NCBI RefSeq assembly: GCF_007990755.1
Contig: NZ_BJXA01000003.1
Span: 236,639-300,638, forward strand
Direction of reading: 5' to 3'
Length of the DNA: 64,000 nucleotides
From: Nocardia ninae NBRC 108245
Lineage (GTDB): Bacteria; Actinomycetota; Actinomycetes; Mycobacteriales; Mycobacteriaceae
Shown piece by piece: positions 1-64,000 of the stretch. The notes under the pieces were generated by a model that saw only the letters and a list, made by a program, of their open reading frames with translations, was not told where the DNA came from and ran no database searches. How positions within the stretch are numbered: position 1 is the stretch's first letter; every line of letters starts with the position of its first letter. The position numbers and the translations under genes were made by a program.

Positions 1-234
1 AATCTGCGGTGGTTGTCGGGGTATCGGCATCCGCGCAACCGCTCGGACTCCGCAGCTGCGAACTTGATGGCCGCTTTCAGGTGCGGACGTCCGTTGTTGG
101 AGGGCTGCTGCGAGGTTGGCGACCCGATTGAGGTGTTGCCGACGCTGTTCCATCTGTTGTGGACGGGTTCCCTGGTCGTGGACTTGCTCACCCTGCCTTT
201 GGACGCGTGGACGTCGGTGAGGTCGGGGCCATGA
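1..234 (+). CDS. TnsA-like transposase endonuclease subunit, C-terminal part (cut by window edge)
   Basis: Frame 1 is open from the first base to a TGA at 232-234 and gives the last 77 residues of a protein whose start lies outside the window. The tail contains SGYRHPRN, a LLEG stretch and the phrase VLPTLFHLLWTGSLVVDL, which I associate with the C-terminal part of TnsA-like heteromeric transposase endonucleases in actinobacteria. The call leans on context: it overlaps tniA by four bases (ATGA at 231-234), so the two are probably translationally coupled, and tniB and tniQ follow. In the Tn7 family TnsA makes the 5' strand nicks that allow cut-and-paste movement. No catalytic residues can be checked in this fragment. 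Confidence 0.6.
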   Translation, partial: NLRWLSGYRHPRNRSDSAAANLMAAFRCGRPLLEGCCEVGDPIEVLPTLFHLLWTGSLVVDLLTLPLDAWTSVRSGP

Positions 235-2336
235 CCGGGTTACGCCAGGGCGTGGTGCGGGTGGGCGATGAGATCGAGATCGCTGGTGTCGGGTATGTCG
301 TTGGCGCGGTGACCGGTTCGGGTGTCGAGTTGGTCGATACCCTCGGTGGGGTCGCGTCGGTTTCGGTGTCTGCGTTGGTCAATGATCCGGGGTTGAACTT
401 GGTGTCCGCTGTCCGCGCGCCGCTTGTCGCCGGGGATGTCTTGGCGGGAATCCCGGCGGCGGCGGTGAAGCGGGCGAAATGGTGGGAGATCCAGGTCGTG
501 GAGATTCTCACCGGCCGCCCGCCTGGTTGTTCACCGTCGACCCCGGTCCGGCCGGAATACCGATCCGACCGGACGCTGCGGCAGCGTGAGATGGCCAAGC
601 TCGCCGAATTACGGGCAGCGGGTGAGGATCTCACCTTGATCACACTGCAGCGTCAGCGGCGGGCATATCAACAGGACGGCTTGTTGGGTGTTCTCGACCG
701 CCGCTGCCGGCCGCGAAACTCGACGGTGGGTCGCGTTGATGAGCGTGTGGTCGACGCGCTGCGGCGGGTCATCGACGCCGAGACCGACCGCTCCACCGGC
801 ACGGGGACACGGTTGATGCGCCGCACCCACCAGATGCTGGAGACCCAGCATGGGGCCGATGCACCGGCGATGCCGTCACGGGCGACTTTCTACCGGCTCG
901 TGCGACGCTTGTCCGAGGGCAAGCACACCCTCGGGTCGGCTCGTACGCGCCGATCGTTGGCCAAACAACCCGACGGCCCGTTCTCGGCGGTCAGTGTCGC
1001 CCGACCGGGCGAGGTGATGGAGATCGACTCGACACCGCTGGACGTGAGGGTTGTCCTCGACGACGGCACCGTTGATCGTGTGGAACTGACCGGCCTGGTG
1101 GATATTCGGACACGCACCATCGCGGCGGCCGTGCTGCGGCCGACCACGAAAGCGGTCGACGCGGCGTTGCTGTTGGCCCGGGCGTTGACACCCGAACCGA
1201 TGCGGCCGGGATGGCCGGACGCACTACGGCTGTCGCGGTCGGTGCTGCCGCACCGGCGGCTGACCGGCATCGACCAGCGGTTGGCCGATGCCGCCGCTCG
1301 TCCGGTGATCGCGCCGGAAACCATCGTCGTCGATCACGGCAAAGCGTATCTGTCGCAGACGTTCCGATCGGCGTGCTTGTCGTTGGGCATCAATCTGCAA
1401 CCGGCCCACCCCGACACTCCTACCGACAAAGCGAAAGTGGAACGCACCCTGGGGTCGGTGGGCACGTTGTTCGCCCAGTATGTCGCGGGCTACGTCGGCC
1501 CCTGCGTCGAGCGGCGCGGCAAAAACGCTGAGCGCCACGCCGTCTGGTCGATGCTCGAACTGCAGCAGCTGCTCGACGAATGGATCGTCGCGGTCTGGCA
1601 GAACCGGCCGCACGACGGGCTTCGCGATCCGGTCACCCCAGCCAAGGCGCTGACCCCGAACGAAATGTATTCGGCGATGGTCGAACTCACCGGATATGTC
1701 CCGATTCCGCTGTCACCCGATGACTATATCGAGCTGTTGCCAGCGACTTGGCGGACCATCAACTCCTACGGGATCAAGCTGAACAACCGCACCTACGACA
1801 CGAAAGCGCTCAACCCGTTGCGCCGCCAACACTCCGGCGTCGAGCATCGCAACGGACGGTGGGAGGTCCATCACGACCCCTACGACGTGTCGCGGATCTG
1901 GGTCCGCAACCACCACGGCGGCGGTTGGATCACCGTCAGCTGGACCCATCTGCGCACCGCCCCAACCCCATTCGGGGAACTCGCATGGCAACACGCTCGG
2001 ACCGTGTTGGCTCAACGAGGACACGACAAGGCCACCGAAGCCGAAATCGCCTCGTCTGCAGCCGATCTGCTCGACCGCGCCGAACGGGGACCATCGGGAC
2101 CAACTACACCGGCACAGCAGCCGTCGGCGCGGGATCGCAGGGTCACCGGACGCACCAAGGCAACCAATGAACCGTCCTGGCCTCGGCCCGAGGCACCACC
2201 ACCGGAACCCGACGACGGCATCTGCCCCGCTCCAACGCGGACAGGCGTCGATTCCGGCGACGAACCGGCAGCGGCGAAAGTCATCCCCCTGCCCATCTTC
2301 GATGCCCGGAAAGAAGCCGAACGATGGCCGTTTTGA
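231..2336 (+). CDS. tniA: TniA/TnsB-type DDE transposase
   Basis: A 701-residue transposase that would cut and join the element's 3' ends. The start at 231 was chosen over an earlier ATG at 159 because it overlaps the stop of the upstream TnsA-like gene as ATGA. An N-terminal region of about 240 residues with predicted DNA-binding helices precedes the retroviral-type integrase core. The catalytic triad is visible: Asp266 in VMEIDSTPLDV, Asp368 in IVVDHGKAYLS and Glu404 in DKAKVERTLGS, with 35 residues between the last two (DD35E). A Mu-type beta-barrel region follows (VELLPATWRTINSYGIKLNN) and then a charged, Pro-rich tail. The stop overlaps tniB by 13 bases. Length and domain order fit TniA/TnsB, and the gene looks intact. 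Confidence 0.93.
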   Translation: MTGLRQGVVRVGDEIEIAGVGYVVGAVTGSGVELVDTLGGVASVSVSALVNDPGLNLVSAVRAPLVAGDVLAGIPAAAVKRAKWWEIQVVEILTGRPPGCSPSTPVRPEYRSDRTLRQREMAKLAELRAAGEDLTLITLQRQRRAYQQDGLLGVLDRRCRPRNSTVGRVDERVVDALRRVIDAETDRSTGTGTRLMRRTHQMLETQHGADAPAMPSRATFYRLVRRLSEGKHTLGSARTRRSLAKQPDGPFSAVSVARPGEVMEIDSTPLDVRVVLDDGTVDRVELTGLVDIRTRTIAAAVLRPTTKAVDAALLLARALTPEPMRPGWPDALRLSRSVLPHRRLTGIDQRLADAAARPVIAPETIVVDHGKAYLSQTFRSACLSLGINLQPAHPDTPTDKAKVERTLGSVGTLFAQYVAGYVGPCVERRGKNAERHAVWSMLELQQLLDEWIVAVWQNRPHDGLRDPVTPAKALTPNEMYSAMVELTGYVPIPLSPDDYIELLPATWRTINSYGIKLNNRTYDTKALNPLRRQHSGVEHRNGRWEVHHDPYDVSRIWVRNHHGGGWITVSWTHLRTAPTPFGELAWQHARTVLAQRGHDKATEAEIASSAADLLDRAERGPSGPTTPAQQPSARDRRVTGRTKATNEPSWPRPEAPPPEPDDGICPAPTRTGVDSGDEPAAAKVIPLPIFDARKEAERWPF

Positions 2337-3349
2337 CCCCCGTCAGTCAGCTCGACGACCGCCGCCAACCCACCACCACGCTGGAAGGCTGGCGGCGATT
2401 CGTCCAAACCGAACCATCCCCGCAGTTCGAGCTGCTCCCCGAACGGGAATGGAAGACCCTCGACGAGCAGAAACGAATCGAATACGACGAGGCCCGCATC
2501 GCGCATCACGCCGAACTAGTCGTGGTCACCACCTCCACGATCACCGAGATCACCAACGAAGGACGACTGCTCACGCTGCTCAATCAGCGCGAGATCGGCG
2601 CTCGACGCGGCCTGATCATCTCGGGGCCTGCCGCCACCGGAAAGACCACCGCGATCAAGCAACTCGGCAGATTCCACGAGCACCGCATCCAGATGCGGTT
2701 CCCAGGCACCGACCGCATCCCGGTCGTCTATGTCACCGCCCCGCCGAAAGGTTCACCCCGCAAACTGGCGATGGAATTCGCGCGCTTCCTCGGACTGCCC
2801 TCGATACGGTCCCGCCACAACGTGACCGACATCGCCGACGCAGTCTGCCAGGTCCTCATCGATGCCCGCACCGACATCGTCGTGATCGACGAAATACATA
2901 ACATTTCCCTGGCCACCAGCGCCGGTGAAGACATGTCCGACCACCTCAAATACTTCACTGAACACCTCCCCGCGACATTCGTCTACGCAGGCATCGACGT
3001 CGAACGCTCCGGGCTGTTCACCGGGCTGCGAGGCCGCCAGATCGCCGGACGCTGCCTGGTCGTCAATACCCGCCCGTTCCCCTACAAAACCGAATGGCAG
3101 CAACTGGTCGGCGCGATGGAATCAACGCTGCGACTGCACCACCACAAGCCCGGCGCCCTGGTGAACGCGGCTGATTACCTGCACCACCGCACCGGCGGGA
3201 TGATCGGAAGCCTCGGCCACCTCATTCGCGCCAGCGCAATCCGCTCCATCCTCGACGGCACCGAACAGATCACCCAAACCAGCATGGACACCGTCCGTGT
3301 CGATCACGCCGCCGAATCCATGGCCCGCCGCGGCGGAGTCACCCACTGA
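2324..3349 (+). CDS. tniB: TniB/TnsC-type AAA+ ATPase
   Basis: A 341-residue ATPase that would regulate target choice and activate the transposase. The Walker A motif GPAATGKT lies at residues 101-108 and the Walker B motif IVVIDEIHN has its acidic pair at 189-190. The middle of the protein carries the usual AAA+ elements of TniB, including FVYAGIDVERSGLFTG. The start lies inside the end of tniA and the stop TGA shares its last base with the ATG of tniQ, so the three genes form one translationally coupled operon. Nothing looks damaged. Confidence 0.92.
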   Translation: MAVLTPVSQLDDRRQPTTTLEGWRRFVQTEPSPQFELLPEREWKTLDEQKRIEYDEARIAHHAELVVVTTSTITEITNEGRLLTLLNQREIGARRGLIISGPAATGKTTAIKQLGRFHEHRIQMRFPGTDRIPVVYVTAPPKGSPRKLAMEFARFLGLPSIRSRHNVTDIADAVCQVLIDARTDIVVIDEIHNISLATSAGEDMSDHLKYFTEHLPATFVYAGIDVERSGLFTGLRGRQIAGRCLVVNTRPFPYKTEWQQLVGAMESTLRLHHHKPGALVNAADYLHHRTGGMIGSLGHLIRASAIRSILDGTEQITQTSMDTVRVDHAAESMARRGGVTH

Positions 3350-4020
3350 TGACCACCGCCGAACGATTCTGGAACCCCGGCCCCTACCAGCAGCTTCCAC
3401 GCCGCATCCCACTCTTCCAGAACGAAACCATTGCTTCGTTCATCACCCGCTTGGCTGCCGCCAACCACATCGCCGTCGACGACATGCACGATCACCTCGG
3501 CGGATGGGAACCTGACCGGGACTGGATCAACCTCGAATGGACGTCCTTCGCCACCGGCTACTCCATCGAAACCCTCATCGATCGACTCCCCGGATTCACC
3601 CGCCCCGACCTCGAACGCCTGCCCATCGGCACGGCCTGCCGGCGATGCGCAGTCCGGCGCGGAGTCCTCGGGCCCGTGACGATCTATCGCGACCTGCACC
3701 TCAATGTCTGCCTGCGCCACCGACTTTGGATCGGAGGCGACAGCCATGCAACCCAGAAGGATGTGACGTCCTTTCCCGACCTGATCCGAGCTCAGCGCCA
3801 GCACAACCTGCTCATGCATCGACACGGCGTCCAAACAACGACAGCCGCCTTCACTACTGCCTCCCAGGCACTGCAACACGGGACCGACTTCGCCACCTAC
3901 CCCGACGCAGTCGCTCTGACCGGCATCCTCATCAGCGAGCGCCAGCCGCCCCCAGAACCCTCGAATCCTCGACCCAGGTCGCCGCGACGAGCCGGTGCCG
4001 ACATACATCAGATCATTTGA
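3349..4020 (+). CDS. tniQ: TniQ family target-selection protein, possibly shortened
   Basis: A 223-residue member of the TniQ/TnsD family, which guides the transposase to its target site. The N-terminal phrase RRIPLFQNETIASFITRLAA is characteristic of the family. A zinc site is visible as C97-X2-C100 and C121-X2-H124. It starts on the last base of the tniB stop codon. Family members are often longer than this, and the last 20 or so residues are a low-complexity Pro/Arg stretch. Another frame stays open to 4097, so a late frameshift near 3950 is possible but not proven. Confidence 0.8.
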   Translation: MTTAERFWNPGPYQQLPRRIPLFQNETIASFITRLAAANHIAVDDMHDHLGGWEPDRDWINLEWTSFATGYSIETLIDRLPGFTRPDLERLPIGTACRRCAVRRGVLGPVTIYRDLHLNVCLRHRLWIGGDSHATQKDVTSFPDLIRAQRQHNLLMHRHGVQTTTAAFTTASQALQHGTDFATYPDAVALTGILISERQPPPEPSNPRPRSPRRAGADIHQII

Positions 4021-4310
4021 AACGGCTGATTCGCCGTCGTCTCAATGGAACTGATGCAGTGCAGCTCAGCGGCTCGCCTCCGCATCAGGTCAGCTGAGAC
4101 CGGACACATCCGACCTGCGGTCTGCCATCGAGTTGATGCAGTAGTGCTCGGACATTTGCGCGCCGCTCGGCCGGGTAGGCAGAGTCTTTTGGCTGGTGAG
4201 GGCAGAGTTTGACGTCTAGTGGGTTGGTGCCTGAATCACCGGAGGTTCGAATAGATCACGGAAGATCAGCCTGAATACGTTCGCGAAAACGTTCGCGGGC
4301 GATAGGACGA
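4021..4310. other. Noncoding stretch after tniQ with repeated TGATGC motifs (possible transposon end)
   Basis: No gene is evident. Related short repeats occur in both orientations: ACTGATGCAGTGCAGCTCAG near 4052, the reversed form CTGATGCGG near 4080-4092, and GTTGATGCAGTAGTGCTCGG near 4133. Tn7-type elements carry repeated transposase-binding sites at each end, so this could be the right end of the element. The repeats are degenerate and I cannot locate the terminal dinucleotide, so the assignment is tentative. A small inverted repeat CGCGAA-AACG-TTCGCG lies near 4283. Confidence 0.35.
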
Positions 4311-4350
4311 CCTTTGGCGTGTCGCTGAGCGACACGCCAAAGGTTTTGTT
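4311..4350 (+). terminator. Strong hairpin followed by a T-rich run
   Basis: CCTTTGGCGTGTCGCT at 4311 is mirrored by AGCGACACGCCAAAGG ending at 4343, giving a stem of about 15 pairs with almost no loop. It is followed by TTTTGTT. This is the form of an intrinsic terminator reading rightward and would insulate arsR from the transposition genes. Because the palindrome contains TGTCG in both directions it might instead relate to the transposon end. Confidence 0.6.
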
Positions 4351-4514
4351 GTACAGCAACCTCTGGCGAACAGGCTTGCATTCGGGGCTGCACTAGGAAT
4401 CGGCGGGACGCGGAGTCCTATGGTGTTCAAGCAGGTGATGGATCGCCACCTGTGCCCGAATCGTGGACGGAGTACCGGATGGGACCATGCCTCGCGCCTG
4501 GGATGGGCGCAGGG

Positions 4515-4532
4515 TTACACGATTTCGTGTAA
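4515..4532. promoter_or_regulatory. ArsR operator, copy 1
   Basis: TTACACGATTTCGTGTAA is a perfect palindrome ending 11 bases before the proposed arsR start, and it continues into TAG. The same half-site CGTGTAATAG recurs at 5233-5242 in front of the arsI-type gene. The arrangement fits autoregulation by the ArsR protein. Confidence 0.7.
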
Positions 4533-4542
4533 TAGTGAAGGC

Positions 4543-4923
4543 GTGTCAGAGGTTATCGGACTCAGCCCTCGAAGTGCTTCGCTGGCAGCGGGGAAGCCGT
4601 CGTTGGCGCAGCGGCCGCTGGTCACTGGTGAGCAGGCGGCGGCGTTGGTGTCGCTGTTCAAGATGCTGGGCAACGATACTCGGCTGCGACTGCTGCATGT
4701 TCTGCATCGCCAGGGTGAAGTCACAGTGGGCGGGCTGGCCGAACAGGTGCAGATGCGCCCGCAGGCTGTCTCGAACCAACTACAGCGCCTGGCTGATCGC
4801 TCGATGGTCGCAGCCCGACGTGACGGCAATCGGATCTTCTACTCGATCGCCGACCCGTGCCTGCCAGCGGTCTTGGAACTGGCGTTGTGTTTGATCGAAG
4901 ATTCAGCCACTGACGGCCGCTGA
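4543..4923 (+). CDS. ArsR family metalloregulator (arsenic/cadmium block)
   Basis: A 126-residue winged-helix repressor. The core FKMLGNDTRLRLLHVLHR followed by the helix-turn-helix QMRPQAVSNQLQRLADRSMV is the ArsR signature. I chose GTG at 4543, just behind the operator palindrome; an ATG at 4420 would put the operator inside the gene. Cysteines are few and lie near the C terminus (ADPCLPAVLELALCL), so the metal site cannot be assigned to a known type. A second copy of the operator precedes the ArsI-rhodanese gene at 5268, which is therefore the likely main target. Confidence 0.85.
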   Translation: MSEVIGLSPRSASLAAGKPSLAQRPLVTGEQAAALVSLFKMLGNDTRLRLLHVLHRQGEVTVGGLAEQVQMRPQAVSNQLQRLADRSMVAARRDGNRIFYSIADPCLPAVLELALCLIEDSATDGR

Positions 4924-4925
4924 CC

Positions 4926-5155
4926 TCAGCAACACCTATACGCCGCAGCACCTCGTCGGCGATCTCCACGCCGCCGATATGGATCGTCGGCGAACTCACC
5001 CCCAGCTCCGCCTGCCGGATCGTGGCTACCGCGGCCACGCTGCATGGTGAGTTCGATGCCGATCGTTCGCATGCCGGGGTGCCCAGATCCACTGCCTCGT
5101 CGAGGGTTTCGGCGGTGGCCTCGCACCGTGTGCAGCCATCGACATCGAGATGCAT
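4926..5155 (-). pseudogene. Small thioredoxin-fold-like gene, probably frame-damaged
   Basis: Read leftward from an ATG at 5155 this gives MHLDVDGCTRCEATAETLDE, with a CxxC pair, and later TIRQAELGVSSPTIHIGG, which resembles small thioredoxin-fold (DUF2703-like) proteins. Between them the family-like sequence (MRTIGIELTMQRG) lies in a different frame, and the frame that is open at the end runs about 200 bases antisense into arsR. I read this as a gene with two small compensating or inactivating frameshifts. It lies between the two ArsR operators, transcribed towards arsR. Confidence 0.4.
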
Positions 5156-5218
5156 AATCTCGATCTTCGTGATCCGTGCGCCTGATCTGGTGTTGACTTC
5201 TTCGACTCTTCCATTCCA

Positions 5219-5242
5219 CTATTAAACGAGTACGTGTAATAG
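5219..5242. promoter_or_regulatory. ArsR operator, copy 2
   Basis: CTATTAAACGAG followed by TACGTGTAATAG forms an imperfect palindrome that shares CTATTA, ACGA, CGTGTAA and TAG with the arsR-proximal site at 4515. It lies 26 bases before the ATG of the ArsI-rhodanese gene and upstream of the leftward gene at 5155, so it could control both directions. Confidence 0.65.
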
Positions 5243-5267
5243 TTGTCTACGGTTTCGAGGAAGTCTC

Positions 5268-6005
5268 ATGTCGCGTTTTCAGTTGTCGCTCAACGTCTCC
5301 GACGTCGAGGCCGCCGTCACCTTCTACACCGAGCTCCTCGGGGTCGAGCCCGCCAAACATCGCGACGGTTACGCGAATTTCGTGGTGTCCGATCCGCCGC
5401 TGAAGCTGGTCCTCATTGAAGGGGAAGGCGCACCCGCCACCATCAACCACGTCGGCATCGAGGTCGCCGACAGCGAAGCGGTTGTGCGCCAAGCCCACCG
5501 GCTCGCCGAGGCGGGCCTGCACACCCGCGTCGACCCCACCCACACCTGCTGTTATGCCACCCAGGACAAAGTGTGGGTCGCCGACCCCGATGGCACCCCA
5601 TGGGAGGTCTACAACGTCATCGGCGACACCGGCTACTTCGGTGCCGCCGGTAGCGACCGCGCAGACCTCGCACCGGTCGTCCCGATCGAGCGAGACGAAC
5701 TCATAGCCAAGATGGGGGCGGGCACGGTCGTGCTGATCGATGCCCAAGGGCCGGGCTGGTACGACAAGGGCCACCTGCCTGGCGCGCATGCCGTCGACTG
5801 GGACGACATCACCGCCACCGCCACCGCGCACCTGCCCAGCCGCGACACCGAAATCGTTGTCTACTGCTGGAATTCGACATGCAGCGGATCAGAAACCGTC
5901 GCCGCCGAGCTGACCCGCCTGGGCTACCGCAACGTGCGCCGATACATCGAGGGCAAACAGGACTGGCAAGCCCACGGGCAGCCACTCGCCGTCACGGCCC
6001 GCTGA
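5268..6005 (+). CDS. ArsI/CadI-type dioxygenase fused to a rhodanese domain
   Basis: A 245-residue two-domain protein. Residues 1-125 match the ArsI/CadI vicinal-oxygen-chelate family (FQLSLNVSDVEAAVTFYTEL, YANFVVSDPPLKLVL, TQDKVWVADPDG). ArsI cleaves the carbon-arsenic bond of trivalent methylarsenicals using Fe(II); its ligands and thiol pair correspond here to Gln5, His61, Glu113 and Cys94-Cys95. Residues 135-245 are a rhodanese domain with active-site loop VYCWNSTCSGSE (Cys200). Known CadI and ArsI proteins are usually the single domain, so the fusion is unusual; a persulfide or thiol role for the second domain is my inference. The start has an upstream operator shared with arsR. Confidence 0.85.
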   Translation: MSRFQLSLNVSDVEAAVTFYTELLGVEPAKHRDGYANFVVSDPPLKLVLIEGEGAPATINHVGIEVADSEAVVRQAHRLAEAGLHTRVDPTHTCCYATQDKVWVADPDGTPWEVYNVIGDTGYFGAAGSDRADLAPVVPIERDELIAKMGAGTVVLIDAQGPGWYDKGHLPGAHAVDWDDITATATAHLPSRDTEIVVYCWNSTCSGSETVAAELTRLGYRNVRRYIEGKQDWQAHGQPLAVTAR

Positions 6006-6082
6006 CCTACCGGTGCAAGTCCTGGCTATCGTCGCGGATCGGGCGACAGTGGAGGTAGACCGTTCGAAGAGATGAGTCCGCC

Positions 6083-6625
6083 ATGGCCGAGATCGATCGA
6101 TCCCCGATCCACGCCGAACTGGAACGAGTCCGCGCCGACTTGCACCGGCTCCTCGACTCCGCGATGCCAGCGGACTTCGACCGGGTCTCTGACGGTACGC
6201 GCTGGACCAACGAGCAATTGTTGTTCCACATGGTGTTCGGCTACATGGTGGTCCAGCGCCTGCTGATCCTGATGCGGCTGTTCGATCGGCTACCACCCAG
6301 GATCAGCCGGGGCTATGCCCGGCTCCTCGACGCCGGAACCCGCCCTTTCCACTGGGTCAACTATCACGGATCGTGCGCGGCAGGCCGGGTCTACAACAGA
6401 GGCCGTATGGGCGCCAAGCTCGACCGTGTCATCGCCAGCCTGCACCGCCGCCTCGACAGTGCATCCGAGCGGGACATGGCCCGCGGCATGTACTTCCCCA
6501 CCCGGTGGGACCCCTTCTTCACCGAGTACATGACCCTGACAGACCTATTCCACTACCCGGCACAACATTACGACTTCCACCGCAACCAACTCACCATCAC
6601 CGGGCGCACAGGCCGCCAACCCTGA
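6083..6625 (+). CDS. DinB superfamily protein
   Basis: A 180-residue protein with the four-helix DinB fold signatures. The conserved histidines that bind a divalent metal are visible: one in QLLFHMVFGYM and the pair in LFHYPAQHYDFHRNQL. Many DinB proteins are thiol-dependent enzymes using mycothiol or bacillithiol, which would suit a thiol-reactive metal block, but the substrate cannot be read from the sequence. It follows the ArsI-rhodanese gene by 77 bases on the same strand and may be cotranscribed. The start at 6083 gives the first conserved helix at the expected place. Confidence 0.7.
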   Translation: MAEIDRSPIHAELERVRADLHRLLDSAMPADFDRVSDGTRWTNEQLLFHMVFGYMVVQRLLILMRLFDRLPPRISRGYARLLDAGTRPFHWVNYHGSCAAGRVYNRGRMGAKLDRVIASLHRRLDSASERDMARGMYFPTRWDPFFTEYMTLTDLFHYPAQHYDFHRNQLTITGRTGRQP

Positions 6626-6748
6626 CCGCTCGCCCGGCGTGGCTACTCCTCATCCAGCGAGGCGGAACCACCGGGTCCGGATTAAGAAGACTCGACAATC
6701 CGAGGATCAGCGGCCGACTGATCACCGGCTCATCGAGCTCGACTGTGG

Positions 6749-7744
6749 TCAGTCGCGAAGCAGGCTTGCGAAGATGCGGCTGCCCAACTCGTGTGCCTCG
6801 GCAAGATCCATCACCGCACCACCGATCTCGGGATGGCCCGCAGCCCAGGCGTGGGCGCCGGACCGGTCGGTGAAGAAGTTCAGATAGCTACAGCACGTGT
6901 CCGCCGAGGGACCTCGAGAGGCTGTTCCGCCGACGAACACCACCGTGGTGACCGGGTGTACGAGGAGATGCTCGGCCTCGATCGAGACCGTGATCGGCGC
7001 GCCGGTGACCGGGTCCGCGGAGGTGATGTACACATCGGTGTCGAGCATGGCGGCCAGGCCGAGGGCATCGATCGCACACATGGTGTAAACGGTTGCCCCG
7101 CCTGCGATCTGGGCTCGATGCGGGGTCGGTGCGGTCGAGAACGGATAGGCCGAGACGATTGCCGACCCCTCCACATCCAGGCGGAGGACATCGCCGTCAT
7201 GCAGACGCCGCAGCACCTCGGCGACCGAAGCGCTATGCCCGGTAAGCACTTCGGTGAGCGCACCCAGGGTCGGCGGGACACCGTGCGCAACAAAACTGCG
7301 CAGGATCGCCTGATGCACTGCCTTTTCTGCCGGATCGGCCGGTCGGGCAGCACCGCGCCACGTGTCCAGGGTATCGACCGGCCCTCGATCCGCGGCTGAG
7401 GAGCAACACGGCGTGGGCTGGTCGCTGTCGCACGATCCGGCGGCCACTGGCAGGCTCAACGCTTCGCGCAGCGCAGCGACCGACGGTGCACCATCGAGCC
7501 TGCCGTCCTCGTGCGAGTACAGCCGGCACGACAGGCTCGGCAACTGACCGGTGGTCGGGAAGGGGTCGTGTCCGTCGATGAGCAATGTCGGTGATCCCGT
7601 CATTCCCGCTGCGGCGGCTTGGTCCGAGTCGTCGATGACACGGTGGGCGATCTGGACCGGTTCACCGGCGCTGGCTTGGCGGATGCGGTCTTCGAGGACC
7701 GCCACGTTCGGGCAGTCCGGCACCTGAAGGATCTCCAGTCTCAT
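6749..7744 (-). CDS. merB: Organomercurial lyase with N-terminal thioredoxin-like domain
   Basis: A 331-residue protein that should split the carbon-mercury bond of organomercurials. Residues 1-100 form a thioredoxin-like domain (LEILQVPDCPNVAVLEDRIR, then GMTGSPTLLIDGHDPF). The lyase domain follows: Cys223 and Asp226 in TMCAIDALG and the Cys284-Cys285 pair in ADTCCSYLNFF match the Cys96/Asp99/Cys159 catalytic set of MerB. I start at 7744 because AAGGAAG lies seven bases upstream and the ATG shares one base with the merR stop. Two extra upstream ATGs exist. No merA or mer transporter is seen in the window, so released Hg(II) must be handled elsewhere. Confidence 0.9.
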   Translation of the reverse strand: MRLEILQVPDCPNVAVLEDRIRQASAGEPVQIAHRVIDDSDQAAAAGMTGSPTLLIDGHDPFPTTGQLPSLSCRLYSHEDGRLDGAPSVAALREALSLPVAAGSCDSDQPTPCCSSAADRGPVDTLDTWRGAARPADPAEKAVHQAILRSFVAHGVPPTLGALTEVLTGHSASVAEVLRRLHDGDVLRLDVEGSAIVSAYPFSTAPTPHRAQIAGGATVYTMCAIDALGLAAMLDTDVYITSADPVTGAPITVSIEAEHLLVHPVTTVVFVGGTASRGPSADTCCSYLNFFTDRSGAHAWAAGHPEIGGAVMDLAEAHELGSRIFASLLRD

Positions 7745-8142
7745 CAGCATTCTTCCTTGTGTAGTGAGGTCAGTAGCGGACACGATCGGCGCGAGCGCGG
7801 CAGCTCGCAGGTCGCGACGAGCTCGGTCAGTGACTGCTGCATGCGTTGCAGATCAGCGATCCGCTGGGCCAGCTGCCCGATCCGCGCCTGGGCTAGTGCG
7901 CGGGCGGTGTCGCAGTCGGCGGGGCCGCCGTCGGCCAAATGCAGCAACTCCTCGATCTCGTCGAGGCTGAACCCCAGCTCTTGAGCGCGTTTCACGAACC
8001 GCACCGTCTCGACCGCCTCGTCGGGATAGCTGCGGTAGCCACCCGCAGACCGCGGGGGTCGCGCGAGCAGGCCGCGACGCTCGTAGTAGCGCAACGTCTG
8101 CGCGCTCACTCCCGCACGCGCCGCCAGTTCACCGGTCCGCAT
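7744..8142 (-). CDS. merR: MerR, Hg(II)-responsive regulator
   Basis: A 132-residue MerR protein. The N-terminal helix-turn-helix GELAARAGVSAQTLRYYERR and wing GGYRSYP are standard. The mercury triad is present with exact classical spacing: Cys77, Cys112 and Cys121 (gaps of 35 and 9, as in Cys82/117/126 of transposon MerR). It forms one operon with merB, which starts on its stop codon. The ATG lies only about seven bases from the -10 element, so the transcript is probably leaderless. Confidence 0.93.
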   Translation of the reverse strand: MRTGELAARAGVSAQTLRYYERRGLLARPPRSAGGYRSYPDEAVETVRFVKRAQELGFSLDEIEELLHLADGGPADCDTARALAQARIGQLAQRIADLQRMQQSLTELVATCELPRSRRSCPLLTSLHKEEC

Positions 8143-8148
8143 CCGCCC

Positions 8149-8180
8149 ATTCTCAACCCTGTACCCAGGAACAAGGTCAA
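8149..8180 (-). promoter_or_regulatory. MerR-type promoter/operator of merR-merB
   Basis: On the minus strand TTGACC is followed by a 19-base spacer and TGAGAAT. The spacer contains an imperfect dyad, ACCTTGTTCC-TG-GGTACAGGGT with two mismatches. The overlong 19-base spacing and embedded dyad are hallmarks of promoters activated by DNA distortion by MerR proteins. Confidence 0.8.
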
Positions 8181-8188
8181 CCCACCAC

Positions 8189-8311
8189 GTGAGAACGCTC
8201 GGTGCTCGTCGAGTGTTCGGCGTGGGCTGGTTGATCCTGTTGGCCGGATCGGTAATCGCCGGCGCTGCAGTGACTGGGCGCTGGTTCCTCGGCCGGTCAG
8301 TGTGCAGCTAG
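8189..8311 (+). CDS. Possible 40-residue single-pass membrane peptide
   Basis: From GTG at 8189 the frame encodes a basic start, a hydrophobic helix (VGWLILLAGSVIAGAAVTGR) and the end RSVCS. It starts just behind the merR promoter in the opposite direction, where mer operons often hold a transporter. It could be a small membrane protein or the truncated start of a transport gene. No clear ribosome-binding site is seen, so support is weak. Confidence 0.3.
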   Translation: MRTLGARRVFGVGWLILLAGSVIAGAAVTGRWFLGRSVCS

Positions 8312-8567
8312 TGCCGCTACCCAGCAGCGCGTGGTCTGCGCTTGGGGTTAGCTGGGCGGTGAATCAATCCATGGCTGCACAGGAAAAGTCCTCGCAGAAT
8401 CCCCTCTCAGCCCTGTCGCGATTGGGATGCTCGATGCTTGTCCGCCGGGTGTCGTCGCGAACACGTTGCGCCGCTGGCGGCGCAGACCGTTGCGGGATCG
8501 TGCATGCATTCGCGTGCAGTGGGTAATACGAGGTTGTTTAGTAGGTTATGCGAAGGAGATGATTTCG

Positions 8568-8648
8568 ATGGCGGAGATGTGCATGCAGACGATGGGCATG
8601 ATGCGTGACTGGTGGAACCGAATGTTCCCTGGCATGCCCATGCTGTGA
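8568..8648 (+). CDS. 26-residue Met-rich peptide beside merR
   Basis: The sequence GAAGGAG lies nine bases before this ATG. The peptide has eight methionines, one cysteine and the core MMRDWWNRMFPGMPML. It has no match I recognise, but its Met-rich, tiny size and WWN motif recall the 33-residue peptides at 12674 and 37907, which also carry SWWN. An in-frame ATG at 8559 touches the ribosome-binding site and is unlikely. A metal-binding role is inference from composition and location in the mercury block. Confidence 0.55.
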   Translation: MAEMCMQTMGMMRDWWNRMFPGMPML

Positions 8649-8956
8649 TCGTGTAGTGGTCGCGGGCTTCGCGAGCTCGACGTTGCTCGTCAGTGCCGTC
8701 GGGCAGGGTGGAGCTGCGTAGAGCGTCCCTACTGTTGGGATGCATCAGGATTAGCTTGCGCGCCGGATCGCCATCGGCGCCGTTCTGGCGTCCAGGCGGC
8801 GCCATCTGAGAGGCGACTGCCAGTGATGGGCTCCTCCCTGTCAGTTGGGACGAGCCCACCCGTTCCTGTCCTGCTGAGCGGGACGGCTGGGCGTTGGGTC
8901 ATATGTTCGGCTGCGGCACCCGACGGTCGGAACTGTCGACGTCGAGGGTACTGCTC
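8649..8956. other. Noncoding stretch after the Met-rich peptide
   Basis: I see no gene, repeat or RNA here. Open frames in it have no recognisable protein features. Confidence 0.4.
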
Positions 8957-8973
8957 TACTAACCTATATAGTA
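8957..8973. promoter_or_regulatory. BlaI-type palindrome (upstream of methyltransferase)
   Basis: TACTA, seven bases, TAGTA: the same pattern found at 12041 and 58762. It lies about 160 bases before the methyltransferase gene. Confidence 0.45.
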
Positions 8974-9134
8974 TGAATGGCCGCGTGGGGCCGCCCCTAT
9001 GTGGGGTTCGGAACTCAGGTGGGCAGGCATCCGCGCTGTCCGCGCGCAATTTCGAACGGTGGCGGATACGGCGGGGTCGTGGTTCGGGTACCGGCCAGAT
9101 CGACTCGTCCTGTTGAATGGGAGAACCGGGATCA

Positions 9135-9896
9135 ATGTCGAATCCTGCTCGGCACGAACCGAAGCCAAGGCTGAGAAAGAGAGTGCTCGCGTCAGCGAAT
9201 GTGTTGCTGACTCCGTCCGGCTTTCAGTTGGTCAGACGAACCGACGAGTTCGAGGACTACATACCCTTCGAGCAGACGCAAGCGGCCGCAACGGCAGCAG
9301 GATTGTCAGTTGGGGACTACATCGATCGGGAGTACAACGTCCCCGGCTGCACGCAGGACACCATCGATCAGATGGCCGAATTAGGGGCCTTCGACCGGCC
9401 GATTTGCCGCGTATGTGAAATTGGACCGGGATCGGGGCGATACCTGGAGAAAGTGATCGCCAGGTGCGCACCGCAGTCCTATGAGATATACGAAACTGCT
9501 GGCCCATGGCGTGACTGGCTCACGACGACATACAACGTCACGGCGCGGCCGACCGACGGTGTCAAACTTTCGGCGACCCCCGATGGCACAGTGGATCTCG
9601 TCCATTCCCACAAGGTCTTGAACGGCCTGAAGATCTTGGATATCTGCAGCTATTTTTACGAGATCGCGCGAATCGCCGGCCCGGAGAGCGTGGTGGTCTT
9701 CGATATCTTGACCGAAGACTGCCTCGACGAAGACACGTTGCGCCGCTGGCTCGATTCGGGTGCCGGTTACGTCACCAGCATGACCACCAAGCAATTCGCG
9801 GTCGACTTCTTCGGCCGACGCGGATTCGAATGTGTAGGAAGCTTTTTCGCGACATCGATGCCGGGGAAGACACACTATCTGGTGTTCAAACGATAG
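9135..9896 (+). CDS. SAM-dependent methyltransferase, class I
   Basis: A 253-residue methyltransferase. The SAM-binding motif I is CRVCEIGPGSGRYLEKV, and a typical post-motif region follows (DGTVDLVHSHKVLNGL, then SVVVFDILTED). The substrate cannot be inferred. I prefer ATG 9135, which has GGAGAACC upstream, over ATG 9117. The gene is followed by a YdcF-like protein on the same strand; the pair may be one unit. A BlaI-type palindrome lies upstream. Confidence 0.75.
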   Translation: MSNPARHEPKPRLRKRVLASANVLLTPSGFQLVRRTDEFEDYIPFEQTQAAATAAGLSVGDYIDREYNVPGCTQDTIDQMAELGAFDRPICRVCEIGPGSGRYLEKVIARCAPQSYEIYETAGPWRDWLTTTYNVTARPTDGVKLSATPDGTVDLVHSHKVLNGLKILDICSYFYEIARIAGPESVVVFDILTEDCLDEDTLRRWLDSGAGYVTSMTTKQFAVDFFGRRGFECVGSFFATSMPGKTHYLVFKR

Positions 9897-9937
9897 GCCG
9901 TGACCGAGGAGAGGCCATCGAGCTACGTCGAACAGGG

Positions 9938-10510
9938 GTGACCGGGGCACGCAGAGTCTTTCGTCGCGTGCTTGTGGTCGGCTCGGTGCTGTCGGTGGTT
10001 GCAGCCGTCTACGTGACCGCGTTGTGGCCGGTGTATGTCCGACCTCGAGCCGACCACCCGGCGGCGGCGGACGCGGTTGTGGTCCTCGGTGGTGCACATC
10101 CTCGTGACCGTGAGCAGCTGGGCTTCGAGCTTGTCCGGGATGGCTATGCGCCGCAGCTGATTTTGTCGAACTCCCATTACGGCGACGACCTGCCGGATCA
10201 CGATCAAACGCTGAACCGGATCTGCGCCAGCACTTATAGCTTCAAGGTGCATTGCTTAGCGCCTGTGCCGGATACCACGCGCGGTGAGGCCCGCGAGATC
10301 GTCCGCTTGGCGCGCGAAGAACGGTGGCAGCGGGTGATCGTGGTGACGTTCATCCCGCACCTGTCCCGAGCTCGGTACATCATCGGCAAGTGCTTCGCCG
10401 GCGAGGTCTTGATGGTGCCTGCTCGCTCGCGCCTGTCAGTGCGTGAATGGGCTTACAACTACGTGCATCAGTCGTTTGGATATGGGCGGGCGTACTTCGA
10501 GAACTGCTAG
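9938..10510 (+). CDS. YdcF/DUF218 family membrane-anchored protein
   Basis: A 190-residue protein with an N-terminal membrane helix (VFRRVLVVGSVLSVVAAVYV) and the DUF218 core: ADAVVVLGGAHPRDREQLG, LILSNSHYGDD and the later VVTFIPHLSRARYIIGK. The family includes SanA and ElyC, linked to envelope integrity, but the reaction is not established. I chose GTG 9938 because the earlier ATG at 9830 lies inside the methyltransferase gene; no site decides this clearly. Confidence 0.7.
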   Translation: MTGARRVFRRVLVVGSVLSVVAAVYVTALWPVYVRPRADHPAAADAVVVLGGAHPRDREQLGFELVRDGYAPQLILSNSHYGDDLPDHDQTLNRICASTYSFKVHCLAPVPDTTRGEAREIVRLAREERWQRVIVVTFIPHLSRARYIIGKCFAGEVLMVPARSRLSVREWAYNYVHQSFGYGRAYFENC

Positions 10511-10542
10511 CCCGCATCGTTGTCGGCGAGCCTGGCGATCTG

Positions 10543-11505
10543 CTAACTGGTGAAAGGGAGGCACATCACGGCACCATGCGCGGCTCCGGAGAGCGCCAGT
10601 ACCGGTGTGGATGCGACGACGACGCCGAACGCGGTGAGCTGAATAAGGCTGCGCACGCGTCGAACTGTATTAGCGGGTGCGGCGAGCCGGACGACCCGCG
10701 CGCTGATGCTCACCGTTGCGGCGCCGAGCGCCCCTCTGGGGATGGGCACCGCCCCGGCGAGGCTCAGAATCGCGCCGAGGACCGCAGGCTTGCCATGGTC
10801 TTGGGCGGCCCGATCGTCGGCGCACATCTCGAGCAACCGGGCGACTTCGGTTTCAGCAACGGTGAACAGCTTGACCCGGGGGAGGGCACCGGCGAGGGCG
10901 CGGGTCGCTGCCAGTATGAGGTGATGCCGTCCGGTCAAATGAGCCCGCTCATGCGCGAGAACGGCATCGAGATGGCTCTTTTCGAGCACGGCTAAGGCGG
11001 CCGTGGTGATCACTACCGTTCGGTGGCGTCCAGCCACCGAGTAGACAGCCTTTTCCGGAACATCGATCACCAGCCCGTCCACGCCTTGCACCCGGCGGCC
11101 GATGATCTGCACCGACCGAGCGTGCCGAGTGCTGGTCACTCGTGTGCGGGCGACCGACCGAAGAACGCGGAAGCCGAGCACCGCGACGAACCCTGACAGC
11201 GTCGACGTCAGCACTATCACTGCAAGCCGCGCTGCGGAACCGTCATTGCCGGAAAGGACCGAACGCAACACGGCAAAACACGTGCCGAGCAACGACGAAT
11301 CCGGCTTGTGCCAGATACGGATGGCATCGGCGATCAAGGCGACCGCAGCAGCCATCCATGAGGCCAGAACACTGGTGAGGGCTGCAAGCCAGACCGCCAC
11401 CGCGAACGCTGGAGCCCGGCCGCCGGCGGTCACACGCGGTAGCAGCCGCGGCGTCATCACAGAGACGAGGGCGGAGTACACCAGCAGGCAGACTGCGGAA
11501 CTCAC
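10543..11505 (-). CDS. M56 family (BlaR1-like) membrane metallopeptidase, copy 1
   Basis: A 320-residue membrane protein with hydrophobic helices at both ends and a zinc-protease motif HERAH in VLAHERAHLTGRHHLI. It has the M56 layout but lacks the large penicillin-binding sensor domain of staphylococcal BlaR1. In this family the protease inactivates a BlaI repressor after a signal. The gene starts with GTG overlapping the stop of the upstream blaI as GTGA. A second BlaI/M56 pair lies at 21503-22809. Confidence 0.85.
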   Translation of the reverse strand: MSSAVCLLVYSALVSVMTPRLLPRVTAGGRAPAFAVAVWLAALTSVLASWMAAAVALIADAIRIWHKPDSSLLGTCFAVLRSVLSGNDGSAARLAVIVLTSTLSGFVAVLGFRVLRSVARTRVTSTRHARSVQIIGRRVQGVDGLVIDVPEKAVYSVAGRHRTVVITTAALAVLEKSHLDAVLAHERAHLTGRHHLILAATRALAGALPRVKLFTVAETEVARLLEMCADDRAAQDHGKPAVLGAILSLAGAVPIPRGALGAATVSISARVVRLAAPANTVRRVRSLIQLTAFGVVVASTPVLALSGAAHGAVMCLPFTS

Positions 11506-11879
11506 CGTTTCTTCCTCTTGGCAGCCAATCCACGCAATACCGTTCGCAACGCGGCCGATTCGTCTTCGGTGATCTGCTCGACGAAATGAGCGAGCACGAG
11601 ATCCGAGCGTCCGCCGCCGCCGAGTGCATCACGCATCAGCTTGGCGCTGTATTGCTCACGGCTGAGTGTCGGCCAATAATCGTAGGCTTTGCCTTGCCGT
11701 GTTCGCTCCAGCCAACCTTTGCGATGCAAGTTGTCCATGATGGTCATCACGGTGGTGTATGCGATCTCCCGGTCGCGGAGCAGATGTTCGTAGACCTCCC
11801 GCACCGTGATGGTGTCGTCAGCCGACCAGACGCGGTCCATCACGACCGCTTCCAGATCCCCGAAACGATGGGCCATCGA
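11502..11879 (-). CDS. BlaI/MecI/CopY family repressor, copy 1
   Basis: A 125-residue winged-helix repressor: GDLEAVVMDRVWSADDTITV followed by YTTVMTIMDNLHRKGWL. It has no cysteines, so it lacks the CxC copper site of CopY and is more likely released by proteolysis by the adjacent M56 protein. I use ATG 11879 rather than an upstream start. A perfect BlaI-type palindrome lies 162 bases upstream at 12041. Confidence 0.87.
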   Translation of the reverse strand, partial: SMAHRFGDLEAVVMDRVWSADDTITVREVYEHLLRDREIAYTTVMTIMDNLHRKGWLERTRQGKAYDYWPTLSREQYSAKLMRDALGGGGRSDLVLAHFVEQITEDESAALRTVLRGLAAKRKKR

Positions 11880-12040
11880 TCCTCCTCGTTCTCGGTCAGC
11901 CCAGTCTACGACCGTGCCTCCGAACAATCGGCACTGCCGGACCCCAGTAGGCAGACCGACGTACTGTCACCTACCTGGACGTTAGGGCCAGTTTGGGACG
12001 CAACGACACCTCGCTCACCACCAACCACCGCACTTATTTC

Positions 12041-12057
12041 TACTATGTATCATAGTA
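12041..12057. promoter_or_regulatory. BlaI-type palindrome (upstream of blaI copy 1)
   Basis: CTACTATGTATCATAGTAG at 12040-12058 is a perfect 8-3-8 palindrome, equivalent to TACTA-N7-TAGTA. It is the best match of the set and lies upstream of the leftward blaI gene, as expected of an autoregulatory site. Confidence 0.65.
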
Positions 12058-12195
12058 GCTAGAGCTATTGGCTCGCAGAGAAAAGTGGGTTCGGGTCCAG
12101 TGACGATCGCGCAGTGGCCGATGCGGCGTTGGATAGTTGCCGCCGCGGCCTGCCGGTGCTCGAACGCGGAGCCCACGCCGGTGCCGCGGTCGCTG

Positions 12196-12249
12196 AGTGA
12201 TTGTTTTTGCTGTGATTCCGCTGGCTTGGGATATTTGACCGATCCTCAT
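12196..12249 (-). pseudogene. Relic of a CueR-type regulator (first 18 codons)
   Basis: Leftward from ATG 12249 the frame reads MRIGQISQASGITAKTI and then loses all similarity. The intact CueR-like protein at 34587-35006 begins MRIGELATASGLTAKTI. The relic stands in the same position relative to a CueR-type promoter (12291) as the intact gene does to the promoter at 35034. Confidence 0.7.
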
Positions 12250-12290
12250 GACACCTCCGGTTCGCGGAGGAGATTCGGACGGATTCACCC

Positions 12291-12322
12291 TTGACATTCC
12301 ACCTTACTGGAAGGTTCATGAT
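12291..12322 (+). promoter_or_regulatory. CueR-type promoter, copy 1 (collapsed copper operon)
   Basis: TTGACA, then the 19-base spacer TTCCACCTTACTGGAAGGT, then TCATGAT. The surrounding bases, from about 12285 to 12337, match the copZ-copA promoter region at 35028 almost base for base. Confidence 0.75.
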
Positions 12323-12351
12323 GGTGGCAGAGCCCGCCGAATGCAGCAACA

Positions 12352-12660
12352 GATGAGGTCACCGACCCCGATCCCCGCAGCCCGCGGCAGGTCGAGTTCT
12401 CGATCGCAGGCATGACATGCGCGTTGTGCCCGGCTGCGGCCGGCCTGTTGAACCCTTGATCGCTGGGCTCGGCGATGGCGTTCTCCAGCGTGTTCGAGTT
12501 GTCGAACAGCCCGCCGCTGCAGCGGCTCCGCGCCGCGGACCAAGTCTTGGCAGAGGAGCGTGATGTCCCTGCCAGTGCGATAGTGCCGGCGTTCGGCACA
12601 ACGCAGAGCGGCAACAAGGCCGGACCCGGTAGGCGAGTCGGAACAGATGAAACACACCAG
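12352..12660 (+). pseudogene. Internally deleted copZ-copA remnant
   Basis: The frame starting at 12352 reads EVTDPDPRSPRQ and then [14 protein letters not shown], the start of a CopA metal-binding domain. It then jumps directly to GLLNP and a stop. A fragment in another frame, [11 protein letters not shown], matches the last membrane helix of CopA at 35377. The C-terminal tail similarity ([18 protein letters not shown]) also survives. About 680 codons of copA and all of copZ are missing. The downstream peptide gene is intact. Confidence 0.8.
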
Positions 12661-12673
12661 AGGAGATAGAACA

Positions 12674-12775
12674 ATGACACCGAACATGTTGGCCGGCCTG
12701 CAGTCCTGGTGGAACTGCCAGCTGATGATGCTCGGCCTCGCCGAATGCGGTATGTGCTCCAAGATGCCCCAGTAA
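12674..12775 (+). CDS. 33-residue Met/Cys peptide, copy 1 (intact in a collapsed operon)
   Basis: An ATG with GAGGAGATAG upstream encodes 33 residues with identical core SWWNCQLMMLGLAECGMC at positions 11-28 and cysteines at 15, 25 and 28. It differs from the copy at 37907 at only five positions (2, 6, 8, 10 and 29). Here it is the only intact gene left behind the CueR-type promoter at 12291. It matches no family I know. The Cys/Met content, WWN motif and copper context suggest a Cu(I)-binding or membrane-associated peptide, but this is inference. Confidence 0.75.
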   Translation: MTPNMLAGLQSWWNCQLMMLGLAECGMCSKMPQ

Positions 12776-12783
12776 CCGGCGGT

Positions 12784-12830
12784 TGATGGAATCGTTACCT
12801 GTCACGCTGGCGGTGCTGGTCGGCATGAGT
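12784..12830 (+). pseudogene. Remnant of the small DUF2933-like membrane protein gene
   Basis: ATGGAATCG and the encoded MESLPVTLAVL match the beginning of the intact gene at 38022 (MESLLVTLAVL); similarity then stops. It marks the right limit of the homology between this relic and the main copper operon. Nothing recognisable lies between here and 12978. Confidence 0.6.
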
Positions 12831-12978
12831 ATCGGGGAAGCCCGGTATTAAACCGGTTCATCATGTCGGTGCTCGTGTTGATTTCCGAGAACACGAACGC
12901 GAATTGCCATGCCCAGCAGCCGATCATAATCCGGCTGCCCGTCGACTGGAAATCGCACAGCGGCCACGCGCCTTGACC

Positions 12979-13629
12979 TCAGCGCAGTGCTTGATCGAGT
13001 GCGTTGGAGAGGTCTTGATAGCTGCGCGGTGTGATCCGTTGTCCGTTGAGGAAGAAGGTGGGGGTTGCGTCCACTCCGAGGGCTGTGCCGTCGGCGATGT
13101 CGGCGCGGATTCGGTCGAGGGTGGCGGGGTCGTTGTATGCGGCGTCGAATGCGGCTAAGTCGAGTCCGAGGTCGGCGGCGAAAATCCGGAACACGTCGTC
13201 CTTCGGTGTCCGCTGCTCACCCCATACGGACTGTGTTTCGTAGAGTCGCTGATACATCTGCTCGAACTTGCCTTGTTGTGCCGCCGCTTCGGCGGCGCGG
13301 GCTGCTCGTTCGGCGTTGACGTGGGAAGGAATCGGGAAGTAGCGCACGACGAAACTGACCCTTTCGCCGTATTCCTGCCGCAACTTCTCGACGAGGGGGT
13401 ATACCCCGCCGCATGCTTCGCATTCGAAGTCGAGGAACTCCACGAGGGTCACTCGACCATCCGGGACTATCGACAGACGGTGACTGTTGGCTCGAACCAG
13501 CGCTGATTCGCCGGCCATGACGTCGGCCCGCGGGTCTTCGGCTCTGGACCTATTGGTCAGCAGCAATGCCACCAGACCCACGCCGCAGATGAGCGCCAGG
13601 GTCAACGCAATTCTTGCGGTACGTGTCAT
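12979..13629 (-). CDS. DsbA-like membrane-anchored thiol-disulfide oxidoreductase
   Basis: A 216-residue protein with an N-terminal signal anchor (TARIALTLALICGVGLVALL) and a DsbA/thioredoxin fold. The active site is FECEACGGVYPLVEKL (CEAC) and the cis-proline loop is GVDATPTFFLNGQ. It should act outside the membrane on protein thiols. I start at 13629, just before the hydrophobic segment; an upstream ATG at 13677 adds 16 residues. It lies downstream of copC on the same strand, 156 bases away. Confidence 0.85.
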   Translation of the reverse strand: MTRTARIALTLALICGVGLVALLLTNRSRAEDPRADVMAGESALVRANSHRLSIVPDGRVTLVEFLDFECEACGGVYPLVEKLRQEYGERVSFVVRYFPIPSHVNAERAARAAEAAAQQGKFEQMYQRLYETQSVWGEQRTPKDDVFRIFAADLGLDLAAFDAAYNDPATLDRIRADIADGTALGVDATPTFFLNGQRITPRSYQDLSNALDQALR

Positions 13630-13785
13630 CCGAGGGCACCTTGGAGCACATCCAACGGAACGGGTAAACGGGAGCAAATGGGCACGCGGTCACACTACAG
13701 ATCTCATGCAGAGATCGCTATGGAACGAAATTCAGTTCCCACCAGGCCCATTCTGGGCGGCCGGTCGCGTCGTCGCGGCCTGTCG

Positions 13786-14358
13786 TCATTCGCGAGGTTG
13801 CCGCTGTGTCTTTCGGGGACTGCGCAGTGCGAGGACCATACCGGCGATGAGAAGTCCCCCGAGTGCACAGGCGAGGATCCATCGAACCGCACTGCCGTCC
13901 CCGGCGGGGGCGGACTCCGGTCGTGCCGTTGCCGACGGCGCTGCGGGTTGGGCCTGGGGCGCAGCCGAATCTGGAGGCGGTAGGTCCGGAGCCTGTGTGA
14001 GAGTGAACGAGTATGTGCCTGCGATGGGGTGGCCGTCGGCGGAGACGACTCGGTAGGCCACTGTGTATCGCCCGGCGGGGATGGCCGGGCGAATATCGGC
14101 CCGCGCTTTCGCGCCCTCGACAGTGGGTTTGGTTGGTGCCCAACTGGTTCCGTCTTCGGCGGTGACTGTCAGGTTCGCGAATTGCTGTTCGATGTTCTGG
14201 TTGAACACGAGCTCTACCCGCTGGGGCGCAACAGCGATGATTCCATCGGGTGCCGGATCGGAGCTGACCAATTCGCTGTGTGCGAGCGCCGGACCCGCGC
14301 CGGTCAGTGCGGCGGCGACGATTATCAGCACAATCGCGACGATTGATCTCACACGCAC
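13786..14358 (-). CDS. CopC-domain copper-binding protein with C-terminal membrane helix
   Basis: A 190-residue protein: signal peptide ending ALA, mature start HSELVSSDPAPDG, beta-sandwich CopC domain and a C-terminal helix (WILACALGGLLIAGMVLAL). The N-terminal histidine after cleavage and the SADGHPIAGTYSF segment supply the Asp/His set typical of Cu(II)-binding CopC. A Pro/Ala-rich linker joins the domain to the anchor. It is transcribed away from the ctaG gene, leaving about 95 bases for both promoters. It probably binds copper at the cell surface. Confidence 0.88.
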   Translation of the reverse strand: MRVRSIVAIVLIIVAAALTGAGPALAHSELVSSDPAPDGIIAVAPQRVELVFNQNIEQQFANLTVTAEDGTSWAPTKPTVEGAKARADIRPAIPAGRYTVAYRVVSADGHPIAGTYSFTLTQAPDLPPPDSAAPQAQPAAPSATARPESAPAGDGSAVRWILACALGGLLIAGMVLALRSPRKTQRQPRE

Positions 14359-14453
14359 TCCCGACAGGACATTTCAGGCACAGCGCAGCAGATGCTACCG
14401 GTCCAGACGTGAAGCCGCTTGACCCTCGCCGGTCGCCGATGGAAGGTGCATCT

Positions 14454-15407
14454 GTGAATCTTGCCGACACCGTGCACCTTCCCACAGCGCCGCCTTCGCT
14501 GGGCACTTTGCTGGAGTGGAATCCCCAGCCCGTGCCGCTGCTGCCGATCATCGGGCTCACGCTGGCCGCGGTGTACGGGTGGGGCGTGCTGCGTATGCAT
14601 CGCTCGGGGCGGGGCTGGCCGTGGTGGCGCACAGCGTGTTTCGTCAGTGGATGCTTGCTGCTGGTCGTGGTGATGGGGCTGGCGATCGAAGGGTATGGCC
14701 ACAAGGTCTTCAGCGTGTGGATGTTCCAGCACCTGACGCTGTCGATCACCATCCCGCCGCTGCTCGTGCTGGGTTCCCCGGGTCAGTTGTTACTGCGCGC
14801 GAGTGCCCATCACGGCCTGGGAAGGCTGTTGCTGGTGGCCGCCCTCGCCGGTCTGCGCAGCCGCACGGCCCGTACTTTGTTGCACCCGGCGGTCACCATC
14901 CCGGTGTTCTTGTTCAGCTACTACGGCCTGTATTTCACACCGATCCTCGACACTGTTGCTTCGGTGTGGTTCGGACACATCGGCGTCGAGGTGTTCTTTC
15001 TGGCAACGGGTGTGTTGTTCATTGTGCCGATTCTGTCGACCGGCCCCCTGCCGATCCGGCAGACCAATCTGGGGCGACTGTTCGACATTTTTCTCGAGAT
15101 GCCGCTGCATGTGTTTTTCGGCGTGGTCCTGATGATGGCGACCACCCCGGTGCTATCGATGTTCACCGACCCGCCGGCCGGATGGGGCATCGACCCGCTG
15201 ATGGATCAACAAACCGCGGGCGCCTTGGCCTGGTCATACGGTGAGCCGATCGCGGTGGTCATCGTGGTCGTCTTCGCGGCACGCTGGTACCGCGACGAAA
15301 CCCGCGGCACGAGCACTGGGCTGCTACACGCGCAACGCGGCGAGGACGAGGACCGCGAAGCGTACAACAATTATCTCAGACAGCTGCACCACCGCGGTTC
15401 TGCCTGA
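14454..15407 (+). CDS. CtaG (caa3-type) family membrane protein
   Basis: A 317-residue multi-helix protein of the caa3_CtaG family: KVFSVWMFQHLTLSITIPPL, HPAVTIPVFLFSYYGLYF, EMPLHVFFGVVLMMATTPVL. Members are tied to cytochrome oxidase copper-centre assembly or copper handling, often next to CopC as here. I use GTG 14454, with GGAAGG ten bases upstream; an ATG at 14439 overlaps that site. The cytosolic tail is charged. Confidence 0.85.
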   Translation: MNLADTVHLPTAPPSLGTLLEWNPQPVPLLPIIGLTLAAVYGWGVLRMHRSGRGWPWWRTACFVSGCLLLVVVMGLAIEGYGHKVFSVWMFQHLTLSITIPPLLVLGSPGQLLLRASAHHGLGRLLLVAALAGLRSRTARTLLHPAVTIPVFLFSYYGLYFTPILDTVASVWFGHIGVEVFFLATGVLFIVPILSTGPLPIRQTNLGRLFDIFLEMPLHVFFGVVLMMATTPVLSMFTDPPAGWGIDPLMDQQTAGALAWSYGEPIAVVIVVVFAARWYRDETRGTSTGLLHAQRGEDEDREAYNNYLRQLHHRGSA

Positions 15408-15543
15408 TTCGGGGACTCCGGTCCTCGCTCCCGGCCGCTGCCGGGGGTAATCCGGCAGGCAAGTCTGTTGGCGGCGCCGCTGGCCTGGCGTGAACCGGCA
15501 GTTGCAGGACTGTGTCGTAGATTCTCGGGTGCCGCATATATGT

Positions 15544-15555
15544 ACATGCGAATGT
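15544..15555. promoter_or_regulatory. ArsR/SmtB-type half-site pair upstream of the CDF exporter
   Basis: ACAT-GCGA-ATGT at 15544-15555, preceded by ATATATGT. The same ACAT-N4-ATGT form occurs at 29459 between the CmtR-like gene and the MmpL gene. ArsR/SmtB family repressors bind such AT-rich dyads. No ArsR gene is adjacent. Confidence 0.4.
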
Positions 15556-15625
15556 TACGATGCGGCAGCCGATTATCGCCCGGCAGACGGGTTGCGCGGT
15601 GTCGGAGCTGGCAGCGGTAGGAAGG

Positions 15626-16555
15626 ATGGCGGTGGGACACGGGCACGATCACGGGGTTTCGGCGGCGGAGGCGGGCAGCGCTTCCGGGAAGTACGTTCGG
15701 CGCCTGGCGTTGGCGATCGGGCTCGGCCTGATCACGCTGGTGACGCAGTTGGTGGTCGGGTTGTCCACCTCGTCGCTGGCATTGCTGTCGGACTCCGCGC
15801 ATGTGTTCACCGATGTGTTCGGTGTCGCCATGGCCTTGGTGGCGATCATGCTGGCGCGCCGCTCGGCGCGTAGTGCCGAACGTTCCTACGGGATGTACCG
15901 CGGTGAAGTTCTCGCTGCCCTGTTCAACGCGGTGCTGCTGTTCGTGGTGGCAGGGTGGGTGCTCTACGAGGCGATCGGCCGGCTCGCTGACCCGCCGGAG
16001 GTGCCGGGACTGCCGGTGACACTGGTCGCTGTCGTCGGTCTTGTGATGAACGTGGCCGCCCTTCTGCTGCTGCGCAGCGGCGCTGAGCACAGCCTCAACG
16101 TTCGCGGCGCCTACCTCGAAGTGATGGCCGACATGCTCGGCTCCCTCGGGGTCCTGGTCAGCGGCCTGGTCACGATGATCTTCGGCTGGCGCTACGCCGA
16201 CCCGCTCATCGGTATCGGCATCGGCCTGTTCGTCTTGCCCAGGGCCTACAGTCTGGGTAAACACGCCCTGCGAATCCTGCTGCAGCATGCTCCGGCAGGG
16301 TTGAATGTCACCGAAGTCGATGCCGCCCTGCAGGCCCTGCCCGGGGTTCAGCAGGTCCATGACCTACACGTGTGGACTCTTACCTCCGGAATGGAAGTCG
16401 CCTCGGCTCACCTGACGATCGCCGAGGACGCAAACCCGAGCGCGGTCCTCACTGCGGGGCAGCGACTGCTGGCCGACAGCTACAACCTGCACCACGCCAC
16501 ATTGCAGGTGGAATCTGCGAGCAGTGCCGAACACTGCCAGCGCATGTCCTGGTAG
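15626..16555 (+). CDS. CDF family divalent metal exporter
   Basis: A 309-residue cation diffusion facilitator exchanging Zn(II), Cd(II) or similar for protons. It begins with a His-rich segment (MAVGHGHDHG), then six membrane helices and a cytosolic metal-binding domain. The first site is seen in LLSDSAHVFTDVFG; the second reads EVMADMLGSLG, where many CDFs have HxxxD. The C-terminal domain contains VHDLHVWTLTSGM. ATG 15626 and GTG 15632 both lie behind GGAAGG, and GTG has the better spacing. Upstream frame is open to 15560. Confidence 0.87.
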   Translation: MAVGHGHDHGVSAAEAGSASGKYVRRLALAIGLGLITLVTQLVVGLSTSSLALLSDSAHVFTDVFGVAMALVAIMLARRSARSAERSYGMYRGEVLAALFNAVLLFVVAGWVLYEAIGRLADPPEVPGLPVTLVAVVGLVMNVAALLLLRSGAEHSLNVRGAYLEVMADMLGSLGVLVSGLVTMIFGWRYADPLIGIGIGLFVLPRAYSLGKHALRILLQHAPAGLNVTEVDAALQALPGVQQVHDLHVWTLTSGMEVASAHLTIAEDANPSAVLTAGQRLLADSYNLHHATLQVESASSAEHCQRMSW

Positions 16556-16662
16556 TCGCGTGACCCGCCCGGGTCGCCGTGTGCTCGGGCCTGCGTCGAA
16601 TACTCCCGAATGCCACGACACGTTGAGGAGTTCGCCTGTGACCCCGACTGTGGTCGGATAAG

Positions 16663-17076
16663 GTGCAGCACGTGGTTCACGGACCGCTCGGTCGCTTCTT
16701 GGCTGCGTTGTGCGCGGCCGTGTGGATGCTGACCATCGCGGTTCCGGACTGTCACCACGATTCGTCCGGGTCGCAATTGGCGATGTCGGTTTCTGTCGAA
16801 ACCGCATGCACCACCGGTGAGCTCACCCCCGAGCGACATCTCGGAGTCGATCATCCCGGCGACATGTTGTGTCTGCCGGGATCGCATCTCAGTCATGACG
16901 CCCTGGTAGCCGTGCCACGTGCCGAAACGTCACCGAGCCCACCGCCGACGGCGTTCGTGGCCATATCAGGTGGACTCGTAGCGCAATATCCGATCGCCCG
17001 CCACGGTCCTGGCGTGTTCGCTTCCGATGGAGGCGGGCGATCGATCCTGACTCGACTCTGTATCGCGCGGTGCTGA
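16663..17076 (+). CDS. lpqS: LpqS-like small exported protein, copy 1
   Basis: A 137-residue protein with an N-terminal hydrophobic segment (FLAALCAAVWMLTIAVPDCH) and scattered His/Cys pairs (DCHHD, HLSHD). It ends in SILTRLCIARC, the C-terminal signature I associate with mycobacterial LpqS. It precedes cysK2 and an MFS gene, the same order as the copper-induced Rv0847-Rv0849 region of M. tuberculosis. Copy 2 at 53893 ends LLTRFCIARR. The start is uncertain among several GTGs. Confidence 0.65.
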   Translation: MQHVVHGPLGRFLAALCAAVWMLTIAVPDCHHDSSGSQLAMSVSVETACTTGELTPERHLGVDHPGDMLCLPGSHLSHDALVAVPRAETSPSPPPTAFVAISGGLVAQYPIARHGPGVFASDGGGRSILTRLCIARC

Positions 17077-17174
17077 TCGACAGGCCCGCGCCGACCGCTG
17101 CGTAGGTCGGCCGGTGACCCGCTGTTGACCAGGTCCGGCCACCCTCCCGGGTGCCTACAGAATCGAGATTTCGG

Positions 17175-18347
17175 ATGAACCACGTTCTTCTCGACCAGAT
17201 CTGCGCATCACCAGCTCAACTAGTGACCGACGCGAGTCGGTGCCGCCGACCCGACGGCCTGGTCGGCAATACGCCCGTGCTGTGGATCGGGCCCCCGATC
17301 GCCCCGGCGGGACACGGATTCTGGGCCAAGCTGGAGGGCTGTAATCCCGGCGGTATGAAAGATCGCCCCGCCCTGCACATGGTCCGGCGGGCCAGCGCGC
17401 GCGGCGAGCTGCAACCAGGCGCACGCATCATCGAATCCACCAGCGGCACACTGGGACTGGGTTTGACCCTGGCGGGCACCGTGCACGGCCATCCGGTCAC
17501 CGTCGTCACCGATCCCGGGATGGAACCACTGGTCCACCGCCTGCTGACTGCCTACGGCGCCCAGGTCGAGGTGGTCACCGAGGCACACCCCAGCGGCGGC
17601 TGGCAGCAGGCGCGCCGTGACCGGGTCGCGGCATTGCTCGCCGCCGATCAGCACGCGTGGTGCCCCGACCAATACAGCAACCCCGACAACACCGCGGGTT
17701 ATGAATCGCTTGCGCTGGAACTGGTGGCTCAACTGGGCCGTATCGATGTGCTGGTGTGCTCAGTGGGCACCGGCGGGCACTCCGCGGGGGTGACCCGGGT
17801 GCTGCGACGTTTCTTCCCCGACATGCGATTGGTCGGTGTGGACACCGTCGCCTCCACCATCTTCGGTCAGCCCGCGGGCCCGCGGCTGATGCGAGGGCTC
17901 GGGTCGAGCATCCATCCGCGCAATGTCGACTATGCGGCCTTCGACGAGATCCATTGGGTGGCTCCAGCCGAGGCGGTCTGGGCTGCACGGACACTGGCAG
18001 CGACCCACCATGCCAGCGGCGGCTGGAGCGTCGGTGCGGTGGCGCTGGTGGCTGGTTGGACAGCGGGGGTATGTGCGGCCGACGTCCGGGTCGCCGCCGT
18101 TTTCCCCGACGGACCGCAACGCTACTTCGACACCATCTACAACGACGACTACTGCCGTGAGCACGACCTGCTCGACACCGATCCACCTGTCGAACCCGCT
18201 ACGATCGCACATCCGGGCGAGCGGGTCGTGCGGTCGTGGACGAGGTGCACGAGCGTCATCGACCCTCGGGAATCGAGCACACGAGCCGACAATCCGGCAC
18301 GGCCTGCCATAGGACACGGGAACGCGACGTCGGTGGTAGATCGATGA
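17175..18347 (+). CDS. cysK2: CysK2-type PLP-dependent sulfur amino-acid synthase, copy 1
   Basis: A 390-residue fold-type II PLP enzyme. The catalytic lysine is Lys62 in [14 protein letters not shown], the phosphate-binding or substrate loop [11 protein letters not shown] follows, and [13 protein letters not shown] is the glycine-rich PLP phosphate loop. Mycobacterial CysK2 makes S-sulfocysteine from O-phosphoserine and thiosulfate. It lies between lpqS and an MFS gene and overlaps the latter as ATGA. ATG 17175 was chosen by alignment with copy 2 at 54424; the two proteins are very similar throughout. Confidence 0.88.
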
Positions 18348-19597
18348 TCGGTGCGTTGCGCGGCTTCGCCAGCTTCGACCTGCCCAGCCGAATGCTGATG
18401 ATCAACCAATTCGCCATCAACCTCGGCTTCTACATGCTGATGCCGTATCTGGCCGGGTACCTTTCCGGCACAGTGGGTTTGGCGGTATGGATGGTTGCTC
18501 TGGTGCTCGGTGTGCGCAATTTCGCCCAGCAGGGCATGTTCCTGATCGGGGGGACACTGGCCGACCGACTCGGCTACAAACCTCTCATCGTGGCCGGGTG
18601 TCTGCTGCGCACAGGCGGATTCGGGCTACTGGCATTGGTGGATTCGCTCGCTGCGCTGCTGATCGCCTCAGCGGCAACAGGTTTCGCTGGAGCGCTGTTC
18701 AATCCAGCTGTGCGCGCCTACCTCGCCGCGGACGCCGGGGAACGGCGGGTCGAAGCTTTCGCCCTGTTCAATATGTTCTACCAGGCCGGGATGCTGGCAG
18801 GACCGCTGGTCGGAGTTGCCTTGATGGCGCTGGACTTCCGCACCACAGCACTGGGAGCAGCGGCAGTGTTCGCGATACTGACCCTCGCCCAGCTGTGGGC
18901 GCTGCCCCAGCATCACGGCGAATCCGAACCCAGAGTGTCCTCGGTGTGGCAGGACTGGCGGATCATCCTGGCCAACCGGCGCTTCGTCGGATTCTCCGCC
19001 GCAATGATCGGTTGCTACGTGCTGTCGTTCCAGGTATATCTCGCGTTGCCGATGCAGGCGTCCTTCCTGAGCGGCCCAGCGTCACCGACCGGGCTCGTGA
19101 CCGCGATCTTCGTGGTGTTCGGCGTGGTCTCGGTCGCCGGGCAACTGCGCATCACCGCCTGGTTCACCGACCACTGGGGCACCGACCGAGGTTTAGTGGC
19201 CGGGGTAGTGATCCTGTCCGCCGCGTTCGTGCCGCCACTGCTCGCGCCCAGCGCGGCACTGTGGGGCACCGGTGTCGCGGTCGCCGCACTACTGTGCTGT
19301 GCGGCGCTGCTGGCAATCGGATCCGCAGCGGTGTTCCCCTTCGAAATGGACACCATCGTGACGCTGTCGGGTAACCGCCTCGTAGCCACCCATTACGGCT
19401 TCTACAACACCGTCATCGGTATCGGCATCCTGCTCGGCAACCTCGGCACCGGCGCGGTCCTCGACACCGCCCGCGATGCCGGTTTCGGCGCACTCGCCTG
19501 GGCGGGCCTCATCGCGATCGGCGCCACTTCCGCACTGGGCCTGCGCACCGTGCAACGGTATCCGCGACTGCAGCCGGCCCCGGCCGCCATCGGATGA
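18344..19597 (+). CDS. MFS transporter of the lpqS-cysK2 operon, copy 1
   Basis: A 417-residue major facilitator with about twelve helices: [20 protein letters not shown], the loop [17 protein letters not shown] between helices 2 and 3, and later [17 protein letters not shown]. It corresponds in position and sequence style to Rv0849 of M. tuberculosis. The substrate is unknown. Start ATG 18344 overlaps the cysK2 stop. A strong hairpin terminator follows at 19600. Copy 2 is at 55545. Confidence 0.88.
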
Positions 19598-19599
19598 GC

Positions 19600-19638
19600 G
19601 GTGCTGTGCCTCCACGCCACAAGTGGAGGCACAGCACC
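19600..19638 (+). terminator. Hairpin terminator after cysK2-MFS copy 1
   Basis: GGTGCTGTGCCTCCAC at 19600-19615 is perfectly complementary to GTGGAGGCACAGCACC at 19623-19638, with a seven-base loop. It lies two bases after the MFS stop. No T run follows, which is common in actinobacteria. Confidence 0.7.
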
Positions 19639-19740
19639 CGGGCCTGGTGAGGATCGCTCGGCGACGTGGTCGATCACCATCGCTCGTGCTCCTGCTCGTA
19701 GGTGATCGCCAAAATCGGCACAGACAAGCACATTCGTATC

Positions 19741-19757
19741 AACTATCGTGCATAGTA
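19741..19757. promoter_or_regulatory. BlaI-type palindrome (upstream of DUF3105-DUF305)
   Basis: AACTA, seven bases, TAGTA; one mismatch to the consensus at 12041. It lies 79 bases before the DUF3105 gene. Confidence 0.5.
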
Positions 19758-19835
19758 GTCGCCGGAAGCAACAGCGACCGAAACGGCCGTGCACCCGGTG
19801 GGGCATGGCTGGTGCCGAGCGGAAGGAACGTCGAG

Positions 19836-20657
19836 GTGGCCGGAAAGCCGAGTCGGAGACCAGGAACGCCGAAACGACCGGCCGCGGGCACCAAACGCTC
19901 GAAGGACCCGGTGCGCGCACTGACCGGCGGTCGGCGGATGCGGTGGGACATGGTCGGTGCCGCGGTCGTGATCGTCGCGCTGATCGGCGTGCTCGCCTAC
20001 AACTATGTTCCGAAGTATCTCGACCAGGCCGACGCCCAGCGCTACAGCCCCAGCGCCGCACAACCCGATCCCTCCGACCGGATCGACGGTGTGGAGAAGA
20101 AGGAATATCCCGCCGGTAAACATGTCGCGGGCTCGCAGCGGGTGGCCTACAACCAGAGTCCTCCGTTCGGTGGCCCGCACGACCAGTACTGGGCCACCTG
20201 CACCGGGATGGCCTACCCGCAGCCGATCCGCAGCGAGAACGCCGTGCATTCTCTCGAACACGGCGCGGTATGGATCACCTACAACGCCGACCTCGTCGGC
20301 GAACGCGACGTCGCGGCGCTACAAGCCAAGGTAAAAGGCAAGCCGTACATGCTGATGTCTCCGTACCCTGGGCTGAGCGCGCCCGTGACCTTGCAGTCCT
20401 GGGGCCGCCAACTCGAAGTCGACAGCGCCGACGACAAGCGCATAGACCAGTTCATCACCGCGTTGCGACAGAACCAGAACACCCACCCCGAGTTCGGAGC
20501 CAGTTGCTCCACACCAGGAGGCGGGTTCGATCCCAACAAACCGCCACCCTTCGACCCGACACCACCAGGACCCGATGCCGTACCCGTCGAAGGTGCCGCC
20601 GCACCTGCCGCGCCTGCACCGGGCACTGCTAGCCCGGAGGTCGACGGTGGCAACTGA
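19836..20657 (+). CDS. DUF3105 membrane-anchored exported protein
   Basis: A 273-residue protein with a basic start, one membrane helix (MVGAAVVIVALIGVLAYNYV) and a DUF3105 domain: PPFGGPHDQYWATCTGMAYP and ENAVHSLEHGAVWITYNADL. The conserved His residues in these motifs suggest metal binding, but the function is not known. A Pro-rich tail follows. GTG 19836 was chosen for GGAAGGA eight bases upstream. The next gene (DUF305) overlaps its end by 11 bases, so both form an operon. Confidence 0.8.
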   Translation: MAGKPSRRPGTPKRPAAGTKRSKDPVRALTGGRRMRWDMVGAAVVIVALIGVLAYNYVPKYLDQADAQRYSPSAAQPDPSDRIDGVEKKEYPAGKHVAGSQRVAYNQSPPFGGPHDQYWATCTGMAYPQPIRSENAVHSLEHGAVWITYNADLVGERDVAALQAKVKGKPYMLMSPYPGLSAPVTLQSWGRQLEVDSADDKRIDQFITALRQNQNTHPEFGASCSTPGGGFDPNKPPPFDPTPPGPDAVPVEGAAAPAAPAPGTASPEVDGGN

Positions 20658-21351
20658 CACCTCCGCTGCCACCCGGACCGACACGCCCACCCTCGGCTAC
20701 CGGACCCAGCTGGCGCTGATAGCGGCACTGGTCGCGACGCTGACCATCGGAGTGGTCCTGGGCTTCATCGGTCGCGGCCAAATCAACGACGGTGACACCG
20801 CGCCCACTCCGGGCACCGACCAAGTCGAAGTCGGCTTCGCCCAAGACATGTCGGTCCACCACAGCCAAGCCGTCGAGATGTCATCCATGGCGCTGTCCCA
20901 AGCGGTCGACCCCGCCGTGCGCACCCTGGCCTATGACGTGCTGACCACCCAGCAAAGCCAGATCGGCACGATGCACGGCTGGCTGGTGCTGTGGGACCAG
21001 CCGACGATCTCGACCCAGCCGGCCATGAGCTGGATGCGGGGAGCGACCACCTCGATGCCAGGGCACAGCATGCCTGCAGACGGCACCATGAAAATGCCCG
21101 GCATGGCCACCCCCGAGGAACTGACGGCGCTGCGACGCACGATCGGCCCAGCGTTCGACTCGCTGTATCTGCAACTGCTACTGCGCCACCACGAAGGCGG
21201 ACTGGCCATGGCCCGCTTTGCCCGCGACAACACCACCATTCCCGCCGTCACAGCACTGGCACGCCAGATCGACTCCGCGCAAACTGCCGAAACCCAAACT
21301 CTGCGTGAACTTCTCGACCAGCGAGCTGTCGCACCCCTGCCTATGAATTGA
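20647..21351 (+). CDS. DUF305 family exported protein
   Basis: A 234-residue protein with one N-terminal helix and two ferritin-like His/Met motifs: DMSVHHSQAVEMSSMALSQA and LLRHHEGGLAMARFARDN. The middle is Met-rich (TTSMPGHSMPADGTMKMPGM). DUF305 proteins are frequent in copper loci and their Met/His sets look suited to Cu(I)/Cu(II) binding, though the role is unproven. GTG 20647 has GGAGG upstream and lies inside the previous gene. A second DUF305 lipoprotein is at 52747. Confidence 0.82.
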   Translation: MATDTSAATRTDTPTLGYRTQLALIAALVATLTIGVVLGFIGRGQINDGDTAPTPGTDQVEVGFAQDMSVHHSQAVEMSSMALSQAVDPAVRTLAYDVLTTQQSQIGTMHGWLVLWDQPTISTQPAMSWMRGATTSMPGHSMPADGTMKMPGMATPEELTALRRTIGPAFDSLYLQLLLRHHEGGLAMARFARDNTTIPAVTALARQIDSAQTAETQTLRELLDQRAVAPLPMN

Positions 21352-21388
21352 CCGCACAGACCGAGCGCGGAGCCAAGTGGCAGGTGGG

Positions 21389-21405
21389 AACTATGGCGGA
21401 TAGTT
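21389..21405. promoter_or_regulatory. BlaI-type palindrome (upstream of blaI copy 2)
   Basis: AACTA, seven bases, TAGTT: a perfect inverted repeat of the variant half-site, about 98 bases before blaI copy 2. Confidence 0.5.
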
Positions 21406-21502
21406 GTAGTGTCGGCTTGGCCGCTGCGATGGCGCATCGCGGAGTAGCGACACGCGCACACGCCGAGGCCCGCACGGGAGCGTGTGGGAAAGGACAGGGG
21501 TA

Positions 21503-21865
21503 ATGCACGGGCTCGGCACCCTCGAATCACGGGTGATGGATGTGCTGTGGGCAACGACCGAAGCGTTGACTGTTCGCGATATTCTCGAGCGTCTGCCGGA
21601 TTCCTACGCCTACACCACCATCCTGACCGTCGTGACCCATCTCTACGAGAAGCAATGGGTGGTGCGGGTCATGCATCGGCGTGCGTATCTGTATCGCCCA
21701 GCCAGTACACGCGCCGAGGCCACCGCGAGGGCGGTGCGCGAGATCATTGATGCCAGTAACGATCCCGAGGCGGTTCTGCTGCATTTGGCCAAATCCACCA
21801 GCGACGCCGAGTCCGACGCGTTTCGACGTGGTTTGGTGCGGCGGACGAGACGGTCGACGAAATGA
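21503..21865 (+). CDS. BlaI/MecI/CopY family repressor, copy 2
   Basis: A 120-residue winged-helix repressor: LGTLESRVMDVLWATTEALT and AYTTILTVVTHLYEKQWVVR. Like copy 1 it has no cysteine, so direct thiol sensing of copper is excluded. ATG 21503 follows AAGGACAGGGG. The stop overlaps the start of the M56 gene (ATGA). The sequence differs substantially from copy 1, so the pairs are paralogous rather than a recent duplication. Confidence 0.86.
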   Translation: MHGLGTLESRVMDVLWATTEALTVRDILERLPDSYAYTTILTVVTHLYEKQWVVRVMHRRAYLYRPASTRAEATARAVREIIDASNDPEAVLLHLAKSTSDAESDAFRRGLVRRTRRSTK

Positions 21866-22809
21866 TCGTCGCCTTTGGACTGGGATTGTTCGCGGCACTG
21901 TTGTCGGTGGTAGCACCGCGGGTCCTTCGATCCATGATGCTGGCGGCCTCGCCGCGGGTGATGGCGGCGGCCTGGCTGACCTGCATTACGGCCGTCGTCT
22001 TCCTCGCAGGGTGCGCAGTGCTCGTTTCGGTGTGGCCGGGACACGCGTCAGTAGTCGAGACCGTTGAAACGACGATGGTTTGCCTGACCGCTTTCCTCCA
22101 CACAGCACCGGCCTGGTCCATCAATCCGTGCGCGGTGTTGGGAGCCGTTGTTGCGGCTGCGGTAACCGGCCGGCTAGCGGTGACAGCACGTCGATTGTCA
22201 CGGGCAGGGGCCCGGATCCGGGCGTATCACCGAGACGTCATCGCTGTCGTGGCCCGCATCACCGAGGATGTCGTTCCGGTGATGTGGCTCGATCACCCCC
22301 TGCCTTTGGCCTATAGCGTGGATGGGCGACCAGGCATCATCGTGGCTACCGACGGACTGGCTCGGTCGCTGACCGAGCCGCAGCGCCGCGCGGTGCTGGC
22401 GCACGAACACGCCCACTTGCGGGGCCATCATCACCTCATGATCAGGATCTGCGCGGTGATGGCTGCCGCCCTGCCCTGGATCCCGTTGTTCGCCGCCGCC
22501 CCACGGGCTGTAGCGACGTTGGTCGAACTAGACGCCGATGAGATCGCTGCGACCGCTACCAGCAGGCCCGCGATGTGCGGCGCGTTGCGTGCGGTATCGG
22601 AATCGGCGAGCACTGAGCACTCAGGGCTGGCGTCGTTCGGTAACGAGGTCGTCGCACTACGACTACGCCGACTGGAATCGGCCAGCGGCTCGACGCCGCA
22701 ACGATTCTCGGCGGTGGTCGCACTGTGCTTGCCGGCGACGCTGGCGGCTGGCATCGCCGCAGCCAGCATCGCGGGCATGGGCGGCATTGCTTGCCTACTT
22801 TTGCCCTGA
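21862..22809 (+). CDS. M56 family (BlaR1-like) membrane metallopeptidase, copy 2
   Basis: A 315-residue membrane protein with hydrophobic N-terminal helices and the zinc-protease motif HEHAH in VLAHEHAHLRGHHHLM. A conserved acidic segment ELDADEIAA follows. It has no extracellular sensor domain. As the partner of blaI copy 2 it probably releases that repressor on an unknown envelope or metal signal. The His-rich run after the motif (RGHHH) is also seen in copy 1. Confidence 0.84.
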   Translation: MIVAFGLGLFAALLSVVAPRVLRSMMLAASPRVMAAAWLTCITAVVFLAGCAVLVSVWPGHASVVETVETTMVCLTAFLHTAPAWSINPCAVLGAVVAAAVTGRLAVTARRLSRAGARIRAYHRDVIAVVARITEDVVPVMWLDHPLPLAYSVDGRPGIIVATDGLARSLTEPQRRAVLAHEHAHLRGHHHLMIRICAVMAAALPWIPLFAAAPRAVATLVELDADEIAATATSRPAMCGALRAVSESASTEHSGLASFGNEVVALRLRRLESASGSTPQRFSAVVALCLPATLAAGIAAASIAGMGGIACLLLP

Positions 22810-22853
22810 CGCGGGCAGCATCAACACGCGCCGAGGTCCGTGCATGAGGCGTC

Positions 22854-23143
22854 GAGTAATGAACGGATTATCGAGGTCTTCGACAAGAACGCCCCTGGCT
22901 ACGACCGTCAGATCGGGTTCTTCGAGCGTGCCGTTCTGCCGGGCGCGTGAATGGGCGGCGGCCCAGGCGCGGGTCCGGGTCGTCGAGATCGCAGTCGGTA
23001 CCGGGTTGAACCTGCTGCGCGATCCCGTGCCTTACCTGAAGGCTGCCGGTTTCCGTGTCGAGCAGTGCCGTCGCAGTGGTCGGGGAGGGATCGGCTTCCG
23101 CGTCCGCACCTGGCCAGCCCCTGTAGCGCAATCGTTCTGGTGA
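22854..23143 (+). pseudogene. Methyltransferase relic with frameshift and deletion
   Basis: The first part reads NERIIEVFDKNAPGYDRQIG in one frame to a stop. After a one-base shift near 22947, REWAAAQARVRVVEIAVGTG continues as a SAM-binding motif. The next residues LLRDPVPYLKAAGFRVEQ belong near the end of such proteins, so the middle is deleted. This is a broken class I methyltransferase gene. Confidence 0.7.
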
Positions 23144-23178
23144 TCGCCCATCGTTGAGGCGGTTGCCATTGGTGATCG

Positions 23179-24099
23179 TCAGCTGATCTTCTGTCGTGCC
23201 TCGTCCGCAATCGCCGCCGCGTTGGTGGTGCTGATTTCGCAAGCGCCGTGAGTGGTGAAGGGCTCGGCGAGTTGGGCGAGGTAGCCGACGGGGTAGTTCG
23301 GTTTAGCGGCCATGCCGAGGTCGGCGCCGCTGAAGCGGCGGGCGGGGTCGTAGCTGTAGGTGCGCAGCAAGTGGTCCCAGAGCAGGGTGAACAGTCCGAA
23401 GTTGACGTCGCCGATGCCTGCCCATTTGAGGTGGTGGAAGCGGTGTCCTTCATTGAGCGCAAGGACATGTTTGAAGGGACCGACGCGGTAGTCGGCGTTG
23501 GAGTGCTGCAATAGGAGTTGGACCGCGACGGCCAGGGACAGGGCGGCGGCGACGGGGACGGGTATGCCGATCAGGAGCAAAGGTATGACGCCTGCGGTCA
23601 TTTCGATGGTTTGGTGCAGGGGGTGTTTCATCAGGCCGTTGAGTCCGTAGAAGCGGGTGACGCTGTGGTGCACGGCGTGGAAGCGCCACAGGATCCCGAT
23701 CTTGTGACTGGCGTAGTGGGCGAGGGTGATGCCGAGGTCGGTGATGAGTATCGCGATCAGCACCTGCGCCACGAAAGGTATTGCTGTAGGCCAGATCCCG
23801 TCTCCAGGGATGAGGGCGGCAAGAGCCGGGATGGCGGCGACGCTGGCGAGGATGAGAGTTTCGTTCACGAAGGTGTGGGCGGCGTCGCGGCCGCTGTCGC
23901 CGGTCGGGGTGTTCCAGGTTGTCTCGTAGGGCAGCAGCCGTTCGGCGGCGAAGGACAGCGCGATCGCGGCGACGAGCAAGCCGAGAAGCCAGAGTTTGTT
24001 GGTGCCGGTGGCGGCGATAGCGATGCCGATGCCGTTGATGCCGAGCAGCATGAACGGTGCGTAGCCGTAGCGGATGGCCGGGTTGATGATCGTGGACAT
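23179..24099 (-). CDS. Sterol desaturase / fatty-acid hydroxylase superfamily protein
   Basis: A 306-residue membrane protein with the di-iron histidine boxes of the family: HYASH, RFHAVHHS, and EGHRFHHLKWAG. Helices surround them. These enzymes use O2 to hydroxylate or desaturate lipids; the substrate is unknown. ATG 24099 was preferred over 24165 because it precedes the conserved hydrophobic start. It lies downstream of an AraC regulator and shares its strand with the monooxygenase gene. Confidence 0.82.
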   Translation of the reverse strand: MSTIINPAIRYGYAPFMLLGINGIGIAIAATGTNKLWLLGLLVAAIALSFAAERLLPYETTWNTPTGDSGRDAAHTFVNETLILASVAAIPALAALIPGDGIWPTAIPFVAQVLIAILITDLGITLAHYASHKIGILWRFHAVHHSVTRFYGLNGLMKHPLHQTIEMTAGVIPLLLIGIPVPVAAALSLAVAVQLLLQHSNADYRVGPFKHVLALNEGHRFHHLKWAGIGDVNFGLFTLLWDHLLRTYSYDPARRFSGADLGMAAKPNYPVGYLAQLAEPFTTHGACEISTTNAAAIADEARQKIS

Positions 24100-24161
24100 G
24101 ACTTCAGCCTGACCTGCACGCGGGGTTCGGCGCTTGAAGAAATCGGCTGACTGCCGGTGAT

Positions 24162-24902
24162 TCAAGCTGGAGTGGATCGCCAGCCTGCCGCGAGAAGTGC
24201 GTCGGTGGGGGTGATACCGAATAGGTCGCGGCAGGTACGGGTCAGGTGTGCGCTGTCGGCGAAGCCCGCGGCGTGCGCGGCGCGGGTGAGTGAGGCCCCG
24301 GCGCGGACCTCATCGATAGCGCGTTGCAACCGCGCCCAGCGTCGCCACGCCGCGTACGGCAGGCCGATTTCGGCGGCGAATAGATGCGACAAACGGCTTG
24401 GCGACATCGCGACCTGGTCAGCCAGCTCGACCAGCGCCGGGGGACCGTTAGGGCTTTCGGCGGCCCAGCGCAGCGCGGCGGCTACCGCTGGATGGGAGAG
24501 GCGCTGCCGTGGCGAGGGATACACGCCGGGTGCCGGGCGCGGGGCCGTGCCCGGCACCGGTGTAGCGGCGGCGATCCAGGCAATTGTGCTGTCGGCTGTG
24601 CGGTCGTCGACACGGGCGACCGCAGCCTGGCCTGGTGCTCCGGCGGGGTCTAGGTACGCGAGGAGCCCAGTGGTGCCGGGATCGGCGTGGACTTCGTGGC
24701 GGACGCCGGGCGGGATGATCGCGCTGTGCGCGGGGGCGCTGCGCCCGGCCGCATCGATCAGGGTGACCCGGCCGTGGGTGACGAGTAGAACCTGCACCGC
24801 GGCGTGGGAGTGTGGTGCGGTGTCGCCGATGTCGCCGGTGAACGCCATCAACCCAGGGGTGAATACAACCCCACCGAGCCATCGGCTGCCATTGTCTATC
24901 AT
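24162..24902 (-). CDS. AraC family transcriptional regulator with cupin domain
   Basis: A 246-residue regulator. The N-terminal cupin-like sensor contains HSHAAVQVLLVTHGRVTLID and PPGVRHEVHADPG. The C-terminal pair of helix-turn-helix motifs contains VELADQVAMSPSRLSHLFA and FADSAHLTRTCRDLFGITP. ATG 24902 overlaps the stop of the truncated transporter gene (ATGA). It probably controls neighbouring genes, but no operator can be identified. Confidence 0.83.
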   Translation of the reverse strand: MIDNGSRWLGGVVFTPGLMAFTGDIGDTAPHSHAAVQVLLVTHGRVTLIDAAGRSAPAHSAIIPPGVRHEVHADPGTTGLLAYLDPAGAPGQAAVARVDDRTADSTIAWIAAATPVPGTAPRPAPGVYPSPRQRLSHPAVAAALRWAAESPNGPPALVELADQVAMSPSRLSHLFAAEIGLPYAAWRRWARLQRAIDEVRAGASLTRAAHAAGFADSAHLTRTCRDLFGITPTDALLAAGWRSTPA

Positions 24903-25219
24903 TGCTGAGCAACAGTTTTCGGTAGTCGCGCTGCGACCAGAATCGCGATGAGCGCGCAAATGGCGGCGCTGGCGAGGAACACAGATGGCACCGCCTGTGT
25001 ATAGAGGTCAGCTGCCGCGTCGGCAAGCTCACCGCTCTGGATCCGGGGATCCATTCGTGTCACCCGGTTGGCGCCTGCGATGCTGTCGCGGGTGGTGGGT
25101 TCGGACAGCGCGGCGAGATGTGGGTCCAGAGTGCCGATGTAAGCGGCATCGAGCAAGGTGCCCGAAACACAGTCGGCACAGCGGCACAACGGTGTCGTCG
25201 GGCAGTTCGCGGGCTTCAC
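24899..25219 (-). pseudogene. C-terminal fragment of an MFS (DHA2-type) transporter
   Basis: The fragment encodes only the last segment of a drug:H+ antiporter: TRDSIAGANRV, then ADLYTQAVPSVFLASAAICA and RLPKTVAQQ. The preceding residues (MKPANCPTTPLCRCADC) are not transporter-like. The 5' part, at least ten helices, is missing. It overlaps the monooxygenase and AraC genes by four bases on each side, suggesting a deletion inside a former operon. Confidence 0.65.
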
Positions 25220-26388
25220 GGGCCGGGAAGGTTTGCCAGCGGGCGTTCGGAGTCGTAGAAGCGACGCATACCGCGTTCGAAGACGCGATCGGGGATCACG
25301 CGCAGCGCGAGATCACGGATGCGCGCCTTGACCTGGCTGGAGGTGAGCAGCGCGGCGTGCGCGCTGGCCGCGCTGTCGCGGTAGCGGCGGGCGATGGGGG
25401 CCATCACCTCCTCGTAACGCGAGAGTCCCTCGGCCACGTTGTCGCGGCTGCGTGCGAGACTGCCGGCCAGGATGTGGGTGTCCTGCAGGGCCAGCGAGGT
25501 GCCCATTCCGGAGAGAAATGTCGGGCAGTGGGCGGCGTCGCCGACAAGCGCGACACGGTCCTGGCTGATGCGCGGCAGGTCGATTTGGGCGATGGCGTCG
25601 GCGAACACGAAGTCGTCGGTGCCCAGATCGGCGAGAACATTGTGCACTTCATCGGGAAAATCGGCGCAGGTTGCCAGCAGGTGGTCACGCATAGCCAAGA
25701 CGTCGTTGCGCGGCGGAGCGTCCACGTCCGCACCGAGGTACACCACAGCTGACACCGAGTCGGGCGAGACGGGAAGCAGATTCACCATTCGGCCAGTACC
25801 CAGATAGGTGTGCACCACCGGGTCCAGACCGTGGTGCACCCGCTGGGTGATCGCGATGTAGTAGCCGCCGAGCGGGCGTTCGAAACCTGAGCCGAAGGCC
25901 AAGCCACGGACCGCGGAGTGGATGCCGTCGGCCCCGACTAGCAGGTCGCCTATCTCGGTGGTGCCGTCGCTGAGGGTTACCTCGACCTGGTTCGCGTCGG
26001 GACGAGTTCTGAGGATCTCGATACCAAAGCGGATGTCGGCGTGTTCGGCCGTCAGGTCATGGAGTGCGCTCTGCAGATCTGCGCGGCGCAACAGGATGTA
26101 ACCGCCGAGGGTTTTGGCCAGGGTCGCGGAGTGCTCGCTGCGCAGGTACCGCCCGCTGGCAGCGGAGTAGAGTCGCACCTCTTCCAGCGGTGCCGACCGA
26201 GCCTCGCATGCGTCGAATATGCCCATCCGGCGGACCATTTCTACGCCGTTACCCTTGAGTGAGATGTAATGGCCGAGCGGCTGGAAACGTGGTGCGCGCT
26301 CCAGCACGACGGGTGTTGCTCCGATGCGAGAGAGCCAATGAGCCAGTGATAGTCCGGCTATTCCGGCTCCCGAGATGATGACCTTCAT
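25216..26388 (-). CDS. FAD-dependent monooxygenase (PF01494 type)
   Basis: A 390-residue flavoprotein hydroxylase. The dinucleotide motif is ISGAGIAGLSLAHWLSRIG at the N terminus, the DG motif is LLVGADGIHSAVRG, and the GD motif is DRVALVGDAAHCPTFLSGMG. Such enzymes hydroxylate aromatic compounds or antibiotics; the TetX-like layout is common in resistance contexts but is not proof of substrate. It starts an operon with the transporter remnant and the AraC gene. Confidence 0.85.
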   Translation of the reverse strand: MKVIISGAGIAGLSLAHWLSRIGATPVVLERAPRFQPLGHYISLKGNGVEMVRRMGIFDACEARSAPLEEVRLYSAASGRYLRSEHSATLAKTLGGYILLRRADLQSALHDLTAEHADIRFGIEILRTRPDANQVEVTLSDGTTEIGDLLVGADGIHSAVRGLAFGSGFERPLGGYYIAITQRVHHGLDPVVHTYLGTGRMVNLLPVSPDSVSAVVYLGADVDAPPRNDVLAMRDHLLATCADFPDEVHNVLADLGTDDFVFADAIAQIDLPRISQDRVALVGDAAHCPTFLSGMGTSLALQDTHILAGSLARSRDNVAEGLSRYEEVMAPIARRYRDSAASAHAALLTSSQVKARIRDLALRVIPDRVFERGMRRFYDSERPLANLPGP

Positions 26389-26529
26389 CGGCATGGCCGA
26401 ACGCTGACATTCGCCAGGAAAACCGGCCTCCGGTCGGCAGCGAGGGCGCTGATCAGAGTGGGCGCGACGTTGAGCGAGCGTGGCGCGATGCTCGTGCCAC
26501 CGATACCCGTGACCGCACGGGGCGTCGGT

Positions 26530-27036
26530 TCAGTCATCGGATGAGAGTTCTTGTCGCTCATGGGGGTCGCCGAACATGGTGAGTGTGACCAAGGTGATGG
26601 CGCCGAGCACGATGAAGGTGTCGGCAAGGTTGAAGGTGGGCCACCAACCGGTATGCAGATAATCGGTGACCTTCCCGTCGGGTATCCGGTCGATGACGTT
26701 GGCGGTCGCGCCGCCGAGGATCGCGGCCAACCCCATCCGGCAACCGATCCCGGCCCGTGGGGCGATACGCCACCCGGCAATCGCCACCGCGACCGTGATT
26801 GCTGCGGTGACGGCCACCATCACCCAGGCAGGGGAGTCGTCCGCGATCGAGAATGCGGCGCCGGAGTTGAAGGCCAATCGCAGATTCACCGGCCACGCGT
26901 CGATCGGCGCGCTGTCGAGGCCGCGCACCGCCCATGCTTTGGCGGCCAGATCGACACCCGCGAATCCGGCTGCGGTCGCGATCAGCCCGATCTTGCGTGC
27001 GTTTCTGGGTCGAGTGGACGCAGCGGCAACTGTCAT
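26530..27036 (-). CDS. lspA: Lipoprotein signal peptidase II, PbrC-like context
   Basis: A 168-residue membrane aspartyl protease. The two catalytic Asp motifs are visible: GGATANVIDRIPDGKVTDYL and TFNLADTFIVLG, plus FNSGAAFSIAD. It removes signal peptides from lipoproteins. It overlaps the ATPase stop by four bases (ATGA), in the order regulator-ATPase-LspA. Lead-resistance (pbr) operons carry an LspA homologue (PbrC), so this copy is likely dedicated to metal resistance. Confidence 0.88.
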   Translation of the reverse strand: MTVAAASTRPRNARKIGLIATAAGFAGVDLAAKAWAVRGLDSAPIDAWPVNLRLAFNSGAAFSIADDSPAWVMVAVTAAITVAVAIAGWRIAPRAGIGCRMGLAAILGGATANVIDRIPDGKVTDYLHTGWWPTFNLADTFIVLGAITLVTLTMFGDPHERQELSSDD

Positions 27037-28991
27037 GACCTCGCTCCCACCGTGGCAGGCATGCGCGAGCGGATAGCTTCCGATTCCCCGGCAAGAGGTT
27101 TGGCGCGGCCCGCGCGCACGCCGTTAGCGATGACGACGACTTCGGCGAGCTCATGCACCAGTACCACAGCGGCCAACCCGAGTACCCCGAACAACGCCAA
27201 GGGGATCAGGACGGTGATCAACGCCAGTGACAGCCCGACGTTTTGCAACATGATCGCGCGTGCGCGCCGCGCGTGATCGAGGGCTTGGGGCAGATGGCGC
27301 AGATCCTCACCCATCAGCGCGACGTCGGCGGTTTCGATGGCGACGTCGGTACCCATCGCGCCCATGGCGATCCCGAGGTCGGCGGTCGCCAGGGCAGGGG
27401 CGTCGTTGACACCGTCGCCGACCATCGCGGTGAACCGCTGTTCGCGCAGTTCGGCGACGATGCGGGACTTGTCTTCGGGCCGCAGATCGGCGTGCACGGT
27501 GTCGATCCCGGCCTCGGCGGCTAGGGCGGCCGCGGTGCGGGGGTTGTCGCCGGTCAGCATCGACACCCGGCACCCGGCCGAATGCAGCCGAGCGATGACC
27601 TCGCGTGCTTCCGGGCGCAGTTCGTCACGGACGGCGACCGCGCCGATAACTCGGCCGTCGTCCTCGATGAGGACCGCGGTGGCACCGGAATGTTGCATCC
27701 GCTCCACATCAGCGCTCAGTGGTCCGGCCTCGATCCATCCGGGCCTTCCCAACCGGGCTGGGCGTCCGTCGATACGGCCGGTCAGCCCGGCGCCGGTGAC
27801 GGCCTCGACCTCGGTCGCCGGGGTGGAGTTGGTGGTGGAGGCGAGAATGGCACGGGCCAAGGGGTGTTCGCTGCGTGATTCCAACGCCGCCGCGACCGCC
27901 AACACCGTGTCCTGGTTCACGCCGTCGATGGCAGCGACTTCGACCACGGCGGGTTTGTTCGCGGTCAGGGTGCCGGTTTTGTCGAGTGCGACCTCGCGCA
28001 CCTTGCCCATCGCTTCCAGCGCGGCACCGCCCTTGACCAGGACACCGAGTTTGCTCGCCGCACCGATCGCCGCGACCACAGTGACCGGCACAGCGATCGC
28101 CAGCGCACATGGTGACGCGGCGACGAGCACCACGAGGGCGCGTTCGATCCAGGTGGCAGGATCGCCGAGAAGGCCGCCTACCAACGCAATCGTTGCCGCA
28201 GCGATCATGATCCCGGGAACGAGTGGTTTGGCGATGCGGTCGGCCAAGCGTTGCGAGGCGCCCTTGCGGGCTTGTTCGGTTTCCACGATCCGTACGATCC
28301 GGGCCAGGGAGTTGTCCGCGGTGGTGGTCGTGACCTCCACCTCGAGGACGCCGTTGCCGTTGATCGACCCGGCGAATACCTCGTCGCCAGGAGCGGCCTC
28401 TACCGGTACCGATTCGCCGGTGATCGCCGAAACATCCAGTGCGGTGCGACCTTCGGCGATCACGCCGTCGGTCGCGATGCGCTCGCCGGGCTTGACCAGC
28501 ATCCGGTCGCCGACGCGCAATTGGACTGGTGTCACGGTGGTTTCGGTGCCGTCGCGTAGAACGGTGGCCTGCTCGGGGACCAGGGAGAGCAGCGCGCGCA
28601 GCCCGCGGCGAGTGCGTGCGACCGCGTATTCCTCGAGGCCTTCGCTGATCGAGAACAGGAAAGCCAGCATTGCGGCCTCTCCGACCTCACCGAGTAGCAC
28701 CGCACCGATGGCGGCGATCGTCATCAGTGTGCCGACCCCGATCTTGCCCTGCGTCAGCCGTTTCAGCGTTGAGGGCACGAAGGTGTAGGCGCCGATCACC
28801 AGCGCCGCCGCCTCCAATCCCAACTCCGCCGCACGCGGAGCTCCGGCCCATCCGGCGATAAATCCGGCCGCCAGCAGCACCCCCGCCACCGCGGCCGCAC
28901 GCAGCTCTCCGACTTCCCAGAGTCGCTGCGGCTCATGCTCCTCGGCGTTACCGGTGCTGGGTTCATCATGTCCGCAGCAGGCGTCGCTCAT
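27033..28991 (-). CDS. P1B-type heavy-metal ATPase (Cd/Pb/Zn class, CtpG-like)
   Basis: A 652-residue metal-exporting ATPase. The short N terminus has Cys-Cys-His (DACCGHDE) but no HMA domain. The phosphorylated Asp337 is in ALDKTGTLT, the hinge is [17 protein letters not shown], and ITGESVPVE marks the actuator domain. The membrane motif is Ser293-Pro-Cys (SPC) rather than CPC, and the last helix region reads VLVHELAEVVVIANG. These resemble CtpG of mycobacteria. Together with a CmtR-like repressor upstream and LspA downstream, Cd(II)/Pb(II) is the most likely substrate, with Zn(II) or Co(II) possible. Confidence 0.87.
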   Translation of the reverse strand: MSDACCGHDEPSTGNAEEHEPQRLWEVGELRAAAVAGVLLAAGFIAGWAGAPRAAELGLEAAALVIGAYTFVPSTLKRLTQGKIGVGTLMTIAAIGAVLLGEVGEAAMLAFLFSISEGLEEYAVARTRRGLRALLSLVPEQATVLRDGTETTVTPVQLRVGDRMLVKPGERIATDGVIAEGRTALDVSAITGESVPVEAAPGDEVFAGSINGNGVLEVEVTTTTADNSLARIVRIVETEQARKGASQRLADRIAKPLVPGIMIAAATIALVGGLLGDPATWIERALVVLVAASPCALAIAVPVTVVAAIGAASKLGVLVKGGAALEAMGKVREVALDKTGTLTANKPAVVEVAAIDGVNQDTVLAVAAALESRSEHPLARAILASTTNSTPATEVEAVTGAGLTGRIDGRPARLGRPGWIEAGPLSADVERMQHSGATAVLIEDDGRVIGAVAVRDELRPEAREVIARLHSAGCRVSMLTGDNPRTAAALAAEAGIDTVHADLRPEDKSRIVAELREQRFTAMVGDGVNDAPALATADLGIAMGAMGTDVAIETADVALMGEDLRHLPQALDHARRARAIMLQNVGLSLALITVLIPLALFGVLGLAAVVLVHELAEVVVIANGVRAGRAKPLAGESEAIRSRMPATVGARS

Positions 28992-29392
28992 GGCCGCACC
29001 TGCGTGCCCGCGTCGATCGTGTCGGTAGCGGTTGGTGCGGAGTCGGTGCCGTAGTTCGGGCACAGCGCGACGGCGTTACCTGTGGCCGCGAGCAGAGTTT
29101 CGGCCGAGGCCAGCAGGTCCATCAACTCCGGGCGGGTGAGGCTGTAGAACACCTGTCGCCCTTGCGGTCGACCTTCTACCAGGCCGCAGTCACGCAAGCA
29201 GGCGACGTGTGCGGACACCGTGGACTGCGCCAACGCCAACTCACCCATCAGGTCCACCACACGAGCCTCCCCGCACGCGAGCCGGTGCAGGATCGACAAC
29301 CGGGTGGCATCGGAGAGGCTGTGGAACAACGCCACCGCCGGATCCAAACCTTCTGTCCCGGCCAAGCAGCCATCACCATGATTCATCGCCAT
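28988..29392 (-). CDS. CmtR-like ArsR family Cd/Pb-responsive repressor
   Basis: A 134-residue ArsR protein. The winged helix reads FHSLSDATRLSILHRLACGE and LAQSTVSAHVACLRDCGLV. The Cys pair in CLRDC plus a C-terminal Cys (ALCPNYG) matches the Cys57/61/102 arrangement of CmtR, which senses Cd(II) and Pb(II). The stop overlaps the ATPase start (ATGA). The start is ambiguous between 29392 and the ATG six bases further in. Confidence 0.87.
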   Translation of the reverse strand: MAMNHGDGCLAGTEGLDPAVALFHSLSDATRLSILHRLACGEARVVDLMGELALAQSTVSAHVACLRDCGLVEGRPQGRQVFYSLTRPELMDLLASAETLLAATGNAVALCPNYGTDSAPTATDTIDAGTQVRP

Positions 29393-29458
29393 AGGGCGAT
29401 GATAGCGGACATTGGCATTGATATCGATGGACTTCGAGCCTAGGGTCAACACATGCAT

Positions 29459-29470
29459 ACATCACTATGT
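29459..29470. promoter_or_regulatory. ArsR/SmtB-type half-site pair between cmtR-like gene and mmpL
   Basis: ACAT-CACT-ATGT, flanked by ATAC and GTGT, in the 132-base divergent gap. It has the same form as the site before the CDF exporter at 15544. Confidence 0.45.
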
Positions 29471-29524
29471 GTGTAATCGGGAGCGACGCGATCCCGCGGG
29501 GTCGCGGTGATGAGGAGATGGCAA

Positions 29525-31783
29525 GTGAGTGAGCAACAATCGACGACGACGGTCGAATATTCCGAGCGAGCGGCCGTGCCCGGCTCGGAAACCCCGCCGT
29601 TCTTATACCGGTGGGGTGTGATGATGGCACGCCGTCGGCGGATGGTGCTTGTGGTGTGGGCCGCGCTGCTGATGGCGTGCGCGGTGGCCTATCCGATGCT
29701 CGAAGATCGGCTCGGTGCAATGGATTTCGGTGTCGAAGGGTCCGACTCCGCCGAAGTGGACCGGCTGTTGGCGCAGCACTTTCCGCAGTACGGGGCCGAG
29801 CAGGCCGTCATCGTGATGCAATCGGAGTCGTTGAGCGCCGAGGACGCACAGTTCCGTGGCGCGATCGAGCAGGCAATCGCCGCGGCACAGCGGGTTTCGG
29901 GTGTGCGTGAGGTCCTCGGCCCCTACGACGGGTTGCCCGGTGCGCAGATCTCGTCGGATCGCCATGTCGCGATCGCGTTGGTCGGGCTGGACGGTGACAT
30001 GGCTGCACGCGCCGAGGTGGCCAGGGATCTGCAAAACGCGCTGACTCCGAACGCCGGCACCGGCGTGGATGTCGCGCTGACCGGCTACTCCGCGGTGCAG
30101 AACGACGCGACCGATATTCAAAGCGCCGACCTGGCTCGTGCGGAAACTATCGGCCTCCCGGTCGCACTCGGGTTGCTGGTACTCGCCTTGGGCGCGCTGG
30201 CTGCCGCGGCGATCCCGATCGGCGTCGCGATCGCCGGGCTCCTGCTGGCGACCGGGGCATTGTTCGCGATGACGAGCTTCACCGCGTTCGATTCGCTGGT
30301 GATGTCGATGGCCACCATGATCGGGCTCGGTGTCGGTATCGACTACGCCATGTTCATCGTCAGCCGCTTCCGTGAGGAACTCGCCCGCACCGGCGTGACC
30401 GAGCGCGCCGACAGCACCGGTATCGCCGAGGCTGTCGGGCGGTCGCTGGCCACCACGGGCAAAACGATTCTCGTGTCCGGACTGGTGGTGATGATCTCGC
30501 TGTGCGCGCTGGTCGTGATGCAAGCACCGATATTTCGCGGCATCGCCATCGGCGTCGCCACCGCGGTGATCAGCATGCTCGTCGTAGGGATCACGCTGTT
30601 GCCCGCCCTGCTCGCCACGGTCGGGCCGGCCGTCAACCGCGGCGCACTGCCGAAACGGTGGCGCCCCGCCGAAACCGCCGCCGTCGACGCCACCCGGCCC
30701 GGTCGGTGGGCGCGATGGGCATACCTGGTCATGGCGCACCCGATCCTGTTCGGCGTCGCCGCTGTCGCTGTCCTGATCCTCGCGGCCGCACCGATTTTCG
30801 GTATCCGCTACGGCCTCGACATGGGCACCTCCGCCCTGCAGGATTCACCCTCGGGTCGGGCAACGACCGCGTTGACCGCCAACTTCCCCGCCGGTGCGCT
30901 CTCTCCCATCGAAATCATCGCCACCGGCCCGGACGACACCGCAATGACCAGTGAAGCCAACACTCGGGTCGGCCAATTCCTCAACGACATCTCCACCGAC
31001 GAACGCATCGACACTGTTCTTCCCGCTCAACTCAGCAACGGGCGGATCGTCGTCATGGCAGTGCCCAGCGTGGCGTTCGACTCGATGGTTGCCACCGATC
31101 TGATTCGAGAACTGCGCACCCTGGCGGCCGATGCCGGCAGTGACGGCGGCCCAGTTGTGCTGATCGGCGGAAGCACAGCGGAATTCGTTGACCTTTCCGA
31201 CGAGATGACCTCGAAACTTCCGTTCGTCGTCGCACTGGTACTGGTCATCTCCCTGTTGTTCCTCGTCGCAGCCTTCCGCAGTATCGCGTTGCCGCTCAAA
31301 GCAATCGCGATGAACCTGCTCGCCACCGGCGCCGCACTCGGCATCACCGTCGCGGTCTTCCAATGGGGCATCGGCGAGCAGGCCCTGAACTTCACCAGTC
31401 CCGGATTCGTCCAGGTCTACCTACCGACGGTCGTCTTCGCCGTGCTGTTCGGCCTCTCGATGGACTACGAGGTGTTCCTCATCGGGCGCATCCGCGAATA
31501 CTGGAAATCCAGCAACGACAACCAATTCGCTGTCGCCGCCGGGCTCACCCACACCGCGCGCCCCATCACCGCCGCCGCCGCGATCATGGTCGCCATCTTC
31601 GGCAGCTTCATCACCGCCGACGTCGTGGAACTCAAGCAACTCGGCCTGGCCCTGGCCGTCGCCGTCGCCATCGACGCCATCGTGATCCGCCTGATCCTGG
31701 TGCCCGCACTCATGCGCCTGTTCGGACGCTGGAACTGGTGGTTCCCACAGCGGCGCCAGCGCACCAGCCACGTCGGCCGCTGA
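29525..31783 (+). CDS. MmpL family RND transporter
   Basis: A 752-residue RND permease with the two-repeat layout: helix 1 (MVLVVWAALLMACAVAYPML), a large external domain, five helices including MIGLGVGIDYAMFIVSRFRE, then a second repeat ending VFAVLFGLSMDYEVFLIGRI. It is shorter than the large lipid-exporting MmpL proteins. The substrate is unknown. It is divergent from the CmtR-like gene and shares its control region, so it may be metal-induced. GTG 29525 follows GAGGAGATGG. Confidence 0.85.
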   Translation: MSEQQSTTTVEYSERAAVPGSETPPFLYRWGVMMARRRRMVLVVWAALLMACAVAYPMLEDRLGAMDFGVEGSDSAEVDRLLAQHFPQYGAEQAVIVMQSESLSAEDAQFRGAIEQAIAAAQRVSGVREVLGPYDGLPGAQISSDRHVAIALVGLDGDMAARAEVARDLQNALTPNAGTGVDVALTGYSAVQNDATDIQSADLARAETIGLPVALGLLVLALGALAAAAIPIGVAIAGLLLATGALFAMTSFTAFDSLVMSMATMIGLGVGIDYAMFIVSRFREELARTGVTERADSTGIAEAVGRSLATTGKTILVSGLVVMISLCALVVMQAPIFRGIAIGVATAVISMLVVGITLLPALLATVGPAVNRGALPKRWRPAETAAVDATRPGRWARWAYLVMAHPILFGVAAVAVLILAAAPIFGIRYGLDMGTSALQDSPSGRATTALTANFPAGALSPIEIIATGPDDTAMTSEANTRVGQFLNDISTDERIDTVLPAQLSNGRIVVMAVPSVAFDSMVATDLIRELRTLAADAGSDGGPVVLIGGSTAEFVDLSDEMTSKLPFVVALVLVISLLFLVAAFRSIALPLKAIAMNLLATGAALGITVAVFQWGIGEQALNFTSPGFVQVYLPTVVFAVLFGLSMDYEVFLIGRIREYWKSSNDNQFAVAAGLTHTARPITAAAAIMVAIFGSFITADVVELKQLGLALAVAVAIDAIVIRLILVPALMRLFGRWNWWFPQRRQRTSHVGR

Positions 31784-31900
31784 CCTGCCCGTGCTCGGCC
31801 GGACGGGGAGCCAGGCAAAGCCTTGCACCGGCCGATCACCGGGCCGACCAGGGGATGAAAGGGTAGCGACAGTAATATTTGGTGGGGTGACCTGAGGGGC

Positions 31901-32122
31901 TCAGGACACGAGAGTTGCTGTGTAGCCTAGCTTTTCGATGGTATCGATGACGTCGGCGGGGGTTGTGGTGCCGGTGTCGAGTTCGACCGTGGTGTGGCCT
32001 TTTTTCATGGTTGTCTGCGTGTTGCGGACGCCGGGTAGGTCGTCGAGGGTGTCGTCGACGAGTAGTGCGCAGCTGGCGCAGTGCATGCCGTCGATGCGGA
32101 ATTCGTGTGTGCTGGTGGTCAT
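31901..32122 (-). CDS. CopZ-like copper chaperone (HMA domain)
   Basis: A 73-residue HMA protein with the metal site GMHCASCALLVDDTLDDLPG. It has the ferredoxin-like fold pattern ending in IEKLGYTATLV. It lies 17 bases after the SafE-cupredoxin gene on the same strand; in many bacteria an HMA domain is fused to that type of membrane protein, so here the two halves seem to be separate cotranscribed genes. It should carry Cu(I) in the cytosol. Confidence 0.9.
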   Translation of the reverse strand: MTTSTHEFRIDGMHCASCALLVDDTLDDLPGVRNTQTTMKKGHTTVELDTGTTTPADVIDTIEKLGYTATLVS

Positions 32123-32139
32123 TTCGGTTCGTGGTCCTT

Positions 32140-33222
32140 TCAGGCGGTGGTGATGACGCCGGAGTACATGCCCATGCCGCAGGTGTAGTCGAGCCTGCCC
32201 GGCTCGAGTACTCCGAGATCGACCCGGGTCTCGCCCCTGACGGGCAGGATCTGTTCGATTCCGCGGTCGGGGATGACCAGGTATCGGACGCAGCCGGATG
32301 CGTTGTCCGACTTGATGACCAGCGTGGTCGGCAGACCGGCGGTGGCTGCGATGGCGTGGGGGCTGTAGGAGCCGGTGCGGGCGGTGATCGCCACCGTTTG
32401 AGTGCCGTCCACGATGGTGGCGGCCACGGCGTCGGGTGCCGGACCCGCCGGACCGAGCGAGGCGGCGATGCGGCTGGCCGCCAGTGGGGAGCCGGTGAGT
32501 TCGAGTCCGCCGTTGAGGGTGTAGAGGCCCATGGCGAGTACGACCAGACCGGTGGCCAGGTCGAGCCGCCCTCGCCATGCCGTCGCTGCGAGGCGGGCGG
32601 CATATCCGAGAAGCGCGAACAGCGGTCCGGTGCCGAGCACGAATACCGCCATGATCGCCGCACCCTGCAGCGGTGAGCCGGAGGCGAGCGCGAGCGCGGC
32701 GACCGACAGGGTCACCCCGCACGGGATGAGGATGGTGGCCACGCCGAGCAACGCGGGCGCGAGAGCCGCCCGGGAGCGGGCCTGGGTGCGGACCAGTCGA
32801 GTCCAGCAGGCGGGTGGTTCGATCACGATACGGCGGAAACCGGGCACGCCGAGCTGGGCGAGCCCGAAGGTCACGATCAGCAGTCCGGCACCGATCTGCA
32901 GCCAGGTCCGCATCCCGAGGGACAGCTGGACCGCACTACCGAGCGCTCCCAGCAGCGCGCCGAACAGGGTGTGGGACACGAGTTTTCCGGCGAGGAATCC
33001 GCTGACGGGGGTGAGATCGTCGGCGAGTCGGGTCGACCACCGAGCGGCGGCCGAGTCGGCGCTGCCGCTCGCGACGGTTGCCCGGGAAGCGACGGCGCCG
33101 ACGGTCTGGGTGGCTGTGGTGCGCTGTCGGGTGATCAAACCGGTGAGGAGTCCGCCCTGGACAGCGGCACACGAGATACCACCGGCGAACAGGCCGGTGG
33201 TGAGGATGGCAAGGAGATTCAT
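32140..33222 (-). CDS. SafE/TauE-like membrane protein with C-terminal cupredoxin domain
   Basis: A 360-residue protein. About six or seven membrane helices begin with LLAILTTGLFAGGISCAAVQ and include GVATILIPCGVTLSVAALAL, with Cys residues in helices as in DsbD/SafE relatives. The last 90 residues are an exported cupredoxin-like domain (ITARTGSYSPHAIAATAG, ending DYTCGMGMYSGVI). This architecture is typical of copper loci; a role in moving copper or electrons across the membrane is likely but unproven. ATG 33222 was chosen; the frame is open further upstream without features. Confidence 0.82.
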   Translation of the reverse strand: MNLLAILTTGLFAGGISCAAVQGGLLTGLITRQRTTATQTVGAVASRATVASGSADSAAARWSTRLADDLTPVSGFLAGKLVSHTLFGALLGALGSAVQLSLGMRTWLQIGAGLLIVTFGLAQLGVPGFRRIVIEPPACWTRLVRTQARSRAALAPALLGVATILIPCGVTLSVAALALASGSPLQGAAIMAVFVLGTGPLFALLGYAARLAATAWRGRLDLATGLVVLAMGLYTLNGGLELTGSPLAASRIAASLGPAGPAPDAVAATIVDGTQTVAITARTGSYSPHAIAATAGLPTTLVIKSDNASGCVRYLVIPDRGIEQILPVRGETRVDLGVLEPGRLDYTCGMGMYSGVITTA

Positions 33223-33319
33223 GCAAGCTCCTGGAATGCAAAGGTGGACAGAGGAATACGCACGCCGAACCACCGACCGGGCCGTGATGCGGGCCGAGAC
33301 GGTTGGGCCGGGGTTTCTC

Positions 33320-33745
33320 CTATGTCCGGAGCACGCAGAGCTGCGCGAGGGTGGGCGCTCGCGGTAACGCCGCGCGAGTCGCGCGGGTGGTTCCCGCCCG
33401 GATCGCACAGGCCACGGCGGCGAAGGTTCGCCGCAGACGCAGCGTCGACGCCGCCAACCAGGTCAAGATGGCCACCAGGCAGGCGGCCAGAATTCCGTCA
33501 AGAACCATCGGTGCGCCGACCGCGGTCTGCACCGCGTGGAGCGCGCCGGTCACCAGGTGATCCATCGGGTCCTCAGCGCCGACGACGGTCTGCGCGGAGT
33601 GCGTTATCGACACCGACACCGACATCGGCATGGCCGGCATGCCGTCCTTGCACTGCAGACCGTGCATCAGAGCGATTCCCGCGAGCGCCGCCAACACCAC
33701 GAGCAATCGCGCGGATACGCCGCGAGAGGGCGAGGTGGCGGTCAC
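33320..33745 (-). CDS. DUF6153-like small membrane protein
   Basis: A 141-residue protein with an N-terminal helix (LLVVLAALAGIALMHGLQC), a Met/His-containing middle (DGMPAMPMSVSVSI) and a second helix, ending LAQLCVLRT. The end pattern L-C-V-L-R matches the protein at 52086, which ends LSVLRI. These look like members of one family of short copper-locus proteins. It heads the SafE-cupredoxin-chaperone operon and diverges from the cyclodipeptide synthase gene. A TTG start at 33766 is possible. Confidence 0.6.
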   Translation of the reverse strand: MTATSPSRGVSARLLVVLAALAGIALMHGLQCKDGMPAMPMSVSVSITHSAQTVVGAEDPMDHLVTGALHAVQTAVGAPMVLDGILAACLVAILTWLAASTLRLRRTFAAVACAIRAGTTRATRAALPRAPTLAQLCVLRT

Positions 33746-33809
33746 CCCGCCGATAGTACTAACCAACTACGTGGCGTGTAGTAGGAGGTGAGATCTCGGA
33801 TGTCTGGGC

Positions 33810-33841
33810 TTGACCTTCCCCTTCAGTGGAAGGTTCATGCT
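33810..33841 (+). promoter_or_regulatory. CueR-type promoter, copy 2 (upstream of cyclodipeptide synthase)
   Basis: TTGACC, the 19-base spacer TTCCCCTTCAGTGGAAGGT, and TCATGCT. The dyad ACCTTCC...GGAAGGT (33814-33834) is the classical CueR operator. It lies 75 bases before the synthase ATG and is in the right orientation. The sequence TTCATG after the spacer is shared with the promoters at 12291 and 35034. Confidence 0.85.
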
Positions 33842-33915
33842 GTGGGGCGACATCACGCCGCCGAACCTGTCCGGTCCCGGTGGTGCCGAATTGGTGATCC
33901 ACCGAAAGGCCCGCC

Positions 33916-34602
33916 ATGCCCTTCCACGTACAGCCACTGTCGATCCATTGCCACGCGCCGGTGGCGCGTGGCGCGCATGTCTGTTTCGGGATCAGCCCGT
34001 TCAACAGCTACTTCACCCCGCAGCGGATCATCGACCTGGCTCGCTGGGGCTTCGCCGAGTTCGACGCGGCGCACTTCTTCGTCCCGGACCTGCCCGCGGC
34101 CTACACCCTGGAAGCGCTGGGATATCCGCCGGCGCGGGCCGCGCACAAGGCGCGCCGCCAGGGACAGTATGTCCGCAACAAGATCGCGCGTGCGCTCACC
34201 GACGTGGGCGTGCACGAGCCGCAGCGACTGATCCTCGGCTGGGCGGAACTCTATTCGAATCCGCGATACCGGCACCTGCGCGATCAGGCGCAGAGGCTGT
34301 TCGACCATGACCCGGACTTTCGGGCCGAATGCGTGGAAGCGTCCCGGTGGGTGCTGGAAAACCGGCTACCGGCGGGCGGCGCGGCGACCGATGATCAACT
34401 GCGCTCCGCCGTGCGTTACCTGCTCGCCGAACTCCCCTTGTTCACCGACACCGGCGCCATCGTCGGCGCCGAGTCGTCGGTGTTCTGCTACCACCAGAGC
34501 ATCGGATTCCTGCAGCGGCTCTACCACGGCGAACTCGCCTGGAAGCCCGCCGAAGGACAAGGCTTCGGTGTGCTCACCGAAGTGGCCTACGCGCAGGGTT
34601 GA
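33916..34602 (+). CDS. tRNA-dependent cyclodipeptide synthase (NYH subfamily)
   Basis: A 228-residue CDPS, which joins two aminoacyl residues taken from charged tRNAs into a diketopiperazine. The nucleophile is Ser27 in HVCFGISPFNSYF, with Asn30 at the NYH position; Tyr168 and Glu172 lie in RYLLAELPLF, and Tyr192-His193 in SSVFCYHQSIGF. The pattern RAAHKARRQGQYVRNKIARA is the basic tRNA-binding helix. It is preceded by a CueR-type promoter and overlaps the end of cueR by 16 bases, tail to tail. No P450, oxidase or methyltransferase for tailoring is adjacent. The amino acids used cannot be read reliably. Confidence 0.93.
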   Translation: MPFHVQPLSIHCHAPVARGAHVCFGISPFNSYFTPQRIIDLARWGFAEFDAAHFFVPDLPAAYTLEALGYPPARAAHKARRQGQYVRNKIARALTDVGVHEPQRLILGWAELYSNPRYRHLRDQAQRLFDHDPDFRAECVEASRWVLENRLPAGGAATDDQLRSAVRYLLAELPLFTDTGAIVGAESSVFCYHQSIGFLQRLYHGELAWKPAEGQGFGVLTEVAYAQG

Positions 34603-35006
34603 GCGTCGGATTCCAGGATCCAGCACACCGCGGCCCGGTCGTGTTCGGTGGCGGTCGGGCCGCGCCGAGCGGTGGCCAGCAGGGATTCCAGGTGGGTTTC
34701 GAGGGTGATGAGTTCGGCGATCTGGGCGCGCACCTGATCCAGTCGGGATCTGAGGACCTGTTCGACATGGCCGCAGGGTGTATCGCCGTGGTCGACGATG
34801 GTCAGCACCTCGCGGGCTTCGGCGAGCGTGAGCCCGGCGGCCTGGGCGCGGCGGATGAACTGCAGCCGGGCGATGTGGTCGTCGCTGTAATCCCGGTAGC
34901 CGCCCGGGGTCCGGGCGGGTTCGGGCATGAGCCCGGACTGCTCGTAGAAGCGGATGGTCTTGGCCGTAAGACCGCTGGCCGTGGCCAGTTCACCGATTCT
35001 CATCAC
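34587..35006 (-). CDS. cueR: CueR-type MerR family copper regulator
   Basis: A 139-residue MerR protein: MRIGELATASGLTAKTIRFY and GGYRDYSDDHIARLQFIRRA. The long dimer helix is followed by a Cys-containing region (HGDTPCGHVEQVL) and a C-terminal AVCWILESDAQPC. The CueR-style Cys pair near the C terminus is present in altered spacing. Its own start faces the copZ-copA promoter at 35034, and its tail faces the cyclodipeptide synthase; both of those promoters carry the CueR dyad. A relic copy of its 5' end is at 12196. Confidence 0.87.
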   Translation of the reverse strand: MMRIGELATASGLTAKTIRFYEQSGLMPEPARTPGGYRDYSDDHIARLQFIRRAQAAGLTLAEAREVLTIVDHGDTPCGHVEQVLRSRLDQVRAQIAELITLETHLESLLATARRGPTATEHDRAAVCWILESDAQPCA

Positions 35007-35033
35007 AACTCCCGTGTCGTACGAAATTCACCC

Positions 35034-35065
35034 TTGACATTCCATCGTACTGGAAGGTTCATGAT
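35034..35065 (+). promoter_or_regulatory. CueR-type promoter, copy 3 (copZ-copA operon)
   Basis: TTGACA, the 19-base spacer TTCCATCGTACTGGAAGGT, and TCATGAT. It starts 28 bases from the cueR start and 85 bases before copZ. Confidence 0.85.
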
Positions 35066-35118
35066 GGTGGCAGAGCTCGCCGAACACGCGAGCGCAGCGA
35101 TCTATCGAAGGAGTGGCG

Positions 35119-35325
35119 ATGAGTGAGGCCACCTACACGGTGCGCGGTATGACCTGCGGGCACTGCGCGAATTCCGTAACACGGGAACTGCTGACCGTGT
35201 CCGGCGTGCGCGGTGTCGATGTCGACGTGGACTCCGGCCGGGTCGTGGTGACCAGCGAGCGACCCCTCGGACAGGACGCGGTGCGGGCCGCGGTGACCGA
35301 GGCCGGTTTCGAGTTGGTCGGCTGA
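35119..35325 (+). CDS. copZ: CopZ copper chaperone, copy 1
   Basis: A 68-residue HMA protein with metal site VRGMTCGHCANSVTREL. ATG 35119 follows GAAGGAG. It is the first gene of the CueR-controlled operon and should hand Cu(I) to CopA, encoded 51 bases downstream. Confidence 0.92.
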   Translation: MSEATYTVRGMTCGHCANSVTRELLTVSGVRGVDVDVDSGRVVVTSERPLGQDAVRAAVTEAGFELVG

Positions 35326-35376
35326 TGCTCGACCGTCGAAAGCGCAACGGAGACAAAGTGGATGGCGAGGTGACAG

Positions 35377-37860
35377 ATGAGTGAGGTCACCGACCGGATG
35401 TCTGCTGGTGTGCGGCAGGTGGAGCTGTCGATCGCAGGCATGACGTGTGCGTCGTGCCCGCCGCGGATAGAACGCAGGCTGGCCAAACTCGGCGGGGTCA
35501 CCGCGACGGTGAACTTCGCGACCGGCAAGGCCAAGGTCAGCTACCCCGACACGATGCCGGAGTCGGATTTGATCGGCGCGGTCGCCGAGGCCGGCTACAC
35601 GGCGACCATTCCCCGCTCCGAAACCGCCGCAGCGCGCAGCGATGCCGATCACGGCGACGACTACGACGAGCACACGAAGTTGCTGCGGCAGCGGATGCTC
35701 GTCTGTCTCGCGCTGGCGGTGCCGGTGACGGTGCTGGCGATGGTGCCGCCGCTGCAGTTCACCAACTGGCAGTGGTTGTCGCTGACCTTGGCCGCACCGG
35801 TGGTGGTGTGGGGCGCGTGGCCGTTCCATCGCGCGGCATGGTCGAACCTGAAACACGCCACCGCCACCATGGACACCCTGATCTCGGTAGGAGTACTCGC
35901 CGCGTTCGGCTGGTCGCTTTTCGCACTGTTCCTCGGCGAGGCCGGAATTCCAGGCCTGCGGCACAGCTTCTCGCTGACCGTGGCACGCGGAATGGCCGGA
36001 CAGAACATCTATCTGGAGGTGGCTACCGTCCTGACCACGGCGATCCTGGCGGGCCGGTTCTTCGAGGCACGGGCCCGTCGTCGTGCGGGCGCGGCCTTGC
36101 GGGCGCTGCTGGAGCTGGGCGCGAAAGACGTCGCTGTCCTGCGTGATGGCCGCGAGGAGCGGATCCCGATCGACCAGCTGGGCGTCGGTGACCGATTCGT
36201 GGTACGACCGGGAGAGAAGATCGCCACCGACGGTGTTGTCTCCGACGGCAATTCAGCGGTCGATGCCAGCATGCTGACCGGCGAGTCGATGCCGGTGGAG
36301 GTCGGCCCCGGTGATCCGGTGGTCGGCGCCACCGTCAACGCGGGCGGGCGCCTCGTGGTGCACGCGACCCGAATCGGCTCCGACACCCAGCTGGCACAGA
36401 TGGCCACGCTGGTCGAGGAGGCGCAGAACGGCAAAGCGCAGGTCCAGCGCCTCGCCGACCGGGTGTCTGCGGTGTTCGTGCCGATCGTCATCGCTCTCGC
36501 GATCGCCACGTTGGGGATCTGGCTCGCGGTCGGTGCCGGGGCGGCGTTCGCGTTCAGCACCGCGGTCGCCGTATTGATCATCGCGTGCCCGTGTGGTCTC
36601 GGATTGGCCACGCCCACAGCGCTTTTGGTCGGCACCGGACGGGGTGCGCAGCTCGGTATCCTGATCAAGGGCCCGGAGGTGCTGGAATCGACCCGCCGCA
36701 TCGACACCGTGGTCCTGGACAAGACCGGCACCGTCACCACCGGCAAGATGACCCTGCTCGAGGTCCATGCGGGCGCCGATGCCGACGAGACCGAAATCCT
36801 GCGGCTGGCCGGCGCACTGGAAGATGCGTCCGAACATCCGATCGCCAAGGCCATCGCCAGCGGCGCAGCCGAACGAGTCGCAACACTGCCCGCCGTAGCG
36901 GACTTCGCGAATCTCGAGGGCCTCGGGGTGCAGGGCACCGTCGAGGGCCGCGCCGTACTGGTGGGCCGCACGACCCTGCTCGAGCAACGCGGCATCGACC
37001 TTCCGGTCGGCCTGCGGACGGTCAAAGAGCGGGCCGAGTCTCAGGGACGTACCGCGGTGGTCGTCGCGTGGGAGGGCACTGCGCAGGCGGTGCTGGTCGT
37101 CGCCGACACGGTCAAACCGACTTCGGCGCAAGCGGTTCGCGGGCTGCGGGAGCTCGGGTTGCGACCGGTCCTGCTCACCGGTGACAACAGCACCGTCGCG
37201 CGGGCGATCGCCGCCGAGGTCGGCATTACCGAGGTGATCGCCGAGGTACTGCCCACCGACAAGGTCGACATCGTCAAGCAACTGCAAGACCAGGGCCGGG
37301 TCGTGGCGATGGTCGGCGACGGCATCAACGACGCCGCCGCGCTCGCCCAAGCCGACCTCGGGCTGGCCATGGGCACCGGCACCGACGTCGCCATCGAAGC
37401 CTCGGACCTGACCCTGGTTCGTGGTGACTTGATCGCCGCTGTCGACGCGATCCGGTTGGCACGCAGCACTTTACGGACCATCAAGGGCAATCTGTTCTGG
37501 GCCTTCGCCTACAACGTCGCCGCGCTCCCACTGGCCGCGATCGGGCTGCTGAACCCGCTCATCGCCGGCTCGGCGATGGCTTTCTCCAGCGTGTTCGTGG
37601 TGACGAACAGCTTGCGGCTGCGGCGATTCCGCGCCTCACCCACCTCCGAGCCGCCTCCGAGCGTCGATGCTCGTGCCAATGGTCGCCCTGGTGCGGCTCG
37701 GCACGGTAACAGTCGCCCCCTCGGGGACGGCGAGCGAACAGAACTCGAGCGCCTGCGCGCCGCGAACGTGGTCCTGGCCGAGGAACGCGACGTACTCGCC
37801 CGTGCGATCGCGCTGGCACTCGGCAACACCGAAGAGCGGCAACAAGACCGGACTCGGTAG
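35377..37860 (+). CDS. copA: CopA Cu(I)-exporting P1B-1 ATPase with C-terminal extension, copy 1
   Basis: An 827-residue copper pump. One HMA domain (GMTCASC, Cys24 and Cys27) is followed by eight helices, the CPC motif at 404-406 ([15 protein letters not shown]), the phosphorylated Asp448 in [19 protein letters not shown] and the hinge [14 protein letters not shown]. The pump fold ends near [10 protein letters not shown]. About 75 extra residues follow, including [20 protein letters not shown], which look like the leucine-zipper end of an IS3-type OrfA; the second CopA (61170) lacks them. The relic at 12352 carries the same tail. Confidence 0.93.
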
Positions 37861-37906
37861 ACGAGTCGGAACAAATGAGTGAACACCCGACAAAGGAGAC
37901 GAACAA

Positions 37907-38008
37907 ATGGCACCGAACATGATGGCGAACCTGGCGTCCTGGTGGAACTGCCAGCTGATGATGCTGGGCCTGGCCGAGTGCGGCATGTGTCCCAAGATGC
38001 CCCAGTAG
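37907..38008 (+). CDS. 33-residue Met/Cys peptide, copy 2 (main copper operon)
   Basis: ATG 37907 follows AAAGGAGACGAAC, 46 bases after copA. The peptide has core SWWNCQLMMLGLAECGMC (positions 11-28), three cysteines, and methionines throughout, ending KMPQ. Copy 1 at 12674 is identical at 28 of 33 positions. I know no named family. The Trp pair and hydrophobic middle suggest membrane association, and the CGMC end resembles a soft-metal ligand set. Placement between copA and small membrane proteins supports a copper role. Confidence 0.75.
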   Translation: MAPNMMANLASWWNCQLMMLGLAECGMCPKMPQ

Positions 38009-38021
38009 CAGGAGGTTTGCG

Positions 38022-38222
38022 ATGGAATCGCTGCTTGTGACCCTTGCCGTGTTGGCCTGCCCGGTCGGCATGGGTCTGATGATGTGGTTCATGATGCGCG
38101 GACCGGGAACGCGCACCCACGACGACCGCGCGCACGACGATCCCGCGAAGCAGGAACTCGCTCGAATGCGTGCGGAGATCGAGCAGCTCAAGGCCGAGCG
38201 ACGCGAGGGCAAGGTGCTGTGA
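38022..38222 (+). CDS. Small Met-rich membrane protein (DUF2933-like)
   Basis: A 66-residue protein: one hydrophobic helix with Cys and Met (VLACPVGMGLMMWFMMRGPG) followed by a charged helix with coiled-coil character (QELARMRAEIEQLKAERRE). This layout is common beside copper and silver resistance genes. It starts 13 bases after the peptide gene, and its stop overlaps the next start by one base. A remnant of its 5' end follows the relic peptide at 12784. Confidence 0.65.
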   Translation: MESLLVTLAVLACPVGMGLMMWFMMRGPGTRTHDDRAHDDPAKQELARMRAEIEQLKAERREGKVL

Positions 38223-38422
38223 TGTCGATCTGGTTCGCGGCCGCGCTGGTCGTGGCGGCCGTGACGCTCACCTATTTCTGCTGTATCCGGCCGATGCGCC
38301 GGGGCAGCTGCCGCGTAGGCGCGAAACCGGCAGGCGTCGAGCGTGAACTCGCCGAGCTGCGTGCAGACCTACGGTCGCTACGCGAGCAGGACGGAACCGA
38401 ATCAACCAGCGAGAGTAGGTGA
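38222..38422 (+). CDS. Small single-pass membrane protein with Cys pair
   Basis: A 66-residue protein with helix FAAALVVAAVTLTYFCCIRP and a charged tail (ELAELRADLRSLREQD) resembling the preceding protein's tail. The adjacent Cys-Cys at the membrane edge and the paralogous tail suggest that the two small proteins may pair. Start and stop both overlap neighbours, so it is part of the copper operon. No named family is recognised. Confidence 0.6.
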   Translation: MSIWFAAALVVAAVTLTYFCCIRPMRRGSCRVGAKPAGVERELAELRADLRSLREQDGTESTSESR

Positions 38423-38805
38423 TACAGGTGACCGAACCGTACCGCGCACAGCCATCGGTACGTGCGGGTGATGCCGACCGGGAGCGGGTGGCCGCCCACC
38501 TGCAGGCCGAGGTCGGCACCGGCCGGTTGACGCTCGCGGAGTACAGCGACCGTCTCGACGCGGCCTACCACGCGAAAACTATCGGCGAGCTGCGAGCCCT
38601 GACCAGAGATCTGCCGGTAGTCGCCGCATCGGCGAAACCGCAACCGAGCCGCTCCCGGGCTCCGGTGATCGCCGCACTTGCCGCGGCCGGCGTACTCGCC
38701 GTGCTCACGCTCGGGTTCGTCGCGGGCCCACCCGCTGGGGCGCTCAGCGACATGGCCGAGCATATGGACACCATGACCTCGCAGATGGGACAGCCATGCC
38801 ATTAA
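38419..38805 (+). CDS. DUF1707 domain protein with C-terminal membrane helix
   Basis: A 128-residue protein. DUF1707 covers VRAGDADRERVAAHLQAEVG to ELRALTRDLP. A membrane helix (VIAALAAAGVLAVLTLGFVA) and a Met/His-containing external tail (MAEHMDTMTSQMGQPCH) follow. The tail, with Met, His and a final Cys-His, could bind copper. GTG 38419 overlaps the previous stop (GTGA); GTG 38428 is an alternative. Confidence 0.75.
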   Translation: MIQVTEPYRAQPSVRAGDADRERVAAHLQAEVGTGRLTLAEYSDRLDAAYHAKTIGELRALTRDLPVVAASAKPQPSRSRAPVIAALAAAGVLAVLTLGFVAGPPAGALSDMAEHMDTMTSQMGQPCH

Positions 38806-38882
38806 CAGCACACGGTCGCCGACGCGCGCGGCTCCGGATATCCGGCGATGCGCCGACAGGTCGTAGGTAAGGGGTCCACACG

Positions 38883-39818
38883 GTGGGTGAATTGTTGATC
38901 GGGACAACGCTGTTGGCGTCCTTCCTTGGCGGCGTGGTTGCCCTGCTGGCGCCGTGCTGCGTTTCGGTGATGCTGCCCGCCTACCTGGCCACCGGATTCC
39001 GTCACCGCGGTGGCGTCGTACCCGCGACCCTGGTTTTCGGTGCCGGGGTGGCCACGGTGATCCTGCCTATCGGCTTGGGTGCCACCATCTTGAGCAGACT
39101 GTTCATCGAACAGCACGTCTGGGTGTTCTCGATCGGCGCGACACTGATGGTCATCGGCGGCGTCGCGGTGCTGATCGGGTGGAAGCCGAACCTGCCCATG
39201 CCCGGCGCACGCACCGTCCGGGAAGGCAGTTTCTCCTCGGCCTACCTGCTGGGCGCGTTCTCCGGGATCGCCAGCGCCTGTTGCGCGCCGGTCCTGGTCG
39301 GTGTCGCGGTGCTCTCCGGTGCGTCCGGCTCGTTCCCCGTCGCGCTGACCGTCGGGTTGTCCTACGTGGCCGGAATGGTCACCCCGCTTGCATTGGTCGC
39401 GCTGGTCTGGGACCGCCGCCGGGAACAGTCCGCGCGCCTGTTCACCGACCGATCCCTGCGTATCCGGGTGGGCCGCTGGCAGCGCGACCTCGCCGTAGGG
39501 ACCGCTCTCAGTGGTGTGCTGATGATCGGCATGGGCGTCCTGACCGGAGTCCTCGCGTTCACGGGTGCCGGAATGAGCGCTGGTGGTTGGCAATCGGAGG
39601 TGAGCGCCTGGCTGCAACACCTCAGTGCCCGAATCCAAGACTCCGTGTCCTGGCTGCCCGGCGGCGTGGTTGCCGCACTGCTCCTGGCGGGTACGGCCCT
39701 GCTGATCCGCCGATCGCTGCGCGCACGCCAGTCCATCCCGGACACCCGCGAATCGAACTGCTGCGCCGAACCCTCGCCCGCACCGATTCCGGAATCTGTT
39801 GAGGAGAAACACCAGTGA
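38883..39818 (+). CDS. CcdA/DsbD-like thiol-electron transporter
   Basis: A 311-residue membrane protein of the DsbD/CcdA group. Cys residues sit in the first helix region (ALLAPCCVSVMLPAYLAT) and in the matching repeat (GIASACCAPVLVGVAVLS), where CcdA passes electrons. It overlaps a redoxin gene (GTGA), which is its likely periplasm-side partner. An added C-terminal loop ends in NCCAEPSPAP. It follows the copper peptides on the same strand, 77 bases after the DUF1707 gene. Confidence 0.85.
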   Translation: MGELLIGTTLLASFLGGVVALLAPCCVSVMLPAYLATGFRHRGGVVPATLVFGAGVATVILPIGLGATILSRLFIEQHVWVFSIGATLMVIGGVAVLIGWKPNLPMPGARTVREGSFSSAYLLGAFSGIASACCAPVLVGVAVLSGASGSFPVALTVGLSYVAGMVTPLALVALVWDRRREQSARLFTDRSLRIRVGRWQRDLAVGTALSGVLMIGMGVLTGVLAFTGAGMSAGGWQSEVSAWLQHLSARIQDSVSWLPGGVVAALLLAGTALLIRRSLRARQSIPDTRESNCCAEPSPAPIPESVEEKHQ

Positions 39819-40543
39819 ACGTCAACAGCGGTAAATCCACTACCACGCGGCCCACCGGCAAACGCGGCAGAACCACCCGAACCCGGCGCACCACACAAGA
39901 CACCGTCGAACCACCAGGCTCGGCCCGCCAACGACGCTGGCCGATGATCACCGCGGTGCTCGTAGTCCTGGCCGTCGGAGCCCTGTTCCTGATCTACCAG
40001 AATGCCCAAAACAAGCAGAACACCGCGGCTGACGGTGGCAGCGGGTACCGGCACGTCACCGGAGATCCCGGGATCGGTGAACCCGCCCCCGATTTCACCC
40101 TGACCTCCCACACCGGAGATACCTTCTCGCTCAACGACTTCCGCGGACGCAGTGTGCTGCTGTACTTCCAGGAAGGTCTGATGTGCCAGCCGTGCTGGGA
40201 TCAGATCACCGACCTCGAACAGAACCAGGCTGCATTGAAGGCGGCCGGCATCGACACGGTGGTGTCGATCTCCCACGACCAGGTGGCGCAGCAGGCGCGC
40301 AAGGCCGCCGACCAGAAGATTACGACCCCGATGCTGGCCGACCCGACCCAACAGGTCATCCACGCCTACGACGCCCACAAGTACGGGATGATGCGCGAGC
40401 AAACCGCCGGGCACAGCTTCGTGCTCGTCGGTCCCGACGGCACGATCGCCTGGCGCGCGGATTATGGCGGCGCTCCCGATTACACCATGTTCGTCCCCAC
40501 CGACAAGCTGCTCGCCGACGTGAGCAAAGAACGCCGACCATGA
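39815..40543 (+). CDS. Membrane-anchored thioredoxin-like redoxin (AhpC/TSA fold)
   Basis: A 242-residue protein: basic cytosolic tail, one membrane helix (WPMITAVLVVLAVGALFLIY) and an external redoxin domain (GEPAPDFTLTSHTGDTFSLN). The active site is EGLMCQPCWDQITDLE (CQPC). It should receive electrons from the CcdA-like protein and keep external thiols reduced, for example copper ligands. The stop overlaps the glutaredoxin gene (ATGA). Confidence 0.85.
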   Translation: MNVNSGKSTTTRPTGKRGRTTRTRRTTQDTVEPPGSARQRRWPMITAVLVVLAVGALFLIYQNAQNKQNTAADGGSGYRHVTGDPGIGEPAPDFTLTSHTGDTFSLNDFRGRSVLLYFQEGLMCQPCWDQITDLEQNQAALKAAGIDTVVSISHDQVAQQARKAADQKITTPMLADPTQQVIHAYDAHKYGMMREQTAGHSFVLVGPDGTIAWRADYGGAPDYTMFVPTDKLLADVSKERRP

Positions 40544-40797
40544 CCACCCCGGTCGCGATCACCCTGCTCACCCAACCCGACTGCGCCTACTGTGACCACG
40601 CCAAGCGAGTCCTGAATCAGGTAAGCGTCGATTACCCGATTCAGGTCATCGAGATCGATCTCGCCAGTGACGAGGGCCGCGAACTGGCGCGGAAAGGGGG
40701 CGTGCTGTTCGCGCCCGGAGTCCTCATCGCTGGCGAACCCTTCTCCTTCGGGCGCCTGTCAGAACGCAAACTGCGCCGCGCCCTCCACAGGCGATAA
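40540..40797 (+). CDS. Glutaredoxin-like protein
   Basis: An 85-residue glutaredoxin fold with active site LTQPDCAYCDHAKRVLNQ (CAYC) and the later segment GVLFAPGVLIAGEPFSFGRL. It is cytosolic and the last gene of the copper-redox operon, overlapping the redoxin gene by four bases. It may feed electrons into the CcdA/redoxin pair or strip metals from thiols. Confidence 0.82.
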   Translation: MTTPVAITLLTQPDCAYCDHAKRVLNQVSVDYPIQVIEIDLASDEGRELARKGGVLFAPGVLIAGEPFSFGRLSERKLRRALHRR

Positions 40798-40867
40798 CTC
40801 AGAGGGCTGTCGCTGACTGGCTTGTCGGCCCCTCCACATCGGCGAGAAACCGAGGTAACCGGAAACA

Positions 40868-41005
40868 ATGACCACGATCGAAGTGCTTACCGTACCCAAC
40901 TGCCCGAATGCGCCCACCACCATCGGACTGCTGCGCACCTGCCTGGACCGGCTGGACCTCAACATCCCGATCCAGCAGCGGATCGGTGAATACCCTTCGC
41001 CCACC
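40868..41005 (+). pseudogene. Truncated thioredoxin-fold gene
   Basis: The frame reads TTIEVLTVPNCPNAPTTIGL and then QRIGEYPSPTI, typical of small thioredoxin-fold proteins in mercury and copper loci and like the N-terminal domain of the MerB fusion at 7744. It breaks at about 41005, where an inverted hydrolase fragment begins. The remaining downstream frame is not protein-like. Confidence 0.65.
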
Positions 41006-41012
41006 ATTCTCG

Positions 41013-41222
41013 GCCCGACGATCGGCCATGGCCGCGCTGGTCGTAGGTCAGGAGCAGATGGTCGCCCGCCAGCTGATCGAAATCGAAGAGGTCGAGCCGG
41101 CGTACGGCAGCCCGGCTCAGCAGTATGCCATGCGAATAACCGAGCGGAGATCCGGAACCTTTGAGCTGGTACGCGATTCGCGCCCTCGCCCGTGTCAGAT
41201 AGTGGTCCTGCGACATCGGCAT
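41013..41222 (-). pseudogene. N-terminal fragment of an alpha/beta hydrolase
   Basis: Leftward from ATG 41222 the frame reads ARIAYQLKGSGSPLGYSHGI and LLLTYDQRGHGRSSGR, the first strand region and oxyanion area of an alpha/beta hydrolase. Similarity ends near 41013, before the catalytic nucleophile elbow. With the truncated thioredoxin gene it marks an inversion or fusion breakpoint. Confidence 0.65.
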
Positions 41223-41256
41223 TCACCTGCTCAGCCCGGCATGGTGATGGTCCTGA

Positions 41257-41272
41257 ATACCCGGCAGGGGTA
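41257..41272. promoter_or_regulatory. CsoR/RicR-type operator, copy 1
   Basis: ATACCC-GGCA-GGGGTA, a near-perfect dyad. It lies 34 bases from the start of the hydrolase fragment (leftward) and 340 bases before nuoA (rightward). It matches sites at 52502, 57282 and 59814. Confidence 0.5.
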
Positions 41273-41543
41273 CCTACCGAAGGCTACTCGGCGGCGGAAA
41301 GTGTGGCAACGGTGGACGATGATGGAACTACGTGGCGCAGGTCGATTCCGCAGCCACTATTCTCCGCAGCCCCTTTTTCACTATGTGCATTCGTGGAATG
41401 GCTGCGCAGGACTTGCGCGGTGGCAACTGCTTCCGAATCGCCAGCTCTCGTTGTCTACTTTCGGTTCTGCCGTGCTGCGGTCTACCCTTACCCAGTAGGT
41501 GTATGTGAGCCAGTCGATTTGGCGCGTGCCGGTCCTGCTGGAT
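41273..41543. other. Noncoding stretch before the complex I-like cluster
   Basis: No gene recognised. Open frames lack protein-like features. It probably holds the promoter of the nuo-like cluster, which I cannot place exactly. Confidence 0.4.
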
Positions 41544-41560
41544 TACGAAGGTGGATAGTA
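41544..41560. promoter_or_regulatory. BlaI-type palindrome (upstream of complex I-like cluster)
   Basis: TACGA, seven bases, TAGTA; one mismatch to the consensus at 12041. It lies 39 bases before the nuoA start. Confidence 0.45.
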
Positions 41561-41598
41561 GTGTCGCCCGCACGAACGGACAGGAGGGGTGGTCGGCG

Positions 41599-41940
41599 GT
41601 GACGAACTTGCTGGTGATCGTGGCCATCGTAGCCGCGTCGATAGTCGTGATTTACAGCGCGGCGCGGGCGGTGGGCGCTGCCCCGGCGAGCGTGGACCAG
41701 GCTCCGTTTCTCTCAGGTGCGGCGGCTGTGGAGCACGCTGTCTCGCGTTATCACGTCCGGTGGTACACGATCACGATGATCTTTCTTGCGTTCGACATGG
41801 AGATGGCCTTCATGTACCCGTGGGCGATTGTCGTGGCCGATATCGGAATCAGTGCGGTTGCCGAGATGTTCGGCTTCCTCGCCGTGCTGATGATCGCCGT
41901 CCTCTACGCCTGGCGGGAAGGAGCGCTGCGATGGGTCTGA
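41599..41940 (+). CDS. nuoA: NuoA-like complex I membrane subunit
   Basis: A 113-residue subunit with three helices: LLVIVAIVAASIVVIYSAAR, FLAFDMEMAFMYPWAIVVAD and FGFLAVLMIAVLYAWREGAL. The acidic FDMEMAFMYPWA motif is the NuoA hallmark. GTG 41599 has AGGAGGGG ten bases upstream. It overlaps the next gene by ten bases and heads an eight-gene cluster. Confidence 0.88.
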   Translation: MTNLLVIVAIVAASIVVIYSAARAVGAAPASVDQAPFLSGAAAVEHAVSRYHVRWYTITMIFLAFDMEMAFMYPWAIVVADIGISAVAEMFGFLAVLMIAVLYAWREGALRWV

Positions 41941-43523
41941 GCATGTGGCTGCGGCAGCGAGCGGCGATTGCGCCATTGGTGGTGACGGTGCCCGGGGGTA
42001 CGGCGGCACGGTTGGCAGTAGAGCAGGCCATCCGAGAGGTGGGCTGGTGCGGGGCGGAAAGTCCGGCGGCAGCGGGGCTTCTGGTCGTCGCGGGGCCGAC
42101 GGATGACGCGTTCGATCAGTACGTCACACGAGTGTGGGATGCGATGCCGGAGCCGAAGGTCCGCGTCCACATCACCGAATTCGATGATGTCGCCGAGAAG
42201 CTCGGCATGGCGGCTACGCTACTGCGATCCGGGCCCGATTATGAACCGATCACCGCCGCGCGCGCGGACGAATCCCGCAGCGGTGCCGAAGATCCGGAGA
42301 AGCACGGACACAACACCGCGACGGGAGTGTCACCGCGACCCATCGAGCACACCTCCGGAGCGCACGCTGAGCATTCACAGCATCCGCCCAGCACCGGAGA
42401 TACTGCTGAGCCTCGCCCCGGCGGTAACGGCGAGCACGAGCACGGTGCCCATAGGGGTCCATTCGACGCGGTCGCACACGAACCTGCCTCGCACGGAGAG
42501 CATGGTGCGGCAGACGCTGACGGACCTGCAACTGTGGAAGAACATGGAGGCGGACAAACTGATCCGCCGACCCATGTTCATTCCGAGGAATCAACCCCGC
42601 ACGGACATGATGCGAATGGAACAGCCGGATCCGAACACGATCACCTGAACCACGCGGAGCATCAGGGCCACGATCAGCGTGACGGCGGCGGTCACGGAGA
42701 TGGTCACGACCAGCACATGGGTGGCGGGCACGGACATCACCACGGTGGGCACGGGCACGACATGGGGATGCCATTGCCTGGTGGTCTGGCGATGGCGGAT
42801 CGAGGACCGGACCGTGACGGGCTACAGCTCGATGTGCTGAATGTTGCCCTGGGTCCGGCGATCAGGTGGTGGCCAGCCGGGCTGGTAATGACCACACGGT
42901 GGCAAGGTGATGTGGTCTCCGACGCGGCGGTGTCGGTCCTGCCGCTGGCGGCAGGGATAGAGCCGTTCTGGCTGCGACCGTGGTTACGGGCCGGACGTGG
43001 CGAGCGAGTGAACGCCGGTGAGGCGGGACGTTGGCAGGCGGCGCGGCGGTTGGATTCGGCCGCAACATTGTTGGCCATCGCGGGTTGGGACGATGCGGCG
43101 ACAGCGGCACATCGGTTGCGCGACCGATTGCTGAGCGGAGAGCCATCCGAACGGGACGCCGGACAATTGAGCAGCTGGATTCGCCGGGTCGTTGGCTCGC
43201 GGGTGCTCCGGTGGTCGCTACGAGAAGTCGGGCGTATCGGCCGCGGTCCGAACGTGCCGGCCACCGTGATCGGCGATGCCCACGACCGGTTCCTGACGTC
43301 GGTTGCCGCGCTCGCCGATGCCGACCATCGGGACGAATGCCTTTCGAAACCCGAAGGATTCATCAGCGACGAGGTCGAGCGCAATCGGTGGATCGTCGAC
43401 GCGTTGCCCGGCCTGCTGGTAGGCGCGGAACTCGAGGAAGCCCGGTTGATCGTGGCAAGTCTGGACCCCGACGTGGAACTGGTCTGCTGGGCAACAGCGG
43501 CGACGAAGGCAGCGCATGGTTGA
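41931..43523 (+). CDS. His-rich NuoB/NuoD-like fusion without cluster ligands
   Basis: A 530-residue protein in the place of NuoB-CD. Residues 20-90 resemble NuoB (EQAIREVGWCGAESPAAAGL, VVAGPTDDAFDQ, AMPEPKVRV) but the cysteines that hold cluster N2 are missing. Residues about 123-280 are dominated by His, Asp and Gly (HGDGHDQHMGGGHGHHHGGH). The rest recalls a degenerate NuoD start (LDVLNVALGPAIRWWPAGLV, QGDVVSDAAVSVLP). Redox and quinone chemistry of complex I cannot be done by such a protein; metal binding by the His stretch is plausible. ATG 41931 follows GGAAGGAG. The next gene overlaps its end. Confidence 0.65.
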   Translation: MGLSMWLRQRAAIAPLVVTVPGGTAARLAVEQAIREVGWCGAESPAAAGLLVVAGPTDDAFDQYVTRVWDAMPEPKVRVHITEFDDVAEKLGMAATLLRSGPDYEPITAARADESRSGAEDPEKHGHNTATGVSPRPIEHTSGAHAEHSQHPPSTGDTAEPRPGGNGEHEHGAHRGPFDAVAHEPASHGEHGAADADGPATVEEHGGGQTDPPTHVHSEESTPHGHDANGTAGSEHDHLNHAEHQGHDQRDGGGHGDGHDQHMGGGHGHHHGGHGHDMGMPLPGGLAMADRGPDRDGLQLDVLNVALGPAIRWWPAGLVMTTRWQGDVVSDAAVSVLPLAAGIEPFWLRPWLRAGRGERVNAGEAGRWQAARRLDSAATLLAIAGWDDAATAAHRLRDRLLSGEPSERDAGQLSSWIRRVVGSRVLRWSLREVGRIGRGPNVPATVIGDAHDRFLTSVAALADADHRDECLSKPEGFISDEVERNRWIVDALPGLLVGAELEEARLIVASLDPDVELVCWATAATKAAHG

Positions 43524-44439
43524 GGTGGCACCGTGGTGGTCGGCGGTGGTACTGCCCGTCGGTGTGCTGGCCTTCGCGTTGGCTGCCGAGGTAATCGACG
43601 CTGTTCTGCGCGGGCGGGCCTCCGGTGTTCCGGTCGCGACGGCTGCGGCGGCGCCGCTGCGCTCGGTGGCGTTGCTGGTGATCCAGCAGCGGCGTCGGGT
43701 GGTGGCCGCCGACGTGTTGCTTTGGCGCTCTGCGGGATTGGCTTTGCTACTGGCTGGAGTATTGGCGGCCGCGTTCGTGCCGATCGGTGACCTGGCGGTG
43801 TTGGACAGCGGGGTATCGCTGGTCTGGTTCAACACGGTCGAGGTAGTGGCCTGGGCGGCGGTGTGGTTAGCGGGCTGGGGCGCGAACTCGGCGTTTTCAC
43901 TGGTCGGCGGCTACCGGTTCGTCGCGCAGGGGTTGGCCTACGAGCTGCCGCATATGTTCGCGCTGATCTGTGCCGCAGTGGGTGCCGGTTCGTTGCGGGT
44001 CGGCGATATCGTTGCCGCCCAACAGGATCGCTGGTTCGTGGTGATCATGCCGGTGGCTTTCGTGGTGTATCTGCTCTCGGTGCCGGCGATGTCGTTCTCC
44101 ACGCCGTTCAGTAGTGCCGTTGGTGCGGATATCGCGGGCGGTGTCTTCGCCGAGGTATCGGGGGTGGACCGGCTCGTGCTGCTGGTGGGTCGGCGGGTGC
44201 TCTTCGTGGCGGCGGCCGCAATGGCAGTGCCACTGTTCCTCGGCGGCGGGGCGGGCCCGTGGCTGCCCGGGTGGCTGTGGTTGCTGGCGAAGGAGGCCGG
44301 GGTGCTCGCGGTGCTGATCTGGTTGGGGCGGCGGTGGCCGACGATTCGGATGTCGCGCTACATGGAGGTCGCCTGGGTGGTGCTGTTGCCGCTGGTACTA
44401 GTACAGGCGTTGGTGGTTTCGATCGTGATGGTTCGCTGA
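43516..44439 (+). CDS. nuoH: NuoH-like complex I membrane subunit
   Basis: A 307-residue multi-helix subunit corresponding to NuoH, which in complex I joins the quinone site to the proton pumps. Family-like segments include WAAVWLAGWGANSAFSLVGG, YRFVAQGLAYELPHMFALIC and the EVSGVDRLVLLVG loop. ATG 43516 overlaps the previous gene. Sequence is divergent from respiratory NuoH but the helix pattern is kept. Confidence 0.85.
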   Translation: MVEVAPWWSAVVLPVGVLAFALAAEVIDAVLRGRASGVPVATAAAAPLRSVALLVIQQRRRVVAADVLLWRSAGLALLLAGVLAAAFVPIGDLAVLDSGVSLVWFNTVEVVAWAAVWLAGWGANSAFSLVGGYRFVAQGLAYELPHMFALICAAVGAGSLRVGDIVAAQQDRWFVVIMPVAFVVYLLSVPAMSFSTPFSSAVGADIAGGVFAEVSGVDRLVLLVGRRVLFVAAAAMAVPLFLGGGAGPWLPGWLWLLAKEAGVLAVLIWLGRRWPTIRMSRYMEVAWVVLLPLVLVQALVVSIVMVR

Positions 44440-44440
44440 G

Positions 44441-45019
44441 ATGGGAGACGCCGCAGTGCTGTCACAGGTGATCTTCTGGGTGTGCGCGGTAGGCGCGGTC
44501 ACCTCCGGGATCGCGGTGTTCCGGGTGGATTCGATGGCTCGCGCGACTTTCGCATTGCTCGCGTCATTCGTATTCGCGGCGGGCACCGTGTTCCTGGTCG
44601 ACCTGAACTACCTCGGCGTCTTGGTCGTGCTGATGATGATCATGGAGATGGTCATCATGGTCGTGTTCATGATCATGTACATGATGAACCCGGCCGGTCT
44701 GATGCCGATGACGATGGTGCACAACCAGAAAGCGTCGGTTGGCATTTCGGCTGCGGTGTTCGTCGCACTGACGAGCGTCGCTTTGCTGGTCGACTGGCCC
44801 GACGGGAAACAGCCACGACCGGCCGATCCCACCGCATCGCTCGGGGAGGCCCTGATGGGCTCGAAGATGCTGGTGATGATCATCGTCGGGTTGGTGCTGT
44901 TCGCCACCATCGTGGCAACAGTGGTGCTGGCGACCCACCGGGGCCGCTACGACCGCTACGGCGACCGCCTCGACCGACGCACCCCCAACGATCCCATCGA
45001 AGGAGGCGTGGGCCGATGA
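44441..45019 (+). CDS. nuoJ: NuoJ-like complex I membrane subunit
   Basis: A 192-residue subunit with five helices (SQVIFWVCAVGAVTSGIAVF, FLVDLNYLGVLVVLMMIMEM). The Met-rich stretch MVIMVVFMIMYMMNPAGLMP is notable, with runs of methionine in the helix. The stop overlaps the nuoK start as ATGA. Confidence 0.85.
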   Translation: MGDAAVLSQVIFWVCAVGAVTSGIAVFRVDSMARATFALLASFVFAAGTVFLVDLNYLGVLVVLMMIMEMVIMVVFMIMYMMNPAGLMPMTMVHNQKASVGISAAVFVALTSVALLVDWPDGKQPRPADPTASLGEALMGSKMLVMIIVGLVLFATIVATVVLATHRGRYDRYGDRLDRRTPNDPIEGGVGR

Positions 45020-45318
45020 ACCTGCCCGAATTCCTGGTGCTGGCGGCGGCGCTGCTCAGCGTAGGTCTCTACGGTGTGCTGTCGCAGCAGTCGATCGTGA
45101 TGATCATGATGGGGCTGGAGCTGATGATCAACGCGGTCATCGTGGCCGCGGTCGCGTTCTGGTACTTCGCGTTTCCCTCCGCCGACGCCCAGGTGCTCGT
45201 GCTGGTCGCGGTCACCGCGATGGCAGTGGAGATGGCGACCGGTTTCGCGGTCGCCACAGCGATCTTCCGCGCTCGGGACGTCGACATAGTCGACATGGCC
45301 GCGGATTTGAAGGACTGA
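45016..45318 (+). CDS. nuoK: NuoK-like complex I membrane subunit
   Basis: A 100-residue subunit with three helices. The conserved glutamate of NuoK lies in MIMMGLELMINAVIVAAVAF and a second acidic residue in AMAVEMATGFAVATAIF. It overlaps nuoJ by four bases. Confidence 0.87.
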   Translation: MNLPEFLVLAAALLSVGLYGVLSQQSIVMIMMGLELMINAVIVAAVAFWYFAFPSADAQVLVLVAVTAMAVEMATGFAVATAIFRARDVDIVDMAADLKD

Positions 45319-45323
45319 AGATC

Positions 45324-47180
45324 GTGCTGTGGACGATGATCGCGCTACCGGCGTTGGTCGGCGCGGCGCTATTGGTATGTGGCCGCCGCGCTGACCGCGT
45401 CGCACCGGTGCTGGCCGTCGCGACAGCTGGCGTTACGACGGGGCTGGCGGCGTGGAACGCCGTTGACCGGCCCGAAGTTTCGGCGCCGTTCCTGTCCGGC
45501 ATCCCGGTGGAGCTGCGAGTGGATGGGTTGTCGGCGGTGATGATCGTGACCGTGGCCGCGATCGTGACCGCGGTGCTGGTCTTCGCGGCGGGCGACCTCG
45601 GAGCCCGGGAACCACGCGCCCGCTTCCACGGACTGGTGCTGATGTTCGCGTCCGCGATGCTGGCCACGGTGACGGCGCAGACCTTGGTGACGCTGCTGAT
45701 GGCGTGGGAGCTGATGGGCGCGGCCTCCTATGCGCTCATCGGGTTCCATTGGCGCGAAGAGCAACGCGCCGCTTCAGGGCTGGTCGCGTTCCTGACCACG
45801 CGCACCGGTGATCTCGGCATGTATCTCGCAGCGGGCGCGGCGCTGGCCGGTGGCGCGGGCGCGCTTGAACTCGGTGCCCTGGCGGGGCTGGACAGTGGCT
45901 GGCGCGACGCCGCAGCCGCTGGCATCGTGCTCGCAGCGCTAGGCAAATCCGCACAGCTGCCGTTCAGTTTCTGGCTGTCGCGGGCAATGGCGGGCCCGAG
46001 TCCTGTATCGGCCCTGCTGCATTCGGCGACCATGGTGGCCGCGGGGGCTTACCTGCTGCTACGCCTGGAACCGCTGCTCAACGCGACCAGTTGGGCAAGC
46101 CAGGCCACAGCGTGGGTGGGGGCGCTCACCGCGATCGCGCTGGGTGCGGTGGCACTGTGCCAGAGCGACCTCAAGCAACTTCTGGCCGCCTCCACCTGCG
46201 CCCAGGTAGGTCTGATGGTTCTCGCTGCAGGGGTGGGCGGGGTCGCCGCGGGTACCGAACAGCTGATCGCCCACGCGGTCACCAAGAGCCTGCTGTTCCT
46301 GGGTGCGGGGGCATGGCTGTCCGCACTGGGTACCAAGAATCTCATCGGTCTGCGCGGCGCCGCACGCGCGTACCCCGTTGTGGGCGTGACGTTTACGATC
46401 GGTGCGCTCAGTCTCGCCGGAGTTCCGCCCTTCGCGTTGTGGCCGGCCAAGGACGCGGTCCTCACCGCGGCCCGCGGCTCCTCGTCAGCTCTGTACCTGG
46501 CCGGATTCGCGGCAGCGATACTGACCGCGCTGTACGCCGGACGAGCGCTCACCCTGGTGTGGTCATCGCCCGTCGCCGACACCGAAAAACGTTGGGACTC
46601 TGAGGAAACAGGCACGCGCAGAGTCCAGACCAGTCAACTTTTGCCGCTGGCGGTGCTCGCCGCCATGACACTCGCTGCGGCCGTCGCGGTGCTTCCTGCC
46701 GTGTACGGCAGCTTCGCGGGTCTTGTTGGTTCGGCGCCGGTGGAGGCGGCCACGTGGTGGGAGCTAGCAGTATCCGGCGCCGTGGCGGTGGTGGCGATCG
46801 GCGCGGCCGGAGTCGTGGTACGCAGACGTGGCGACGTGTCAGCCCCCGCGCTCTTGACCGAGTGGCTCGGTATGGAACGGGCCGCGCACCTGGTGGTGGT
46901 CGTGCCGACGTTGGCGGTGGGCCGCGCACTGGCGCGCTTCGACGACCGCGTGCTCAACGACGGCGTTTACGTCGTCGTGAACGCGGGTGTGGCACTGGCA
47001 CGTGCGGTCGATCACCGGGTGGAACGCGCGCTCGATCGCACAGTGCACGCCGTCGCCACCGCCTCGCGGAGCCTCGGTCGATGGGCGCGCCGCCCGGAAA
47101 CCGGCTTGGTGCATCAGTACTACGCCCAAGCAGTGGTCGGTCTCGTAGTGCTTGCTGTCGTGCTGGTGACCTTGCGATGA
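45324..47180 (+). CDS. nuoL: NuoL-like antiporter subunit
   Basis: A 618-residue antiporter-like subunit with about 15 helices. Core motifs include LLMAWELMGAASYALIGFHW, the lysine/histidine helix LSRAMAGPSPVSALLHSATM and VTKSLLFLGAGAW. A long C-terminal region follows, ending in the terminal helix YYAQAVVGLVVLAVVLVTLR. GTG 45324 lies five bases after nuoK. The proton-channel residues appear preserved. Confidence 0.88.
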   Translation: MLWTMIALPALVGAALLVCGRRADRVAPVLAVATAGVTTGLAAWNAVDRPEVSAPFLSGIPVELRVDGLSAVMIVTVAAIVTAVLVFAAGDLGAREPRARFHGLVLMFASAMLATVTAQTLVTLLMAWELMGAASYALIGFHWREEQRAASGLVAFLTTRTGDLGMYLAAGAALAGGAGALELGALAGLDSGWRDAAAAGIVLAALGKSAQLPFSFWLSRAMAGPSPVSALLHSATMVAAGAYLLLRLEPLLNATSWASQATAWVGALTAIALGAVALCQSDLKQLLAASTCAQVGLMVLAAGVGGVAAGTEQLIAHAVTKSLLFLGAGAWLSALGTKNLIGLRGAARAYPVVGVTFTIGALSLAGVPPFALWPAKDAVLTAARGSSSALYLAGFAAAILTALYAGRALTLVWSSPVADTEKRWDSEETGTRRVQTSQLLPLAVLAAMTLAAAVAVLPAVYGSFAGLVGSAPVEAATWWELAVSGAVAVVAIGAAGVVVRRRGDVSAPALLTEWLGMERAAHLVVVVPTLAVGRALARFDDRVLNDGVYVVVNAGVALARAVDHRVERALDRTVHAVATASRSLGRWARRPETGLVHQYYAQAVVGLVVLAVVLVTLR

Positions 47181-47228
47181 ATCTGGTTGGGCCGCGACGA
47201 ATCCGCGACAACGAAAGAAGAGGTGAGC

Positions 47229-48722
47229 GTGCTCAGCGTTCTGGTATTTCTGCCGCTGATCGCGGCTGTAGTCCTGGTCGCGGCACCGAGTCTGAGTGAC
47301 CGCGGGGTGCGATGGACATGGGTCGCGGTCAGCGCCGTGGAGGTTGCGCTGGTCGTAGCGCTGTGGGTCGGATACCGACGCACACCGCCGGGCGACGGCG
47401 AATTCGCGTTCGAGGTCCACCGCAGCTGGATTCCCAGCCTGCGTTCGGGATACCACCTCGGCGTCGACGGATTCAGCCTGCCGCTGCTGGCGCTGACCGT
47501 CGTATTGTTTCTGGCGTGCGCGGTGTACTCGCTGCGTGAGACCCGACGCGTTCGGCTGTTCGCGGCGTTGTTCCTGTTTCTCGAGACCGCATGCCTGGGC
47601 GTATTCGTCTCCCTAGACCTGGTGCTGTTCTTCGTATTCTTCGACCTGTCGATCGTCGGCATGTACTTCGTGATCAACGGATGGGGCCACGGGCAAGCCC
47701 GGCGGGCAGCACTTCAGTTCTTTCTCTACACCTTCGTAGGATCGCTGGCGTTGCTGGTCGGGTTCATCGTGCTGTACCTGGCTGCGGACCCGCACACCTT
47801 CGACATGGTGGAGCTGACGCAGGCGAATCCGTTGGCGGGCAATACCGCTCGCGGGGCCATCGCACTGGTGGCGATCGTCATCGGGCTCGCGATCAAGACA
47901 CCGACCGTGCCGTTCCACACCTGGCTCCCACCCGCGCACACCGAGGCACCCGCCGCCGGGTCGGCGATCCTCGCCGGAGTGCTGCTGAAGTTGGGCACCT
48001 ACGGTTTCGTGCGGATCGCGATGCCGATGCTGCCTGAATCGTGGCGGCGTTACGCACTGGTGATCGTGATCATCGGGGTGGTGAGCGTGCTGTACGGCGC
48101 ACTTGTCGCTTTGGCGCAGAACAACTTCAAACGAATGATCGCCTACACCTCCGTCAACCACATGGGCTACATTCTGCTCGCCGTCGGCGCCGCTGGACTC
48201 GTTGCGCGCAATACCGACCAAGCCCGTACTTTGGCAATCACCGGCGCGGTGACTCAGATGGTCAGCCACGGACTCATCACCGGCGCGCTGTTCCTGCTGG
48301 CCGGTGTGCTCTACGAACGCCGCCGCACCTACGACATCGACGCCTTCGGTGGACTAGCTGGACAGGCACCGATCTTCGCTGCCACCACTGCGGCTGCCGC
48401 GTTCGCCTCACTCGGGCTACCCGGCTTTTCTGGCTTCATCGCTGAATTCCAGACCTTCACCGGTTCGTTCGCGCCCGCGCCGGTGTACACCGCACTAGCG
48501 GTCCCGGGCATCTTGATCACCGCAGCGCTACTGCTGCGCGCCTACCAACGAATGTTCCTCGGTGAGCCACGCGTGGGGGCGTTCACGGATTTGACTGTAC
48601 CCGAGGCGGTTTCGATCCTGCCGCTGATGGCAGCAGCAGTCGTGATCGGCCTTTTCCCCCGCTTCTTGCTCGATGCGATCGAACCCGCGTCGCGCGTGCT
48701 CGGCGAGTTGGTGGTGCGCTGA
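47229..48722 (+). CDS. nuoM: NuoM-like antiporter subunit
   Basis: A 497-residue antiporter-like subunit. Conserved regions include FVFFDLSIVGMYFVINGWGH, the half-channel segment IKTPTVPFHTWLPPAHTEAP, and MIAYTSVNHMGYILLAVGAA. GTG 47229 has AGAAGAGG at good spacing; GTG 47223 and ATG 47187 are alternatives. The gene ends next to nuoN. Confidence 0.88.
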   Translation: MLSVLVFLPLIAAVVLVAAPSLSDRGVRWTWVAVSAVEVALVVALWVGYRRTPPGDGEFAFEVHRSWIPSLRSGYHLGVDGFSLPLLALTVVLFLACAVYSLRETRRVRLFAALFLFLETACLGVFVSLDLVLFFVFFDLSIVGMYFVINGWGHGQARRAALQFFLYTFVGSLALLVGFIVLYLAADPHTFDMVELTQANPLAGNTARGAIALVAIVIGLAIKTPTVPFHTWLPPAHTEAPAAGSAILAGVLLKLGTYGFVRIAMPMLPESWRRYALVIVIIGVVSVLYGALVALAQNNFKRMIAYTSVNHMGYILLAVGAAGLVARNTDQARTLAITGAVTQMVSHGLITGALFLLAGVLYERRRTYDIDAFGGLAGQAPIFAATTAAAAFASLGLPGFSGFIAEFQTFTGSFAPAPVYTALAVPGILITAALLLRAYQRMFLGEPRVGAFTDLTVPEAVSILPLMAAAVVIGLFPRFLLDAIEPASRVLGELVVR

Positions 48723-48741
48723 TATGGGGGAGATGGGACAG

Positions 48742-50175
48742 ATGTCCGAGGACATGATGGTCCGAGATCTCCTCGCGCTCGCCCCCGAAGCAGCTCTCGC
48801 CCTCGTCGCGGTCCTGGGACTGCTGCTCGGATCTTTCTTGCCGCGCGCACGGCAGTGGCCTGTACGGCTGCTCGCTGTGCTCGGTGCCGCCGCGGTGGTG
48901 GTCGCCACGGTGCCGGTGTGGAACCGCGACGTGTACACCCTGTTCGACGGCAGTTACGGCATCGACACAGCCACCAATACTGTGCGCCTGGTCGTGGCCG
49001 GTTCGATCCTGCTCCTGTTGGCCGTGTCGATGCCCGAAACCCGAAGCAACCCACGTGAATCCGAGTTCGTCGTGCTGCTGGTCCAGGGAGGGCTCGGCGC
49101 TGTGCTGTTGGCAGGCGCCAACGATCTGCTGGTGTTGATCGTCGCCTATCTGCTCGCCAGCATCCCGCTGTATGCACTGGTCGGTTTCGGAAAAGATTCG
49201 CCCGGAACAGAAGCCACTCTGAAGTACTACCTATTGGGCGCACTGTTCGGCACCATCATGCTGTTCGGTGCCGCGCTGATGCTGGGCGCGGGCGGTGGCA
49301 CGGCTTATCCCTTGCTGGCGCATTCGACCTACGTCGCGCCGCGGGCCGCACTCGCCCTCGGCGCGATCGCGGTACTGGGCGCGCTGTTGTTCAAGTCCGG
49401 CGCGGTACCCGCGCATTTCTGGGTACCAGACGTCACTCAGGGCACCCGCCCCGCCGTCGCGGCGCTGGTGACGACCGTGCCGAAAATCGGTGCCGTCATC
49501 GCGATCTACCGGCTCGGGGCGCTGGTGCTGGAGCCGAGCGGGCTGAACTGGCGGCTACTGCTGGCCGTGATCGCGGCGGCGACAATGACTTTGGGCAACT
49601 TCGCCGCGTTCTTCCAGGCCGACGTCCGCCGTCTGCTCGCCTACTCGACAATCAGTCAGGTCGGATACCTGTTGGTGGGTGTTGTCGCGGCGGACCGGAG
49701 CACCCTCGCGCTACCCGGTGTGCTGATATACCTTGCGGCGTACGCGCTGACCAACCTCGGTGCATTCGCTGTGGTCTGCGCCCTGCCTCGGCTGCGTACA
49801 GTCACCGATTACGCAGGGCTGCTGCGTCGCAGGCCAGGCATGGTCATCGCACTGGTCGTGTGCCTGCTCGGTCTCATCGGCACCCCGCCGACCGGGGTGT
49901 TCGTCGGGAAACTGACTGTATTCACCGCAGCTTTCGACATCGATATGGGCTGGCTTGTGGTGATCGCCGTCATCAACACCGTGGCCAGTGTCTTCTACTA
50001 CTTGCGCTGGATCACCCCGACCCTGCGGGGCCGGGGTGAGCACGACGACCCCGGCAACAAAACCCTCGTCGCACCGCGGGCGGTGGCATACACCGCGGCG
50101 GCCGGATCGGTGTTGCTGGGTATTCTGGCAGGACCGATCATGAGCGTCATCAGCGGATCGCTTGCAGTACCCTGA
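48742..50175 (+). CDS. nuoN: NuoN-like antiporter subunit
   Basis: A 477-residue antiporter-like subunit: LVLIVAYLLASIPLYALVGF, FKSGAVPAHFWVPDVTQGTR and LLAYSTISQVGYLLVGVVAA. ATG 48742 has GGGGAG nine bases upstream; ATG 48724, two bases after the nuoM stop, is also possible. It ends the cluster. No nuoC, E, F, G or I is present, so there is no NADH-oxidising arm. Confidence 0.87.
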   Translation: MSEDMMVRDLLALAPEAALALVAVLGLLLGSFLPRARQWPVRLLAVLGAAAVVVATVPVWNRDVYTLFDGSYGIDTATNTVRLVVAGSILLLLAVSMPETRSNPRESEFVVLLVQGGLGAVLLAGANDLLVLIVAYLLASIPLYALVGFGKDSPGTEATLKYYLLGALFGTIMLFGAALMLGAGGGTAYPLLAHSTYVAPRAALALGAIAVLGALLFKSGAVPAHFWVPDVTQGTRPAVAALVTTVPKIGAVIAIYRLGALVLEPSGLNWRLLLAVIAAATMTLGNFAAFFQADVRRLLAYSTISQVGYLLVGVVAADRSTLALPGVLIYLAAYALTNLGAFAVVCALPRLRTVTDYAGLLRRRPGMVIALVVCLLGLIGTPPTGVFVGKLTVFTAAFDIDMGWLVVIAVINTVASVFYYLRWITPTLRGRGEHDDPGNKTLVAPRAVAYTAAAGSVLLGILAGPIMSVISGSLAVP

Positions 50176-50324
50176 ATACTGTTGTGCGCCAAGGTGTATG
50201 ACGGAATCGTGTGCCGAGGCCGACCAGGCCGTCGCCGAATTGGCAACGGCCATCGGCCCGTTCACCCCCCCGGGTGAGCATCGTTTCGCCGAGCACGAAG
50301 TACTGGCCGCGCCCGGCGGGGGCT

Positions 50325-51887
50325 TCAGTTCACGTAGGACAGGACGCTCATCATTCCGGCCTCGCCGTGGTAGACGTTGTGGCAGTGCACCATCCATTGC
50401 CCGGGATTGTCGGTGTCGAAGTCGACCTCAACAGTTTGGTTCGGCAGAACGATGGAGGTGTCCTTGCGTGGTCCTGTGCCAGCGGCGGTAACCACCTGGA
50501 AAGTGTGGCCGTGCAGATGCATAGGGTGGAACATCATCGTCTTGTTGATGAACCGCAACCGAACTCGTTGCCCCTCGCTCACATCCAGCGGCGAGTGATC
50601 GGGGAACTCCTTACCGTTGATCGTCCAGATGTACTTCTTTTCATCCGAGCCGAGCGTCACGTCGAGTGTCTTGTTCGGCTTGCGGTTGGGCAGCCGTACC
50701 GCTTCGATGCCGACGAGACGGGCGGCGGTGATCGGGGGACCTGACAGCTCCGCCGGACGCACATTGGCTGGGGGCGGGGCGCCACCGCCGGTGCGGATCA
50801 GCGCGAAGGCCTGACCGGCCTTACCCTCGGCCGCAGCAACCAGCGGGAAGACACCGTCGGCCAACTCGATGATCGCGTCGTAGCGCTCACCCATGCTGAT
50901 CAGCAGGCTCGAGGCGGTAATCGGCTGCACCGGAAAGCCGTCACTGTGGGTGATCTTCAGTGGGTGAGCACCGACCGCCACGCGGAAGGCGGTATCGGCG
51001 GCCGCATTGATAATTCGCAACCGCATACGCTGCCTGGGGCGGCCGGTGAAGGTCACGGGATCGCTGCCGAGGCGTCCGTTGATCAGGTAGTACGGGTATG
51101 TCACGTCCCCGGCATCAGAGCCCAACGGCGCGTTGGGGTCAGTGGGCATCGCCATTGTCGATGAGCCACCCATGTTCATCCCACCGTGATCCATCCCGCC
51201 TGATCCACCCATGTCCATTCCCGCCATGCCTTTGTCGCGCAGTTGTCGCAGTTCGGCGTCCGGGTCACGGCCGTGCACACCATCAAGCCAATCATCAAGA
51301 ACCACAACGGCTTCCAGGTCGTAATCGGCGCCGTCGGCGGGATCTTCGATGATCAATGGCGCGTACAGGCCGCGGTCGAGCTGAACTCCGACGTGTGGAT
51401 GGAAGAAGTAAGTTCCTGGGTCGGGGACAGTGAATTCGTAGCGGAACGTACTGCCCGGGGCGACCGCGGGCTGGGTGAGGTCAGGTGCGCCGTCCATGTC
51501 ATTGCGCATCGCGATGCCGTGCCAGTGAATTGTCGACGGTGCGGGCAATGCGTTGATGAGTTCTGCGCGCAGCACCTCGCCACGGGCAAGCCGGATCTCT
51601 TGCCCGGGCAACTTGCCGCCATAGGTCCAGGTCGATACCTGCACACCGCCGAGGTCAACAGTGGCGGGTTCGGCGCGCAGACTCACGTCCCGAATCGCTG
51701 CTGTGGCCGATCTGCGTTTGTTTTCGGCGACACCGACGGCCTCGGCATCTGGCCCGACGAGGGTGCGCGAGCCCGGTACGCCGTTCGAGCAGGCGGCAAG
51801 GGCGGCGGCCGCAGTGGCACCGGCTCCGAGGGCGAGGAATCCGCGCCGTGTCAGTGGTGTGATGCGCGGGAATTGGCTGGAGGACAT
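50325..51887 (-). CDS. mmcO: Multicopper oxidase, MmcO-type lipoprotein
   Basis: A 520-residue three-domain oxidase. The N terminus combines a twin-arginine signal (TRRGFLALGAGATAAAALAA) with a lipobox Cys (LAACSNG), so it is exported folded and lipid-anchored. Copper ligands are visible as HWHG, YFFHPHVG, HPMHLHGHTFQ and the type 1 site VHCHNVYHGEAGMMS. A Met-rich loop (GMAGMDMGGSGGMDHGGMNM) lies in the middle, as in CueO-type cuprous oxidases. It should oxidise toxic Cu(I) outside the membrane. ATG 51887 follows GGGAGAAACG. It is followed on the other strand by the end of nuoN. Confidence 0.93.
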   Translation of the reverse strand: MSSSQFPRITPLTRRGFLALGAGATAAAALAACSNGVPGSRTLVGPDAEAVGVAENKRRSATAAIRDVSLRAEPATVDLGGVQVSTWTYGGKLPGQEIRLARGEVLRAELINALPAPSTIHWHGIAMRNDMDGAPDLTQPAVAPGSTFRYEFTVPDPGTYFFHPHVGVQLDRGLYAPLIIEDPADGADYDLEAVVVLDDWLDGVHGRDPDAELRQLRDKGMAGMDMGGSGGMDHGGMNMGGSSTMAMPTDPNAPLGSDAGDVTYPYYLINGRLGSDPVTFTGRPRQRMRLRIINAAADTAFRVAVGAHPLKITHSDGFPVQPITASSLLISMGERYDAIIELADGVFPLVAAAEGKAGQAFALIRTGGGAPPPANVRPAELSGPPITAARLVGIEAVRLPNRKPNKTLDVTLGSDEKKYIWTINGKEFPDHSPLDVSEGQRVRLRFINKTMMFHPMHLHGHTFQVVTAAGTGPRKDTSIVLPNQTVEVDFDTDNPGQWMVHCHNVYHGEAGMMSVLSYVN

Positions 51888-52085
51888 CGTTTCTCCCTGA
51901 TTGGTCATGATCGGGGTCGCCACCGCGTCGACGGCGAATCAGCGGACATCCCGTGCCTCGCGCGGCAAAGATTGCGTGCTGCGTTGCACCGGGATGGATG
52001 AAGTAGCCCGGAGGCGATGGGATGCTCGGGCTACATGCGAAAGCGCGCCCCTGGTGGTATGCGACTGCGGGCGCGGTTCGACCTG

Positions 52086-52490
52086 TCAGATCCGCAGAAC
52101 CGATAGTTCAGCCAGGGATAGCACGGTCCAGGACGGCGGGCGTTCGTCGCGCACGCGCCACAGTCGGGCGGTCGTCGGATGGCTGTCACCGTGGTCGATG
52201 CCTGCCCCGCGGAGCAGGACGAGTCCGATCGCGAAAGCCGCCGCCGACAGGATGAACACGCACGCATGCACCGCGCCGTGTGCGACCGGGTGGTGGCCGG
52301 CCCCGGCAGCGTCTTCAACGCGGTCCGCCGTTGTGGCCATCATCCCGTTGTGATCGGGCACGGCATGGACCGTGAGGGGCTGGGCGGCGAAGACGCCCGC
52401 ATGCATAGCGGCGATACCGACGAGCAGCACAAGCACACCGACCAGCCGGACTGGTCCGGATACCCGGCGCGCGACGCCTTGATCGACCAC
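52086..52490 (-). CDS. DUF6153-like small membrane protein, head of mmcO operon
   Basis: A 134-residue protein with an N-terminal helix (RLVGVLVLLVGIAAMHAGVF), a His-containing loop (GAGHHPVAHGAVHACV), a second helix and the end LSLAELSVLRI. It resembles the protein at 33320. A CsoR-type operator lies 12 bases before the GTG, so the transcript may be leaderless. The mmcO gene follows 198 bases downstream on the same strand. Confidence 0.65.
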   Translation of the reverse strand: MVDQGVARRVSGPVRLVGVLVLLVGIAAMHAGVFAAQPLTVHAVPDHNGMMATTADRVEDAAGAGHHPVAHGAVHACVFILSAAAFAIGLVLLRGAGIDHGDSHPTTARLWRVRDERPPSWTVLSLAELSVLRI

Positions 52491-52501
52491 TCCGCCATCC
52501 T

Positions 52502-52517
52502 AACCCCCCTGGGGTAT
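52502..52517 (-). promoter_or_regulatory. CsoR/RicR-type operator, copy 2 (DUF6153-mmcO)
   Basis: On the minus strand ATACCC-CAGG-GGGGTT. It matches the sites before the copZ genes at 57282 and 59814 and stands where the promoter of the leftward operon must lie. Confidence 0.65.
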
Positions 52518-52746
52518 TTCGCGCAGGTGTCGCACCCTCCCCCGAACGGCTGCGCCAAGGGGATGAGTACCCGCACCCGCTTTGGGTATCTCGCCCAGTA
52601 GCCGACGTTGCACCATGCTCAACCTCCTTGGCAGCTCCGACGATCAGCGGCCGAGCAGGGCCGCGACCGTGCACGTTCGCTCGATTTGCGTCGCAACTGT
52701 CCCTGAAAGACAGAGCTGGATCCGCCTGAAATACAAGGAGTTCACT

Positions 52747-53379
52747 ATGTATAAACGTTCCAGGACAATGAAGTTGGGGTTCACCGCGTTCGCCGTGGCA
52801 GTGGTTGCCCTGGCTGGATGCGGTAACGACGACGAGCCGGCCGAGATGCCCGCCATGACCTCCGGCACCACGATGCCCGGGATGCCGCACGAGAGCGCGG
52901 TCCCCGGCAATGCATCGCGTAGCGACTTCAACGATGCCGACGTCACCTTCTTGCAGATGATGTATCCGCATCATGCGCAAGCGGTGGAGATGGCCGACTT
53001 GGTGCCATCGCGCTCCCAAGACCAGCGGGTGCTCGATCTTGCCGCAGCCATCAAGCAGGCACAGGGGCCAGAAATGGAACAGATCAGCACGCTGCTGCAG
53101 CAGTTCGGCAAGCCCGCGCCGTCGGCCGACACCATGGGGCACGACATGGAGGGAATGATGTCGCAACAACAGATGTCGGAGTTGAAGGCGATGTCCGGGC
53201 CGGAGTTCGACCGGATGTGGCTCACCATGATGATCGAGCACCATTCCGGCGCTATCGACATGGCCAAGAAGGAGCAGAATACCGGCACCAATGCCGACGC
53301 CAAGAAGATCGCCGACGCCGTGGTGTCATCGCAACAGAGTGAGATCGATCGGATGAAGGGCATTCTCGGACAGAACTGA
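52747..53379 (+). CDS. DUF305 family lipoprotein
   Basis: A 210-residue lipoprotein with signal FTAFAVAVVALAGCGNDDEP and lipobox LAGC. Two DUF305 motifs are clear: MMYPHHAQAVEMADLVPSRS and MMIEHHSGAIDMAKKEQ. Met pairs abound (MPAMTSGTTMPGMPHE, MEGMMSQQQM). It probably binds copper at the cell surface. ATG 52747 has AAGGAG upstream. It lies between the mmcO operon and the lpqS operon. Confidence 0.87.
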   Translation: MYKRSRTMKLGFTAFAVAVVALAGCGNDDEPAEMPAMTSGTTMPGMPHESAVPGNASRSDFNDADVTFLQMMYPHHAQAVEMADLVPSRSQDQRVLDLAAAIKQAQGPEMEQISTLLQQFGKPAPSADTMGHDMEGMMSQQQMSELKAMSGPEFDRMWLTMMIEHHSGAIDMAKKEQNTGTNADAKKIADAVVSSQQSEIDRMKGILGQN

Positions 53380-53892
53380 TCGATCCGGTGCCCAGTTGAC
53401 TGAGCATCTGCGCGCTCGAGCAGCGCGTCACCTTCTCGTTAGTTGCTTTGCTAGCAGTGCGCTGGCTTCGCCGCCTGTATCTCATCTATACGCAAAAGAG
53501 AGTTTAGATCACGATCGTGTAACGTACTGTCGGAAGTGTGCACGTTCCCCTTGCAGGACAGCCCAAGGCTGGCGATCGAGGGTTCGGTCACATATCCTCG
53601 GCCTCGTACGTAGCCGGATAGTAGGTTGATCATTGTCGCGATGTCGACGGCACGGCCATGAAGTCTGCACGATCTAGCGCAAAGAATGCTGTGACACAAC
53701 GAGTTTCGTGGTAGGAGGTCATCGGTGATGATCGGGTGGAACGTCACCATCTCGTACGACGATGCCCCTCGCGGCCCTAAGTGCCCGCTGTCGTGCCTGG
53801 GTTCATCCCGTCAGGCCAGTTCTGGAGGGCGGAGCTGGTATGACCTCCGCTGATAGGTTCTGTTACAAATCTGTTGCTACAGTGGGTTCACT
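53380..53892. other. Noncoding stretch before lpqS copy 2
   Basis: No gene recognised in 513 bases; open frames lack protein-like features. A half-match to the BlaI-type site (TACGT, seven bases, TAGTA) lies at 53607-53623. The lpqS promoter should lie near the right end but I see no ATACCC site there. Confidence 0.4.
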
Positions 53893-54315
53893 GTGAGGCT
53901 TGTCGGTCGATTGCGACACGGTGTCTCGGCGCTCGCACTACTTGCGGTAGTGCTCCTGGTCGCGCCGATGGTGCACTGTGCGCCGACCGAATCCGATGGA
54001 CATTCCCATGCCGGGGTTCCCTTGGCCGCCTCAATCGCGTCAACTCTGACAGAGTCCCATCACTCCGCGGTGGGCGATGGTGGAGAGCACGGCGCTCCGC
54101 ACACGAAGCACTGCCTTCTCAAGTCCGCCTTCGAGGGGTTCAGCGGGAACCTCCCGGCCCCGCCTCTGCTGCTGCTGTGGGTCATGGCCGTGGCCACCCT
54201 CGTGACGATGGTCCTGCTCGTTGTGGCCGGTGGCGTGCGCGGGCCGCCGGTGGCGGCTATTCGCGCCGTCAGCGGCCGAGCTCTGTTGACGCGCTTCTGT
54301 ATCGCCCGACGCTGA
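53893..54315 (+). CDS. lpqS: LpqS-like small exported protein, copy 2
   Basis: A 140-residue protein with N-terminal hydrophobic segment (LALLAVVLLVAPMVHCAPTE), His-rich stretch (SHHSAVGDGGEHGAPHTKHC), a membrane helix and the end GRALLTRFCIARR. The end matches the LpqS signature and copy 1 at 16663. The Cys after the hydrophobic stretch is not in a canonical lipobox. GTG 53893 is the best start. Confidence 0.68.
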   Translation: MRLVGRLRHGVSALALLAVVLLVAPMVHCAPTESDGHSHAGVPLAASIASTLTESHHSAVGDGGEHGAPHTKHCLLKSAFEGFSGNLPAPPLLLLWVMAVATLVTMVLLVVAGGVRGPPVAAIRAVSGRALLTRFCIARR

Positions 54316-54423
54316 TCGGTCAGCGCCACGCCGACGTTTGTCCATGTCGGCCGGTGACCGCTGCCTGCTAGACGTCTTCCGCCCGGATAGGGCGGCTTGC
54401 GATACAGAAAGTGACAGTCAGTC

Positions 54424-55548
54424 ATGGACAAAGTTGTGCTCGATAAGCTCGAGGTCCCCGCGGCGCTGGTGACCGCGCCGGCAGCGGCCCGGCAACCGCA
54501 CGCGCTCGTCGGGAACACTCCGGTGCTGTGGATCGGCGCTCCGCTGGCACCTACCAGCCGGGGATTTTGGGCCAAGCTCGAGGGATTCAACCCCGGCGGC
54601 ATGAAGGATCGCCCCGCACTGCACATGGTGCGGTGTGCCGAGCAGCGCGGAGATCTCCTGCCAGGGGCCAGGATCGTCGAATCCACCAGTGGCACCCTCG
54701 GTCTGGGATTGGCGCTGGCGGGTCTGGCCTACGGACACCCGGTCACGCTGGTGACCGATCCGGGGCTGGAACCCATCGTGGCGCGCATGCTCAGCGCCTA
54801 CGGCGCCGGCGTGGAGCTGGTGGCGGAGCCACACGCGGCAGGCGGGTGGCAGCAGGCCCGCCGGGATCGGGTGGCCGAACTGCTCGATCGCGAACCCGAC
54901 GCCTGGTGCCCGGATCAATACAACAATCCTGACAACGTCGATGGATACGAATCCCTGGCTTTGGAACTGGTCGATCAACTGGGCACCGTGGACGTGTTGG
55001 TCTGCGCTGCAGGCACCGGCGGCCACTCCGCGGGTGTGGCACGTGTGTTGCGCAGGTTCAACCCGGACCTGAAGTTGATCGGTGTGGATACGGTGTCGTC
55101 CACCATCTTCGGCCAACCTGCCGGGCCGCGGCTGATGCGCGGGCTGGGCTCGAGCATTTATCCGCGCAACGTCGACTACGCCGCGTTCAACGAAATCCAT
55201 TGGGTCGCACCGTCGGAGGCTGTGTGGGCGTGTCGAGCGCTGGCCGCGACCTATCACGCGACCGGTGGCTGGAGTGTGGGCGCTGTCGCCTTGGTAGCGG
55301 GCTGGGCCGCACGCAGCCACGAGGCAGGCACCCGGATCGCGGCGGTGTTCCCCGATGGTCCCGAGCGCTATTTCGACACGATCTACAACGACACCTACTG
55401 CCAGGAACACGGGTTGCTCGACGCCGATCCACCCATCGAACCGGACACCATCGCCCACCCGGCCGAGTGCACGGTGCGATCCTGGACCCGCTGCACCACC
55501 GTCCTCGACCCGAGAGACATCGATCGAGAACGGGAGCAGACGCCATGA
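54424..55548 (+). CDS. cysK2: CysK2-type PLP-dependent sulfur amino-acid synthase, copy 2
   Basis: A 374-residue PLP enzyme with catalytic Lys61 in [27 protein letters not shown] and [20 protein letters not shown]. It is closely similar to copy 1 (17175) over its whole length, including [13 protein letters not shown]. Its stop overlaps the MFS start as ATGA. The presence of two nearly equal copies suggests duplication or acquisition of a second operon. Confidence 0.88.
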
Positions 55549-57020
55549 CCGCTTTCGCGAAGTTCCGCAGCTTCGACCTGGCGGCCCGGCTGCTGATGAT
55601 CAACCAGTTCGGCATCAACCTCGGCTTCTACATGCTGATGCCTTACCTGGCCGGATACCTCGCCGGCCCACTGGGTTTGGCCGCGTGGGCGGTCGGTCTG
55701 GTGCTGGGCGTACGGAACTTCTCCCAGCAGGGGATGTTCCTCATCGGTGGCACCCTGGCCGATAGGCTCGGCTACAAGCCACTGATCGTGGCGGGATGCC
55801 TGCTACGCACCGGCGGATTCGTGCTTCTCGTATTCGCCACCTCGCTGCCGGGCCTGCTGATCGCCTCGGCCGCAACGGGATTCGCCGGGGCGCTGTTCAA
55901 CCCGGCGGTACGTGCCTATCTGGCCGCCGACGCGGGCGAGCGCCGCGTGGAGGCGTTCGCGGTGTTCAACATCTTCTATCAGGCAGGCATCCTGGCTGGG
56001 CCCCTGGTCGGGCTGGCCTTGATGGTGTTGGACTTTCGGGTAACCGCGGGTGCGGCGGCGGTGGTATTCGCGGTGTTGACGGTGGCGCAGCTGTTCGCGC
56101 TGCCGCCGCGCCGTGCCGCGGAACCGGCGGAGCCCACCTCGGTGCTCGAGGACTGGCGCATGGTGGTTTCCAACCGCCGCTTCGTTGCGTTCGCGGTGGC
56201 GATGATCGGCTCCTACGTCCTGTCGTTCCAGGTGTACCTCGCGCTGCCGTTGCAGGCGGAATACGTCGCGGGTGCGCGAGCGCAGCCAGTCACCTCGGCG
56301 CTGTTTGTCATCTCAGGTGTCGTTGCGGTGGCTGGTCAGCTGCGCATCACCGCATGGTTCCGGGCTCGGTGGGGGACCGGACGCAGTCTGGTCGTCGGGA
56401 TGGGGCTGCTGGCGGTGTCGTTCCTGCCACTGGTGATCGTGTCAGGGCCGCAGCGGTTCGGGCCGGGTGCCGCGGTCGCGGCGCTCATGCTGGCCGCCGC
56501 GCTCCTGGCGATCGGCACAGCGGCGGTATTTCCGTTCGAGATGGATACCGTCGTATCCCTCGCCGACGGGAGGCTGGTGGCCACCCACTACGGGTTCTAC
56601 AACACCGTGGTCGGTGTCGGAATCCTTGTCGGCAACCTGGCTACCGGCGCGGTCGTCGGCGCCGCCCGCGCGGCCGAAGTCGATTGGGCGGTGTGGGTCG
56701 GTCTCATGGTCATCGGGGTGGCGGCGGCTTTGGCACTGCACCGGCTCGATCGTGCGTCGGACGCAAGGCCGACCTCCGAGCGGGTGTTGGAAAAAGTGTC
56801 GAACGGCGGTCGCCACCGCCTGCCAGAGACTGGGACTGGGACTGGACGGCACCGTATGCCTTCGCAGGGCGCATACGCCAATCGGTCGACGCGCGAGGAG
56901 ACCACTGGGTGGCATCGCATGAGCGCGACGGAGCAGACGGCGCCGCTCGAGCGGATTCAAGTATCGGGTGGAGAGCCCCGAAGGCTGCCGCCCGCGCAAG
57001 CCTGGCCGCGCCGACGGTAG
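55545..57020 (+). CDS. MFS transporter of the lpqS-cysK2 operon, copy 2, with long tail
   Basis: A 491-residue major facilitator: [60 protein letters not shown]. The transporter fold ends near residue 405, where copy 1 also ends; the last 80 residues (from [14 protein letters not shown]) are Arg/Thr-rich and unlike any transporter. This suggests that the original stop was lost and downstream noncoding sequence is read. Confidence 0.85.
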
Positions 57021-57281
57021 CCGGGCTCTGCGAGATGCAGGCGACGAGACGAGCAGGCCTGACGGTGCGAACGAGAGTCCACGGCGTAGCGCGGCGGGAG
57101 GTCTACCGCGCAACTCGACTTCCTAGCTCCAGTCGAGGACTGGGTAACCAGTCCGAACTGAGGTACTGGCTCTCGACCCCCTTCCGCCGCAATGGGTTTA
57201 GTTTCGGCGGGAGCCGCCCACGGACCGAGCCAGATGGCCCAATCCCTCAGCCGCTAGAAGAGGCCGTCAGCCCTCGCCTCG
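57021..57281. other. Noncoding stretch after MFS copy 2
   Basis: No gene, RNA or repeat is recognised. The region leads to the copper-operator and copZ at 57282-57557. Confidence 0.4.
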
Positions 57282-57297
57282 ATACCGTAGGGGGGTA
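57282..57297 (+). promoter_or_regulatory. CsoR/RicR-type operator, copy 3 (copZ copy 2)
   Basis: ATACCG-TAGG-GGGGTA, 53 bases before the copZ gene. The central TAGGGGGGTA is identical to the site at 59814. Confidence 0.6.
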
Positions 57298-57350
57298 GAG
57301 TAATTATTCGAAGGGCGCCAACGTCTGGTTGTCCAGGAAGGAGAGTGGCC

Positions 57351-57557
57351 ATGAGTACCACGACTGCGACGGTGACCGGAATGACCTGCAGCTGCTGCGT
57401 TAATTCGGTTAGCAAGGAAGTCGGCAAGATTCCCGGAGTCACCGGCGTGGACGTCGACCTGGCCACTGGACTGGTCACCGTTGACAGCGCGGGATCGGTC
57501 GAGCGTGACGCCCTAGCTGCGGCAATCGGCAAGGCTGGGTACGAACTCGCGGACTGA
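57351..57557 (+). CDS. copZ: CopZ copper chaperone, copy 2, with CSCC site
   Basis: A 68-residue HMA protein: TATVTGMTCSCCVNSVSKEV. The metal loop has three cysteines (CSCC) instead of the usual CxxC with a small residue, which could alter binding. ATG 57351 has GGAAGGAGAG upstream. No ATPase gene follows directly, so this copy stands alone. Confidence 0.88.
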   Translation: MSTTTATVTGMTCSCCVNSVSKEVGKIPGVTGVDVDLATGLVTVDSAGSVERDALAAAIGKAGYELAD

Positions 57558-57913
57558 GGGGATCTCGCCACCTGCGGTGGGTGCTGACACTCGAAAACCA
57601 GATCGAGCGGGACGGCCACCTTCGGCTGCCCGCCCGGTGCAACGAAAGATCGAGGACGGCAACGCGAAACGCTGCGAACGGGACAGCACTCCGAGCTTTG
57701 GAAAGCGCGGCAGGACGGCAATGGCAGCAAGTCCGCTACCGAGCGGCCGTAGCGACGGTCAGCGGAGGTCGGCGGTTATGAGTCGGGCACATCTGGTTGC
57801 GCTCAACCCCAGCAAACTGGCCCTGAACTGGCGATGAGTCATCTGCGGGCAACGGCTTGATTCGATCCCGATCGACAGACTTAACTACAACCTTGCCCCT
57901 TAGAAGGAGTAAG
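57558..57913. other. Noncoding stretch after copZ copy 2
   Basis: Nothing recognised. A rightward frame at 57577-57837 is open but of low complexity and lacks protein-like features. Confidence 0.35.
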
Positions 57914-58009
57914 GTGCGTAAGGCCGAAGCATTAGATACAACGGAACCACTAGATGCATCGGCTGCGCGGGTCCGAGCCGCCGTGCATGGCAGCCCGAAC
58001 CCGTCCTAG
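57914..58009 (+). CDS. Possible 31-residue peptide
   Basis: GTG 57914 has GAAGGAGTAA just upstream and gives VRKAEALDTTEPLDASAARV to a stop at 58009. It is hydrophilic and matches nothing I know. The ribosome-binding site is the only support. Confidence 0.25.
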   Translation: MRKAEALDTTEPLDASAARVRAAVHGSPNPS

Positions 58010-58025
58010 CTGTGGCGCCTGTGTC

Positions 58026-58250
58026 CTAGTCCCACAAACTGCGGATCACGTTCAGCAGCCACGTCCCTAGCTCGGTGGGAGACCATCCCACCGAGCCAGC
58101 GGGATCATCTCCCACTTTCCTCGAGAGAGCGCGTACCGCCAGATCCACGATGGTCGCAGCGGCTCGCACCCATAGGATGGTCTTCAACAAGCGTCGGACT
58201 CCGCCACGGCGGCCTCGGTCACCGGGCGACTCTGGTTCCTCAGTCTTCAT
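58026..58250 (-). CDS. Doubtful 74-residue hypothetical protein
   Basis: An ATG at 58250 with GGAG upstream opens a frame with basic start (GDRGRRGGVRRLLKTILWV) and end LLNVIRSLWD. A strong hairpin (CTCGGTGGGA and its complement, 58071-58095) lies inside it, which argues for an RNA or terminator function rather than coding. No family recognised. Confidence 0.25.
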   Translation of the reverse strand: MKTEEPESPGDRGRRGGVRRLLKTILWVRAAATIVDLAVRALSRKVGDDPAGSVGWSPTELGTWLLNVIRSLWD

Positions 58251-58382
58251 TCGACTCCGATCTTCGATCCACCGCCGGACGCGGTGGCTTCAACCGACCT
58301 GCACAGCAGGGATCGGCTGAAGCCGCCGCGCGCAACAAGCGGACCTCAGGAGTCAGAGGACCTCGATCCAGACCGCCAGAGT

Positions 58383-58660
58383 CTACGCATGTTTCGTCGC
58401 TGTCGACACGGCAGAAGGATGGCTTTCACGTGAGGCATTAAAACCGACCGGGACCATGCCTGGATTGGCTTCGTCGTGTGCGTTGTCTACCGCCGGTCGT
58501 AGCTCCACGTGCGACCGGGTTGGGGGATACCGCTCGACCGGGACCAGCTTTGCACCTGCTCGCATGCGGGCCGTGTACAGGATTCCGTGCAGGTGGTCGA
58601 TCTCGTGATGTACGAGTTTGGTTGGGCAGTTGCGGCAGTCGGTGATCCGATTCTCTGGTA
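58383..58660 (-). pseudogene. C-terminal fragment of a peptide deformylase gene
   Basis: Read leftward, the frame contains CPTKLVHHEIDHLHGILYTA followed by RMRAGAKLVPVERY. HEIDH in this setting is the zinc motif of peptide deformylase, and the following basic segment is also typical. Motifs 1 and 2 are not found upstream, so only the C-terminal third remains. The residues after VERY (VELRPAVDNAHDEA) are unlike the family. Confidence 0.6.
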
Positions 58661-58761
58661 GGAGTGGTGGTTTCGACCACGATCGACAAGAGGCAAGCTC
58701 GCGGATACGTGATTAGCGCGCCTCGGAGAGTCGGTGACACGTGGTCTCCGATCCCGTAATC

Positions 58762-58778
58762 TACTAAAGGAGATAGTA
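58762..58778. promoter_or_regulatory. BlaI-type palindrome (upstream of cupredoxin)
   Basis: CTACTAAAGGAGATAGTAG at 58761-58779 is a perfect palindrome in its outer six bases, equivalent to TACTA-N7-TAGTA. It lies 37 bases before the cupredoxin ATG. Confidence 0.6.
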
Positions 58779-58815
58779 GTTAATTGGGATGCCTTCGGAT
58801 GTGAAGGAGTTCGCC

Positions 58816-59247
58816 ATGGGGTCTACGTGGAGTCGGTTGTTGCTGCGATTGCCCTTCGCGACACTCTTAATTGCTGTGGTTCTCGCAGCGACCGCATGCA
58901 GCTCCGGTGATAGTTCGCAGAGCGGCACCCCATCGGGTGATACCGAGATCTCGCAGACCGATCCGGGCGCGGCGCGTGTGGCAGTGCGGGAGACGGAATT
59001 CTCGATCGGCGTACCTGTTACCGAGCTGCAGCCAGGGGTCTACAAGTTTGCTGTCGAAAACGCCGGCGTCGTGAAGCACGATCTGGTCATCGACGGCCCT
59101 GGCGTGGAGTCGGCCCGCACCGACCGAATAGCAGGCGGCGCAACCGCGGAACTGACGGTGAACCTGCGGCCAGGTAAATACGAGCTGTGGTGCTCCGTCG
59201 GTAACCATCGCGACGCGGGCATGAGCGCGACCATCACGGTGCGTTGA
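58816..59247 (+). CDS. Cupredoxin lipoprotein
   Basis: A 143-residue lipoprotein with signal LPFATLLIAVVLAATACSSG and lipid-attachment Cys in ATAC. The cupredoxin domain has a type 1 copper site: His in VVKHDLVIDG and Cys-His-Met in LWCSVGNHRDAGMSATI. It would carry or buffer copper on the outer face. ATG 58816 has AAGGAG six bases upstream; an upstream ATG at 58789 lies before that site. The BlaI-type palindrome lies just upstream. Confidence 0.87.
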   Translation: MGSTWSRLLLRLPFATLLIAVVLAATACSSGDSSQSGTPSGDTEISQTDPGAARVAVRETEFSIGVPVTELQPGVYKFAVENAGVVKHDLVIDGPGVESARTDRIAGGATAELTVNLRPGKYELWCSVGNHRDAGMSATITVR

Positions 59248-59805
59248 GGTTCGTCGGTCGGTTTGTCTGCCCGTCGATGGACGGGTTTGCACGGGTGAGG
59301 GCGGGGCGTAAGACGCCAGCGGCGTGACAGTAATTAGGTCGGGGCGTCCTCGTCTGCGCTCGATCTCTCTGCGCGAGTTGACCATTCGGCGCCACGACGG
59401 ATTCGCGCTGATGGCCCGTGTAGACGAGGCGGATGAGCCCCGGCACCGGACGCTGCGCTCGGTCGTCGCACGGAGCTGGGAGCGGCTCGAAGCCGACGAT
59501 CGCACTATCGCCCAGCGGCTGACCGTCTTTCGCGGCGACATCGCCCTTTGGGCAACGCAGCGGTGGTGGCTCTCATGCCTCCTTAGGGGTTGTCCAAGCC
59601 GAGAAACGAGCACCTGTCGTTCTTCCCTGCCGGCGTTGATGTCTGCCTGTACGTCGGAACGCGTTCGCGGCCGTTGGATCGGTTGCCCCCAACGCCGCAG
59701 CGTTGCGGGAGTCCGCTTGCTGGCTTCGGCTTCGAATGTGATCGCCCAGCGTGATCGGGCGCGTTGCGGCGCCCGGTCAGCTCGGAAAGATTCGAATCGG
59801 ACGGG
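59248..59805. pseudogene. Mostly noncoding, with a probable regulator relic
   Basis: A rightward frame at about 59380-59560 reads DEADEPRHRTLRSVVARSWE and ERLEADDRTIAQRLTVFRGD, which resembles the segment between the ATPase and helical repeats of large LuxR/SARP-type regulators. Neither the ATPase nor the DNA-binding part is present. The rest shows nothing recognisable. Confidence 0.35.
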
Positions 59806-59813
59806 TTGACAAG

Positions 59814-59829
59814 ATACCCTAGGGGGGTA
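59814..59829 (+). promoter_or_regulatory. CsoR/RicR-type operator, copy 4, inside a promoter
   Basis: ATACCC-TAGG-GGGGTA. TTGACA lies directly upstream at 59806 and TATGGT overlaps the right edge, so the operator fills the space between the -35 and -10 elements (16 bases). It controls copZ copy 3. Confidence 0.75.
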
Positions 59830-59875
59830 TGGTTATTTCTAGTTCGCTAGACCGTCACGAAGAAGGAGACATCAC

Positions 59876-60100
59876 ATGAGCGCCGTGCCTGCCACTGTGA
59901 CCACCACTGCCACCGTCACCGGAATGACCTGCGGCCATTGCGTCTCCTCGGTGCGTGAAGAAGTCGGAAAGATCGACGGCGTTACTTCCGTCGCGGTCGA
60001 CCTCAGCAGTGGGCTGTTGAAGATCGAAAGTTCTGCTCCGGTCGAACGCGAGGCGATAGCCGCTGCTGTCGACGAAGCCGGTTACCGACTCGCCGACTGA
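59876..60100 (+). CDS. copZ: CopZ copper chaperone, copy 3
   Basis: A 74-residue HMA protein with TATVTGMTCGHCVSSVREEV. GAAGGAG lies upstream of ATG 59876. It begins an operon with the secreted protein at 60136 and CopA copy 2. Its sequence is closer to copy 2 (57351) than to copy 1, sharing TATVTGMTC and REEVGKI-type segments. Confidence 0.92.
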   Translation: MSAVPATVTTTATVTGMTCGHCVSSVREEVGKIDGVTSVAVDLSSGLLKIESSAPVEREAIAAAVDEAGYRLAD

Positions 60101-60135
60101 TTCTCGAGACCCGCAGTTTGGAAAGACAGCGCCTG

Positions 60136-61098
60136 ATGAACGCAACCAGCAAGTTGGCCGGATTCACTCTCGGCCTCGCCGCGGTCTTCGGCATCGCCCT
60201 CGCCGCCGGCGCGATGATCGGCCGAGAGCCCGCCGAGCCCGCCGAGCATGACTCGAACGAACACGCAGCTGGGCCCGCTGCCACTGGCGGGCCCGGCGCC
60301 GTGCAAGTCCCTGAAGGGCTGATGTCCAGCGCAGACGGATACACCCTGCAACTCGACAACCTGCAGACCACGGCGGCCGCCAACGTTCCGATCCGCTTCC
60401 GGATTCTGAACGCCCAGGGCGCACCCGTCACCCGGTACGTGAACAGGCACGACAAGGACCTGCACCTGATCGTGGTGCGCCGTGATCTGGTCGCGTTTCA
60501 ACATGTGCATCCGGTGCTCGATACCACCGGAAAATGGAGTGTCCCATTGGATCTCACCCGCGCCGGGGACTACCGGGTGTTCGCCGACTTCACCCCGGAG
60601 AGCGGACAGAATCTGACGCTGGGCGCCGACCTACGGGTCGGGGGCAACTACGATGCCAAAGCGCTGCCCGCCCCGGCGGCCACCGCGACGGTCGGCGACT
60701 ACACCGTCACTGTGAATGGCGCAGTCACGCCCGGCCAGTCATCCAAGGTCACACTCGCGGTCAACCGCAACGGACAGCCCGTCACCAACCTGCAGCCCTA
60801 CCTTGGCGCATACGGCCACCTAGTCGCACTCCGCGCCGCCGACCTTGCCTACCTGCACGCCCACCCCGATGGCCGCCCCGGCGACGGCGTCACTCCGGCA
60901 GGACCCGCCATTACTTTCTATGTCACCGCGCCCGACGTCGGCGATTACCGGCTGTTTCTCGACTTCCAGCACGAAGGTGTGGTCCGCACAGCCGAATTCA
61001 CCGTGGAGGTCGCTTCTAGCGGCGCGACCGGCCCCCAAGCGCCCAACGTCGGCCACGGAAGTACTGCCGAACCGCCGCAGTCCGGCCACGGTCACTGA
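60136..61098 (+). CDS. Secreted His-containing copper-operon protein
   Basis: A 320-residue protein with N-terminal membrane anchor (LAGFTLGLAAVFGIALAAGA), a His-rich linker (EHDSNEHAAG), and two similar beta domains. The paired motifs DKDLHLIVVRRDLVAFQHVH and AYGHLVALRAADLAYLHAHP suggest an internal duplication with conserved His sets. The C terminus is GHGSTAEPPQSGHGH. It lies between copZ and copA. A role in accepting exported copper is plausible; I do not know a named family. ATG 60136 is preferred to the start at 60118. Confidence 0.7.
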   Translation: MNATSKLAGFTLGLAAVFGIALAAGAMIGREPAEPAEHDSNEHAAGPAATGGPGAVQVPEGLMSSADGYTLQLDNLQTTAAANVPIRFRILNAQGAPVTRYVNRHDKDLHLIVVRRDLVAFQHVHPVLDTTGKWSVPLDLTRAGDYRVFADFTPESGQNLTLGADLRVGGNYDAKALPAPAATATVGDYTVTVNGAVTPGQSSKVTLAVNRNGQPVTNLQPYLGAYGHLVALRAADLAYLHAHPDGRPGDGVTPAGPAITFYVTAPDVGDYRLFLDFQHEGVVRTAEFTVEVASSGATGPQAPNVGHGSTAEPPQSGHGH

Positions 61099-61169
61099 CC
61101 GACGTTACCTCGACGCGCAACTGCCGTCCTTACTGATCTCCACCAGTGCCGCATAGAACGGAGCACACG

Positions 61170-63422
61170 ATGACCACCGCGACGCAACCACCCAGCACCG
61201 GGCAGGTCGAATTGGTGATCGGCGGCATGACCTGCGCGTCCTGCGCCAATCGCATCGAGAAGAAGCTGAACAAACTCGACGGCGTCACCGCGACGGTGAA
61301 CTACGCGACCGAGAAGGCGCGGGTCGAGGTCACCGGCGACGTCTCACCCGCCGAACTGATCGCCACCGTCGAGCAGGCCGGATATCAGGCAGCGCTGCCC
61401 GCGCCGAAGAACGAGCCGGCCGAAACCGCGGCGGCCGAACCTGACCCGACCGCCACACTGCGCACTAGGCTGCTGGTTTCGCTGGTGCTGACGGTGCCGG
61501 TGATCGCAATGGCGATGATCCCCGCGCTGCAGTTCACCAACTGGCAGTGGCTGTCGCTGACGCTCGCCGCGCCGGTGGTGGTGTGGGGCGCGCTGCCGTT
61601 CCACAAGGCGGCGTGGATCAATCTGCGTCATGCCACCGCCACCATGGACACGCTGATCTCCATCGGCACCCTCGCGGCGCTCGGGTGGTCGCTGTACGCG
61701 CTGTTCTGGGGCAGCGCCGGGATGACGGGAATGACCCACCCGTTCGAGCTGACCATCGATCGGGAAGGCGGCGCGGGCAATATCTATCTGGAGGTGGCGG
61801 CGGGCGTCACCACCTTTATTCTGGCCGGACGCTACTTCGAGGCCCGGTCCAAGCGGAGGGCCGGCGCCGCACTGCGGGCACTGCTGGAACTCGGTGCCAA
61901 AGAAGTGTCAGTGCTGCGCGACGGTGTGGAGCAGCGCATCCCGGTCGATGAGCTCGCCGTGGGCGATCTGTTCGTGGTGCGTCCCGGTGAGAAGGTCGCC
62001 ACCGACGGTGTTGTGGTAGAAGGCTCCTCGGCGGTCGACGCCTCCATGCTGACCGGCGAGTCGGTGCCGGTCGAGGTCGGTGCCGACGACGCGGTGGTCG
62101 GCGCGACGGTGAATGTCGGCGGCCGAATCGTGGTCCGTGCCAGTCGTATCGGGTCCGACACCCAGCTGGCGCAGATGGCGAAGCTGGTGGAGGAGGCGCA
62201 GAACGGCAAGGCACAGGCGCAGCGGCTGGCCGACAAGATCTCCGGCATATTCGTGCCGATCGCAATTGGGCTGTCGGTCGCCACCCTCGGATTCTGGCTC
62301 GGCACCGGCGGTTCCGTCGCCGCCGCCTTCACCGCCGCGGTCGCCGTGCTCATCATCGCCTGCCCGTGCGCCCTCGGTCTGGCCACGCCCACCGCACTGA
62401 TGGTCGGCACGGGCCGCGGAGCGCAGCTGGGCATCCTCATCAAGGGTCCGGAGGTGCTGGAGTCGACCCGGCGGGTGGACACCGTGGTGCTGGACAAGAC
62501 CGGCACTGTCACCACCGGCAAGATGACCCTGCTGAAGGTGTACGCCGCCGACGGTCAGGACGAGACGCTGATCCTGGAACTGGCCGGGGCCCTGGAGGAT
62601 TCGTCCGAGCACCCGATCGCGCAGGCGATCGCTAAGGGCGCTCGGGAGAAGGCCGGCGAGCTGAAGCCGGTCGAGGGCTTCGCCAATGTCGAGGGCCTCG
62701 GAGTCCAGGGTGTCGTGGACGGGCACGCGGTGGTCGTCGGACGTCGTCGACTGCTGACGGACTGGGCGCAGCACCTGGACGCCGGCCTGGAGCAGGCCAT
62801 GTCCGGCGCCGAGTCCGAGGGCAAGACCGCCGTCGCCGTGGGCTGGGACGGCGAGGCACGCGGCGTGCTGGTCGTCGCCGACGCGGTGAAACCCACCTCC
62901 GCGGACGCGATTACACAACTGCGGGCACTGGGCCTGACACCCATCTTGCTGACCGGAGACAACACGGCCGCGGCTCGTGCCATCGGTGACGAGGTCGGCA
63001 TCGAGCAGGTGATCGCCGAAGTCCTGCCGCAGGACAAGGTCGACGTCGTCAAGAAGCTGCAGGCCGAGGGCAAGGTCGTTGCCATGGTCGGCGACGGCGT
63101 CAACGATGCGGCTGCACTGGCCCAGGCGGACCTCGGCCTGGCCATGGGCACCGGCACCGACGTGGCGATCGAGGCCAGCGACCTGACCCTGGTGCGCGGC
63201 GACTTGCGGGCCGCGGCGGACGCGATCCGCCTGTCCCGCAAGACCCTCGGCACCATCAAGGGCAACCTGTTCTGGGCTTTCGCCTACAACGTGGCCGTCC
63301 TGCCGCTGGCCATGGCCGGCCTGCTGAACCCGATGCTCGCGGGCGCCGCCATGGCGTTCTCCTCGGTCTTCGTCGTCAGCAACAGCTTGCGCCTGCGCAG
63401 CTTCCGCTCCACCGCGCAATGA
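61170..63422 (+). CDS. copA: CopA Cu(I)-exporting P1B-1 ATPase, copy 2
   Basis: A 750-residue copper pump. One HMA domain ([16 protein letters not shown], Cys22 and Cys25), eight helices, CPC at 398-400 ([15 protein letters not shown]), Asp442 in [19 protein letters not shown] and [16 protein letters not shown]. It ends cleanly at RSFRSTAQ without the extension found in copy 1. ATG 61170 gives the usual short N terminus. A hairpin terminator follows. Confidence 0.94.
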
Positions 63423-63444
63423 CCCGAAAGCCACACAGCTAGAT

Positions 63445-63478
63445 CGGACGGGACGGCACCTCTGAGCCGTCCTGTCCG
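63445..63478 (+). terminator. Hairpin after copA copy 2
   Basis: CGGACGGGACGGC at 63445 pairs with GCCGTCCTGTCCG ending at 63478, with one G-U pair and an eight-base loop. It starts 23 bases after the copA stop. No T run follows. Confidence 0.6.
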
Positions 63479-63495
63479 GCATTCAGGAGAACGTC

Positions 63496-63654
63496 GTGCC
63501 GACACTATCCGAGACCGCACTCCGAGTTGCCCGGCATCCGGCGACCCGCGCGGTAGCGCGTTGCGCCGTCGCCTGCGCCGCTGGAGCGATCCAGCGAGCT
63601 GTCGCGCGCCGTGCGCGCCCACCGGACCGTAACAAGCTCAGCTACCAATCCTGA
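63496..63654 (+). CDS. Possible 52-residue basic protein
   Basis: GTG 63496 has CAGGAGAACG upstream. The product is Ala/Arg-rich with two Cys (VARCAVACAAGAIQRAVARR) and ends KLSYQS. It could form one amphipathic helix. No family is recognised. It lies beyond the copA terminator, so it would need its own promoter. Confidence 0.4.
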   Translation: MPTLSETALRVARHPATRAVARCAVACAAGAIQRAVARRARPPDRNKLSYQS

Positions 63655-63890
63655 CGCGACGTTAGTTGCTTGTGGTGCGTCGGATGCGGCCGCTGGCTTG
63701 ACCATTATGGTCCGCCCGGCCGTACGCGGTTTGAAGCTGAACGGCAAAGGAAGCAGAGTTGAGTTGTAGATGGCTGCTCACGGCCGCATAGGTTCGGCCT
63801 GATAGACGGTAGGCAGGCGAAGGTGCATGAATCTGGCTGAAGCCGTGGATTGCTAATCCATTGCTCGTGTGTTCAGGACCAATGGACCCA
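63655..63890. other. Noncoding stretch near the right edge
   Basis: No feature recognised. Confidence 0.35.
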
Positions 63891-64000
63891 TCACCTCTCG
63901 GTTTTGACCAGTCGGATGATGTGCAGGCGGTCGCCGACGTCGCCGGGGTATCGGCGTGAGGTGACGGTGACGGACTGCCATCCTGTGTCGGTGAATGCAC
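63891..64000 (-). CDS. C-terminal end of an unidentified leftward protein (cut by window edge)
   Basis: The last 36 codons of a leftward frame read AFTDTGWQSVTVTSRRYPGD and then RLHIIRLVKTER before a TGA. The composition is protein-like, but too little is visible to identify it. Confidence 0.35.
   Translation of the reverse strand, partial: AFTDTGWQSVTVTSRRYPGDVGDRLHIIRLVKTER

Follow-up and report, generated by a model that had tools for sequence, protein, structure and literature searches.

The question raised by this locus of Nocardia ninae NBRC 108245 is what a cyclodipeptide synthase (CDPS) gene is doing behind a promoter of the copper-sensor type. The stretch of DNA analysed here, hereafter the window, is 64,000 nucleotides long. 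CDPSs are abundant, but to our knowledge few of their products have been given a biological role. In the present case the mode of regulation, the build of the operon and the neighbouring genes converge on one physiological cue, copper, so that the role becomes directly testable. The reading that we favour, with a probability of roughly two in three, is membership of the CDPS in a CueR-type copper regulon, with a cyclic dipeptide that works beside copper efflux.

The CDPS gene (33916..34602, forward strand) encodes a protein of 228 residues. Profile search with PF16715 gave an E-value of 3.7e-74 over residues 3-221 of 228, and TIGR04539 scored 280 bits, above its cut-off of 45. In a gapless alignment to AlbC covering residues 17-220, S27, N30, Y168, E172, Y192 and H193 were found to match all of the AlbC reference residues (S37, N40, Y178, E182, Y202 and H203, respectively). 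Both marks of the family, i.e., a full-length profile match and the catalytic Ser and NYH residues, are therefore present, and the complete enzyme with Ser27, Asn30, Tyr168, Glu172 and Tyr192-His193 proposed in an earlier sequence-only reading was borne out. As judged by these features, 33916-34602 is an intact CDPS of the NYH type with a predicted dipeptide-forming activity. AlbC, Rv2275 and the Nocardia concava cPP enzyme, also NYH-type CDPSs, share with it family, catalytic residues and length, but in the papers searched they are not tied to a metal-efflux promoter, unlike the window CDPS. No tailoring enzyme is adjacent, as had also been observed before, and the same is true of four annotated plasmid loci (L132-L135), in which no P450, oxidase, prenyl- or methyltransferase of the kind usual in CDPS clusters adjoins the CDPS. 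Methyltransferase genes lie farther off: in L132-L134 one for a SAM methyltransferase is about 5 kb from the CDPS, and L135 has an isoprenylcysteine-carboxylmethyltransferase-like gene some 3 kb upstream of it. The same genome carries a second CDPS (L026, G000:C16:5023-5688), whose pocket motifs VGVTMLFN/LRFSQLP are of the published cyclo-Tyr-Tyr type.

The CueR-type promoter/operator of the CDPS lies at 33810..33841 on the forward strand. It comprises TTGACC (33810-33815), a spacer of 19 bases and TCATGCT (33835-33841), with the dyad ACCTTCC...GGAAGGT, exactly as the sequence-only reading had it, and its distance to the ATG is 74 bases. The arrangement of a dyad inside a 19-base-spaced promoter ahead of the gene, which marks membership of a CueR regulon, is thus found at the CDPS, and the form of the box is that of E. 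coli copA. A second promoter/operator of the same form, TTGACATTCCATCGTACTGGAAGGTTCATGAT, precedes copZ-copA at 35034..35065 (forward strand). Upstream of the CDPS box, a weak BlaI/CopY-like dyad, ACTACGTGGCGTGTAGT, was recognized by pattern only at 33766..33782, with no strand assigned. When the pattern TTGACMTTSCN7TGGAAGGT was run with up to two mismatches over the whole 9.7-Mb genome, three matches were obtained on the forward strand and none on the reverse, all three exact, against 0 and 1 for the pattern read backwards in the same genome. These three boxes precede the CDPS, copZ-copA and a copA remnant at window position 12291. In the latter region (12291-12790) an exact box heads a decayed copA with a 37.5% CopA match, in which, by eye, the HMA start is fused to the last membrane segment. 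A slightly wider pattern, run on both strands of 1.96 Mb of fetched loci, gave 17 matches, compared to a single one on both strands of 39.2 Mb of first-order Markov sequence. In eleven cases a CDPS match follows on the same strand at a distance of 71-106 bp. The remaining six are the two other boxes of the window, one box between the divergent CDPS and copA of L092, one dyad of L018 read on both strands (two matches) and one box at 16829 in L135. Chance occurrence of the box is ruled out by both the genome counts and the Markov control.

The genes around the CDPS are mostly those of metal handling. The HMA copper chaperone gene copZ (35119..35325, forward strand) matches PF00403 and falls below the NCBIfam CopZ cut-offs. 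The copA gene (35377..37860, forward strand) scores 544 bits with TIGR01511 (cut-off 397) and carries CPC, FAYN and MAFSS, which agree with the CPC, YN and MxxSS signatures of Cu(I) P1B-1 ATPases. Together with the form of the box, these CopA signatures and this score point to copper as the signal. On the reverse strand, and divergent from the CDPS, lie a small protein with no family assigned (33320..33766), which neighbours the DsbD-cupredoxin gene in several relatives too, a DsbD-like membrane protein with a C-terminal cupredoxin domain (32140..33222; PF13386, PF13473) and an HMA metal-binding protein recognized by sequence match (31901..32122). A number of further features were observed in the window. 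A 33-residue peptide rich in Cys, Met and Trp, MAPNMMANLASWWNCQLMMLGLAECGMCPKMPQ, and a variant of it are encoded at 37907-38008 and 12674-12775, after copA and the copA remnant, respectively; it is possibly a copper-binding microprotein, and a strict pattern for it had no match in any fetched locus of another genome. BlaI/M56 pairs occur at 10543-11927 (also found by tblastn) and 21482-22809 (by eye). Pairs of this kind were likewise seen next to many metal-linked CDPSs, and what they sense may be metals or thiols instead of beta-lactams. A glyoxalase-rhodanese fusion (5268-6005) is reminiscent of the ArsI/CadI metal-resistance enzymes, and ORFs resembling NADH dehydrogenase subunits (41551-50175, by eye) lie inside the metal-resistance region, adjoining a multicopper oxidase (50325-51923).

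CDPS matches were found in 14/150 genomes for the own genus, 31/397 for the order, 26/394 for the class, 92/390 for the family of G291 and 139/392 for the genus of G590, samples that overlap and take in distant CDPSs; plasmid records gave 23/72,556 and one scan of genome contigs three loci. From 124 loci, L036 was removed as having no CDPS match in tblastn, leaving 123 with the window included, while the relatives G1005, G973 (49% identity) and G1286 (44%) were left out of the comparison. Loci were labelled by panel genes within 6 kb and by a box within 350 bp of the CDPS, and the neighbours derive partly from crude gene calling that served for neighbour finding only. The labels obtained were CueR box (11 loci), copA/copC/CsoR without CueR box (4), BlaI/M56 (8), ZntA (2), no panel neighbour (1, L114), NCS1 (60) and distant CDPS, meaning an identity of 41% or less (37). 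The 11 CueR-box loci count as ten distinct ones, L020 and L233 being one genome, and L109, one of the four labelled copA/copC/CsoR, owed this label to a weak 33% CopA match about 7 kb off and is therefore taken with the BlaI loci. A box 71-106 bp upstream of the CDPS is thus present in 11/123 loci, and in none of the 60 NCS1-linked or the 37 distant CDPSs. Copper linkage as a general CDPS trait is ruled out, as the 37 distant CDPSs showed neither a CueR box nor a copA match; a weak single MerR or ArsR match lies within 6 kb in four of them (L115, L129, L131; L030) and a CTACTA repeat in one locus (L242).

Box and CDPS occur together in the own genus, in two genera of another family and in Streptomyces, in four gene orders. 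The window has the small protein, DsbD-cupredoxin and HMA genes on the reverse strand, followed by box-CDPS (forward), the sensor gene (reverse) and box-copZ-copA (forward). In G291 (L092), copA (reverse) is divergent from the CDPS (forward) with a box on each, and the HMA and DsbD-cupredoxin genes come next. In Kibdelosporangium (L020) all genes run in one direction, in the order small protein, DsbD-cupredoxin, HMA, sensor, box and CDPS. Finally, in three Streptomyces plasmids (L132-L134: pFRL6, S. mirabilis pI and S. liliifuscus) the sensor gene (reverse) is followed by box-CDPS-copA (forward), with a gap of 20 bp between CDPS and copA, the CDPS being the first gene of the copA operon. The latter order is repeated in G1475, G1471, G1283 and G1455. 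Matches to the HMA and DsbD-cupredoxin proteins occur no farther than 6 kb from the CDPS in eight of the ten distinct CueR-box loci (not in L184 and L192). Linkage of the CDPS to copper genes is therefore conserved across genomes, which excludes the opposite outcome that the sequence-only reading had allowed for and strengthens its view of the promoter as a copper promoter. On the evidence of these sequences, there is good support for a CueR-like system controlling the CDPS.

An unlikely alternative is hitchhiking, i.e., that a CDPS of specialised metabolism landed in mobile metal-resistance islands and has no copper role. Metal-resistance genes are indeed dense both in the window and in the Streptomyces linear plasmids, and several close relatives adjoin ZntA/ArsR or BlaI/M56 genes, not copA. 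As to the metal contexts other than the CueR box, the CDPS lies within 3.5 kb of zntA-arsR in L021 and L022, and L135, a plasmid of Streptomyces NBC_00637, has the order CDPS-BlaI-M56-CopC/CopD, in which the CopC and CopD domains were confirmed. The neighbours in L093 are a CsoR-like gene, a probable multicopper-oxidase gene (by eye) and BlaI/M56 genes, in L094 the CDPS is followed downstream by copA-copZ, and possible BlaI-type CTACTA repeats precede the CDPS in L093, L094, L108 and L109. Hitchhiking would also fit the Kibdelosporangium CDPS, which is truncated, its match ending at about residue 101. The copA of G1455 (L196) matches in three pieces with no single copA frame, so that some copies have decayed, which tells against the favoured reading. 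However, the box was kept on the CDPS although its surroundings were rearranged, a pattern that hitchhiking does not predict, and the place of the CDPS at the head of the Streptomyces copA operon also speaks against it.

Selection on the enzyme argues in the same direction. The ratio dN/dS (NG86) was 0.16-0.34 in nine pairs and 0.16-0.30 in the seven CueR-box pairs; the CDPS is under purifying selection. A tree of 94 CDPS rows was built, which does not resolve the deepest branching and has some flagged long branches. The context labels cluster strongly on it, requiring 7 changes (minimum possible 6, shuffled mean 33.7, as low a value in 0/200 shuffles). A weakly supported branch (72/94) has the CueR-box CDPSs together on one of its sides; they may have a single origin, and thus the ten loci should not be counted as ten independent gains. 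The NCS1-linked CDPSs, which need two changes on the tree, belong to the same subfamily as the window enzyme (47-61% identity), but all 60 lack, unlike the window CDPS, a CueR box or a panel metal gene within 6 kb, a finding that also counts against mere hitchhiking. An NCS1 transporter and thioredoxin-like and rhodanese-like matches were found within 6 kb of the CDPS in all 60 (L096 and 59 others). Thiol chemistry fits this sister group given the constant presence of the thioredoxin-like and rhodanese-like matches, and the gene content suggests that its product may be a sulfur-containing cyclic dipeptide.

The box was also sought away from any CDPS. In the own genus it is present in 8/138 sampled genomes, only the present genome carrying one on a CDPS, and no CDPS was found within 1.5 kb of the box in the other seven. 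The eight places in those seven genomes comprise copZ-copA (3), copA fragments with DsbD-cupredoxin and HMA genes (3) and small protein with DsbD-cupredoxin (2), and a sensor gene adjoins the box at all eight. The genus of G590 has the box in 3/131 genomes at four places: L244 and L245, where it heads copA directly, L246, where it heads CDPS-copA, and L247, in the genome of L246, where no panel gene is in front of the box and the box itself marks the end of a sensor gene that is divergent from a copA. Taking the 131 and 138 genomes of the two genera together, a CueR-like match is near all 15 box places (three of them in this genome), the one near the remnant-locus L251 box being a 42% part match only, and a copA, copZ, DsbD-cupredoxin or CDPS match is likewise in the locus at 15/15. 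Given that most boxes in both genera are without a CDPS, the CDPS is an accessory rather than a core member of the metal regulon. The CueR-type box of L250, a locus of the same genus whose surroundings contain no CDPS, stands before the small-protein/DsbD-cupredoxin genes, and these may therefore be part of the regulon too.

The regulator itself deserves caution. The sensor gene (34587..35006, reverse strand) sits between the CDPS and the copZ box and overlaps the end of the CDPS by 16 bases, tail to tail. The sequence-only reading had placed the CDPS in a flank shared with cueR and copZ-copA; the second part stands, as copZ-copA is adjacent with a box of its own, but the name cueR does not, since the product scored 93.2 bits with the CueR equivalog TIGR02044, the cut-off of which is 147.4. 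The sensor lies under each of the 18 curated NCBIfam cut-offs listed, and the ZntR (98 to 104 bits) and CadR (104 bits) models score higher than the CueR model (93 bits), with MerR at 97 bits. Its best relatives of solved structure are the MerR-family regulator 5gpe and CadR, CueR appearing after one more. The metal-loop cysteines of E. coli CueR are C112 and C120, a pair of a type that the window sensor does not have. In a 12-row alignment of the sensors nearest the CueR-box loci and L094, in which L020 and L233 are identical, two cysteines are shared, in 'PC' near position 77 and in 'vC' near 127, and no further conserved Cys was found in the 12 sequences. On profile scores, structural relatives and this alignment, the protein beside the CDPS is a CueR-like metal sensor of the MerR family, unusual in its two cysteines, and not a certified CueR.

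It follows that the sensor might answer another thiophilic metal (Zn, Cd, Hg, Ag or Au) and that the CDPS might serve that response, instead of or besides copper, an explanation to which we give little credence. Apart from the better ZntR/CadR scores, a Cys of the sensor falls at the CadR Cys position, and the two close relatives near zntA-arsR point the same way. Moreover, the L135 box at 16829 (region 16336-17876) heads a gene that is annotated as alkylmercury lyase and has a MerR-type sensor gene on its other side; the box form is thus rare and tied to MerR-type sensors, yet it is no proof of copper, and its form may serve other thiophilic metals too. On the other hand, the box has the E. 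coli copA form, the locus holds copper genes or a CDPS at every one of the 15 box places, and the ATPases behind the boxes bear Cu(I) signatures (none could be read in the broken L196 copy). The sensors, furthermore, retain just the two conserved cysteines.

Regarding the product, the P1 and P2 pocket positions and the published motifs were taken from Gondry 2018 (PMC5816076). The P1 motif CGFPWLFF occurs in 11 rows only, namely the nine complete CueR-box CDPSs (window included), L093 and L094, and among the motifs published there it is nearest to the Pro motifs LGLPWLFF and CGHPWLLY, and then to LGFPWLVF (Leu). In P2, six of these nine CueR-box enzymes read AWVGQPD, and the motif of the window, AWVNQIG, fits none of those published motifs well (best 3/7). 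The Trp at P1 position 5 of the window CDPS is absent in 60/60 NCS1-linked CDPSs. The other groups were scored by representatives (4/60 NCS1-linked, 1/2 Znt-linked, L114, L135 and 3/8 BlaI-linked); those without Trp at this position come closest, within the same set, to the Cys motif VGYPSIFF, except that for L108 Pro motifs score equally. Prediction of Pro from pocket motifs is called uncertain in that paper (PMC5816076). Residue identities in P1 of the window CDPS thus suggest that Pro or Cys, not His, is probably bound there.

The mechanism that we propose would begin with a rise of cytosolic copper, upon which the MerR-family sensor, sitting on the dyad, would untwist the 19-base-spaced promoter. 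The sensor would thereby switch on copZ-copA, which encode the chaperone and the Cu(I) efflux ATPase, and also the CDPS, which has a copy of the promoter to itself. Using two charged tRNAs, the CDPS would form a small cyclic dipeptide, P1 probably accepting Pro or Cys. This compound would act alongside the efflux of copper and would either bind or buffer Cu(I) or serve in thiol/redox protection. We infer copper as the inducer and activation by the window sensor from the features described. As the CDPS is behind a copper-sensor promoter both here and in relatives with other gene orders, the cyclic dipeptide is probably part of the copper-stress response. A copper-handling role of the product is plausible, while its identity and what it would do with copper are guesses. 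That copper is only a cue, and the cyclic dipeptide a signal or antibiotic acting on neighbours or development, seems improbable. In its favour, bioactivity is widespread among cyclic dipeptides, no chelating product is known, and the compound expected from a Pro-type P1 pocket would presumably be a poor copper ligand. Against it, no dedicated small-molecule transporter adjoins the CDPS in the window or L132-L134, unlike in the NCS1-linked group, and the nearest annotated neighbours there handle metals.

The arrangement can be compared with known systems. The enterobacterial CueR regulon (cueR, copA) shares with the window the operator form, the 19-base spacing and a Cu(I)-ATPase and chaperone as targets; the window differs in adding a tRNA-using biosynthetic enzyme and in a sensor that lies below the CueR cut-off and has another cysteine pair. 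Chalkophores and fluopsin C are copper-linked small molecules of microbes, several of them serving copper starvation, and in being tied to copper they resemble the product proposed here. They are, however, made by other enzymes, whereas the window has a single enzyme acting on charged tRNAs, which would answer copper excess.

No paper linking a CDPS to copper control was found in the open literature searched, in agreement with the sequence-only reading, which was not aware of a described copper-induced CDPS. The words 'copper' and 'metal' do not occur in the main text of Gondry 2018 (PMC5816076) or Skinnider 2018 (PMC5767969), the latter mentioning a possible CDPS siderophore cluster. CDPS genes have been reported in Diplorickettsiaceae genomes from mine water, with no regulatory link to copper stated in the part available (PMC9734747). 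One further study bears on the copper role, and its main text does not contain the word 'cyclodipeptide' (PMC9195940). In that study, curing S. mirabilis of plasmid pI, which carries the CDPS gene SMIR_RS42380 and copA SMIR_RS42375 in one operon, barely altered copper tolerance, a result that counts against a copper role, and transfer of pI to S. lividans raised tolerance from 9 to 10 mM in TSB with no gain in GYM (PMC9195940).

A broader view, which we put forward tentatively and would not back at even odds, is that actinobacterial copper-efflux operons have a dedicated small-molecule arm, in which a tRNA-using enzyme, recruited beside CueR-like, CsoR, BlaI/M56 and ArsR regulators, makes a cyclic dipeptide directed at Cu(I) or at the thiol damage that it causes. 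If the copper reading of the CDPS is true, metal resistance would, in addition to the pumps and chaperones already known, make use of a metabolite derived from charged tRNAs and carried by large plasmids. Should the small-molecule arm prove real as well, this would be a plasmid-borne metabolite of metal resistance diverted directly from protein synthesis.
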